Assembly (NCBI GenBank): GCA_016217665.1
Contig: JACRHF010000025.1
Coordinates: 1 to 41,847 of the forward strand
Direction of reading: 5' to 3'
Source: Nitrospirota bacterium
GTDB lineage: Bacteria > Nitrospirota > 9FT-COMBO-42-15 > HDB-SIOI813
DNA: 41,847 nucleotides
Part shown: positions 1 to 41,847 of the stretch, one piece after another
Layout: the number at the start of each line of letters is the position of its first letter
Position numbering within the stretch: position 1 is the first letter of the stretch
The notes under the pieces: model-generated
Told to the model about the DNA's origin: nothing
What the model saw: only the letters and a program-made list of their open reading frames with translations
Database searches by the model: none
Program-made: the position numbers and the translations under genes

Positions 1-490
1 ACACCTTCTTTAGCTGGGACTCGATCTCTGTCAGCCCTGCAAATCCTCGAAATATATACCTTACAATACCTTCATTGCCAATTATGAAAAGCCACGGCTC
101 TCCAATTACGCCGTAACGCTTACCCAATGCCGCATCCTCTGGCTCAGGCCCCCAGAATTCAGCCGCCCGGTGCCGCTTTAATATGACAGCCACATCCTGT
201 TCATATCGAGACCCAATATCCATTATATTAAACCATACCTTCTCACAGTAACGACAATGGTCAGGATTGCCAAACATAAGGAGAATAACCTTCCCCTCTT
301 TATGAGCCCTTTTAAGATCCTCTGTTTCGAGAGGCGCCTTATCCCCTATCTTTACACCGGATTCACCCTCTGGCGCCCCTCTGATACCCGCCCAGGAAGA
401 GACAGGAAAAACCAGAGAGATACAGAGGCACAAAATAGAAACTATAAGATATAACAAAAAACTCTTCATTGGGCTTTGTCTTTCCACCAT
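1..490 (-). CDS. Exported thioredoxin-fold protein (partial, 3' end outside window)
   Basis: The gene runs leftward off the window edge, so only the first 163 codons are visible. Residues 1-34 look like a signal peptide: a short polar start, a hydrophobic stretch FLLYLIVSILCLCISLVF, then a small-residue cleavage area SSWAG. The mature part holds a CRYC redox motif at about residues 79-82 (GNPDHCRYCEK), followed by GEPWLFII, which resembles the cis-Pro loop region of thioredoxin folds. A periplasmic thiol-disulfide role is likely, but the partner is unknown. I chose the ATG at 490 because GAAGGG lies at good spacing before it; an in-frame ATG at 469 is the alternative. A Fur-like palindrome lies 60 bases upstream. 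Confidence 0.7.
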   Translation of the reverse strand, partial: MVERQSPMKSFLLYLIVSILCLCISLVFPVSSWAGIRGAPEGESGVKIGDKAPLETEDLKRAHKEGKVILLMFGNPDHCRYCEKVWFNIMDIGSRYEQDVAVILKRHRAAEFWGPEPEDAALGKRYGVIGEPWLFIIGNEGIVRYIFRGFAGLTEIESQLKKV

Positions 491-549
491 GATTTCACCC
501 TTCTCTCTTCCAGAATATGTTTTATAACTACCCTTTAAAAGAGATTCAT

Positions 550-579
550 GATAATGAATTACATTATCATAATGATAAT
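550..579. promoter_or_regulatory. Fur-family operator-like palindrome
   Basis: The 19 bases at 550-568 form GATAATG-N5-CATTATC, agreeing with 15 of 19 positions of the classic Fur box. It overlaps a second palindrome at 563-579, ATTATCAT-A-ATGATAAT. Overlapping GATAAT hexamers in alternating orientation are typical of Fur-family sites. It lies about 60 bases before the thioredoxin-fold gene start, where a repressor would act. The binding protein is inferred. Confidence 0.45.
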
Positions 580-706
580 TTAGTCTTTAACCCACAGGAT
601 GTCAAGGGATTCTTATAAAATTTTCCAGGATTCCGAACTCCGCATTCAAAAACAAGCTTTATCCCTTTATCTTTCGCCTGTTTTTCAAGTCATGAGGATC
701 ATTCTA

Positions 707-2012
707 TTAGTGGATGTGGTATCTGGTTATCTTTCTTTGAAGGGTCCTTCTGTCTATTCCGATGGCCCTGGCCGTGGCGCTGATATTCCCACCATGTGCT
801 TTGAGACTTTCAACAATATGTAGTTTCTCAATATCCTTCAATGAGGAGGCCTTTTCATGGCCTTTCCTGAGAGCAGACGGAAGGAAGGTAACTAAATGGC
901 CCTTTGTTATCATCGACTCCTTTGTCATGAGGATGACCCTCCCGAGGAGGTTAAATAGCTCTCTTACATTTCCAGGCCAGTGATAAAATAAAAATATCTC
1001 CATTGCACTTGAAGAAATTGTAACTGTCCTATCCTTAACTAATGGAGAGGTAGTAAGGAAGTGGTCCATCAGCAGAGGGATATCCTCTTTGCGCTCCCTT
1101 AAAGGCAGGATATTGACCCGGCAGACATTTAACCTGTAGTAAAGGTCATGACGAAATCTCCTCATCTTGACCTCTTCCTCTATGTCTTTGTTTATGGCGG
1201 CTACTATCCGAACATTAACCTTTACCTCTTTCGTGGAACCGAGGGGTCTGAACAAGCCCGTCTCTATAAACCTCAGGAGGCTGGCCTGAACCACAAGGTC
1301 CATATCAGCGATCTCATCTATAAAAAGGGTGCCACTATCGCATATCTTTAAAAGACCATCTTTGCAATTGGTTGCACCTGTAAAGGCGCCCTTTACATGA
1401 CCGAAGAGCTCGTTTTCGAGGAGATCTGGCTTGAGAGATGCACAGTTTATGGCTATAAATGGATTCTCCTTTCTGCAACTATCGAAATGGATTGCCCTCG
1501 CCACAAGCTCCTTGCCTGTGCCACTCTCCCCGCTTATTAATACAGGAAGGGATGTATCCTTTACTAATTGTACAGTATCTATAATATTCTGGATGATTTG
1601 ACTTTTTCCGACTATCCCATGATAGTGGTCAGGAACTCTCCTTAGATGTATATTCCTTTCGTCCTTGACCTCCTTCAGGATGGTCTCTAACTCAGCCATC
1701 TGACACGGCTTTGTGAGATAGTGATATGCCCCTAACTTAAGGGCCTTAACAGCAGTGGGTATGCTGCCGTAACCTGTAAGGACAATACCAACAATAGAGG
1801 GCTGAATATTTTTTAACCCCTCAATCACCTGTATGCCATCCATCTCCTGCATCTTTAAATCCACAATAAGCCACATCAAAGGATTTATCCTCCACGATAT
1901 TAATAGCATCCTTGCCGCCCTCTGCAGACCATACATCATAGCCCCTTCTTATCAACGCCCTCGACAGGTGCTTTCTAAAGGCATGGTCATCATCAACAAC
2001 AAGGACTCTCAT
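707..2012 (-). pseudogene. Sigma-54-dependent response regulator, interrupted by one frameshift
   Basis: Two overlapping frames make one protein. The first (from 2012) starts MRVLVVDDDHAFRKHLSRAL and is a receiver domain reading up to SFDVA near base 1873. The second continues with LIVDLKMQEMDG, which carries the phosphoacceptor Asp, and runs to 707. Removing one G near 1870-1873 restores DVLIVDLKM. The rest is a standard AAA+ activator: Walker A GESGTGKE, the sigma-54 contact loop GAFTGA, Walker B GTLFIDEIAD, and a C-terminal Fis-type helix-turn-helix (NISATARAIGIDRRTLQRK). The HTH resembles the PrrA/RegA/ActR type. It follows the kinase gene by 41 bases, so the two were a cotranscribed pair. 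The frameshift could be a real lesion or an assembly error; no slippery heptamer is visible. Confidence 0.85.
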
Positions 2013-2053
2013 TTTTCGCTCCGCTCAATGTGCCCCCTTCGGGGCCCACTGCC

Positions 2054-3148
2054 TCATTCCTCTTCATCACTTACCGGAAGCAGGAGGGTGACCCTTGTCC
2101 CCCGGCCTGTACTGCTCTCCATCTTTATGTCCCCCTTAATATCTCTCATAATACCATAACTTACGAAAAGGCCCAACCCAGTCCCCTTTCCAACCGGTTT
2201 TGTGGTAAAAAACGGCTCAAAGACCTTTTTGAGATTCTCTTCAGGGACCCCCATACCATTATCTGAAATTGAAACCCTTATCCACTCCGAATCTAATCCT
2301 GTGGATATGTTGACACGCCCATCCTCCCTGTCTACAACAGCCTCAAGGGCATTTTTCAGTATATTAAAGATTACCTGTCTGAACCGCTCCGGGTCGGTTT
2401 TAATAATAGGGAGACCATTATCAAGGTCCCTGGATATTGTGACCTTTGATGATGAGCTCCCACCTTTGTCCACGAGCAGTATCGTCCTGGACACAAGTTC
2501 ATTGATGTCTGTATCCACCTTCCTCAAGATACCGCTCTTAGACACATTCAGAAGGTCCTCTATAATGATCTTGCACCGTCTTATTTCAGTATCCATATCA
2601 GTCAGGTATTCTATAAACCTCGCTACAGGGGTCTCACTCCCTTGAGATTCCACTATGATACTCTTCAGTTCATCTGCTATCACAGCTATGGTGCCAAGAG
2701 GAGTGTTCAGCTCATGGGCAACACCTGCTGCAAGCTGTCCAATGGCAGCCATCTTCTCTATCTGTGCCAGCAACTCTTCATTCTTTATCTTTTCAGAAGA
2801 CTTTTTGGTAACATCGAGGATTAGCTCCATTACCATAGAAATATCACCATTTTTTGCAGAGACAGGGATACCAATAATTTCAAAGGTTCGGGATAAGCCT
2901 TTGGAATTAATAAATAGCTCATACCGGCTTGAAATACCTGTGTCAATAGTCTTTCCGGTAGGGCATATAGGACAAAAGCTATCATTGAAATTCATTGTCC
3001 TGTAACATCTTCGCTTTTTCCCGATATCGAGGGGGCCAAACCACTCCACCACCTTTTTATTCATCCACTGGATGCGGTGATGCGGGTCTATTAAGAGTAC
3101 CCCTGCATTTAATCTTTCAATGATGTTATTTAACTTTTCCACTGTCAT
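2054..3148 (-). CDS. PAS-domain sensor histidine kinase
   Basis: A 364-residue cytoplasmic kinase with no obvious membrane segment. Residues 1-120 form a PAS domain that contains a cysteine cluster, C48, C59 and C62 (CYRTM...SFCPICP), seen in many anaerobe PAS kinases and possibly binding metal or sensing redox. The H-box is [12 protein letters not shown] with His at about 145. The ATPase domain shows the N-box [10 protein letters not shown]1 [10 protein letters not shown]-box FEPFFTTKP and G2 GKGTGLGLF. The neighbouring sigma-54 regulator is its probable partner, and that partner is frameshifted here. The signal and target promoters cannot be told from the sequence. Confidence 0.9.
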
Positions 3149-3329
3149 TCATAAATAATAAATAGGTCGTCCTCTAAGCTGCACCTTAACAATAGACCAC
3201 CATCTGAAAAAAATCAATAGATTCTCTAATTTCTGGCCATAAGAATTTATCTGATGTCTTCATTTCATATGCTCCTGATGCATTTTAGGATATTCCTGTG
3301 TTAAAATAAAAATAATAATGTTGAGGGAA

Positions 3330-4352
3330 TTACAGCTCTTTGCGGATGGTGATGACGCTGTTGGCGGTGCCGATGTATTGCGGCAAGCTGGTTGCACTGA
3401 CGGGCTGGATCATGATGCCCAGTTCCGGCCAGGGTGCCCGGCCTCTCAAGACGATCAGATAACTGCCCCCGGCTTGAGTAAGCGCCTTCTTGCCGGTCTT
3501 AGATTCATAGAAGGCTACCACCTTGGCCACCGGGTCATTGGTGAGATAGACATAGTACTTCTCCTTCTCCTGGCTCATTCCAGTCGACATTTGCGCGTCG
3601 TAGCGTGCACCGGCATAGAGGGACACCCCCAAGTCCTTCTCGCTGGGCGACTTGAGAGACGGTTTCTCAGCAACCTCCGGCGCAGGCTCCTCAGACGGCC
3701 ATGGCTCTTCCTTTTCAGCGGAAGCCTCTTCTTCCATTTCCTCCGTTGTTGTCCCGTAAGCTATGACGCAAGGGGTGAGAAACGTTAGATGGCCCGCCGG
3801 GCCCTGGAGCAACGTCCCTGTGCTCACATCTTCTATTTCCAAGGTGCCCATTTTCACGTTTCCCTTCGCGTCTGCCTGTGCCCAATGGAATTCGGCAAGG
3901 TCGATCCATTGATTGGGATGGTAGGGAGGCCGTTTCGGAAGGCCTTCTTTGACGTTATTCTCATAGAGCTCGCGCAGCCAAAAGCCTACAGTGAAGAAGA
4001 CCGGTGTGCTCTGGCCCGGGCGCAACCGCTCGAGCGCGGCATCAAATTCCGGGGCTTGCATTTCCAGCTCCCCATGGGAGCCACGAGTATTAGGTGCCTC
4101 GCGCGCCTGCCAGCGCTGCGCGTAGAACTTGACCACATCTTCAATCGGTTTTCGTGCTGTGTACTTCGAGCACTCTTCGGGGCCTGATCTTTCAATCCTC
4201 ACGCCTGATTCTTCAACCCACTCAGCCCCGGAGATAAGCGGGATTTCGGCCAAGGTTTTAGGCGTCTGAGACTGAGCCTGGATGGTAAAGACGAAGGTAC
4301 AGACAGCGGCGCAGAGCGCAACGAAAAATAGCGTCTGACACCTGTAGCTCAT
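3330..4352 (-). CDS. Secreted protein with two similar halves, function unknown
   Basis: A 340-residue protein with a signal peptide (MSYRCQTLFFVALCAAV...IQAQSQ). Two segments resemble each other. One near the N terminus reads IPLISGAEWVEES then IEDVVKFYAQRW. The other, near the C terminus, reads VSLYAGARYDAQ then VAKVVAFYESKTG. An acidic, Pro/Glu-rich linker (EEMEEEASAEKEEPWPSEEP) separates them. This points to a duplicated small domain, probably periplasmic. I prefer ATG 4352, with GGAGG eight bases before it, over an in-frame GTG at 4361. G+C is higher than in the kinase genes to its left, closer to the nif island. I do not recognise a function. Confidence 0.75.
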   Translation of the reverse strand: MSYRCQTLFFVALCAAVCTFVFTIQAQSQTPKTLAEIPLISGAEWVEESGVRIERSGPEECSKYTARKPIEDVVKFYAQRWQAREAPNTRGSHGELEMQAPEFDAALERLRPGQSTPVFFTVGFWLRELYENNVKEGLPKRPPYHPNQWIDLAEFHWAQADAKGNVKMGTLEIEDVSTGTLLQGPAGHLTFLTPCVIAYGTTTEEMEEEASAEKEEPWPSEEPAPEVAEKPSLKSPSEKDLGVSLYAGARYDAQMSTGMSQEKEKYYVYLTNDPVAKVVAFYESKTGKKALTQAGGSYLIVLRGRAPWPELGIMIQPVSATSLPQYIGTANSVITIRKEL

Positions 4353-4385
4353 GGATTCCACCTCCGTGAATGGCTTCTATACCAC

Positions 4386-4500
4386 ATAGGAAAATCAAAA
4401 TTTCAGTTTGAATAATAGACCTCACAACTAGTGGCCGTCAAGGAATTATTAAGGGTCTTTCGAGGGTTGTCAGTGGGGGCTATGGGTAAAATTTTCCTAT
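4386..4500. repeat. Short inverted-repeat pair
   Basis: ATAGGAAAAT at 4386-4395 is matched by its exact reverse complement at 4491-4500, 95 bases apart. It lies beside the degraded region 4515-4790 and could be the remains of a small mobile element's ends. There is no target duplication that I can see, so the meaning is uncertain. Confidence 0.3.
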
Positions 4501-4514
4501 TTTGAACCACCGTG

Positions 4515-4790
4515 TCAGTTTTTCCACCGGCAAAGGGAGTAAACACCCTGTTTTTGGGCACACTGGCCGGGCAGTTGATAAAGACGCTGAATCTGCTTAC
4601 TTCTGCTTATCCTGCATCTACTCGACGTGCGTAGTGTGCAAATTCCTAGTGCGAAATTCCTAGTGCGGATATCACTGCCGAAGGTCTGAATGGCCACAAT
4701 CATCCCCGGAACAGCAGTATTATCTTCTATGACGCCTGCTTCATCTCTTTGCTCCTCTTCAGTCTCAACCGCCTCGATATATTTGGCCAT
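4515..4790 (-). pseudogene. Decayed ORF, possible IS91-type transposase scrap, left of the nif island
   Basis: The reading frame starts MAKYIEAVETEE, the same N terminus as the broken frame at 21251 on the other side of the island. It then runs into TAVPGMIVAIQTFGSD, which faintly resembles the PGM..IQTFG segment of IS91-type (Y2) transposases, followed by low-quality sequence. The mixture of an N terminus and an unrelated middle suggests a recombination scar rather than a working gene. The transposase link rests on about a dozen residues and is weak. Confidence 0.35.
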
Positions 4791-4815
4791 GGACCAATCT
4801 CCCCCATACTCATCC
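4755..4815 (+). repeat. Left copy of direct repeat bounding the nif island
   Basis: These 61 bases match 21216-21275 at all but two substitutions and one single-base indel, in the same orientation. The repeat covers the first codons (complement strand) of the MAK-IEAVETEE frame and about 28 bases upstream of its start codon. The island lies exactly between the two copies. Confidence 0.9.
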
Positions 4816-4820
4816 TGTGT

Positions 4821-5084
4821 TCATCTGAACCCTGCATATTTCTCAACGACCTTCATCTCGCGGACACCGTGGATATGGATGGGGACCGGGGAGAGGTTGA
4901 AGGCCGGAGAGGCGAAATAGGGAGTGGAGACCCCGATCAGATTGGTGCAGAACAGATGGTCATGTCCCATGGCGATGATCTCGGGAGCATGATACGGTAT
5001 GTTACGGCGGTCTTCAAGAGACCGATCGGCCGAGATCTTTTTTCCGAGATCACATGCGGCACACATTATTGTAGCAAACGACAC
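4821..5084 (-). CDS. Unrecognised short ORF at the left end of the nif island
   Basis: The frame codes about 87 residues from a GTG at 5084 (an ATG at 5066 is the alternative). It ends GVREMKVVEKYAGFR just six bases from the direct repeat. Codon choice looks like real coding sequence, and segments such as IPYHAPEIIAMGHDHLF and GVSTPYFASPAFNLSPVPIH read as a folded protein with several Cys and His residues. The open frame continues upstream without an obvious start, so it may be the C-terminal remnant of a longer gene. It points away from the nif operon and overlaps the NifA-type site. I do not recognise the family. Confidence 0.35.
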   Translation of the reverse strand: MSFATIMCAACDLGKKISADRSLEDRRNIPYHAPEIIAMGHDHLFCTNLIGVSTPYFASPAFNLSPVPIHIHGVREMKVVEKYAGFR

Positions 5085-5085
5085 A
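5070..5085 (+). promoter_or_regulatory. NifA upstream activator site (TGT-N10-ACA)
   Basis: TGT-AGCAAACGAC-ACA fits the NifA enhancer consensus exactly. It lies about 110 bases upstream of the -24 element at 5195, a normal distance for an enhancer acting through DNA looping. No nifA gene is present in the window. Confidence 0.6.
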
Positions 5086-5192
5086 AATATGTTGTCATCT
5101 TGAGCATGAATGGATGTGGGATAGGGGTACCGTTCCGGACAAATGGTATGTAACACATTGAAAACATGCGGTTTATTCTGCCATCTTCCGAC

Positions 5193-5210
5193 TTGGCACA
5201 CCTTGTGCGA
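5193..5210 (+). promoter_or_regulatory. Sigma-54 (-24/-12) promoter of the nif operon
   Basis: TTGGCACACCTTGTGCGA has the invariant GG (5195-5196) and GC (5207-5208) separated by exactly 10 bases, with TTGGCAC at -24. Transcription would begin near 5220, about 40 bases before the first gene. It is the only convincing -24/-12 element I found in the island. Confidence 0.75.
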
Positions 5211-5259
5211 TATAGAAATATACGTCGCAAGACGATTCCCAAAAGGAGGTGGTCCCGGG

Positions 5260-5457
5260 ATGGCTACCCCCGAGAGTATTTCCGATGCCATTATCGATCT
5301 GATGGAGAAGCAGGGACAGTTGACCCTGACCGAGGTGGAGACGCACCTGGGGGTCTCTTACAACCTCGTAATTCTCGACATCGACCGGATGGTGGAAAGG
5401 CATCTCCTAACTCTCGAGCGGCAGGGGACGGATTATGTCCTCTCCCGGGCGGCATAA
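5260..5457 (+). CDS. Small winged-helix-like protein, first gene of the nif operon
   Basis: A 65-residue protein starting at an ATG after a strong AAAGGAGGTGG ribosome site. The segment LMEKQGQLTLTEVETHLGVSYNLVILDIDRMVERHLLTLERQGTDY reads as helix-turn-helix plus a short wing, as in small winged-helix DNA-binding proteins. It is the first gene after the sigma-54 promoter and is followed within one base by the DUF2292 gene. A local regulatory role is possible, but no family name can be given with certainty. Confidence 0.75.
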   Translation: MATPESISDAIIDLMEKQGQLTLTEVETHLGVSYNLVILDIDRMVERHLLTLERQGTDYVLSRAA

Positions 5458-5458
5458 G

Positions 5459-5659
5459 ATGTGTGTATCGATGGTCTGCATGGATTGTAAAGTCAAGGTG
5501 GAACTGGACAGAAAAGGCAGCGCCGGCATCTGCGACGAGCGGATCATCAGCGAGATCGTGGAGAGTATTGGCCAGGTCCATCATGGTTCGGTGGAGATCA
5601 AGATCCAGGATTCCAGGGTGGTCCAGATCGACACGCTGGAGAAGCGGCGGTTGAAGTAG
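5459..5659 (+). CDS. DUF2292 / YezD-like small protein
   Basis: A 66-residue protein. The C-terminal half, HHGSVEIKIQDSRVVQIDTL, matches the core of the DUF2292 (YezD) family, whose function is unknown. The N terminus adds CVSMVCMDCK, a cysteine-rich start that could bind metal. The ATG begins one base after the stop of the preceding gene, so the two are translationally coupled. A strong hairpin follows and separates it from nifH. Confidence 0.75.
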   Translation: MCVSMVCMDCKVKVELDRKGSAGICDERIISEIVESIGQVHHGSVEIKIQDSRVVQIDTLEKRRLK

Positions 5660-5670
5660 CGATGGAATAA

Positions 5671-6684
<1,014 letters not shown>

Positions 6685-6725
6685 GGAGTTCATTGGCAGG
6701 CGGACAACAACAAGAGACTCACGAC

Positions 6726-6751
6726 CATTGCATTGGCCTTCGGCCGCAATG
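6726..6751 (+). other. Stem-loop in the nifH-nifD gap
   Basis: CATTGC pairs with GCAATG, enclosing a GGCC-TTC-GGCC hairpin, with no T-run after it. Such structures between nifH and nifD are known to protect the nifH mRNA end and raise NifH relative to NifDK; that role here is an inference. Confidence 0.45.
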
Positions 6752-6801
6752 GGTACCCCGGCAATGGGTCATGGGGAGGGAAGTGAGGAAGGGGAGCAGA
6801 A

Positions 6802-8268
6802 ATGGGCTTAGAGACCATCGAGGAACGGAAACAACTCGTTGAAGAAGTGTTATCGGTTTATCCGGAAAAGACCAAAAAGAAACGGGCCAAACACTTGGGG
6901 GTTTTCGATGAATCCCAGATCCAAAAAGGGGAATGTTCGGTCAAGTCCAACATCAAATCGATCCCGGGGGTCATGACCATCCGCGGCTGCGCCTATGCCG
7001 GATCAAAAGGGGTGGTCTGGGGACCCATCAAGGACATGATCCACATCAGCCACGGCCCGGTCGGGTGCGGCCAGTACTCCTGGGCCTCCCGGCGAAATTA
7101 CTACATCGGGATGACGGGGGTGGATACCTTCGTCACGATGCAGTTCACCTCGGATTTCCAAGAGCGGGACATCGTCTTCGGCGGGGACAAGAAGCTGGAG
7201 AAAATCATCGACGAGATCCAGCAGCTCTTCCCCCTGAACAAAGGGATCACGATCCAGTCGGAGTGCCCCATCGGCCTGATCGGGGACGACATCGAGGCCG
7301 TGTCCAAGAAAAAGTCCAAGGAATATAACGGGAAGACGATCGTCCCGGTCCGGTGCGAGGGATTCCGAGGGGTTTCCCAGTCCCTGGGGCACCATATCGC
7401 CAACGATACGATCCGGGATTGGGTCTTCCCGCAGGCCGATCAGCGTGAATTTCAGGGGACCCCTTACGACGTCGCCATCATCGGCGACTACAACATCGGC
7501 GGGGACGCCTGGTCCTCCCGGATCCTTCTGGAGGAGATGGGGCTTCGGGTGGTGGCCCAATGGTCCGGAGATGGGACGCTGAGCGAGCTGATGAACACCC
7601 CGAAGGTGAAGCTCAATATCCTCCATTGCTACCGGTCGATGAACTATATCTCCCGCCACATGGAGGAAAAGTACGGCATCCCCTGGGTGGAATACAACTT
7701 CTTCGGTCCCACCAAGATCGAAGAGTCGCTGCGCAGAATCGCTTCCCACTTCGACGACAGGATCAAGGAAGGGGCGGAGAAGGTCATCGCCAAATACCGC
7801 CCCATGGCGGACCGGGTGATCGAAAGGTACCGACCGCGCCTGGAAGGGAAGACGGTCATGCTCTTCGTCGGCGGCCTCCGCCCGCGCCACGTCATCGGGG
7901 CCTACGAAGACCTCGGCATGAACGTGATCGGAACCGGCTACGAGTTCGGCCACAACGACGACTACCAGCGGACTGCACACTACGTGAAGGAAGGGACCGT
8001 GATCTACGACGACGTCACCGGTTACGAGTTCGAGAAGTTCGTCGAGAAGATGCAGCCCGATCTGGTGGGTTCCGGGATCAAGGAGAAATATGTCTTCCAG
8101 AAGATGGGGGTCCCCTTCCGGCAGATGCACTCGTGGGATTATTCGGGACCTTATCACGGGTACGACGGGTTCGCCGTCTTCGCCAGGGACATGGACATGG
8201 CGATCAACAACCCGGTCTGGAAGATGGCGAAGGCACCGTGGAGGGAAGGGAAAACCGGAATGGAGTAG
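6802..8268 (+). CDS. nifD: Nitrogenase molybdenum-iron protein alpha chain
   Basis: A 488-residue protein holding the FeMo-cofactor and half of the P-cluster ligands. P-cluster cysteines are C63 (RGCAYAG), C89 (GPVGCGQYS) and C155 ([11 protein letters not shown]). The cofactor ligands are C276 (LHCYRSMNY) and H443 ([13 protein letters not shown]). The substrate-site His is H197 (SQSLGHH). These features make it the molybdenum enzyme rather than the V or Fe-only type. The ATG follows a GGAAGGGGAGCAG ribosome region. The 117-base gap after nifH holds a stem-loop. Confidence 0.98.
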
Positions 8269-8290
8269 GTTGGGCGAAGCGAAGCCCAAC
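8269..8290. repeat. REP-like inverted repeat in the nifD-nifK gap
   Basis: GTTGGGC, an eight-base loop GAAGCGAA, then GCCCAAC. This short palindrome belongs to a repeat type common in proteobacterial genomes. It is the only copy with both arms that I see here. A related half-copy appears reversed inside the DUF269 coding sequence (13096-13118). Confidence 0.65.
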
Positions 8291-8324
8291 AATATGAAAT
8301 TGTGACGAATCAAACGGGGAGAAC

Positions 8325-9863
8325 ATGAACCAAAACGCAGATCAGATCCTGGATCACGCCAACCTGTTCCGGGAACCGGAATATCTTGAGATGTTCGAGA
8401 AGAAACGGAAGGAATTCGAAAACCCCTGCGACTCGGACGAGATCGAGAAGATCCGGGAATGGACAAAGACCCCTGAATACCGGGAACTGAACTTTCAGCG
8501 GGAGGCCCTCACCGTCAACCCGGCCAAGGCCTGCCAGCCGCTTGGCGCCGTCTTCTGCGCCGTGGGATTCGAGGGGACCCTCCCCTTCGTTCACGGGTCT
8601 CAGGGGTGCGTGGCCTATTACCGGAGCCATCTCAGCCGCCACTTCAAGGAACCCTGCTCCTGCGTCTCTTCTTCAATGACGGAAGACGCGGCGGTGTTCG
8701 GGGGACTCAACAACATGATCGACGGCCTGGCCAACGCCTATGCGCTGTACAAGCCCAAGATGATCCATGTCTCCACCACCTGCATGGCCGAGGTGATCGG
8801 CGATGACCTCAACACCTTTATCAAGAATGCCAAGGCCAAGGGGTCCGTCCCGGAGGAATACGACGTCCCCTTCGCCCACACCCCGGCCTTCGTGGGGTCC
8901 CACATAGTAGGTTATGACAATGCGCTCAAAAGCATCCTCAGTCATTTCTGGGAAGGGAAAGAACGACAGCCGGGAGAGAAAATCAACTTGATCATGGGAT
9001 TCGACGGTTACACCGTGGGGAACATCCGGGAACTGAAGCGGATGCTGAACCTGATGAGTGTAAGCTATACGGTTCTATCGGATAACAGTGATATCTTCGA
9101 TACCCCCACGGACGGACAGTTCCGGATGTATGACGGCGGAACGACGCTTGAGGAGACGAAGAACGCCCTCCATGCAAAGGCCACGATTTCGATGCAGGAG
9201 TTCTGTACGGAAAAGACGCTGGAGTATGCGGCCTCCAAGGGTCAGGAGACGGTGGCCTTAAACCATCCTATCGGAGTTGCCGGAACCGATGAGTTTTTGA
9301 TAGAGGTTTCCCGAATTACAGGAAAGCCGATACCGCAGGAATTAGAAAAGGAGCGGGGCCGGCTGGTGGATGCCATCGCTGACTCTTCGGCCTACCTGCA
9401 CGGGAAGAGGTTCGCTCTTTACGGTGATCCGGACCTGACGCTCGGCCTGACGGCCTTCTTGCTGGAGCTGGGGGCCGAACCGGTCCATTCCCTGGCCACC
9501 AACGGCGGTAAGGAGTGGGAAGCAAAGGTCCAGGCGCTGTTCGACGCTTCTCCCTTTGGAAAGAACGGTCATGTTTATCCGGGGAAAGATCTATGGCATA
9601 TGCGCAGCCTCCTCTTCACGGAGCCGGTCGATTTTCTGATCGGGAATACCTACGGGAAATATCTGGAGCGGGACACGGGGACGCCGCTGATCCGGATCGG
9701 CTTTCCGATCTTCGACCGGCATCACCATCATCGCTATCCCATCATTGGCTATCAGGGGGCGATGAATGTCCTGGTCCGGATCCTGGACAAAGTGTTCGAA
9801 GAGTTGGACCGGAAAAGCAACGTGCCATCCAAGACGGATTACAGTTTTGACATTATTCGGTAA
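8325..9863 (+). CDS. nifK: Nitrogenase molybdenum-iron protein beta chain
   Basis: A 512-residue protein that completes the alpha2-beta2 MoFe protein and supplies the other P-cluster ligands: C70 (AKACQPLGA), C95 ([12 protein letters not shown]) and C153 ([11 protein letters not shown]), at the same positions as in Azotobacter numbering. The Ser of AFVGSHI matches the beta-Ser that can ligate the oxidised P-cluster. The N-terminal extension of about 60 residues before the core is typical of the classical NifK. The ribosome site is GGGGAG before ATG 8325. A REP-like hairpin lies just upstream. Confidence 0.98.
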
Positions 9864-9904
9864 TGGTAGGGGCGGTTCACCAACACCTCTACGGAGGGCA
9901 AACA

Positions 9905-11278
9905 ATGTTAGCCCGGAAGGTCGCCGAGGTTTTCAACGAACCTGGCTGTGAACATAACAAACAGAAGTCGGAAAAAGACCGGAAGAAGGGATGCACCAGG
10001 TCGGCGAGGCCCGGTGCCGCCGGCGGCGGATGCGCCTTCGATGGGGCCAAGATCGCTCTTCAGCCGATCACCGACGCGGCCCATCTCGTCCACGGCCCGA
10101 TTGCCTGTGAAGGAAATTCTTGGGACAACCGGAGCGCCAAATCTTCGGGACCGCTCTTATACCGGACCGGTTTTACCACAGACATCAACGAAAACGACGT
10201 GATCATGGGGGGAGAAAAGCGCCTCTTCCGGTCGATCCGGGAGGTGATCAGGAAGTACCACCCTCCGGCGATCTTCGTCTATCAGACCTGTGTCACCGCC
10301 TTGATCGGCGACGATATCGAAGCGGTTTGCAAGGCGGCGGCGCGGGAATTCAACAGGCCGATCATCCCTGTGAATGTACCCGGATTCGTCGGGGGAAAGA
10401 ACCTGGGAAACAAGCTGGCTGGGGAGGCGCTGTTCGATTATGTCATCGGGACGATGGAGCCGGAATACACGACCCCGTACGACATCAGCATCATCGGCGA
10501 GTACAACCTCTCCGGGGAGCTCTGGCAGGTCAAGCCCCTTTTCGATCGCCTGGAAATTCGCATCCTCTCCTGCATCACCGGCGATGCCCGCTACCGCGAG
10601 GTCGCCTGGTCGCATCGCGCGAAGGCCGCAATAATGGTCTGCAGCAAGTCGATGATCAATATCGCCCGGAAGATGGAAGAGCGCTATGGGATTCCGTTTT
10701 TCGAGGGATCGTTCTACGGCATCTCCGATATGAGCGATTCGCTGCGGAATATCGCCCGTCTTCTTGTCCGGCAGGGGGCGCCGGAGGGGCTGATCGAAAA
10801 GACCGAAGGGCTGATCGCGGAAGAAGAAGCCCGGGCCTGGACACGCCTGGGAGAGTACAGGGAACGTCTCCAGGGGAAACGGGTACTTCTCATCACCGGC
10901 GGGGTCAAGTCCTGGTCGGTCGTCTCGGCCCTGCAGGAGAGCGGTATGGTCGTGGTGGGGACCAGCGTGAAGAAGAGCACGAAGGAGGACAGAGAACGGA
11001 TCACGGAGCTGATGGGCGAGGATGCCCACATGATCGAGAGCATCACCCCCAAGGAGATGTACTCCATGCTGAAGGATGCGCAGGCGGACATCCTGATGGC
11101 AGGGGGAAGGTCCCAGTTCGTGGCCCTGAAGGCCCGGATGCCCTTTCTCGATATCAACCAGGAGCGCCACCAAGCCTACGCGGGGTATGAGGGGATGGTG
11201 ACGCTGGTGGAAGAGATCGACAAGGCGATCCACAGTCCGATCTGGGAGCAGGTACGGAAGAAAGCGCCGTGGGAATAA
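9905..11278 (+). CDS. nifE: FeMo-cofactor scaffold protein NifE
   Basis: A 457-residue NifD homologue. With NifN it forms the scaffold that receives the NifB cluster and adds Mo and homocitrate. Cluster cysteines lie in GGGCAFDGAKIAL, GPIACEGNSWDNR and YQTCVTALIGDD, and a further Cys lies in VCSKSMINIARKMEE. The catalytic NifD residues around [12 protein letters not shown] are absent, as expected for NifE. I chose ATG 9905 because GGAGGG lies seven bases before it; the open frame extends 42 bases further upstream without a better start. Confidence 0.95.
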   Translation: MLARKVAEVFNEPGCEHNKQKSEKDRKKGCTRSARPGAAGGGCAFDGAKIALQPITDAAHLVHGPIACEGNSWDNRSAKSSGPLLYRTGFTTDINENDVIMGGEKRLFRSIREVIRKYHPPAIFVYQTCVTALIGDDIEAVCKAAAREFNRPIIPVNVPGFVGGKNLGNKLAGEALFDYVIGTMEPEYTTPYDISIIGEYNLSGELWQVKPLFDRLEIRILSCITGDARYREVAWSHRAKAAIMVCSKSMINIARKMEERYGIPFFEGSFYGISDMSDSLRNIARLLVRQGAPEGLIEKTEGLIAEEEARAWTRLGEYRERLQGKRVLLITGGVKSWSVVSALQESGMVVVGTSVKKSTKEDRERITELMGEDAHMIESITPKEMYSMLKDAQADILMAGGRSQFVALKARMPFLDINQERHQAYAGYEGMVTLVEEIDKAIHSPIWEQVRKKAPWE

Positions 11279-11318
11279 TTTGTCTCCCTCCCCCGGCGGA
11301 GCCGTCGAAAGATAACTT

Positions 11319-12656
11319 ATGGCAATCGTCAACACATCCAACAAAGCCTGCACCGTCAACCCCCTGAAGCTGAGTCAACCCATCGGGGCGGCGCTGACCT
11401 TCCTGGGGATCAACCGGTCCATTCCGGTTCTGCATGGTTCCCAAGGGTGCACGTCCTTCGGTCTGGTCCTCTTTGTCCGTCATTTCCGGGAGATGATCCC
11501 GATGCAGACCACGGCCATGAACGAGGCGACCACGATCCTCGGCGGGACGGAAAATATCGAAGAGGCCCTTCTCACGCTTTATAAAAAGGCGTCACCGGAA
11601 ATCATCAGTCTTTGTACGACCGGTCTGACGGAGACGAAGGGGGAGGATATCGCCGGGGCCGTGAAGGAGATCCGGGGCCGTCATCCGGAGTTGAACCAGG
11701 TCGCCATTGTTCCGGTCTCCACTCCGGATTTTGTGGGGGCCTTCCAGGACGGTTGGTCGAAGGCGGTGGCCCGAATCGTGGAAGATCTGGCGGAAGGAGA
11801 GCCCGAAGTCTTTTCCGGCCGGGTCAACGTATTGGCTGGTCCCTCGCTGACCCCGGCCGACGTGGAAGAGATCGGCAGGATCGTCTCCTCATTCAATCTC
11901 CATCCCGTGATCCTCCCGGATCTTTCGGGATCGCTGGACGGCCACGTTCCGGAAGATTTTACCCCCACAAGCCTCGGCGGAACGAAACTCTCCGAAATCC
12001 GCTCGATGGGGATGTCGGAGATCACGCTGGCCATCGGGGAGTCGATGCGGCCCGCGGCCGAGACCCTGGAGAAAAAGTGCGGGGTCCCGTTCGTGGTCTT
12101 CGACCGTCTTACGGGGCTCGAGGCCAGCGACCGGTTTTTGGATCTCCTTCAACATCTGAGCGGGGAAGACGTTCCGCAAAAATATCGAGGACAGCGGAGC
12201 CGCCTGATGGACGCGATGCTGGACGGACACTTCTTTTTCGGAAAGAAGAAGGTGGCCATCGGCGCCGAGCCGGACCTTCTCTTCGCCCTGGCCTCCTTCC
12301 TGTCCGAAATGGGGAGCGATATCGAAGCCGCCGTGACAACCACAGGTTCTACAATTTTGAAAAAGATTCCGGCGGAAGAAGTCCTCATCGGGGATCTGGA
12401 GGATCTGGAAGAACGGGCCGTTGGGTGCGATCTTATGATCACGCATTCCCACGGACGTCAGGCGTCGGAACGGCTGGAGGTCCCGCTTTTCCGCGCCGGC
12501 ATTCCGACGTTTGACCGGCTGGGGACAGCGCATCAATTGAATGTAGGGTATCAGGGAACCATGCGGTTGATTTTCGAGGTGGGAAATATCTTCCTGGGAA
12601 GCAAGAAGGAAAATCACCCGGACACCTGGTCATTGTCAAATGCGGGAAGACTCTGA
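11319..12656 (+). CDS. nifN: FeMo-cofactor scaffold protein NifN
   Basis: A 445-residue NifK homologue and the second half of the NifEN scaffold. The N-terminal core has TVNPLKLSQPIGAA and the cluster Cys in HGSQGCTSFG. The segment STPDFVGAFQDGWSKA is typical of NifN. The C-terminal part keeps a GxGTAHQLNVGYQG-like stretch near the end of the Rossmann-like domain. It starts 40 bases after nifE and its stop touches the nifX start. Confidence 0.95.
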   Translation: MAIVNTSNKACTVNPLKLSQPIGAALTFLGINRSIPVLHGSQGCTSFGLVLFVRHFREMIPMQTTAMNEATTILGGTENIEEALLTLYKKASPEIISLCTTGLTETKGEDIAGAVKEIRGRHPELNQVAIVPVSTPDFVGAFQDGWSKAVARIVEDLAEGEPEVFSGRVNVLAGPSLTPADVEEIGRIVSSFNLHPVILPDLSGSLDGHVPEDFTPTSLGGTKLSEIRSMGMSEITLAIGESMRPAAETLEKKCGVPFVVFDRLTGLEASDRFLDLLQHLSGEDVPQKYRGQRSRLMDAMLDGHFFFGKKKVAIGAEPDLLFALASFLSEMGSDIEAAVTTTGSTILKKIPAEEVLIGDLEDLEERAVGCDLMITHSHGRQASERLEVPLFRAGIPTFDRLGTAHQLNVGYQGTMRLIFEVGNIFLGSKKENHPDTWSLSNAGRL

Positions 12657-12657
12657 A

Positions 12658-13056
12658 ATGAAAGTCGCCTTTGCCACACAGGACCTGGCCACGGCCAACG
12701 CGCATTTCGGCTGGGCCAGACACATTATGGTCTACGAGGTCACGCCGGACGCCTTCACGCACGTGAAGACGTACAATTTCGCCGGTAATCTTCAGGAAGA
12801 CGGGGACGAAGACAAGCTGATCCCCAAGCTGAAGGCCGTTAAGGATTGCGCCATTCTCTACGTGGCGGCCATCGGCGCCTCCGGGGCGGCCCGTGTCGTG
12901 GCCCAGAAGGTCCACCCGCTGAAGGTGAAGGAGTCGGAGCCGATCGTAAAGCTTCTCGAAAAACTCCAGGCGGTGCTCGGCGGGACCCCGCCCCCATGGC
13001 TTCGAAAGGCGATGCAGAAAGGACAGGAACGGGTGTTGGACTTCGAGGAGGACTAA
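12658..13056 (+). CDS. nifX: FeMo-cofactor carrier NifX
   Basis: A 132-residue protein of the dinitrogenase iron-molybdenum cofactor family ([22 protein letters not shown], then [14 protein letters not shown]), which carries NifB-co or VK-cluster between NifB and NifEN. I prefer ATG 12658, one base after the nifN stop and preceded by GGGAAGA, over an in-frame ATG at 12640 that has no ribosome site. It is followed by the DUF269 gene one base later, the usual nifX-DUF269 pairing. Confidence 0.93.
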
Positions 13057-13057
13057 C

Positions 13058-13570
13058 ATGGCGATGGAAGAACAAAAAACACCAACGGCAGGTGAGGCAT
13101 CGCTCCGCTCCGCCCAACAAACTCCCGACCCGATGGAGTCGGTTTTCATCAAGGAACTCGTTAAACAGTTCCGGGCCCAGGATGCGCATGGAGCCTGGGA
13201 TAAAAAGTCCGACCGGCAATTGATCGAACCATTGATCGTGGACAAGGAGAAACGGAAGACGATCCCGGTCGTCGGCGATCCCCATCCGGAGGTCTTGTGG
13301 CGGGTGGAGCTTTTTTACAATGCCGTCGGCATGACCATCGAACGACAGACCGGGATCATGGTTTCGCCGATGCTGAAGATGCATCACGAGGGGTTCGGGC
13401 GGATAGTCCTGACCGCCGGAAGACTGATTGTCGTTAACAAGTTCCTGCGGGACATCCACCGGTTCGGTTTCCCGACGATCGAGAAGATGGCGGAAGAAGG
13501 GGAGAAACTGGTAGCCACGGGAGTGGACATGATCGAAAAGTTCCCCGAGGCGGCCCAGCATGGGGAGTGA
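13058..13570 (+). CDS. NifX-associated DUF269 protein
   Basis: A 170-residue protein of the DUF269 (NifX-associated) family, recognisable from [34 protein letters not shown] and [21 protein letters not shown]. Its biochemical role is not established, but it nearly always follows nifX. The first 25 residues ([20 protein letters not shown]) are not conserved and appear to be encoded by a REP-like half-palindrome (13096-13118). A strong GGAGGA precedes the ATG, within the nifX coding end. Confidence 0.92.
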
Positions 13571-13591
13571 TTCATAGAAGGCGAGGTGAAC

Positions 13592-15109
13592 ATGGAACTG
13601 CCGATTCTGAACAATGCAAGCGCTCCGGACCCTACGGCGGGATGCAAGGCCAGGGGGAGTTGCGGCGACAGCCGCGACCCCGGGGATATGAACCCGGAGA
13701 CCTGGGAGAAGGTCAAGAACCACCCCTGCTACAGTGAGGAGGCCCATCACCACTACGCCCGGATGCACGTGGCCGTGGCGCCGGCCTGCAACATCCAGTG
13801 CCATTACTGCAACCGCAAGTACGATTGTGCCAATGAGAGCCGGCCCGGGGTGGTCAGCGAGCGGTTGACTCCTGAAGATGTGGTCAAGAAGGTTTTGGCC
13901 GTGGCCAGCGCCATCCCCCAGATGACGGTCATGGGAATTGCGGGCCCCGGAGATCCCCTGGCCAATCCCGACAAAACCTTCCGCACCTTCGAGCTGATCG
14001 CGGAGAAGGCCCCGGATATCAAGCTCTGTCTCTCCACCAATGGCCTGGCCCTCCCGGATTACGTGGACCGGATCAAGGCCCTGAATGTTGACCATGTGAC
14101 AATCACCATCAACATGATCGATCCGGAAGTAGGGGAGAGGATATATCCCTGGGTCTTTTACAAGCATAAGCGGTGGAAGGGGCGGGAGGCCTCCAGGATC
14201 TTAAGCGAGCGCCAGTTAGAGGGGCTTGACCTGCTTATGGCCAACGGCATCCTCTGCAAGGTGAACTCGGTGATGATCCCGGGGGTGAATGACGAACATC
14301 TGGTGGAGGTGAACAAGAAGGTCAAGTCGTTGGGGGCCTTCCTCCACAACATCATGCCGCTGGTCTCCGCTCCGGAACACGGAACCTATTACGGACTCAA
14401 CGGCCAGCGGGGACCGACCGCCAGGGAACTCAAGGCGTTGCAGGACAAGTGCGAAGTCCGGATGAATATGATGCGCCATTGCCGCCAGTGCCGGGCCGAC
14501 GCGGTGGGACTCCTCGGGGAAGACCGGAGTCATGAGTTTACTCTGGAAAAGATCCACGAGATGGACGTGGAATACGATCTCGAAAAGCGCCGGGCCTATC
14601 AGTTGGAGGTGGAGGCAAAGCGGCTGGAGACCCGCGCGACCAGGGAAGAGGGGCTGAAGGCAATGAAGGACGTTCAGACTGACCTGAAGATCCTCATCGC
14701 CATCGCCACGAAGGGCGAAGGGAAGGTCAACGAGCACTTCGGTCACGCCCGGGAGTTCCAAATCTACGAGGTCAGCCGCAAAGGGTGCAAGTTCGTCGGC
14801 CATCGCCGCGTGGATATGTATTGCCAGGGGGGTTGGGGAGAAGAGGACACCCTGGACACGGTGATCAAGGCGATCGTCGATTGCACGGCGGTCTTTGTCT
14901 CCAAGGTTGGGCGTTGTCCGCGGAAAACCCTCCATGCCGCCGGGATCGAACCGGTCGATCAGTACGCGTTCGATTTCATCGAAAAGTCGGCGCTGACCTA
15001 CTTCAAGGAATATGCGGAGAAGGTCCGGAAGGGAGAGATCGTCCATCAGGATCGGGGGGAGGCCTCGATCCGGACAGGGGCGATAGTTCCGGTTCCAATG
15101 GGAGGCTGA
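13592..15109 (+). CDS. nifB: Radical SAM FeMo-cofactor biosynthesis protein NifB with C-terminal NifX-like domain
   Basis: A 505-residue protein. Residues about 55-330 are the radical SAM domain, with the SAM-cluster motif [14 protein letters not shown] (C66, C70, C73) and further cluster cysteines in [12 protein letters not shown]. It builds NifB-co, the 8Fe-9S-C core, from 4Fe-4S clusters and SAM. Residues about 370-490 are a fused NifX-like domain ([23 protein letters not shown]). This two-domain form is the usual bacterial NifB. I chose ATG 13592 over the in-frame GTG at 13586. The 87-base gap after it holds no recognisable feature. Confidence 0.97.
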
Positions 15110-15196
15110 ACCTTAGTCCTGATCCCGGACACGCGGAGACGAAGGAAGAACTGAAGGCCAAGAGAGAATGTCTTCATGCCCTGGAGGGAAGAAGTG

Positions 15197-15463
15197 ATGC
15201 GCAAGGAGGATGTCGTCGAGTTGGAGGACCCTCCCCGTTTCGATTACGGGGTGAAGGTCTGTTCCCGGAAGGTGATCCGAAACGACGGGACATTTCCCGG
15301 CCGTCAGGTGGGTGATGTCTTAGTCGATAAAGGGGAAGTCGGATACGTCGCAAGCATCGGAACCTTCCTTCAGCAGTTCTACATTTACGGGGTCTATTTC
15401 CAGGAAAGAGGTTATTTCGTGGGGTGCAGGGCCAAGGAACTGGATCCGGTGGACGAGGAATGA
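15197..15463 (+). CDS. nifZ: NifZ-family P-cluster maturation protein
   Basis: An 88-residue protein with the NifZ core KVIRNDGTFPGRQVGDVLVDKGEVGYVASIGTFLQ. NifZ assists formation of the second P-cluster of NifDK. The start at ATG 15197 follows GGAGGG at good spacing; an ATG at 15176 lacks a ribosome site. It lacks the long C-terminal tail found in some NifZ proteins. nifW follows after four bases. Confidence 0.88.
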   Translation: MRKEDVVELEDPPRFDYGVKVCSRKVIRNDGTFPGRQVGDVLVDKGEVGYVASIGTFLQQFYIYGVYFQERGYFVGCRAKELDPVDEE

Positions 15464-15467
15464 GGTT

Positions 15468-15785
15468 ATGAGCGATCTCTGGGGGCGGTTCGATAAACTG
15501 GTGAACGCGGAAGACTTTCTCGACTTTTTCGAGATCCCATACGATTCCTGGGTGGTCGATGTCAACCGGCTTCATGTTCTGAAGAAGTTTTCCCTCTACA
15601 AACAAGAAATCGACCGGGAGGATTCCGGGATGACATCCGAGGAGCGATTTGCCCGTTACCGGGAGGCTATGCGGAAGGCCTACGAGACCTTTCTCACCTC
15701 GACGGCCCCGGAGCAGCGGCTCTTCAAGGTCTTTCAGCAGACTCCACTGGGACTGGTGACGATCGGGATCTCCCGAAAGGTGTGA
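15468..15785 (+). CDS. nifW: Nitrogenase-stabilising/protective protein NifW
   Basis: A 105-residue protein, the usual NifW length. The sequence shows the family pattern from LVNAEDFLDFFEIPYDSWVV through VNRLHVLKKFSLYKQEI to FKVFQQTPLGLVTI. NifW is thought to bind and protect apo-MoFe protein or assist its maturation. It lies between nifZ and nifT, consistent with this role. Confidence 0.9.
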   Translation: MSDLWGRFDKLVNAEDFLDFFEIPYDSWVVDVNRLHVLKKFSLYKQEIDREDSGMTSEERFARYREAMRKAYETFLTSTAPEQRLFKVFQQTPLGLVTIGISRKV

Positions 15786-15819
15786 TTTGAGTAGAGGTTT
15801 GGGCAATGGAGGAGGTAAT

Positions 15820-16029
15820 GTGAAAGTCATGATCCGTAAAAATTCAGAGGGGGTCTTCTCGGTTTATGTGGCCAAGAAGGACCTGGAGGAGCCGATCGTG
15901 GCGATGGAAAAGGACGACCTCTGGGGCGGGATGGTGACGCTGGCGAACGGCTGGCGTCTGGAACTCCCGGCTATGGCGCCGGACACGCGGCTTCCCATCA
16001 CGGTGGAGGTCCGGCGTGTGGCTGAGTGA
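15820..16029 (+). CDS. nifT: NifT/FixU protein
   Basis: A 69-residue protein with the NifT signature KVMIRKNSEGVFSVYVAKKD and LWGGMVTLANGWRLELP. The function is not settled; NifT is dispensable in some diazotrophs. I chose GTG 15820 because the strong GGAGGAGGT lies just before it and the family begins at this (M)KVMIR; an upstream TTG at 15787 would add eleven unconserved residues. Confidence 0.88.
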   Translation: MKVMIRKNSEGVFSVYVAKKDLEEPIVAMEKDDLWGGMVTLANGWRLELPAMAPDTRLPITVEVRRVAE

Positions 16030-16050
16030 TAGTGATAAGGAGTGTATGAG

Positions 16051-16365
16051 ATGAGCGCTGTGGAAGTGGTCACCGGAATCACACAAGGCGGCAAGGTCTG
16101 GTTCCCGCAATTCGTCCAGAGCATCGATACCTCGAAGTGTATCGGTTGTGGCCGGTGCTTCAGGGTCTGCGGCCGTGATGTGATGCGGCTGGTGGCTGTG
16201 GACGAGGACGGGACGTTGATTGAGATCGAAGATGAGGACGAGGAGTGCGAAAAGAAGGTGATGACCCTGCCCCATCCGGAGAACTGCATCGGGTGCGAGG
16301 CCTGTTTCCGGGTCTGCCCGAAACAATGCTACACCCACGGCCCCGTGCCGGCCGCGGGAACCTGA
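16051..16365 (+). CDS. fdxB: Nif-specific ferredoxin III (2x4Fe-4S)
   Basis: A 104-residue ferredoxin with two 4Fe-4S motifs, [11 protein letters not shown] and [15 protein letters not shown], separated by an acidic insert (EIEDEDEEC). This matches the FdxB/ferredoxin III type encoded in nif clusters. It likely feeds electrons to NifH or to cofactor assembly such as NifB. The start is ATG 16051 after AAGGAG. Confidence 0.92.
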
Positions 16366-16386
16366 GGAGAAGTGGAGGAGAATCGG

Positions 16387-16704
16387 ATGAAGATGGTACG
16401 AGCCATTATCCGCCCGGAGAAAGAGCAGGAGGTGGTCCTGGCCCTGGAGGGGGCCGGATTCCCTGCTGTCACCAAGTCCCATGTCTTCGGGCGGGGCAAA
16501 CAGAAGGGACTTCAGGTGGGGATCGTTCATTATGATGAGCTTCCCAAGCTGGTCCTCATGATGGTGGTGGAGGATCGAGATGTGGAAAGGGTGGTCCAGT
16601 TGATTTTAAAAACGGCCCATACGGGCAGCATCGGTGATGGGAAAATCTTTGTGAGCCCCATCGAGCAGGCCTACACTATCAGGACCGGGAAACAGGAGTT
16701 GTGA
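16387..16704 (+). CDS. nifI1: PII-like nitrogenase regulator NifI1
   Basis: A 105-residue PII-family protein (MVRAIIRPEKEQEVVLALEG, FGRGKQKGLQVG, HTGSIGDGKIFVSPIEQAYTIRTG). In methanogens and anaerobic bacteria the NifI1/NifI2 pair binds NifDK and blocks NifH access when nitrogen is available; 2-oxoglutarate and ATP relieve the block. The T-loop region lacks the uridylylated Tyr segment of GlnB. Usually nifI1-nifI2 lie between nifH and nifD; here they come after fdxB. The ATG follows GGAGGAG. Confidence 0.9.
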   Translation: MKMVRAIIRPEKEQEVVLALEGAGFPAVTKSHVFGRGKQKGLQVGIVHYDELPKLVLMMVVEDRDVERVVQLILKTAHTGSIGDGKIFVSPIEQAYTIRTGKQEL

Positions 16705-16706
16705 CA

Positions 16707-17126
16707 ATGAAAGAGATCATCGCGATTATTCGCCGGGACAAGCTCCCTGCAACCAAGAAAGCCCTGGATGGAATCGGCTGTTCGGGCATGACGATCTACA
16801 GTGTGGAAGGGCGGGGAAAGCAAAAAGGGAGGCTTTCAGAGATTGACCCGGAGATTCCGGAGCATTACGAAGGTGTTTCACGGATTATGATTCGACCGAC
16901 CCCTTCGGTCTATGCCCTGGGGCATCAGATCACCAAACCGGTCCTATATGTCCCCAAGCGGATGCTTCGGATCGTTGTCCCGGATGACCGAGTCAGCCTG
17001 GTGATCGATACCCTGATCCGGGTCAATCAGACAGGAGTCCACGGGGACGGCAAGATCTTTGTGGCCCCGGTGGAGGAGACCTGGCAGATTCGGACGTCAC
17101 AATCCGGAGAGGAGATACTGCAATGA
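16707..17126 (+). CDS. nifI2: PII-like nitrogenase regulator NifI2
   Basis: A 139-residue PII-family protein, longer than NifI1, as is usual for NifI2. Features are MKEIIAIIRRDKLPATKKAL, VEGRGKQKGRLSE and a long T-loop insertion around RPTPSVYALGHQITKPVLYVPKRM. The C-terminal part is GVHGDGKIFVAPVEETWQIRT. It starts two bases after the nifI1 stop with AGGAG eight bases before, and its own stop overlaps the next start. It forms the 2-oxoglutarate-sensing complex with NifI1 that controls nitrogenase activity. Confidence 0.9.
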   Translation: MKEIIAIIRRDKLPATKKALDGIGCSGMTIYSVEGRGKQKGRLSEIDPEIPEHYEGVSRIMIRPTPSVYALGHQITKPVLYVPKRMLRIVVPDDRVSLVIDTLIRVNQTGVHGDGKIFVAPVEETWQIRTSQSGEEILQ

Positions 17127-17338
17127 CAGAGACAATCACTCTCGATGAATTGAAGGCCCGGGTGAAGCGCCTCAGCTCCGAGGCGGGACGGTTGAAAATG
17201 GACCTGCATGACTTGGCCGAGGATCTGCCCAACGGATGGGAGAAAATTATGGAGGTGGCCCAGAGGACTTACCAGAAGTATGCTGAGCTGATGGCGGCAA
17301 GGCAACGACTGGTGAAGATGGAAAAGGCAGGCGGATGA
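17123..17338 (+). CDS. CCE_0567-type (DUF683) small helical protein
   Basis: A 71-residue, mostly helical protein with the family segment RLKMDLHDLAEDLPNGWEKI. CCE_0567/DUF683 proteins are regularly found in nif clusters near nifX and have been proposed to bind metal; their role is not established. The start overlaps the nifI2 stop, and its own stop overlaps the next start, so it sits in a tightly coupled string. Confidence 0.85.
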   Translation: MTETITLDELKARVKRLSSEAGRLKMDLHDLAEDLPNGWEKIMEVAQRTYQKYAELMAARQRLVKMEKAGG

Positions 17339-17589
17339 TTGAATGGGTGGAGAAGATAATTGAGGTCCTGGATGAGATCCGCCCCGATCTGATCGCGGAG
17401 GGTGGAGATGTCAGGCTGGCCGGTCTCGAAGAAGGGGTGGTCTATGTACGCATGGTGGGTCCGTTCACGGCATGGTGTCAGACCAAGCGCAGGGTGCTGA
17501 GGGACGTTGAACGGGTTTTGAAAGCAAGGGTTCCCTGGATTGAACGGATCGAGGCTGTCTGTCCGCCGCCGGGATCTCAGGCTCAATGA
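17335..17589 (+). CDS. NFU-domain-like protein lacking the CxxC motif
   Basis: An 84-residue protein that aligns by eye with the C-terminal NifU/NFU domain: IEVLDEIRPDLIAEGGDVRLAGLEEGVVYV, then PWIERIEAV. Where NFU proteins have the cluster-binding GACxxCP loop, this one reads VGPFTAWCQTKR, with only one cysteine. It is thus unlikely to bind a 4Fe-4S cluster in the usual way and may have a structural or carrier role. No full-length NifU is encoded in the island. The start overlaps the preceding stop. Confidence 0.75.
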   Translation: MIEWVEKIIEVLDEIRPDLIAEGGDVRLAGLEEGVVYVRMVGPFTAWCQTKRRVLRDVERVLKARVPWIERIEAVCPPPGSQAQ

Positions 17590-17598
17590 GGGTTTGTG

Positions 17599-18354
17599 AT
17601 GAATTCCGTAGCGGTTCGATATTTTGGCCACTCCTGTTTCGAGGTGACCTCGCAGGAAGGAGTTCGCTTGCTGATCGATCCGCATATAACGGGGAACCCT
17701 GCTTCTCCCCTGGGGCTGGAGGAGCTGGATCCGCCCGACCTGATCCTGGTGACCCATGCGGCCCCGGATCACCTGGGAGACACATTGGAGATTGTCAGAC
17801 AATCCGGGTGCCGCGTTTTCTGCGATCCTGCGGTGGATTATTACCTGAAGAGCCGAAAGATACCCCCGGTCCAAGTGCAACGGATGGTCTGGGGATTCCA
17901 TGTGCCGTTTCGGGGGATTCGGATCCGGGCAGTGGAGAGCCGGCACCACTCCACTCTCCGGTGGGATGGCCCGCCGGTGACCGGGATACCCCTGGGATTT
18001 ATGATCACCCTGGAATCGGGTCAGACCCTCTATCATGCTGGCGACACCTCTATTTTTGGCGACCTGAGGCTCTTTGGCGAGATCTACCGGCCAGAGGTGG
18101 CATTCCTTCCGGTGGGGAACTATCCTGGCTCCCATGCCGAGCTTTCCCCGGAGGAGGCGGCCCTGGCAGCGGCTTGGCTGGGAGTGAAGTGGGCCATCCC
18201 GATGCATTATGAGAAGGGATCAGATGCACCCTATCGTTTTGTGAATCAAGTGGCACACAAAGCACCGGGGGTCCAGGTGGTGTTGATAGAACCTGGAGAG
18301 CAGGTGATGATCGGGAGCGACCTGAAGCAGCATGAGGTGAGGATCGCAAGATGA
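17599..18354 (+). CDS. MBL-fold metallohydrolase (UlaG/UPF0173-like) in the nif operon
   Basis: A 251-residue metallo-beta-lactamase-fold protein. The start VAVRYFGHSCFEV and LLIDPHITGNPASPL fit the UlaG/UPF0173 group. Metal-site motifs are THAAPDHLGD, SRHHSTL, YHAGDTSIFGD and IPMHYEKGSD. The first motif has Ala where HxHxDH has its second His. The gene sits between the NFU-like gene and nifV, with a stop/start overlap to nifV. I know of no standard nif role for this family, so its substrate is open. Confidence 0.85.
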   Translation: MNSVAVRYFGHSCFEVTSQEGVRLLIDPHITGNPASPLGLEELDPPDLILVTHAAPDHLGDTLEIVRQSGCRVFCDPAVDYYLKSRKIPPVQVQRMVWGFHVPFRGIRIRAVESRHHSTLRWDGPPVTGIPLGFMITLESGQTLYHAGDTSIFGDLRLFGEIYRPEVAFLPVGNYPGSHAELSPEEAALAAAWLGVKWAIPMHYEKGSDAPYRFVNQVAHKAPGVQVVLIEPGEQVMIGSDLKQHEVRIAR

Positions 18355-19517
18355 TCAGAAAAGTATTTATCGACGATACCACACTCCGGGATGGGGAACA
18401 GGCCGCTGAAGTTTCCTTCACCCTGGAAGAGAAGCTTCAGATCGCCCGGATGCTGGATGAAATCGGGGTGGACCAGATTGAGGCCGGGACTCCAGCCATG
18501 GGAGGAGAAGAGCAAGAGGCCATCCGGGCCATTGCGGCGTCAGGGCTCCGGGCAGGCGTACTGGCCTGGTGCCGGGCGACCCAGTCGGATATTGACGCGG
18601 CACTGGCCTGTGGGGTGAAAGGGGTGAACATCTCCCTTCCGGTTTCTGACATCCATATCCAGCATAAACTCCAAAAGACACGTGCTTGGGTGCTGGCACA
18701 ACTGCGGTGGGCCCTTTCCTATGCCAAACGGCACGGCCTCTATGTCTCGGTGGGCGCGGAGGATGCCTCTCGGGCCGACAGGAGATTTCTCGCCCTGTAT
18801 GGGCGGATAGCTGCCGATCATGGGGCTGACCGGTTACGCTATTGTGACACAGTCGGCGTTCTGGATCCCTTTACAACCTATGAGGCTATCCGTGCTCTGA
18901 AGGAGCAGGTTGGGATCTCCCTTGAGATTCATACCCACAACGACTTCGGCCTGGCGACGGCCAATGCCCTGGCGGCGGTGAAGGCAGGAGCCAGCTATGT
19001 GAATACCACTATCAACGGTCTTGGCGAGCGGGCTGGCAATGCTGCCCTGGAAGAGGTTGTGATGGCCCTTGAGCATCTCGATGGGATTTCCCGTCTTGTA
19101 AAAACGGAAGGGCTGGTCTCCCTTTGCCAAGAGGTGGCTCGAGCTTCTGGTTCCCCCATTCCTCCCTGGAAGGCCATTATAGGCCGCAATGCTTTCGCCC
19201 ACGAGTCTGGCATCCACGTGGACGGACTTCTGAAAGCCCGGCAGACCTATGAGGCTTTTGATCCGAAAGATCTGGGGTTGAACCACCGGATTGTGATCGG
19301 GAAACACTCGGGGACCCACGCCGTCCGGTTCTATTTCGCCCGGCTGGGGATCTTCCTGACCGAGGCGGAATCCCGGGCCCTGCTGGAGCCGATCCGGCGA
19401 CTGGCCTCGCTCCGGAAACGTTCTCTCTCCGCGGATGAGCTGCGGGGAATTTACGAAGGGGTTCCGGGGACTTCGAGCAAAAGCGAAGGAGGAAACCTGC
19501 ATTGGAAGATCTCCTGA
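18351..19517 (+). CDS. nifV: Homocitrate synthase NifV
   Basis: A 388-residue enzyme that condenses acetyl-CoA and 2-oxoglutarate to homocitrate, the organic ligand of FeMo-cofactor. The family motifs are DTTLRDGEQ (N terminus), HTHNDFGLATAN (metal-binding His pair) and AFAHESGIHVDGLL. There is no C-terminal regulatory LeuA domain, which fits NifV rather than isopropylmalate synthase. Its start overlaps the hydrolase stop, and its 3' end overlaps the hesA start. Confidence 0.93.
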   Translation: MIRKVFIDDTTLRDGEQAAEVSFTLEEKLQIARMLDEIGVDQIEAGTPAMGGEEQEAIRAIAASGLRAGVLAWCRATQSDIDAALACGVKGVNISLPVSDIHIQHKLQKTRAWVLAQLRWALSYAKRHGLYVSVGAEDASRADRRFLALYGRIAADHGADRLRYCDTVGVLDPFTTYEAIRALKEQVGISLEIHTHNDFGLATANALAAVKAGASYVNTTINGLGERAGNAALEEVVMALEHLDGISRLVKTEGLVSLCQEVARASGSPIPPWKAIIGRNAFAHESGIHVDGLLKARQTYEAFDPKDLGLNHRIVIGKHSGTHAVRFYFARLGIFLTEAESRALLEPIRRLASLRKRSLSADELRGIYEGVPGTSSKSEGGNLHWKIS

Positions 19518-20290
19518 TCGATCGAGCGTCGTCCGCCAAATCAGTCCTCCTTTCGGACCCCGGCCATTCCCGGTATCGGCGGCAGCTTCTGTTGAAAGGG
19601 ATCGGCCCGGAAGGGCAGGAGAAGCTCCGGCGGGCCACCGTGCTGGTGGCGGGGGTCGGGGGGCTCGGCGGCGCCGTTGCTCTCTATCTGGCGGCGGGTG
19701 TGGGCAGACTCGTTCTCGTCCATGCCGGGCCGATCGACCTGCCTGACCTCAACCGTCAGATCCTGATGACAGACGCGGGGATCGGCCGGAGCAGGGTACA
19801 TGTCGCCCGCGAGACCCTCCATCGGTTCAATCCGGAGGTCCGTGTGGACGTGGTGGATGATCGATCGCACGAAGGGAATATCAGCGATCTCCTCCAGGAG
19901 GCCGACCTATCGGTCAGTTGCCGCTACAACTTCGAAGAACGGGATCTCCTTAACAGGGCCTCGGTCACTTCCGGAAAGCCGGTGGTGGAGGCAGCCATGT
20001 ACGGGATGGAGTTCTATCTGACGACCTTGATTCCAGGCGCAACTCCTTGTTTGCGATGCATCTACCCGGAGTTTCCCTCCTGGGACCCGTTGGGGTTCCC
20101 GGTCCTCGGGGCGGTCTCCGGAACCCTGGGCTGCCTGGCAGCGGCCGAAGCGGTTAAACTCATCACCGGAATGGGTCAACCTCTTCGAGGCACGCTCCTT
20201 TACGGGGATCTCTCGGACATGACCTTCCGGAAGTTCCGGGTCAAAAGGCAACCCGGCTGTTTCGTGTGCGGAGACGGTGATGGAATATGA
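19502..20290 (+). CDS. hesA: HesA/MoeB/ThiF-family adenylyltransferase
   Basis: A 262-residue E1-like protein. The nucleotide loop is VLVAGVGGLGGAVALYLA, followed by DLPDLNRQIL, typical of the MoeB/ThiF/HesA group, and two Cys pairs near the C-terminal half (CLRC and CFVC) that likely bind zinc. HesA homologues are common in nif clusters and may supply sulfur or aid molybdenum handling; the exact reaction is unknown. It begins at a TTG at 19502, nine bases after AAGGAGG, inside the end of nifV. I see no better in-frame start. Confidence 0.85.
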   Translation: MEDLLIDRASSAKSVLLSDPGHSRYRRQLLLKGIGPEGQEKLRRATVLVAGVGGLGGAVALYLAAGVGRLVLVHAGPIDLPDLNRQILMTDAGIGRSRVHVARETLHRFNPEVRVDVVDDRSHEGNISDLLQEADLSVSCRYNFEERDLLNRASVTSGKPVVEAAMYGMEFYLTTLIPGATPCLRCIYPEFPSWDPLGFPVLGAVSGTLGCLAAAEAVKLITGMGQPLRGTLLYGDLSDMTFRKFRVKRQPGCFVCGDGDGI

Positions 20291-21035
20291 TCTTCCGGTT
20301 TTTCTCATTCTGATGGTGTTTCTGATCGCGGCCCTCTATTCCTCCGTAGGGCATGGTGGGGCGTCCGGTTATCTGGCCGTCCTGGTGCTCGCCGGATTCG
20401 CCCGGTCAGAGATCACTCCCGTCGTGTTGGTCCTCAATATCATAGTTGCGGCCACGGGATGGCTCCAGTATTCCCGTGCCGGCCATTTCGCTCCGCGATT
20501 GCTCCTGCCGTTCGTCATGACCTCTATCCCGGGCTCCTTCATCGGGGGGATGATCTCCGTGAATGAGACGGTTTGCGCCGTCATCCTGGGCGTCGCCCTC
20601 CTGGCAGCGGCCTTCCGCTTCCTGCTCCTCCCTTATCCGGCGTCCGTCCGGACCTCGCTGGCGACGGGACCGCTGTGGGGCCTCGCTCTGCCGGTCGGCC
20701 TGTCGCTTGGAATCCTCGCCGGGATGGCGGGCATCGGCGGCGGAGTCTTCTTGAGCCCCCTCCTTCTCCTGGTGGGGTGGGCCGACGCCAAAAAGACCGC
20801 AGCGGTCTCGGCGGCCTTCATTGTCCTCAATTCCGCAAGCAGTCTGCTGGCCCATTTTATCAAGGGAACCCCCTTCCATGAAAATCTATGGATCCCCATG
20901 GGGATCGCTGTTCTACTGGGAGGGAGATGGGGTTCCCACATGGGGGCCAACCGAATTCCGGCCCTCCGGCTCCAGCAGATTCTAGGTTCCGTCCTCCTGC
21001 TAGCCGCGATTAAACTCCTCTTTTCTTTTCAGTAA
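20280..21035 (+). CDS. TauE/SafE-family membrane permease
   Basis: A 251-residue integral membrane protein with about eight hydrophobic segments. Glycine-rich motifs at the two half-repeats, SSVGHGGASGYLAVLVL and GMAGIGGGVFLSPLLLL, are the hallmark of the TauE/SafE sulfite-exporter-like family. Substrates in this family are sulfur oxyanions or organosulfonates. In a nif operon it may move a sulfur compound or another anion needed for cofactor assembly; that is inference. It is the last gene of the operon, and its ATG overlaps the hesA 3' end. Confidence 0.88.
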   Translation: MEYDLPVFLILMVFLIAALYSSVGHGGASGYLAVLVLAGFARSEITPVVLVLNIIVAATGWLQYSRAGHFAPRLLLPFVMTSIPGSFIGGMISVNETVCAVILGVALLAAAFRFLLLPYPASVRTSLATGPLWGLALPVGLSLGILAGMAGIGGGVFLSPLLLLVGWADAKKTAAVSAAFIVLNSASSLLAHFIKGTPFHENLWIPMGIAVLLGGRWGSHMGANRIPALRLQQILGSVLLLAAIKLLFSFQ

Positions 21036-21251
21036 TCATAACCGGGGCGATGCGTTTCTCTGACCTGGACGGGCCGGACACGCCGGGACCCGACCGGGCG
21101 GAACGAAACCCAGCCGACTTGCGTGCCGCGACGTATCAAGCACCTTCCATGTTGCCTTCAAATCTTCCTCATTGTATTTTATGATCTCACCGATCAACTC
21201 CCGCCTTTTTGTCTTCTCTTCAGTCTCGACCGCCTCGATATGTTTGGCCAT
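21036..21251 (-). pseudogene. Broken ORF with MAKHIEAVETEE start, right edge of the nif island
   Basis: The frame begins MAKHIEAVETEEKTKRRELI and continues IKYNEEDLKATWKVLD, then changes to G+C-rich, Arg/Pro-rich sequence that looks like island DNA read out of context. The natural part is therefore only about 40 residues, with the rest replaced at the island junction near 21126. The same N terminus occurs at 4790. I do not recognise the family. Confidence 0.45.
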
Positions 21252-21275
21252 GGACCAATCTCCCCCTACTCATCC
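21216..21275 (+). repeat. Right copy of direct repeat bounding the nif island
   Basis: These 60 bases match 4755-4815 with two substitutions and one single-base gap, in the same orientation. The match stops abruptly on both sides. The downstream side enters the MNT nucleotidyltransferase fragment. Confidence 0.9.
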
Positions 21276-21536
21276 GCAAAAGGGGTGGGTAAACCATGGT
21301 CTGACTACGATATCTTAATCGTACTGAATAAGCGGGACAATAAAATTATTGATGAGATTTATGAGATTGTCACAGAATTCCAGTTGGAGCAGAGGGTTGA
21401 CATTTCGTTAAAGATATACAGGAAGGATGATTTTGAGATGAAGAATGCACTGCATACTCCATTCATGGAGCGTATTAAAAAAACAGGAGTCGTTCTTTGG
21501 ACCCGGTCAGAGCAGAACTTATCAAAGGCCAGATAA
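21262..21536 (+). pseudogene. 5'-truncated MNT-type nucleotidyltransferase (antitoxin of MNT-HEPN pair)
   Basis: The frame reads SSAKGVGKPWSDYDILIVLN, which matches the GS-x-D-x-D nucleotidyltransferase motif region of minimal nucleotidyltransferases from just after the GS. The preceding helix and the Gly-Ser are missing, replaced by the direct repeat. The C-terminal part runs VDISLKIYRKDDFEMKNALHTPFMERIKKTGVVLW. The HEPN frame overlaps its end, as in intact MNT-HEPN toxin-antitoxin operons. The loss of its start implies a dead gene. Confidence 0.75.
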
Positions 21537-21660
21537 AGAAGGCAGAAGAAAAATTGGCCGCGGCCAAATCTCTGCGTGAGGATGGCTTCCAGGACGACGC
21601 TATATCAAGGGCCTATTATGTCATGTTTCATGCCGGAAGTGCGGCACTCCTTTTTACAGT
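21497..21660 (+). pseudogene. 3'-truncated HEPN-domain protein (toxin of MNT-HEPN pair)
   Basis: From a TTG at 21497 the frame reads IKGQIKKAEEKLAAAKSLREDG and AISRAYYVMFHAGSAALLF, the start of a HEPN domain. It then breaks off at about 21660, where the sequence becomes the 3' end of iscX on the other strand. More than half of the domain is missing, so the protein is not functional. Confidence 0.7.
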
Positions 21661-21875
21661 GGAGAGTCACAGCCTGCCTTGTACTCTTCATACCAGGCCA
21701 TCTGGATGGCCTCTAAGATTCCTTCGTTGGACTTCTTCGGGTCATCTGAAAAGTCAGGGAGAGAAACAACCCATTCATGCAGGTCTGTAAACCGGACGGT
21801 GAGAGGATCCCTATCCGGGTATTTTTCATAGAGCTTTAGGGCGATATCCTCGGTGTCTTTCCAGGTCAGTTTCAT
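21654..21875 (-). CDS. iscX: Fe-S assembly protein IscX
   Basis: A 73-residue acidic protein with the IscX pattern LTWKDTEDIALKLYEKYP, LTVRFTDLHEWVVSLPDFSDDP and NEGILEAIQMAWYEEY. IscX binds IscS and modulates the rate of cluster assembly. The last eight residues (KAGCDSPL) look like a new end created where the sequence meets the HEPN remnant. It is the last gene of the ISC operon, seven bases after fdx. Confidence 0.88.
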   Translation of the reverse strand: MKLTWKDTEDIALKLYEKYPDRDPLTVRFTDLHEWVVSLPDFSDDPKKSNEGILEAIQMAWYEEYKAGCDSPL

Positions 21876-21882
21876 TGCGGCA

Positions 21883-22224
21883 TCACTTCTTCGGGATCTC
21901 TACGATGACATCCCCATAGACATGGGTCTGACAGCCAAGGCGGGATGTCAGTGTTAAGCCTTTTGCCTTATCGAGCATGTCATCCTCTTCATCTTCCATT
22001 TCAGAGAGGTTCTCCATCCCCCCTTTGACGATGATGTGACAGGTGGTGCATGCACAATTGCCGCCGCAGTTATGTTCCAGGGGAATGTCATGCCTCAGGG
22101 CGATCTCAAGGACAGACTCCCCCTTCTCACCTTCAACAGTCACATCCAGCGGCTGGAAGGTGACCTTTACCCTTTTTTCCGTTGCTGTTTCAGCCCCATG
22201 ATAGTCACTTAACTTCGTTTCCAT
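21883..22224 (-). CDS. fdx: ISC-type 2Fe-2S ferredoxin
   Basis: A 113-residue adrenodoxin-type ferredoxin. The cluster ligands are in HNCGGNCACTTCH (C-x5-C-x2-C), with the fourth Cys in SRLGCQTHV. The acidic helix LSEMEDEEDDMLDKA is typical of ISC Fdx and interacts with IscS. It supplies electrons for sulfur reduction during cluster assembly on IscU. The N-terminal twelve or so residues are not conserved. Confidence 0.92.
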   Translation of the reverse strand: METKLSDYHGAETATEKRVKVTFQPLDVTVEGEKGESVLEIALRHDIPLEHNCGGNCACTTCHIIVKGGMENLSEMEDEEDDMLDKAKGLTLTSRLGCQTHVYGDVIVEIPKK

Positions 22225-22244
22225 GTCTCATGCCTATCGAATCC

Positions 22245-22598
22245 TTATGTAGTAAAAGACGACCCGCAGCCACAGCTTCCCTTGGCCAGGGGATTGATAA
22301 ATTTAAAGCCTCCGCCTGTAAGACCGCTGGTGTAATCGATCGTCGTACCGGAGAGATACAAGGCGCTCTTCACATCGATGATCACCTTGATCCCATCCGT
22401 CTCATAGGTCTGGTCATCAGATTTGACCTCATTGTCAAAATTCATGGTGTAGGTGAATCCGGCACAACCTCCGCCTGTGACGCCGATCCGGAGCCCGGCC
22501 CCCTCGATCTTGTTATCAGCCATAATCCGCTTGACAGCCTTTACGGCCTCTTCAGTCAAAGTGACCGGATGGCTTGTAGTCGTAGTAGTCGTTTCCAT
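22245..22598 (-). CDS. iscA: A-type Fe-S carrier protein (IscA/ErpA)
   Basis: A 117-residue A-type carrier. The three conserved cysteines are C45 (GGGCAGFTY), C109 and C111 (GSCGCGSSF). It accepts clusters or iron and passes them to target enzymes. The N terminus begins with a run of six threonines (METTTTTTSH), a low-complexity stretch that may vary. It sits between iscU and fdx. Confidence 0.92.
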   Translation of the reverse strand: METTTTTTSHPVTLTEEAVKAVKRIMADNKIEGAGLRIGVTGGGCAGFTYTMNFDNEVKSDDQTYETDGIKVIIDVKSALYLSGTTIDYTSGLTGGGFKFINPLAKGSCGCGSSFTT

Positions 22599-22617
22599 AT
22601 TTTCCCCTCCTTACTGA

Positions 22618-23004
22618 TTACTCGTTTCCATTATGACTCCTCTTATAATCATCGATGGCGGCCTTGATCGCATCTTCAGCTAATACCGAGCAGTGGATCT
22701 TGACAGGCGGCAGGTGCAGGGTCTCCACGATCTCTGTATTTTTGATCGTCATGGCCTCATCCAAGGTCTTCCCCTTAACCCACTCGGTCGCTAAGCTGGA
22801 GCTTGCTATGGCGCTGCCGCATCCGAAGGTCTTAAACTTCGCATCGACGATAACCCCGTTATCAATCTTTAACTGGAGCTTCATCACATCCCCGCATTCC
22901 GGGGCCCCGACAATGCCTGTTCCCACATCCTTCGAATCCTTCTCAAAACTCCCGACATTCCGCGGATTGTTGTAGTGGTCGACGACTTCATCACTGTATG
23001 ACAT
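22618..23004 (-). CDS. iscU: Fe-S cluster scaffold IscU
   Basis: A 128-residue scaffold, the normal IscU length. The cluster-binding residues are C37 with D39 (APECGDVM), C62 (FGCGSAIAS) and C105 (KIHCSVLAED). The LPPVK segment is the HscA-binding site in enterobacteria; it is kept here (HLPPVKIHC) though no hscA or hscB is in this operon. Confidence 0.95.
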   Translation of the reverse strand: MSYSDEVVDHYNNPRNVGSFEKDSKDVGTGIVGAPECGDVMKLQLKIDNGVIVDAKFKTFGCGSAIASSSLATEWVKGKTLDEAMTIKNTEIVETLHLPPVKIHCSVLAEDAIKAAIDDYKRSHNGNE

Positions 23005-23020
23005 ATTTAAACACCTCCCT

Positions 23021-24235
23021 TTAGTCCTTTCTCCACTTGACCTGTTTCAGGTCAACACCTGCCTTGACCATCTCATAGAGGGGAGACATCTCCCTTAGCC
23101 GGTTGACAGTCTCTATCACCCTGCCGATCACATAGTCTACCTCTTTCTCTGTATTGAACCTTCCAAGGCCAAATCTTACCGACGAGTGCGCAAGCTCTAT
23201 GCCGATCCCAAGGGCCTGTAATACATAAGAGGGCTCCAGCGTTGCTGAGGTGCAGGCCGAACCCGATGAGAGCGCTACTTCCCTGAGCCCCATCAGCATG
23301 GATTCCCCTTCCACATAGGCAAAGCTGAGGTTCAGATTACCCGGCATCCTCTTCGCTGGATGCCCGTTAAGATAGACCTCTTCCAGAGCCCCCATGAGCC
23401 CGCTGCGCAGCCTTTCCCTGAGGCGCAAGAGCCGGGCGGCCTCCTCATCCATTACCTCCATGGCAATCTCACAGGCCTTTCCAAATCCGACAATACCCGG
23501 GACATTGAGTGTCCCGGAACGCATCCCTCGTTCATGTCCGCCACCATCCATCATCGGGGCAAGCCGGACGCGGGGATTCTTACGCCTTACATAAAGGGCC
23601 CCTATCCCCTTTGGCCCATAGAGCTTGTGCGCTGTAAAAGACAAAAGATCAATCCCCATCGCCTGGACATCCACCTTCACCTTTCCAACACCCTGGGTGG
23701 CATCACAGTGAAATAGGACACCCCTTTCTTTGGCGATCTTTCCAATCTCCTCAACAGGCTGTATGACCCCTATCTCATTATTGACCAGCATGATGGAGAT
23801 CAGGATCGTCCTGTCCGTAATCGCCTTCCTGACCTCCTCAGGGTCCACAAGGCCCTCCCGGTCCACAGGGAGATAGGTCACCCTGATCCCTGACTTCTCA
23901 AGCCGTTTCGCCGTATCCAGTACAGAGCGGTGTTCTGTCACCTGGGTGATGATGTGATCCCCCTTCTCTGCGTACATCTCTGCCACCCCTTTAAGGGCGA
24001 GGTTATTGGACTCTGTAGCCCCGCTTGTAAAGATGATCTCCTTAGGGTCCGCATGGATAATCTTCGCAAGCCTCTCCCGCCCAACCTCTACCGCCTTGTC
24101 CGCGTCCCAGCCGAAACTGTGGTTGCGGCTCGCCGCATTCCCGAAGTGAACGGTAAAATAGGGGATCATCTCCTCCACCACCCCCGGGTCAACCCTGGTG
24201 GTAGAATGATTGTCCATGTAGATAGGCAGATTCAT
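23021..24235 (-). CDS. iscS: Cysteine desulfurase IscS
   Basis: A 404-residue PLP enzyme that removes sulfur from cysteine for Fe-S assembly. The PLP lysine lies in [15 protein letters not shown], and the catalytic Cys in [17 protein letters not shown], the long-loop form of class I (IscS/NifS) enzymes. ATG 24235 is better placed (five bases after GGAGG) than the adjacent ATG 24238. With no nifS in the island, this enzyme may also serve nitrogenase cluster synthesis. Confidence 0.94.
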
Positions 24236-24253
24236 CATTTCCTCCTTTTTTGC

Positions 24254-24278
24254 GGGGACAGATTTTAAATCTGTCCCC
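24254..24278. repeat. GGGGACA-type palindromic repeat
   Basis: GGGGACAGATTT, one T, then AAATCTGTCCCC: a perfect 12-bp inverted repeat with a single-base spacer between iscR and iscS. The last base overlaps the iscR stop codon. It shares its outer GGGGACAGATTTA-type arm with the element at 28046-28120. Confidence 0.8.
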
Positions 24279-24703
24279 TAAATCTCACTTGGTTCAAAAG
24301 ATTCTGTCAACTCTGCAAGGGTGGTCTTGTTTAACAGCTCTAAAATCCTGTACTCCAACTTCTGCATCGGTGTCCTGATATTGCACTTCTCAAACTGACA
24401 GCACTTGACACGGGCCTCCTCAGAACAGTCAAGGATGTTCAGATCCCCATTCAGGGTCTCTATTATCTTGGCTACCGTAATCGCAGAGGGGTTCAGACTG
24501 AGGGAGTACCCCCCTTTGGGACCACTCACACTGGTAATAATCCCCCCTTTGACCATCCGCTGAAGTATCTTGGCCAGGAGTTCTAAAGGGATATCGTAGG
24601 CCTCTGCGATCTCTTTGGTATTGACCACCTTTTCATTGTAATTCGAAGCGATATAGGCTATGGCCATCAATCCGTAATCCACCTTTTTTGTTAACTTCAG
24701 CAT
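24278..24703 (-). CDS. iscR: Rrf2-family transcription regulator (IscR-like)
   Basis: A 141-residue Rrf2 protein. An N-terminal winged helix (KKVDYGLMAIAYIAS ... GPKGGYSLSL) is followed by a cysteine cluster C93, C101, C102, C107 (LDCSEEARVKCCQFEKC) that would hold an Fe-S cluster, as in IscR. It is the first gene of the ISC operon, and a palindrome matching Rrf2-type sites overlaps the promoter. Autorepression according to Fe-S status is expected. Confidence 0.92.
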   Translation of the reverse strand: MLKLTKKVDYGLMAIAYIASNYNEKVVNTKEIAEAYDIPLELLAKILQRMVKGGIITSVSGPKGGYSLSLNPSAITVAKIIETLNGDLNILDCSEEARVKCCQFEKCNIRTPMQKLEYRILELLNKTTLAELTESFEPSEI

Positions 24704-24749
24704 ATCAATGCGCCCTCTTTATCCCTGAATCTATGTCCGACCATTATGG

Positions 24750-24772
24750 TATCCGACCCGATTAGTCGGATA
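24750..24772. promoter_or_regulatory. Rrf2/IscR-type operator
   Basis: TATCCGAC, seven bases, then GTCGGATA: a perfect 8-bp inverted repeat just downstream of the -10 of the isc promoter. It resembles type-1 IscR sites (ATA..GAC-N-GTC..TAT). A further TCCGAC half-site lies at 24736-24741. Confidence 0.7.
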
Positions 24773-24774
24773 TA

Positions 24775-24803
24775 ACTATAACAAGTTATAAAACGCGTGT
24801 CAA
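24775..24803 (-). promoter_or_regulatory. Sigma-70 promoter of the isc operon
   Basis: On the minus strand TTGACA (24803-24798) and TATAGT (24780-24775) are separated by exactly 17 bases. The start of transcription would fall in the operator palindrome, so repressor binding would block polymerase. Confidence 0.8.
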
Positions 24804-24829
24804 GCCCTTTTTGAAGGCATGTCGCAACC

Positions 24830-25013
24830 CCTCGGTGGAGGGGGGGCCGTTTTCCCTTCGCTCCTGGCCTTCGCAGTTGACCTATCTAAGACTCGCAGGC
24901 GGGGAAGCCTTCCAGCCTCTAACGGGCTGGCTTTCCTCCGCCTGCTCGCTTTGATAGGTGCCCAACTGCTCTCGGCAAGTCGCTCAGGGAAAACGGCCCC
25001 CCCTCCACCGAGG
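24830..25013. repeat. Long nested inverted-repeat element
   Basis: A 28-base arm (24830-24857) is matched exactly by its reverse complement at 24986-25013. Inside, further stems nest in order: GCAGTTG/CAACTGC, CTATC/GATAG, GCAGGCGG/CCGCCTGC and CCAGCC/GGCTGG around a short loop, separated by small bulges. The whole 184 bases could fold as one long hairpin. It fills most of the 417-base gap between the iscR and APH-like starts and codes for nothing convincing. A MITE-like repeat or a structured RNA are both possible. Confidence 0.75.
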
Positions 25014-25120
25014 CATCATGGCACCTCTTACTCTGTTGTTATTCTCTTAAACAAGTGGTATCATTCTGCAAAATTTAGCTACAAAATTTGGCTGCAAAAT
25101 TTCCGGGATGGGTCAACTCA

Positions 25121-26215
25121 ATGCCTGAACTAAACAGAGAAAGGCTGGAAGGATATCTTTCCTCCATCTATAAGACACAGGTACGTATAGGCTCCATCAG
25201 TGAGATCGGTAAAGAAGGGGTCAGTGGTCTTAAGGGCTTTGGATATGGGATACCCTATGTCATATCCTTTTCCGTAGACAGTGAGGTTAAGAGGGTGGTG
25301 CTGGAGACCATGTCACCCAATAGCTTCGGCCATGACCACTTCTCAGACAGGGCACAGGGCCTTCTGTGGGACCACTCTGCCTTTAACAGACTGCCACGAC
25401 ATGTACGGTCTATAGATGCAGGGGCCTTTACCCAGGATGGACAGATTATCTCTGTCGGTGAGGCAGAGGAGTTCTTCATCCTGACAGAGTTTGCAGAAGG
25501 GGCCGGATATGATCAGGACTTAAAGAGGATAGCCTCGACCGGAAAGATGGGGTCCATGGATGAGGACCGGGCAAAGACCCTTGCAGGATACCTCGTCTCT
25601 ATCCATCGCGTCAAAATGGATGCCCCTCATCTTTATACCCGGAGGATCAGGGACCTCATCGGACATGGGGAATGCATCATGGGGCTTATAGACAACTACC
25701 CGCCGGGACATTCTTTCATCACATCAAACCTGCTGCAGAGGATCGAAAAGGGGTGTGTCGCCTGGCGATGGAAGATCAAGGGCCTCGGACACCGCCTGTG
25801 TCAGGTGCATGGCGACTTTCATCCATGGAATATCCTCTTCCGGGAGGGGACAGACTATACGGTGTTAGACCGGGCAAGAGGGGAGTGGGGTGAGCCCGCA
25901 GATGATGTGGGGACAATGGTCATCAACTACATCTTCTTCTCATTACAGCGGTATGGCCGGCTGGAAGGGGACTTTGAGAGGCTCTATTCCACTTTCTGGA
26001 AAACGTATATGGACGCTGCAGGGGATGTCGAAATGCTCAAAGTAATACAGCCATTCCTGGCCTGGAGGGGACTGGTCATAGCTAATCCATTATGGTATCC
26101 TGCGCTCTCCCCTGAGGTCAGAAAGGGATTGTTTAATTTTATAGAAAATGTCCTTGCGAATGAGGAGTTCAGGCCGGAAAAGGCCAATGAATATCTGGAC
26201 ATTAATCCCCCCTAA
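25121..26215 (+). CDS. APH-family phosphotransferase (small-molecule kinase)
   Basis: A 364-residue protein with the aminoglycoside-phosphotransferase/choline-kinase catalytic loop QVHGDFHPWNILF and the metal-binding DRARGEWGEPADDVG region. The N-terminal lobe has GIPYVISFSVDSEVKRVVLETM, with the ATP-anchoring strand. Resistance is unlikely to be the role; such kinases phosphorylate sugars, choline or other hydroxyl compounds. It is followed by an APS-kinase-like gene and archaeal-type MAT, suggesting a shared pathway. I prefer ATG 25121 over an in-frame TTG at 25088. The last codons and stop (DINPP) are supplied by a C-rich palindromic repeat. Confidence 0.78.
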   Translation: MPELNRERLEGYLSSIYKTQVRIGSISEIGKEGVSGLKGFGYGIPYVISFSVDSEVKRVVLETMSPNSFGHDHFSDRAQGLLWDHSAFNRLPRHVRSIDAGAFTQDGQIISVGEAEEFFILTEFAEGAGYDQDLKRIASTGKMGSMDEDRAKTLAGYLVSIHRVKMDAPHLYTRRIRDLIGHGECIMGLIDNYPPGHSFITSNLLQRIEKGCVAWRWKIKGLGHRLCQVHGDFHPWNILFREGTDYTVLDRARGEWGEPADDVGTMVINYIFFSLQRYGRLEGDFERLYSTFWKTYMDAAGDVEMLKVIQPFLAWRGLVIANPLWYPALSPEVRKGLFNFIENVLANEEFRPEKANEYLDINPP

Positions 26216-26242
26216 CCCCCCTTTAATAAAGGGGGGGGATTT
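26204..26242. repeat. C6/G6-type palindromic repeat carrying the APH stop codon
   Basis: AATCCCCCCTAACCCCCC, then TTTAATAAAGGGGGGGGATT: complementary C- and G-runs form a hairpin. It gives the upstream gene its last two Pro codons and its TAA stop. A close relative is at 37651-37699. Confidence 0.75.
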
Positions 26243-26257
26243 TTGAGAGGAGGTCCA

Positions 26258-26785
26258 ATGAGTGAAGGCTTTGCCATATGGATCACGGGGCTGCCAGCCT
26301 CAGGGAAGACTGCCCTGGCAGAGGTCATCATCCGAAGGCTCGATGAATGGTATGGGATGAAAGTGACCCACCTGGAATCCGATACCCTTCGGAAGATCCT
26401 GACCCCGGAACCGACCTACTCTCTCAAAGAGAGGGACTGGTTCTATGAGGTCATGACATTTATGGGGCAAATGCTGACAACCAACGGGATTAGTGTTATA
26501 TTGGATGCTACTGCAAACAGGAAAAGACACCGGAATAAAGCCCGGACCTCCATCACCAAATTCATGGAGGTCTATGTCAAATGCCCCCTGCAGAGCTGTA
26601 TGGCAAGGGACCCCAAGGGGATCTATCAGATGGCGCAGATGGGAAAGGCCGCCACGGTCCCGGGGATACAGGATGTGTATGAGGAGCCGGAGGCGCCGGA
26701 GATCATCATAGAGTCCGACAGGGTCTCGCCGGAGGAGGGGGCCGAACATGTCCTCGCAGGGCTGAAGGAAAAAGGATGGGTATAG
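26258..26785 (+). CDS. APS-kinase-like (CysC-type) kinase
   Basis: A 175-residue P-loop kinase. The Walker A is GLPASGKT, and KGIYQMAQMGKAATVPGIQDVYEEPEAPE resembles the KGLYxxA..G...GID.PYE.P.APE segment of APS kinases. The substrate motifs differ: HLESDTLRKIL replaces LDGDNVRHGL, and DATANRKRHRNKAR replaces the SPISPYRxDRxxAR segment. It may thus phosphorylate a related but different compound. No sulfate-reduction gene is nearby. The ATG follows GAGGAGGTCC, and MAT follows 15 bases after the stop. Confidence 0.8.
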   Translation: MSEGFAIWITGLPASGKTALAEVIIRRLDEWYGMKVTHLESDTLRKILTPEPTYSLKERDWFYEVMTFMGQMLTTNGISVILDATANRKRHRNKARTSITKFMEVYVKCPLQSCMARDPKGIYQMAQMGKAATVPGIQDVYEEPEAPEIIIESDRVSPEEGAEHVLAGLKEKGWV

Positions 26786-26800
26786 GGACACAGGTGAATA

Positions 26801-28018
26801 ATGGATATCTTTGTTGAACGATTGAGCGGCCTGTCTGTCGCCGAACGGAAGGTCGAGATCGTAGAAAGAAAAGGCATCGGGCATCCGGACTCCATTTGCG
26901 ATGCCATTATGGAAGAGGTGTCCTTAGCGCTCAGTCATGAGTATATGAACCGCTTCGGTGTCATCCTTCATCACAACATTGATAAGGGGCTCCTGGTCGC
27001 AGGAGGTGTAGAGCGGAGGTTCGGCGGCGGCAGGGTAACAGAACCGATGCGGCTCGTATTTGGTGACCGGGCTACTTTCAAAACAGATAACAAGACGATA
27101 CCGGTTAAAGATATCGTCATCACTACCGCAAAGCAGTGGCTTAAAGATAACCTGAGATTTATAGACCCGGATGTTCATGTGAAATATCAGGTGGAGATCA
27201 GGCCCGCATCGCAGGAACTCCAGGATATATTCTCGCGGGGCGGCGGCGTCCTTGGGGCCAATGACACCTCTGCGGCAGTCGGTTATGCCCCTCTGACTGA
27301 GACCGAGAGTGTGGTATTGGATACTGAGTTATATCTGAATTCAAAGGAATTTAAGGACCGGTTTCCTGAGACCGGCGAGGATATCAAGATTATGGGTTTC
27401 AGGAAAGAGCGCGATTTGACGCTGATTATCGCCATGCCGTTTATCGACAGATATATCGCAGATGAGTCCTCCTATTTTGCAAAAAAGGGGAGCGTCTATC
27501 AGGCCATAGGGGATTTTGTCCGCTCAAGATGTAAGGGTCTTAATAGGCTTAATAAGATCGATATCCGCCTTAATGCGCTGGACAGGGAGGGACGGGGTCT
27601 TGGGGGCATATATCTGAGTGTCCTCGGGACATCTGCAGAGGATGCAGACTCCGGCGAGGTAGGTCGGGGGAACAGGGTAAACGGGATTATCGCGTTGAAC
27701 CGGCCCTCGGCAGCCGAGGCGGCCGCCGGGAAGAATGCCGTAAGCCATGTGGGCAAGATCTATAACATACTGGCGCACAAGACAGCCCATACGATCTATG
27801 AGAGTATCGATGGGATAAAGGAGGTGTATGTCTGGCTTGCAAGCCAGATAGGAACACCGATTAACATGCCTGTCATCGCATCGGCACAGGTCTTACTGGA
27901 ACACCGGGCCTCATTTCCTTCGATCAGGAGGAAGATCGGGGAGATCATTAATAAAGAACTGTCAGAAATGGATATGTTTTGCAACGAACTGCTGCAAGGG
28001 AAATATCCTGTATGCTAA
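26801..28018 (+). CDS. Archaeal-type S-adenosylmethionine synthetase
   Basis: A 405-residue protein of the archaeal MAT family, which is unrelated in detail to bacterial MetK. Diagnostic stretches are ERKGIGHPDSICDAIME, HHNIDKGLLVAGGV, GANDTSAAVGYAPLTETE and GRGNRVNGIIALNRP. It makes AdoMet from methionine and ATP. It is the third gene of a plus-strand set with two kinases. Presence in a bacterium suggests transfer from archaea at some point or an old bacterial lineage of this family. Whether a bacterial metK exists elsewhere cannot be seen. Confidence 0.93.
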   Translation: MDIFVERLSGLSVAERKVEIVERKGIGHPDSICDAIMEEVSLALSHEYMNRFGVILHHNIDKGLLVAGGVERRFGGGRVTEPMRLVFGDRATFKTDNKTIPVKDIVITTAKQWLKDNLRFIDPDVHVKYQVEIRPASQELQDIFSRGGGVLGANDTSAAVGYAPLTETESVVLDTELYLNSKEFKDRFPETGEDIKIMGFRKERDLTLIIAMPFIDRYIADESSYFAKKGSVYQAIGDFVRSRCKGLNRLNKIDIRLNALDREGRGLGGIYLSVLGTSAEDADSGEVGRGNRVNGIIALNRPSAAEAAAGKNAVSHVGKIYNILAHKTAHTIYESIDGIKEVYVWLASQIGTPINMPVIASAQVLLEHRASFPSIRRKIGEIINKELSEMDMFCNELLQGKYPVC

Positions 28019-28045
28019 GGAGCAGTGAATAGTGAATAGAAAGGT

Positions 28046-28120
28046 GGAAAAGGGGACAGATTTATTTTTCCCCTTAACAGCTCGGCATTATAGGGGAAAA
28101 ATAAATCTGTCCCCTTTTCC
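28046..28120. repeat. GGGGACA-type palindrome with perfect 29-bp arms
   Basis: The 29 bases at 28046-28074 are exactly complementary to 28092-28120, with a 17-base loop. The arm contains GGGGACAGATTTATTTTTCC, the type of palindrome seen as dispersed REP elements in Deltaproteobacteria and Nitrospirota. It lies between MAT and the DksA-like gene and could also terminate transcription from the MAT side. Confidence 0.85.
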
Positions 28121-28158
28121 AGTCAAACAGAGTTAACCCGTAAGGAGGTCGGTATCCT

Positions 28159-28587
28159 ATGGCGACAAAGAAAAAGAAAGAGGCGCTCCGGAAGATGCTG
28201 GTGGAAAAGAAACGGGAGGTTTGGGGTGATATCAAAGAAAGGCTTTTTGAACAGCTCGGCAAGGAATACAGGCGTGAGATAGAGACGGCCCTCGATGAAG
28301 GGGACAGGGCCCTGGCCAATCTTGCTGAGGAGACAGGCATTACCATAGTCAATCTCCGGAAAGACATGCTGGAGAAGATAGACCGTGCCTTAGAGAAGCT
28401 CGATCAAGGTACCTATGGCATCTGTGAGGACTGCGGGGGAGAGATCAGCGAACAGCGTCTGAAGGCAGTCCCCTTTGCCATCTATTGCATCGAATGCAAG
28501 CAGAAGAGGGAGGAGCTGGAACAGATAGAACAGGAACGGGAGCCCTTCGGCGCCCCGGCACCCCCTGAGGTGGGAGAGGAGATCTAA
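28159..28587 (+). CDS. DksA/TraR-type C4 zinc-finger protein
   Basis: A 142-residue protein. A basic, coiled-coil N-terminal half is followed by the four-Cys finger CEDC-x17-CIEC, as in DksA/TraR family proteins that enter the RNA polymerase secondary channel. The sequence YGICEDCGGEISEQRLKAVP is typical. Unlike classic DksA, the tip with the DxxDxA motif is not evident. AAGGAGGT precedes the ATG. A promoter-proximal palindromic repeat ends 38 bases upstream. Confidence 0.9.
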   Translation: MATKKKKEALRKMLVEKKREVWGDIKERLFEQLGKEYRREIETALDEGDRALANLAEETGITIVNLRKDMLEKIDRALEKLDQGTYGICEDCGGEISEQRLKAVPFAIYCIECKQKREELEQIEQEREPFGAPAPPEVGEEI

Positions 28588-28600
28588 CAAACGAAGTTCA

Positions 28601-29335
28601 CTACAAGTTTTTTAATTCATCAATACCAAATATATTGATCTTGTTCAGTTCCCGGCCGGGAAAGAAGCTCATGAGCTGACGCAGGATAACCTTCTTGGGG
28701 GCAAAACTGGCCAAAAAGACGTCAATCTTACCCTGAGAATGCTCACGGATATCCTCTAAGAATTGAAGCTGATGCTCCTTTTCTTTGAGGTAGAATTTCA
28801 CCTTGCATTCATAGCACTGCCCGCTCTCCTTCTCCGGGTCCCAGGCCCCGATATCTATCTTCTGTCCTTCTTCTCTGGTCCTGTCACGCCGGGTATTCCA
28901 GTCTTCGATCACAACATAGCAATCCCTTCGAACAATGCTCTTTAGTCTGTAGGCATACACCTCTTTGACCCGCTGAAACACATAAATCTCAGGGAACAGG
29001 CTTCTCCGTTTCCCAAGTATGGAGAGCCCCTCCTCTGTCTGCGAAAAACTGGAGTAGAGAGAAAAGAGGTGTTTGAAGAACTCGAGAAACGTGGGGTCGT
29101 TCTCGAGCATCTTCTTCTTGGCCCATATCTTTACCTTCTCAGGGAGGGTTTCAACACTGTCCAGATCTATGAGGTCTTTCTCTTTAAAACAGAAACATAT
29201 GATAGAGGCATAATTGTAGAAGTCTTCCCCCCTCTTGGAAAGGAGGATGGTATTTATGGCAGTAACATCTACATCTGATTCCAGCTCACGCAAGAACTTT
29301 TCACTTCGTTCGTCTACCGGAAAGTCTACTCGCAT
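28601..29335 (-). CDS. Unrecognised protein with PD-(D/E)XK-like signature
   Basis: A 244-residue protein, mostly helical in the first half. The region KIDIGAWDPEKESGQCYECKVKF (D161, E176, K178) fits the D...ExK core of PD-(D/E)XK nucleases, with candidate upstream Glu in EIYVFQRVKEV. Restriction, repair or toxin roles are all possible; no match to a named family is claimed. Its start overlaps the 3' end of the gene before it by 35 bases, and the three-gene set 30553-28601 is likely one transcript. Confidence 0.7.
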   Translation of the reverse strand: MRVDFPVDERSEKFLRELESDVDVTAINTILLSKRGEDFYNYASIICFCFKEKDLIDLDSVETLPEKVKIWAKKKMLENDPTFLEFFKHLFSLYSSFSQTEEGLSILGKRRSLFPEIYVFQRVKEVYAYRLKSIVRRDCYVVIEDWNTRRDRTREEGQKIDIGAWDPEKESGQCYECKVKFYLKEKEHQLQFLEDIREHSQGKIDVFLASFAPKKVILRQLMSFFPGRELNKINIFGIDELKNL

Positions 29336-29765
29336 TAGGCAACTCTCTCGTTTTGTTTAGCGCTATTCTGGACGAAAATATCATCGGAGAAAAACCCATC
29401 TTATCCGTTATATGGGCTATAATTGCTGAAGAATGAGGCAGACACTGATTTAAGATTGAGAGTATATTCTTTCGCATTTTGACCAGCTTTGTTATCTCCT
29501 GCGGAGAGAGCGGCTCTGCCAGGAGGATAGACGCCCCGATCACCACTTCGATCTGGAACGGACCTTCATGGGGTGTAAAGGTAATCTTATCTGTTACCGC
29601 TACTGAAAAATGATCACTCTTCCCTCTGGGAAGATCAATCTCGTGAGAGACGTCACGCGTTATTTCCAACTGATTCAGGGCCTCTTCAGGGATGACAGGG
29701 GGCCTGCTTGCGGTGATATTCTTGAGATAACAATCAATATCTCTTATTTTCTCGATGATATCCAA
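29301..29765 (-). CDS. Unrecognised protein, middle gene of three-gene cassette
   Basis: A 154-residue frame beginning at a TTG (29765); a CTG twelve bases upstream is another option, and no strong ribosome site is visible for either. It has no membrane segment or clear motif. The middle part (DHFSVAVTDKITFTPHEGPFQIEVVIGA) looks like beta strands, and ASILLAEPLSPQEITKLVKMRKNILSIL like helix. The C terminus is Arg/Ser-rich. It overlaps the following nuclease-like gene. Function unknown. Confidence 0.6.
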   Translation of the reverse strand: MDIIEKIRDIDCYLKNITASRPPVIPEEALNQLEITRDVSHEIDLPRGKSDHFSVAVTDKITFTPHEGPFQIEVVIGASILLAEPLSPQEITKLVKMRKNILSILNQCLPHSSAIIAHITDKMGFSPMIFSSRIALNKTRELPNASRLSGRRTK

Positions 29766-29821
29766 GTATTGCTTCAGATATGTAAGTGCACTCTCCGCAG
29801 CCTACTGCGGGATTCCGGGTC

Positions 29822-30553
29822 TCACGTGGATTCCACCAGCCGGGTCTTCTCTTTAACCCACCGGTTGAACCCTAATAATGGTCTGCGCCGCTCTCTGATC
29901 TGAGACCTTACAGAAAAGGTCCTGTCTCCTGCAAAGACAGCCTCAATGGAGGGGGTATGCTTGTTCAGATTGGTCACCCACCTGTCAAGGGCAAACGAAC
30001 GGGTCTTTCCCTTGCTGATCGTTACGGGCCCTCTCTTCAGACTCATGTGAGTGAGATCCTTATCATAATATTCCGGTATGGCCTCAAGCCATAAACGATA
30101 TTCAGGATCCTCAACAGACTTCAGATCATCTAAGGCAGATGACAGATAATCCCCTGCATGGGCAAGCCTGGTAATGTCCGCCAAATTTTTGGCTTTGGTA
30201 TTCTCGAGGATATCAATTAATTGGGGAAATATCTCCTTCTCTAACAAGCCCTTGAGCCTGTCACTCTTCCCCAGCCTCTTGACCACCTTTTCAATCTTCT
30301 TTTTGTCCGACAGGTCCTTTGAGGTCAGTCTGTTTTTGAAGTTGGCCTCCCGCATCACCTCATGATTCAGATGGGACAGATACCTTAGTAGAAACAGGCC
30401 TATGACCACCCTGGACACTACCCCGCTTAACTGACGTTCTATCTTGGGATTCAGGTGCCAGAGCGTAAATATCTGATCGTACGTAAGTTCAGAGATCTGG
30501 TGGACAAAACGCTCATCCTGGATCTGATTGAGGAGGGATTTCAGATCTTTCAT
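29822..30553 (-). CDS. Unrecognised helical protein, first gene of three-gene cassette
   Basis: A 243-residue, charged, mostly helical protein starting MKDLKSLLNQIQDERFVHQI. A hydrophobic stretch (SGVVSRVVIGLFLLRYLSHL) could be a buried helix or amphipathic segment rather than a clear membrane span. A Lys-rich region (SDKKKIEKVVKRLGKSDRLK) follows. The C terminus is basic. It is followed on the same strand by two other unknown genes and preceded by the GH57 gene 54 bases upstream. I do not recognise the family. Confidence 0.65.
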   Translation of the reverse strand: MKDLKSLLNQIQDERFVHQISELTYDQIFTLWHLNPKIERQLSGVVSRVVIGLFLLRYLSHLNHEVMREANFKNRLTSKDLSDKKKIEKVVKRLGKSDRLKGLLEKEIFPQLIDILENTKAKNLADITRLAHAGDYLSSALDDLKSVEDPEYRLWLEAIPEYYDKDLTHMSLKRGPVTISKGKTRSFALDRWVTNLNKHTPSIEAVFAGDRTFSVRSQIRERRRPLLGFNRWVKEKTRLVEST

Positions 30554-30607
30554 AGGAGCAACTTTAGACTAAATAAACCCCGGTGTCAAGTCTTTTAGAT
30601 GCACCTC

Positions 30608-32821
30608 TTAAACGCACCACCTTATGGCATCAAACTCCTCTGTAGGGACCTCGAAGGATAGGTAGCCGCGGGCAGGCCACCGCTCTATTTCCTCCTCCCC
30701 CCGGCATACAGAGATGACAAACTGCACCTCTTCATTCGCAGAGACCTGCAGCATCCTGAAGGGGACGGCGATCTCTATGATCTCCTTAGCCGCCACACGC
30801 TCCACACCCTGCACCCTGGCCCACCTCCCATTGCTATCCCGCTTAACCTGCGCGGCCTCAACCTTGCCGGGCTGCGGTATCCTGATTTCAATACGCTCTA
30901 CATGGGGGCTTATTATATTGATATGAAACACAAAGCCCTGCACATTCGGCGAAGAAAGGTTGATCCCCGTGTCGAGCCGGATAAAGAGATGATCGAGGTC
31001 AAGGCCATAGTAAATACCCGATAGGATACTGTCAACTTGATGCATCACCCCGCCTACGGCCCGCGGATCGTAGATGCCCGCAGGCAGCCACTCATAATAA
31101 CTCGTGACGATTCCATCAATATCCGGTTTTATAAAGGCAACAAGCTCTCTGGCCAACTTGCTCTTCCTCTCCTCTCTCAATAACGGTATGGTATATTTCT
31201 CCGGGGGCTCTTTCCCTAACAGTTGATAGATCCCTATCAACTGGGCCCTGAACAACTGGTCAAACTTCTCATCAATCCCTGAATTATGTTCTTCCCCAAA
31301 CCACCAGCACCAATCGCTCCCTTCAGCGATATATAACTTTTCCCAGGCCTCTCTAAACCTCTTCTTATCCCCTCCCGCCTGTTCCTGCTCAGAGGCTAAC
31401 AGATCCCTCGTCTCCCCCAGGAGATCCCATGCGGCATTGTCCTCTTCATCACCGATCCATATCTTGAAATTATGATTGATCCAGGAGCCCGGAAATAGCC
31501 TGTCAATCCGCCTTGCCGGAGGATGTTCTGTAAGATAGTCGCCTATCCTCACCGTCTTAAACGCGCTCTCATTGCTTAGTCTCTCATAAAGACAGGAAAG
31601 GAAATCATGCCCGTCATTTTTATAATGTTCCCAGGCATTTTCCCCGTCCAGGATGATCGAGACAAGATGATCTCCATCGTGTCCTGAAACGCTTTGCCGG
31701 ATACGGTGCAGACGGCCGATCAGATCATCCACCGCCCTCCTGCTGTCCCATTTGGAATAGACAAATCCGATCAGGTCTGAGATCTGGTGGTCCCGGAAGA
31801 TCATCGAGACCGTATGTCCAAATCTCTCTGTATAGTAGGGTTTATAGAGCGCCTCAGGGATTCCCTCATCTCCGGCTAATCCACGGTAAAAGTTCATATC
31901 TAAGGACTTGGCCAATATCTCCTCATCCGTCGCAATCCACTGAATGCCTGCATCACCAATCAGTGCCAGGGCATCCTCGCTGACAGACCCCTCTGAAGGC
32001 CACATCCCTCTCGGAGCATGACCAAATATCTTCTTGTGGTAGGCAACGGCCTTATCAATCTGGGTCTTGGCATCTTCAGGGTGCCTGAATCTATTCCGGG
32101 GCAGCATAATCCCCGGAATGGCGGTCTTTGCAATATCTGTATCGCAGAGCAGAGGGAGTATCGGATGATAATACGGGGAGGCAGATATCTCTATCTGTCC
32201 CCGCCCTGCCATCTTCCGGTATTCGGGGACAATCATCCGTAATACATCAATCTGCTTCCTGATGAGCTCCCCCTTCTCTTCTTCAGAGAAATCCCGCCCC
32301 TTTTCTATCAGATGCATTAACAGCGGATCAGTCCCCTTGAACGTGGGATCAAACCAGGCGAGATTAAACCAGACCTGCAGGTCCAAAAAATCCTGTGGAG
32401 TAAACCTGCGGCAGGCCCTCTCAAGCATCTGTGGGTTGGGTTCATACCCCCTCTTCTCCAAAAGGTCTCTGTACCGCGGGTGTACAAACAGCATATTATC
32501 CCAATGGAGTGAGAAAAAGTTGTTGAGCAGGAACAGCTTGTCCTGTACTGTAAGCTCGGCGGCCGGTTTCAGGGTCATATCCATATATTCGTCGGTGAGT
32601 CCCTGATCCGTGTAATTCAGTATCTGCTCTATTAATGAGGGGACCATATTAAACGTCTGATGGATAGCAGGATAGCCTTCTAATATGGCCGCCATATCAT
32701 AGTAGTCTTTTATCCCATGGAGCCTGACCCACGGCATGATAAACTTGTTCGAGGTCGGGTCTTTATAGTACGGCTGGTGCATGTGCCATAAAAAGGCGAT
32801 GTATAATGGACGATCTTTCAT
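30608..32821 (-). CDS. Glycoside hydrolase family 57 protein
   Basis: A 737-residue protein. GH57 conserved regions are seen in order: HMHQPYY near residue 13, GQIEISASPYYHPILPL near 210, the nucleophile region MWPSEGSVSE with E277, and WIATDEEI then LDGENAWEHY for the acid/base region. The C-terminal 200 residues (GVMHQVDSILSGIYYGLDLDHLFIR) resemble the beta-rich part of longer GH57 proteins such as alpha-amylase/4-alpha-glucanotransferase relatives. A cytoplasmic role in glycogen or starch metabolism is likely, as there is no signal peptide. Confidence 0.92.
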   Translation of the reverse strand: MKDRPLYIAFLWHMHQPYYKDPTSNKFIMPWVRLHGIKDYYDMAAILEGYPAIHQTFNMVPSLIEQILNYTDQGLTDEYMDMTLKPAAELTVQDKLFLLNNFFSLHWDNMLFVHPRYRDLLEKRGYEPNPQMLERACRRFTPQDFLDLQVWFNLAWFDPTFKGTDPLLMHLIEKGRDFSEEEKGELIRKQIDVLRMIVPEYRKMAGRGQIEISASPYYHPILPLLCDTDIAKTAIPGIMLPRNRFRHPEDAKTQIDKAVAYHKKIFGHAPRGMWPSEGSVSEDALALIGDAGIQWIATDEEILAKSLDMNFYRGLAGDEGIPEALYKPYYTERFGHTVSMIFRDHQISDLIGFVYSKWDSRRAVDDLIGRLHRIRQSVSGHDGDHLVSIILDGENAWEHYKNDGHDFLSCLYERLSNESAFKTVRIGDYLTEHPPARRIDRLFPGSWINHNFKIWIGDEEDNAAWDLLGETRDLLASEQEQAGGDKKRFREAWEKLYIAEGSDWCWWFGEEHNSGIDEKFDQLFRAQLIGIYQLLGKEPPEKYTIPLLREERKSKLARELVAFIKPDIDGIVTSYYEWLPAGIYDPRAVGGVMHQVDSILSGIYYGLDLDHLFIRLDTGINLSSPNVQGFVFHINIISPHVERIEIRIPQPGKVEAAQVKRDSNGRWARVQGVERVAAKEIIEIAVPFRMLQVSANEEVQFVISVCRGEEEIERWPARGYLSFEVPTEEFDAIRWCV

Positions 32822-32842
32822 CTGAAAATCCCTCTAACTACC

Positions 32843-32912
32843 CGTCATTCCCACGAAAGTGGGAATCCATATCTCTGTCTGCGTTCTGGATTCCCGCTTG
32901 CGCGGGAATGAC
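32843..32912. repeat. GTCATTCCC-type double-hairpin repeat
   Basis: Outer arms GTCATTC (32844-32850) and GAATGAC (32906-32912) enclose two hairpins, TTCCCAC-GAAA-GTGGGAA and TTCCCGC-TTGC-GCGGGAA. This is a widespread dispersed repeat type in bacterial chromosomes. It lies between the GH57 start and the ftsB-like stop. A smaller palindrome ATGCCCC-AAA-GGGGCAT follows at 32928-32944. Confidence 0.75.
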
Positions 32913-32984
32913 ATGTAATGTTCCTTTATGCCCCAAAGGGGCATGCGGGTTTCACTCGAACCCTTGACCCCTTGACCCCTTTCC

Positions 32985-34591
<1,607 letters not shown>

Positions 34592-34610
34592 CTATTCCTC
34601 CCTTTCTCCA

Positions 34611-34664
34611 TTCCGGGGACATCCATACTTAATTCACATGAATTAAGTATGGATGTCCCCGGAA
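34611..34664. repeat. GGGGACAT-type palindrome with perfect 26-bp arms
   Basis: The arm at 34611-34636 (starting TTCCGGGGACATCC) is exactly complementary to 34639-34664, with a two-base centre. It shares the outer GGGGACA with the elements at 24254 and 28046. It lies between gatB and eno, with its end three bases from the gatB stop codon. Confidence 0.85.
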
Positions 34665-34666
34665 CT

Positions 34667-36109
34667 TCACTTAAGCCTCTTCTTCAGCATCTCATTGACC
34701 ACTGCCGGATTGGCCTTTCCCCCGGAGAGCTTCATGACCTGCCCCACAAAGAACCCCAGCAGCCGGTCTTTCCCGCCTCTATAGCCCTCAACCTCTTTTG
34801 GATTCTCTATAATAACCCTTTCAACATACCCTTCGATCTCGCCCTCATCTGTAATCTGGACCAGCCCCTTTTCCTTCACAATGACATCCGGGTCTTTACC
34901 GTTCTTATACATCTCTTCAAACACTGTCTTTGCGATCTTCCCGCTGATGATCCCCTCATCCATCATCTGGATCATCCGGGATAACTGTGCCGGCCTGAGC
35001 GGCGACTCCTCTACATCCACCCCGGATATCTTTAACTCCCTCAGTAGATCTCCCATGATCCAGTTGCTGATCACCTTGGGCTTACAGTATTCCTTGATAC
35101 ACTCTTCAAAGAAACCTGCAAGCGACCTGGAAGAGGTCAGCACATGGGCATCATAGGCTGGAATATCGTATTCCCTGATAAAACGGTCCCTCTTCTCATC
35201 CGGTAGTTCAGGCAGGCGCTTCCGGATCTCTTCCTGCCACTCCTTCGACACCTCTACAGGCACAAGATCAGGTTCAGGGAAGTACCGGTAGTCATGCGCC
35301 TCCTCCTTGGACCTCATTGAGACCGTTACTCCTTTATCCGTATCCCATAGCCTTGTCTCCTGCACCACCCTGCCGCCGCCCTCCAGGATATCAATCTGTC
35401 TCTTGATCTCATATTCAAGGGCCTTTTGCACAAATCGGAAGGAGTTCATGTTCTTGACCTCTGCCTTCGTGCCCAGCCTCGTCTCTCCCACAAGTCTCAC
35501 CGAGACATTGGCATCACAGCGGAAACTCCCCTCTTCCATATTACCGTCACAGATATCCAGATACCGGAGGATCTCCCGGAGGCTTTTCAGATACTCTACG
35601 GCCTCTTCAGGCACACGCATATCAGGTTCACTCACGATCTCAATCAATGGGACCCCGGCCCGGTTCAGATCCACAAGGCTTGTATCCTCACTCCCCTCAT
35701 GGATAGACTTTCCCGCATCCTCCTCCATGTGAATCCTTGTAAGACCGATCCGCTTCGTTCCTCCATCCCTGTCAATCTCAACATACCCGCCCGTTGCCAA
35801 CGGCTGTTCATACTGGGAGATCTGATACCCTTTGGGCAGATCAGGATAAAAGTAGTTTTTCCGCGCAAACCGGCAGAGCGGCTCAATCCGACAATGGGTG
35901 GCATGTGCCATCATGACGGCAAAATTCACCGCCTCCCTGTTTAATACCGGAAGGACCCCCGGCAGCCCCAGACAAACCGGGCATGTCTGGGTATTCGGTG
36001 AGGCCCCGAACTTCGTACTGCAGCCGCAGAAGATCTTGGATTTCGTCAGGAGCTGTGCGTGAATCTCCAGACCAATCACCGCCTCGTATTTTTCGTGCAC
36101 CCTTTCCAT
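34667..36109 (-). CDS. gatB: Aspartyl/glutamyl-tRNA amidotransferase subunit B
   Basis: A 480-residue subunit of the GatCAB amidotransferase that converts Glu-tRNA(Gln) or Asp-tRNA(Asn) to the amidated forms. GatB signatures are [21 protein letters not shown], the zinc-type cysteines CGC...[23 protein letters not shown] and the C-terminal YqeY-like tail ([16 protein letters not shown]). The ATG follows AAGGGG. gatA lies just upstream on the same strand, separated by a tandem heptamer repeat. Confidence 0.97.
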
Positions 36110-36130
36110 AGCCCCTTATCTTGCCTCTTG

Positions 36131-36178
36131 CTTCTAACTTCTAACTTCTAATTTCTAACTTCTAATTTCTTACTTCTA
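36131..36178. repeat. Tandem heptamer (TTCTAAC/T) array between gatA and gatB
   Basis: CTTCTAA units recur about six times in a row with small changes (C or T at one position). The gatA stop codon (36162-36164) and its last few codons fall inside the array, so gains or losses of units would change the gatA end. Confidence 0.8.
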
Positions 36179-37649
36179 TCTCTGGTCTTCTCTTCCGCCA
36201 CTCCGTCGTTTGTTCATAGGCATAGGCGACCTGCAGGATCCTCTCCTCATCAAAATGCCTGCCAAGGATCTGCAGTCCTACCGGAAGCCCATCCCCTGTA
36301 AACCCGCAGGGGATCGAGATCCCGGGAATCCCTGCAAGATTGACTGAGATCGTGAATATATCCGACAGATACATCTGCAGCGGGTCTGCCGTCTTCTCGC
36401 CGACCCGGAATGCCGGTGTCGGGGACGTCGGCGTCAAGATCGCATCCACCTCCTGAAAGGCCCTCTCAAAGTCCCCCTTGATCAGGGTCCTCACCTGCTG
36501 CGCTTTTTTATAGTAGGCATCATAATATCCCGCACTTAGCACATAGGTCCCGAGCATGATCCTGCGCTTGACCTCAGGGCCAAACCCTTCATCCCTGGTT
36601 TTCATATACATCCCGATGAGGTCATCCGCATCCTTTGTCCTGTACCCGTATTTTATACCGTCATATCTGGCCAGGTTAGAGCTGGCCTCTGCCGTGGCAA
36701 TGATATAATAGGTGGCAATCGCATATTCTGTATGCGGCAGGGATATCTCCACGGTCTTGGCCCCCAGACCTTCAAGCACCCGGACGGCCTCTTTAACACA
36801 TCCCTCGACAGAGGGGTCAATCCCGCTTATAAAATACTCCCTTGGAATGCCAAGCCGCAGTCCCTTGATCTCACGCCCTAATACCTTCGTATAGTCCGGT
36901 ACCGGGAGTCCCACCGAGGTGGAGTCTTTCGGGTCATGCCCGCTGATGGCCTTCAGCAGGATCGCGCAATCAGTGACATCTTTTGTAATCGGGCCGATCT
37001 GGTCCAGAGAGGATGCAAAGGCGATTAAACCATAACGGGAGACACGGCCATAGGTGGGCTTTAACCCGACCACCCCGCACAGGGCCGCCGGCTGCCGGAT
37101 GGATCCTCCTGTATCCGAGCCCAGCGCTGCGATACACTCATCTGCAGCCACCGCCGCTGTAGAACCCCCGCTCGACCCCCCTGGCACCCTGTCCGTATCC
37201 CAGGGATTCCTCGTCACCTGATAAGAGGAGTTCTCGGTAGATGACCCCATTGCAAACTCATCCATATTGGTCATCCCGGGGTGGACGTATCCCGCACTCT
37301 CTAATCTGTCTATGACGGTGGCGTTGTAGGGAGAGGTGAAGTTATGAAGGATATGAGAGGCACAGGTCGTGCGCACCCCTTTCGTACATATCAGATCTTT
37401 GATGGCAATGGGTATCCCCGTGATGGGGGAGACATCACTACGGCTGTCCCGGATAATCTGATCTGCCCTGTCTGCCTGGGCAAAGGCCTTCTCCCCGGTA
37501 AGGCATAAGTAGGCACGGACACGGGTATCGACTTCATTGATCCTTTCAAAAACAGACCCGGTTATCTCCCGTGAAGTGATCTCCCTCTTTTTAAAAAGTC
37601 CATGGAGCTCGTGAATTGTCTTTCGATAGAGTTCCAGTTCTTCCTCCAA
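36162..37649 (-). CDS. gatA: Aspartyl/glutamyl-tRNA amidotransferase subunit A
   Basis: A 495-residue amidase-signature enzyme, the glutaminase part of GatCAB. The Ser-cisSer-Lys triad lies in [10 protein letters not shown] (Lys), [10 protein letters not shown] (cis-Ser) and [12 protein letters not shown] (nucleophile Ser). The annotated start is TTG 37649, next to a palindromic repeat. A CTG at 37637 has GGAGGA four bases before it and would give the common MELYxxTIHEL N terminus, so the start is uncertain. The stop lies in a tandem repeat. Confidence 0.95.
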
Positions 37650-37650
37650 A

Positions 37651-37699
37651 AATCCCCCCTATCCCCCCTTTAACAAAGGGGGGAAGTAGAGGGGGATTA
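37651..37699. repeat. C6/G6-type palindromic repeat between panD and gatA
   Basis: AATCCCCCCTATCCCCCC and TTTAACAAAGGGGGG form a hairpin like that at 26204-26242, followed by a second G-run. One end abuts the gatA start, and the other supplies the TAA stop of panD. Confidence 0.75.
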
Positions 37700-38056
37700 G
37701 CTATTAACCTTCGCTATCCTGTTCTTGTCATCCACAATAATGATCCTGGGCTTAAAGGTCTTCAACTCCTCTTCATTGTAATATTCATAACAGAAGATCA
37801 CGATCTTATCCCCTGTCACGCCCTTTCTCGCCGTGGGGCCATTGAGACAGACCTGTCCGCTCCCCTTCGGTCCGGGGATCACATAGGTCTCAAAACGCTC
37901 CCCGTTATTCATATTCGATATCATGACCTGCTCATACGGGAGTATGCCGGCGGCCTCGATCAGCTCCTGATCAATGGTGATACTCCCCTCGTAAGACAGA
38001 TTGGCATCGGTCACCGTCGCCCTGTGAATCTTCGATCTCAGCATCTCCCGCAACAC
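37697..38056 (-). CDS. panD: Aspartate 1-decarboxylase
   Basis: A 119-residue pro-enzyme that makes beta-alanine for pantothenate and CoA. It self-cleaves at G24-S25 ([11 protein letters not shown]) to form the pyruvoyl group. The GTG start at 38056 follows GGAGGAG and gives the same spacing to the cleavage site as the E. coli enzyme. The open frame extends upstream to 38155 but that part is repeat-derived. It sits unusually between gatC and gatA on one strand. Confidence 0.95.
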
Positions 38057-38128
38057 GTTTTCTCCTCCATGATTATCTCTCGCTGCTAAAGCCAGCCTTG
38101 AAGTCCAGCGCTTCCGCCTCGTCCCACG

Positions 38129-38301
38129 TTGGCGCTCAAAAATGCCCACACCCACTTCGTGGGTACCCGAAGGAAGGACGAGGATTTGAGTCGAGGCGTA
38201 CTTATTATAGTACGTTGAGGCTCAAATCCGATGTCCTGACGCCGCACGACCCGTTGCAATTGCCTTCGGCGCAACGGGTGCCCCGCGTTTTTCAGCGCCA
38301 A
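38129..38301. repeat. Multi-hairpin structured element between gatC and panD
   Basis: Outer arms 38129-38145 (TTGGCGCTCAAAAATGC) and 38285-38301 pair at 15 of 17 positions. They enclose three hairpins: CCCAC/GTGGG; GGATTTGAG/CTCAAATCC with an inner GTACT/AGTAC stem; and CCGTTGC/GCAACGG. The layout is that of a branched RNA or a composite palindromic repeat. It starts next to the gatC stop and fills most of the gap to panD, so it would be in the panD leader of a shared mRNA. Confidence 0.7.
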
Positions 38302-38589
38302 CTACTCGATCACCCGGGGTACCCTAAAGAACTCCTCCGTCCTGTCAGGGGCATTCACCAGGGCCTTCCCCCTGTCAATAGACCCGCACACCTCATCTTC
38401 CCTCAGAACATTCCTGACAGGCAGGACATGGGATGTCGGTTCTACATCCCTCGTGTCCAGTTCATTCAGCTTCTCTACATAGGTCAGGATATCACTCAGT
38501 TGGCGTGTCAATCGCTCAACCTCTTCCTCCCTGAGCGCCAGCCGCGCCAGCTTTGCCACATGCTCTACCTCTTTCCTCGTGATCTTCAT
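38302..38589 (-). CDS. gatC: Aspartyl/glutamyl-tRNA amidotransferase subunit C
   Basis: A 95-residue helper subunit that joins GatA and GatB. The pattern ITRKEVEHVAKLARLALREEE, LSDILTYVEKLNELDT and VEPTSHVLP is typical of GatC. The ATG overlaps the pcrA/uvrD stop, so it is coupled to the helicase gene upstream. panD and the structured element separate it from gatA. Confidence 0.96.
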   Translation of the reverse strand: MKITRKEVEHVAKLARLALREEEVERLTRQLSDILTYVEKLNELDTRDVEPTSHVLPVRNVLREDEVCGSIDRGKALVNAPDRTEEFFRVPRVIE

Positions 38590-40757
38590 AACACCTCAAG
38601 ATTGGCAAACCTGACAGCCAGCGTCTTCGGCCCGATGGAATAAAATCTCACCACCACCTTCTCCTGCTCCCCTCTCCCCTCAGAGCTTTGAATAACACCC
38701 TCACCCCACTGCGAATGACGCACACGGTCTCCTTTTTTAAGCGGCCTCTCATCATCGCATGGCATCTGACTATGGACATTATTATATATGTCATTATACA
38801 TGTCCGGCTCTCCAATTTCTACCCTGATTTTTGAGTCCTCTTTTATCTCCCTGAAGAACCTCGATTCCCTTCTGGACTGCGACTGGCCGAAGAGGTTTCT
38901 TGAGACCGCACTGGTCAGATAGAGCTTCTCCCGCGCCCTGGTAATCCCCACATAGCATAACCTGCGCTCCTCTTCCACCTCTTCCTCACTCTCAAAGGCC
39001 CTGACATGCGGAAGGATCCCCTCTTCAAGCCCTGTAATAAAGACAACGGGAAACTCAAGCCCCTTGGCGCTGTGGAGTGTCATCAGCGAGACCATCTTTG
39101 CAGCATTGGCCTTACGGGCCGGGGTCTGTGAGTTGATGTGCGAAATATCCTCATCACTCAGGAGACTCACCTCATCCATAAACCCCTCAATCCCCATCTC
39201 AGGCATCCTCTCCTCATACCTCTTTGCGGCACCCATCAGCTCCATCACATTCTCAATGCGTTCCTCTCCCTCCTCATCTTTCTTTAATGCCTCCACATAT
39301 CCTGTCACCTCAAATATCCTTTTGACAAACTCTGAAGGGGGGAGCTCTCTCACCAGGATCCTGAGCTTTTCAATCAGGGAGACAAACCCTTCAAGCTTAG
39401 GGTTCCCCGGCGACATATTCACCGCCCCCTGGTACAAAGAAGATCCGCGGGTCTTTGAAAACTCCTCTAAGGCCTTTAACGTGACGGCCCCGATCCCCCG
39501 GTGCGGGACATTGATGATCCTCCTGAGACCCACGTTGTCCTCCGGCATTAAAGAGATCCTGATATAGGCCAGGATATCTTTGACCTCTTTCCTTTCATAA
39601 AACCGGATCCCTCCAATAATCGTATAGGGTAGGGCGGCCTCCCGCAATGCCTCTTCTATAGCCCTGGATTGCGCATTGGTCCTATAAAGAATGGCAAACT
39701 GGCCAGGGTCTCTTCCGCTTTTCATCATAGACCTGATGCAGTTCAGCACATAAGCCGCCTCTCCCCTCTCATCGCTGACCCTGTGATAGACGACAGGTTC
39801 CCCGGCAGGATTTTCCGTCCAGAGCTTCTTTTGTTTTCGTCCGATATTTTTCTCGATCAATCGGCCGGCCGCGTTGAGGATAGAGCCTGTGGAACGATAG
39901 TTCTGCTCCAGCCTGATGACCATGGCATCCGGATAATCCGATTCAAATCCTAAAATGTTTTGCAGCTCCGCACCCCTGAAGCGATAGATGCTCTGGTCAT
40001 CATCCCCCACGACACAGAGGTTTCTGTGCCTGTCTGACAGGAGCCTGATTAATTTGTATTGCGACGGGTTTGTATCCTGATACTCATCCACCAGGAGATA
40101 TTTAAACCTCTCCTGGTATCTGCCCAGGACCTCTGAATCCTTTTCAAAAAGCTCTATGCACCTCATGATCAGGTCATCAAAGTCCATGGCATGGTTGCGG
40201 GCCAGTTTATCCTGGTACAGCCTGTAGACCTTTAATACCTTATCCTCCATCCCAAACCCCTGCGCCCCCTGTGAAAACTCCGCAGGGGTTGTCAATCTCC
40301 CCTTCAGAAAGGAGATCCGTCTTGCAATAGCGCTTGCCGGATAGAGGTCGTCGCTGATATTGAGCTCTTTGGTACACTCCTTGACCAGTCCTAATTGATC
40401 CGCTTTATCGTATACAGAAAAGTCCTTACGGTATCCGATGACCTGGCTGTGCCTCCTCAAAAACCGGAGACAGATCGAGTGGAATGTGCCGGTCCAGAGT
40501 CCTTCCATATTCCGCATGCCGCATCCCGCATCCCGCAATTTAAATATCCTTGCCTTCATCTCTTCAGAGGCCTTATTGGTAAATGTCACGGCAAGGATAT
40601 GACCCGGGGAGACTCCCCGGTGATAGACTAAACAGGCAATACGGTGGGTAATGACCCGTGTCTTTCCGCTTCCCGCACCGGCAAGAATAAGGAGAGGGCC
40701 TTCGGCATATTCAACCGCCTGACGCTGTAATGGATTAAGGGCGCTTAGGAGATCCAT
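38586..40757 (-). CDS. pcrA: UvrD/PcrA-family ATP-dependent DNA helicase
   Basis: A 723-residue superfamily 1 helicase. Motifs in order: Q-motif region LNPLQRQAVEY, Walker A GAGSGKTRVITHR, Walker B/DExx LLVDEYQDTNPSQY, motif III VVGDDDQSIYRFRGA, motif IV RLEQNYRS, motif V TLHSAKGLEFPVVF and motif VI YVGITRAREKLYL. The C-terminal 60 residues (GDRVRHSQWGEGVIQS) form the small Tudor-like domain found in PcrA that binds RNA polymerase. The gene starts nine bases after glmS. Confidence 0.96.
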   Translation of the reverse strand: MDLLSALNPLQRQAVEYAEGPLLILAGAGSGKTRVITHRIACLVYHRGVSPGHILAVTFTNKASEEMKARIFKLRDAGCGMRNMEGLWTGTFHSICLRFLRRHSQVIGYRKDFSVYDKADQLGLVKECTKELNISDDLYPASAIARRISFLKGRLTTPAEFSQGAQGFGMEDKVLKVYRLYQDKLARNHAMDFDDLIMRCIELFEKDSEVLGRYQERFKYLLVDEYQDTNPSQYKLIRLLSDRHRNLCVVGDDDQSIYRFRGAELQNILGFESDYPDAMVIRLEQNYRSTGSILNAAGRLIEKNIGRKQKKLWTENPAGEPVVYHRVSDERGEAAYVLNCIRSMMKSGRDPGQFAILYRTNAQSRAIEEALREAALPYTIIGGIRFYERKEVKDILAYIRISLMPEDNVGLRRIINVPHRGIGAVTLKALEEFSKTRGSSLYQGAVNMSPGNPKLEGFVSLIEKLRILVRELPPSEFVKRIFEVTGYVEALKKDEEGEERIENVMELMGAAKRYEERMPEMGIEGFMDEVSLLSDEDISHINSQTPARKANAAKMVSLMTLHSAKGLEFPVVFITGLEEGILPHVRAFESEEEVEEERRLCYVGITRAREKLYLTSAVSRNLFGQSQSRRESRFFREIKEDSKIRVEIGEPDMYNDIYNNVHSQMPCDDERPLKKGDRVRHSQWGEGVIQSSEGRGEQEKVVVRFYSIGPKTLAVRFANLEVL

Positions 40758-40766
40758 TTCCCCACA

Positions 40767-41847
40767 TTATTCCACAGTAACACTCTTGGCCAGATTCCTG
40801 GGCTGATCCACATCGCACCCCCGCAGTACCGCAACATGGTATGCCAGCAACTGCAGAGGTATCGCTAACAACACAGGGGTTAAGAGGGGGGCAAACTCCG
40901 GCAGATAGAAGACATGGTCTGCCCTCCCTGCAATGTCCTGATCCCCTTCATTGGCGATAGCGATGATCCTGCCGCTCCGCGCCTTGACTTCCATAATATT
41001 GCTCAGTACTTTATCATAGACGCAATTCTTCGTAATCAGGGCGACGGTGGGCATTTGGTCATCTATAAGGGCGATGGGCCCATGCTTCATCTCTCCTGCA
41101 GGATATCCCTCGGCATGGATATAGGAGATCTCCTTGAGCTTCAGGGCGCCCTCCAAGGCTATGGGATAGTTTGGCCCCCGGCCCAGAAACAGAAAATCGC
41201 GGTATTGAAAATATTCCCGTGCGACCTCTTCGATCTTCTCCCCCTTCTCCAATACCTTCTCCACCAAGTGCGGGAGCTGTGACAGGACCTCGAGAAGTCC
41301 CTTTCCTTCTCCCTGGGAGAGCGTTCCCCTGACCCTGCCCAGATAAATGGCCAGAAGATAGAGCGCTACAAGCTGCGAGGTGAACGTCTTTGTGGCGGCC
41401 ACTCCAATCTCAGGTCCGGCATGCGTATAGACAATCCCGTCTGACTCCCGCGCCGCTGTACTGCCGACGACATTGCATATCGAGAAGACCTTCCCCTTTT
41501 TCTTCCGCGCCTCCCGCATGGCAGCAAGCGTGTCCGCCGTCTCCCCTGACTGTGTCATGGCAATCAGCAGACTCTTTTTATCAATCAACGGATCCCTGTA
41601 TCTGAATTCCGAGGCCACATCCACCTCAACAGGGATCCTTGCGATCTCCTCGATCATAAATTTCCCCACCAGGGCCGCATGCCATGATGTCCCGCAGGCC
41701 ACAATGAAGATATTCCTGAGCCCCTGGATATCCTCCACGGACAGACCGATCTCATCCAGATAGACATTTCCCGTATCATAGGAGAGCCTCCCCCGGAGTG
41801 TATCCATAATGGCCCTCGGCTGTTCATAGATCTCTTTGAGCATGAAG
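40767..41847 (-). CDS. glmS: Glucosamine-6-phosphate synthase, isomerase part (5' end outside window)
   Basis: The C-terminal 360 or so residues of GlmS, which makes glucosamine-6-phosphate from fructose-6-phosphate and glutamine. Visible are the two SIS domains ([71 protein letters not shown]) and the invariant C terminus [13 protein letters not shown]. The frame stays open past the right edge of the window, where the glutaminase domain must lie. No glmS ribozyme can be assessed because the 5' end is not included. Confidence 0.96.

Follow-up and report, generated by a model that had tools for sequence, protein, structure and literature searches.

The window corresponds to a complete contig (41,847 bases) of a metagenome-style draft genome and contains a complete nif gene cluster. 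It is quite probable that this cluster was acquired horizontally and that the direct repeat flanking it consists of two scraps of a nuclease gene. A whole, apparently intact nitrogenase gene set would have moved between families within a phylum that is known largely from uncultured members, and the transfer stands in measurable contrast to the genomic background. In addition, repeats that flank an island can be overlapping pseudogene scraps and not attachment sites, and any claim of an integrative element calls for a check of this point first.

Gene content and composition of the nif cluster

The assignment of the nif ORFs by profile matches verified that all nif genes lie between the two repeat copies, as the original prediction had claimed. 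The cluster has the following content:

5166–5654, plus strand, 162-aa ORF upstream of nifH; weak matches to its C-terminal part also precede nifH in the genomes G118 and G019 (see below)
5803–6684, plus strand, nifH (TIGR01287)
6802–8268, plus strand, nifD (TIGR01282)
8325–9863, plus strand, nifK (TIGR01286)
9863–11278, plus strand, nifE (TIGR01283)
11319–12656, plus strand, nifN (TIGR01285)
12640–13570, plus strand, nifX-like gene and DUF269 gene (PF02579, PF03270)
13586–15109, plus strand, nifB (TIGR01290)
15176–16029, plus strand, nifZ, nifW and nifT
16042–17126, plus strand, ferredoxin and two PII-type regulators
17335–21035, plus strand, NifU-like domain protein, metal-dependent hydrolase, nifV (homocitrate synthase), ThiF/MoeB-like E1 and TauE/SafE permease

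The two PII-type regulator genes are adjacent (16372–17126), and among the nif loci compared homologues were found only in clusters of f7 and f22, the latter being the family of G118.

The G+C content of the cluster (0.583 at 5300–21035) was higher than that of the left flank (0.440 at 1–3150) and of the right flank (0.513 at 21676–41847), as had been predicted. For comparison with the host, 282 kb from 20 contigs of the same genome were used, which had a G+C content of 0.495, and 169 host ORFs served as reference for codon usage. The GC3 values of nifH, nifD, nifK, nifE, nifN, nifB, moeB and tauE were at or above the 99th percentile of these ORFs. The values of nifV and of the hydrolase gene were less extreme, yet both genes were found at the bottom of the codon-preference scale. 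The analysis of G+C and codon usage that had been proposed as a check of the prediction thus revealed that the nif genes are foreign, while iscS, gatA, gatB and pcrA have the codon usage typical of the host. The 343-aa ORF to the left of the left repeat copy was also foreign by its codon usage, and therefore the foreign segment is wider than the interval between the repeats. The cluster now lies between flanks of the host, embedded in decayed foreign or mobile DNA that reaches past both repeat copies, from about 3160 to about 21675.

In the spacer between nifH and nifD (6720–6760), a stretch of 36–41 bp matched dispersed repeats that occur in the host's family with 93–97% identity, which suggests that the cluster has been resident in this family for some time. 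The 282 kb sampled from the host genome itself contained no match to the stretch.

Distribution and origin of the nif cluster

In nine other genomes of the family, four of which are 95–100% complete, no match was found for nifH at E ≤ 1e-60 or for NifN at E ≤ 1e-90. The only congener, G001, was dismissed as a representative of the empty site. It matches the window up to position 3499, where its contig ends, and its assembly lacks positions 3500–32250 entirely. As this gap includes the isc operon, the absence of nif genes from G001 is uninformative. The identity to G001 climbs from about 91% to 97–100% toward the 343-aa ORF (window 2500–3499 versus L039 1–1000), and the rise at the edge of the island suggests a recent exchange between the two species. 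The sampled genomes did not contain an empty site; the left flank is known only in G001, which has its gap there. As no empty site was found, insertion of the cluster in one step is only putative.

The nearest nif cluster was found in G118, a member of another family of the same phylum with a sampled G+C content of 0.636. The identities to G118 were 93% for NifH, 91% for NifD, 85% for NifK, 84% for NifE, 83% for NifB and 74% for NifN, and they were lower for NifV (71%), NifW (67%) and TauE (62%). The background between the genome of the window and G118, determined from 29 reciprocal best hits in the sampled parts, had a median of 45%, with 71% as the highest value. In a NifDKE tree calculated with IQ-TREE the window paired with G118 (support 91/85), and both formed a clade with G019 (96/91). 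A FastTree run with re-rooted labels gave low support for the pair of the window and G118, and the IQ-TREE result was used.

The two clusters share the order nifHDKEN, nifX, DUF269, nifB, nifT, ferredoxin, two PII genes, nifU-like gene, nifV, MoeB-like gene and tauE, which is the last gene of the G118 cluster, too. In contrast, nifW is placed differently, and the G118 cluster includes iscA-like, nifS-like and other genes, while the cluster of the window is devoid of the nifS-like and the iscA-like gene. Because these two genes are missing and NifV, TauE and NifW are less similar, G118 was not the direct donor. No match to the nuclease scraps described below was found in the surroundings of the G118 cluster.

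Taken together, horizontal arrival of the cluster is well supported by the foreign composition and codon usage, by the patchy distribution with absence from close relatives, and by a similarity to a distant lineage that is far above the genomic background. The donor of the cluster (about 5166–21035) would have been a G118-related Nitrospirota lineage of higher G+C content, or both clusters would have come from a common source; this direction of the transfer is putative.

Identity of the flanking repeat

The original prediction had described a direct repeat of 61 bp, and the alignment of 4755–4815 with 21216–21275 indeed contained 2 substitutions and 1 indel over about 61 columns. A self-comparison of the window (4752–4805 versus 21213–21266, 94%) yielded it as the sole long direct repeat besides the paralogous nif genes. 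Gapped extension led to 4745–4815 versus 21205–21275, with 91.7% identity over 72 columns. The bit score of 96.9 is far above chance, as 20 first-order Markov shuffles of the window yielded no more than 35.6. The longest exact run common to both copies is 24 nt.

It had been pointed out that a common dispersed element would speak against the prediction, and this could be ruled out. No third copy was present in the 1.71-Mb assembly (77% complete, 115 contigs), and no matches were found in collections of phages, plasmids and viruses. In 396 Nitrospirota genomes the sequence was seen only as a rare nuclease gene or as the tail of such a gene.

Read on the minus strand, both copies encode GDWSMAK(H/Y)IEAVETEE. 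The right copy reads on into YNEEDLKATWKVLD, which matches the last positions of TIGR03491 (E 0.0014). The search of the 396 genomes yielded the stretch at 67–73% identity in three other genomes. One of these, G341, contains an intact gene for a nuclease of 488 aa with a TIGR03491 score of 167 bits (cut-off 97); for the relatives with the same nuclease tail 167 and 145 bits were obtained. A full-length TIGR03491 domain above the curated cut-off was not found in the window, which contains only the following scraps:

4740–4856, minus strand, left nuclease scrap, about residues 421–454 of the 488-aa nuclease (window 4856–4755); includes the left repeat copy 4755–4815
21135–21275, minus strand, right nuclease scrap, about residues 435–481 of the nuclease; includes the right repeat copy 21216–21275

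The alignment of the right scrap with the 488-aa protein covers residues 438–481 (window 21266–21135). The left scrap has one internal stop codon and the right scrap has a 1-base deletion near its 5′ limit, and thus neither of them is a gene. A full-length nuclease gene was not found in the host genome, and none like it was present in the nine relatives of the family. The alignments identify the repeat as the stretch common to two truncated 3′ ends of one gene for a RecB-like nuclease of the TM0106 family, and it is probably neither an attachment site nor a transposon end. Both copies are pieces of the C-terminal region of this nuclease (TIGR03491), which in G341 is encoded beside SIR2-HerA genes; the window differs in having only scraps. 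A ribosome-binding site followed by the start of a small gene was ruled out as an explanation for the repeat, because the intact nucleases keep the frame open upstream.

In G341 (L177 2914–8759) the intact nuclease gene has an MNT-HEPN-like pair on one side and SIR2-HerA defence genes on the other, and it is divergent from the MNT gene, as at the right edge of the cluster in the window. Although the layout is alike, no sequence match was found between the MNT genes of the window and of G341. In G367 (L179 7865–8131) a lone C-terminal nuclease tail is preceded by unrelated sequence. This tail begins within about 2 codons of the limit of the right scrap, and it could therefore be imagined, as a very long shot, that the last approximately 50 codons of this gene serve in rearrangements as a breakpoint that recurs or as a mobile tail, and that the nif cluster used a repeatedly targeted site.

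The edges of the foreign segment

The features to the left of the cluster, apart from the nuclease scrap, are:

1–3150, minus strand, left flank, common to the congener G001, with a sigma-54 response regulator and a histidine kinase among its genes
3330–4361, minus strand, 343-aa ORF of no known family, with codon usage foreign to the host
4385–4576, minus strand, remnant of an element end of the IS91 family (Y2 transposase), namely the end downstream of the transposase gene; the transposase would have lain to the right
4665–4740, minus strand, scrap of Y2 transposase coding sequence (..AVPGMIVAIQTFG..)
4856–4996, minus strand, N-terminal part of draT (dinitrogenase reductase ADP-ribosyltransferase), truncated where it meets the nuclease scrap

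The portion of the 343-aa ORF up to position 3499 is about 99% identical to G001. The assignment of the IS91-family end is based on 82% identity over 190 bp to a sequence in the relative G003 (C48) that lies beside a Y2_Tnp gene, and it is the element end downstream of the transposase gene. Further copies were present in G000, G003, G006 and G007, several of them with the terminus ATAGGAAA, and the same terminus occurs elsewhere in the host genome and in the host's family. A hairpin at this end was searched for in 100 bp, and none stood out. The coding scrap is 84% identical to G000 (C42) and 76% identical to G007 (C63), in both cases within Y2 transposase remnants; an intact Y2 transposase gene was not found in the window. 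Only the left nuclease scrap is joined to IS91-family debris. The draT fragment covers positions 1–32 of 256 of PF07357 with a score below the curated cut-off, and with a draT-like N-terminus of G019 it shares 48% identity over 44 aa; in both cases the reading direction is divergent from nifH.

To the right of the cluster the following features were found:

21276–21536, plus strand, MNT nucleotidyltransferase gene without about the first 36 N-terminal positions, abutting the right repeat copy
21497–21675, plus strand, HEPN gene fragment (PF05168 positions 5–45 of 117), ending where iscX begins
21676–24703, minus strand, isc operon of the host (iscX, fdx, iscA, iscU, iscS, iscR), the resident right flank
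30608–32821, GH57 gene

The prediction that the right repeat copy joins a toxin-antitoxin pair lacking its 5′ end was thus verified with respect to the MNT gene; the upstream portion of its open frame is antisense nuclease sequence. Its HEPN partner is truncated as well, on the other side, at iscX. In relatives of the family, uvrA or other genes come after iscX (names by inspection of translations).

Possible routes of integration

The two nuclease scraps reach inward to the nif genes with complementary parts of the nuclease, the left one with the upstream part and the right one with the downstream part. Because of this arrangement, it fits that DNA with one nuclease tail would have been opened within this tail and then joined in with a partial duplication of the tail. 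A circle recombining with a nuclease scrap already resident in the host would be one example. Afterwards, deletions and an IS91-family insertion would have eroded the edges. The integration step taken by itself is a tentative proposal, and it as well as the order of events is something that we infer. It counts against this preferred explanation that IS91-family debris adjoins one scrap only and that both scraps would point inward by chance in one of four cases. Since the copies are only about 92–94% identical, either the duplication took place long ago or the scraps do not go back to a single molecule. A target-site duplication from a simple insertion into a nuclease gene was disfavoured, because the scraps extend inward and not outward.

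According to the original prediction, the cluster arrived, and could possibly leave, by recombination between the repeat copies. While the arrival from outside was corroborated by composition, codon usage, distribution and similarity, a role of the repeats as recombination sites was not established; they are nuclease scraps, and foreign material continues outside of them. A recombination between a circle of nif genes and nuclease tail and a scrap in the host is nevertheless conceivable, albeit doubtful. The two copies, the only ones, are in direct orientation at both ends and have complementary inward extensions, and it is improbable that a rare gene which occurs twice at a distance of 16 kb has nothing to do with the cluster. 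Moreover, for ISCR1 in complex integrons it has been proposed that a gene is partially duplicated through the integration of a rolling-circle intermediate (PMC13023784). However, a resident host scrap of only about 60–70 bp would be needed, the exact run of 24 nt is short, and the 343-aa ORF and the MNT and HEPN scraps lie outside of the repeats. In addition to the missing empty site, no integrase or recombinase gene was present among the ORFs scanned across the window, no tRNA or tmRNA gene was found, and there was no sign of a working excision system. The prediction had noted the lack of a visible integrase, which held for the scanned ORFs, but it had missed the degraded IS91-family transposon end at the left edge. 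This end might indicate that the cluster was carried by one-ended rolling-circle transposition, with 4385–4576 as the initiation end and the nif genes on the co-mobilised side. The remnant would be the appropriate end, and the orientation of the transposase scrap matches. In ISCR1 the initiation end is situated downstream of the transposase gene, and a single element is enough to move adjacent DNA (PMC13023784). Nonetheless, such a transposition appears unlikely, as the window has no intact transposase, no prominent hairpin and no defined right end, and the presence of other copies of the IS91-family end in the host and its family without nif genes means that it may have come later.

Two further explanations have very little probability. 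The closest nif clusters are found within the same phylum, as would be expected from vertical inheritance with loss of nif in all other sampled members of the family, but neither the foreign codon usage nor the extent of the similarity to G118 agrees with it. Equally improbable is an artefact of assembly or binning, by which a nif contig would have been joined to the genome via the repeat. The assembly is indeed a metagenome-style draft in 115 contigs and the repeats lie near composition breaks. However, the identical run is short, each repeat copy has its own flank, host-like DNA is found on both sides of the cluster, and the contig of the congener passes from the left flank into the foreign 343-aa ORF at the same junction.

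Two known systems were compared with the window. The nitrogen fixation island of Pseudomonas stutzeri is likewise a nif set present as a single block in some members of a group, and it is described with cobS and a glutathione peroxidase gene as flanks common to all carriers (PMC4174501). In contrast, the window has rubble at the edges of its cluster, and its site is not known from a second carrier. The one-ended transposition of ISCR and IS91-family elements in complex class 1 integrons (PMC13023784, PMC13393415) is similar with respect to the presumed initiation-end remnant at one edge and the partial gene duplication flanking the region. The differences are that the window has a destroyed transposase and an element located outside of the repeats, and that the mobilisation of cargo is only putative.

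Additional repeats of the right flank

Dispersed repeats at 24820–25014, 32817–32927 and 38126–38310 have many copies in G001, G003, G004, G006 and G007, and some contigs of relatives break near them. Perfect inverted repeats were found in the intergenic regions at 28045–28121 (arms of 30 nt) and 34611–34664 (arms of 26 nt). The former contains GGGGACAGATTTA, and a similar motif is located near 24250–24280.

Follow-up and report, generated by a model that had tools for sequence, protein, structure and literature searches.

A conserved pair of small-molecule kinase genes in bacteria and archaea, joined in some lineages by an archaeal-type methionine adenosyltransferase

Introduction

The canonical APS kinase, CysC (TIGR00455/PF01583), is the closest described counterpart of the central gene of the locus reported here. 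The two proteins share the fold, the P-loop, the catalytic Asp and Lys, an ATP-stacking Arg and the Arg pair that holds the phosphosulfate, but LDGD of CysC is replaced by LESD, IS-P-Y by T-A/G-N-R/K, FTG by VPG (with Phe576 becoming Val) and Asn500 by Phe; the kinase described here also forms a separate clade, has an APH-family partner and occurs in genomes without ATP sulfurylase. Cj1415 of Campylobacter jejuni, which we take to be a CysC relative by homology, is likened here by description and offers a precedent for a CysC-related kinase with another nucleotide as acceptor. It is a cytidine diphosphoramidate kinase that phosphorylates the 3'-OH of a non-APS nucleotide (PMC11800397), although it belongs to a capsule pathway and has no APH partner.

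The first gene of the locus has the fold of 5-methylthioribose kinase and other APH-superfamily kinases, together with their Brenner-type HGDFHPxN motif and the metal-binding Asp that follows it; sequence similarity to them is weak, however, and the protein has its own conserved DRSRGEWGEPADD motif. Rv2004c is an APH plus AAA_33 protein. Proteins of the Rv2004c type, from the mycobacterial DosR regulon, are likened to the pair by description: they combine an APH-like kinase with a P-loop kinase in a universal-stress context, but as a single fused protein and with another P-loop family. An M. abscessus ortholog of Rv2004c belongs to the predicted DosR regulon and lies beside Usp genes (PMC10034137). 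Archaeal methionine adenosyltransferase (MAT; PF01941, NF003363) is matched over its full length by the third gene product, which scores over the equivalog cut-off and mostly keeps the AdoMet-binding residues; here, however, the host is a bacterium, the gene exists beside a canonical MetK and it is linked to two kinases. In the literature we found no description of the kinase pair, of the pair in Nitrospira, of bacterial archaeal-type MAT operons or of AmmeMemoRadiSam neighbourhoods.

Results

The three genes lie on the forward strand of the window (i.e. the whole stretch of 41,847 nucleotides that was analysed), with gaps of 42 nt between the APH and kinase genes and 15 nt between the kinase and MAT genes (Table 1). 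Their open reading frames were confirmed, and the original prediction of three genes in near-contact, encoding two small-molecule kinases and an archaeal-type AdoMet synthetase, agrees with their Pfam matches (PF01636, PF01583 and PF01941). The hairpin between the first two genes is a dispersed sequence with two copies in the window and is a possible attenuator. Control of the MAT gene by a SAM riboswitch was rejected, as the window has no Rfam match. The cluster (F4/c35) to which the zinc-finger protein belongs was found downstream of MAT in nine loci, with its order kept in families f1 and f3, and probably reflects synteny rather than membership of the module. A mobile or phage origin was rejected, with no plasmid match for the kinase and no phage match for the APH protein.

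Table 1. Features of the locus, with positions in the window.
Feature	Position	Strand	Basis
Small-molecule kinase of the APH superfamily (364 aa), at the head of the module	25121..26215	+	PF01636 28.9 bits; own conserved family; AF2 model
Hairpin with T-rich tail between the APH and kinase genes	26216..26236	+	9-bp GC-rich stem, then Ts
APS-kinase-fold P-loop kinase, 'LESD/DATANRR' clade, 175 aa	26258..26785	+	PF01583 120.9 bits; separate 100/100 clade; AF2 model
Archaeal-type methionine adenosyltransferase, 405 aa	26801..28018	+	PF01941 526 bits, NF003363 640 bits
DksA/TraR-type C4 zinc-finger protein, 3' of MAT	28159..28587	+	NF033459 75 bits, below cut-off 105

Inverted repeats flank the genes: one of 40 nt (88% complementary, 104 nt apart) directly 5' of the APH gene at 24830-25013, and a perfect one of 30 nt with a GGGGACAGATTTATTTTTCCCC core after MAT at 28045-28121. 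The latter has 11 matches per strand genome-wide (≤2 mismatches), many of them paired, and is a dispersed REP-like element. Just upstream of the APH gene, genes on the reverse strand (21883-24703) read as IscR, IscS, IscU, IscA and ferredoxin. From translations only, the stretch from 5803 to 20290 holds nitrogenase genes in the order nifH, D, K, E, N, X-like and B, followed by a homocitrate-synthase-like and then a ThiF/HesA-like gene.

Conservation of this neighbourhood was surveyed using one genome per species of bacteria and archaea, which gave 80 named kinase loci. The APH gene adjoins the kinase gene in 76 of these; among the other four, L096 has its kinase at a contig end, and L099, L111 and L115 are real exceptions. 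Wherever both genes were present they were on the same strand (104/104 loci, some genomes being counted twice), overlapping or abutting in 40 and with a 4-nt overlap in 20. A search of 61 Nitrospirota genomes returned kinase orthologs of ∼44–79% identity, with APH directly upstream in nearly all. The linkage of APH and kinase is far beyond chance. The genes of the predicted three-gene set are indeed neighbours elsewhere, and in other phyla, but the conserved unit proved to be the kinase pair, with MAT as an optional addition.

The pair was found in Nitrospirota, Methylomirabilota (NC10), Acidobacteriota, Myxococcota, Chloroflexota and Planctomycetota, and further in two Betaproteobacteria bins, Bathyarchaeota, one Crenarchaeota bin and Geoarchaeota, the archaeal genomes being MAGs. 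Taxa represented by a single bin may be binning errors; the taxonomic breadth is independent of those bins. The kinase is patchy in Acidobacteriota (>250 bits in 2 of 149 genomes, the next score being 181), which suggests that it reached this phylum by horizontal transfer. The APH gene and the LESD kinase are an undescribed unit spread across many bacteria and some archaea.

The two genes also coincide at the level of whole genomes. Both were present in 35 of the 61 Nitrospirota genomes, APH only in two, the kinase only in one and neither in 23 (Fisher p = 1.8e-13, in a test that ignores relatedness); among good-quality genomes the corresponding counts were 27, 0, 1 and 15. The two APH-only genomes are fragmentary, and the kinase-only genome has its kinase at a contig end. 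Four families (f4, f11, f13 and f15) carry a sister kinase, of LRMD type, and a diverged APH that lies on another contig or at a distance, and their co-presence while unlinked indicates that the coupling outlives linkage. In f4, the diverged APH gene is followed by an inositol-monophosphatase-family (Inositol_P) gene in five loci (L195, L198, L200, L202 and L203), which are all the f4 loci that reach that far; in most of these loci, cobyric-acid-synthase-like and CbiB-like genes also come after it, and the f4 LRMD kinase adjoins CbiG and a corrin methylase gene. A cobamide link for this LRMD group, e.g. as an L-threonine kinase (CblS/BluE) near cobalamin genes, is possible and is offered as a lead only.

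The motifs first noticed in the kinase (LESD, DATANRKRHR, KGIYQMA and YEEPEAPE) are all present, and its proposed position outside the canonical APS kinases was borne out by a tree in which the LESD clade and the LRMD group together split from them with 100/100 support. The protein matches APS_kinase in Pfam and scores 129 bits against the NCBIfam equivalog TIGR00455, short of its cut-off of 138.7. An AF2 model (pLDDT 95.6) superimposes on the Archaeoglobus APS kinase with a TM-score of 0.94 (rmsd 1.2 Å to 7yq1). Residues were mapped in 110 aligned clade members with the Mtb CysC-APS complex as guide, which provides the acceptor and catalytic roles, e.g. that of the phosphosulfate-binding Arg pair (PMC4373884). 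Conservation is 100% for the base Asp, the catalytic Lys, the Arg that stacks on ATP and the phosphosulfate-binding Arg pair; D42, K120, R45 and R59, which correspond to Mtb Asp480, Lys562, Arg483 and Arg497, are invariant. The LDGD and ISPY motifs and the adenine-stacking Phe pair are not kept: G479 is replaced by Ser (LESD), S524-P525-Y526 by A/G-N-R/K (TAN(R/K)), Phe492 by Tyr and Phe576 by Val. Loss of the second adenine-stacking Phe does not settle the matter, as Leu occupies this site in the Archaeoglobus APS kinase. The original view that the substrate motifs are changed is therefore right for LDGD and SPY, but it does not extend to the invariant Asp, Lys and Arg positions. With these residues kept and LDGD, SPY and the second Phe replaced, the kinase is active-looking in its sequence, and the predicted acceptor pocket is altered on the adenine side; because the catalytic residues and both phosphosulfate Arg are retained, the acceptor may be a compound related to APS (i.e. 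anionic, ribosyl or nucleotide-like).

The APH protein belongs to its superfamily by a PF01636 match over the cut-off, if weakly (28.9 versus 23.2 bits), by an APH-like fold in its AF2 model (pLDDT 84) and by an HGDxxxxN motif, present as HGDFHPWNILF together with LDRARGEWGEPADD. It represents a well-conserved family of its own, with a mean column identity of 66% over 20 diverse members. Profile comparison with MtnK gave no recognisable sequence similarity (E 0.96). Assigning the protein from a solved structure was rejected, the closest structures being in the sequence twilight zone.

The MAT protein matches PF01941 (AdoMet_Synthase) and passes the equivalog cut-off of NF003363 (640 versus 557 bits). 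In alignment it keeps H30, H59, N61, L142, Y268 and D280 of the AdoMet-binding residues described for P. furiosus MAT (PMC8727953), with D141 replaced by Glu. A housekeeping role was rejected, as the source genome also has a canonical MetK, next to an ahcY-like gene, on another contig (G000:C18). The archaeal-type MAT was found in 24 of the 61 Nitrospirota genomes, 21 of which also have the kinase pair; in two of the three MAT genomes without the kinase (G005 and G028), MAT lies at a contig end. Conversely, 15 of the 36 kinase-bearing Nitrospirota genomes have no archaeal-type MAT. MAT is the next gene after the pair in families f1 and f7 and in one Manganitrophaceae, one NC10 and one Acidobacteria genome, at a distance of -4 to 20 nt in L033, L034, L048, L059, L088, L089, L090 and the window; one gene intervenes in f3, MAT is unlinked in f6, and Nitrospira (f9; e.g. 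G053, contig 5, CABVRX010000005) has the pair without it. MAT is thus an optional third member of the module and a second MAT beside MetK.

Genes near the pair vary among lineages. NAPRT lies near it in 23 loci, Acidobacteria and Chloroflexi included, and an Inositol_P-family gene follows it in Bathyarchaeota; in two Acidobacteria, the Inositol_P-family neighbours are HAL2-type PAP phosphatases that score over the cut-off. UspA/stress, NAPRT and inositol-phosphatase-family genes neighbour the pair at least as often as AdoMet-related genes. A gene for an AmmeMemoRadiSam radical-SAM protein lies near the triad, MAT or diverged APH in three loci (L090:5769-6887, L099:9881-10969 and L197:10448-11419), and MEMO-like genes are also present in L058 and L199. 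Family f6 (L043, L102 and L162) has a ThiI plus NFACT-R_2 protein upstream of the pair; downstream lies a family of 148-aa proteins that neither Pfam nor NCBIfam matches.

Discussion

The best explanation as a whole, and one we consider somewhat probable, is that APH and the kinase are a functional pair on one small-molecule pathway. What is observed is that the two genes are linked on one strand, often with translational coupling, in many phyla of two domains, that genomes have both even where they are unlinked, and that the APS-kinase-like enzyme keeps its catalytic residues; these observations best support a functional pair of kinases acting outside sulfate assimilation, and its reaction is inferred as follows. 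Both kinases would transfer the γ-phosphate of ATP to hydroxyl groups, either on a single metabolite or on intermediates that follow one another. For the APS-kinase-like enzyme, the probable substrate is a ribosyl or nucleotide-like compound bearing an anionic group, since both phosphosulfate-holding Arg are invariant. Where lineages encode inositol-monophosphatase-family enzymes beside these genes, those enzymes would take a phosphate off again. The source organism is among the lineages whose operon has apparently gained an archaeal-type MAT, a possible supplier of AdoMet or a similar adenosyl compound for the pathway; the pathway itself would lie outside sulfate assimilation and often be sited among stress (UspA) genes. 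The neighbouring genes tend towards nucleotide, NAD and AdoMet chemistry. This tendency is in keeping with, but does not prove, ribose-hydroxyl chemistry by an APS-kinase fold and an APH fold like that of methylthioribose kinase; because the neighbours differ between lineages, they spell out no single pathway. The two kinases could also act on different compounds within one process.

This kinase is probably something other than an ordinary APS kinase, and we regard it as improbable that it merely has drifted motifs, makes PAPS and sits among incidental neighbours. The nearly identical fold and the retained anion-binding Arg and catalytic residues would favour such a role, as would the fact that it is the only APS_kinase-family gene found in the source genome (77% complete), which has an ATP sulfurylase on contig C35 (L204, G000:C35) near genes that read as aprA/aprB; with Sat present and no other APS kinase found, an ordinary role in this genome is possible. 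Sat near AprA/AprB-like genes is also an observation in its own right, in that the organism seems to carry dissimilatory-type sulfur genes. Against PAPS synthesis stand the separate clade, the score under the TIGR00455 cut-off, the near-universal APH partner and the genomic context: the window lacks nearby sulfate assimilation genes, as first stated, and none were seen beside the kinase in any of the loci examined. Several genomes (e.g. G004, G014 and G053) have both this kinase and a canonical APS kinase. Searches for both ATP sulfurylase types found no Sat and no CysD in the kinase genomes G063, G072 (a single-chromosome MAG, CP070783.1), G074 and G083, which speaks against an APS-kinase role there, although many of the genomes are incomplete MAGs in which a missing ATP sulfurylase may be an assembly gap. 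Placing the pair instead in salvage of AdoMet by-products, where APH would phosphorylate a ribose modified at position 5 (methylthioribose or 5-deoxyribose) and the kinase a downstream intermediate, seems very improbable. The APH model finds its best fold matches among 5-methylthioribose kinases (E 4.8e-8), MAT is within the operon and in L090 and L099 the AmmeMemoRadiSam gene adjoins the triad or MAT, but the TM-score of those matches is only about 0.5, the mycobacterial kinase 3ats fits better (0.60), the MtnK sequence match is negligible and no mtnA/mtnP-type neighbour was recognised.

We think it rather unlikely that the two kinases serve as an effector of stress or dormancy, induced alongside universal stress proteins and with a role like that of Rv2004c in the DosR regulon. 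Usp genes are enriched within ∼15 kb of the pair (7 of the 10 genomes tested; 24 observed versus 1.4 expected), HPF-type and Lon-type genes adjoin it in Nitrospira, and the M. abscessus ortholog of Rv2004c has a similar setting (PMC10034137); however, no Usp gene was found near the pair in the window's family (G000 and G003) or in G063, and the archaeal loci lie among housekeeping genes. Such a role names a context and not a reaction, and is compatible with a functional pair. That MAT is a mere syntenic neighbour without a functional tie to the kinases is a minority reading that we take seriously: MAT is absent in Nitrospira and unlinked in f6, and its tree is consistent with adjacency having been gained or lost only a few times, so the linkage may be inherited. 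Tight linkage in Nitrospirota, NC10 and Acidobacteria argues against this, as do the 21 of 24 MAT genomes that hold the kinase, with two of three exceptions at contig ends, and the redundancy of MAT with MetK. A dedicated AdoMet pathway is put forward as a hypothesis. Its boldest form, in which the three genes make up an undescribed cofactor pathway, would have one kinase after the other modify an adenosyl or ribosyl metabolite and MAT build a non-standard AdoMet-like cofactor from a phosphorylated or otherwise unusual analogue of ATP or methionine; it would account for the retention of a second MAT in addition to MetK, and we hold it to be very doubtful.

A two-kinase unit of bacteria and archaea points to a metabolite or pathway so far undescribed. 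Automatic annotation can read the pair as 'APS kinase' plus 'aminoglycoside phosphotransferase'; as the pair is common in Nitrospira, models of nitrifier metabolism that assign the kinase gene to PAPS synthesis would probably be in error. Lineages that carry MAT offer a handle on why some bacteria retain a second, archaeal-type AdoMet synthetase.
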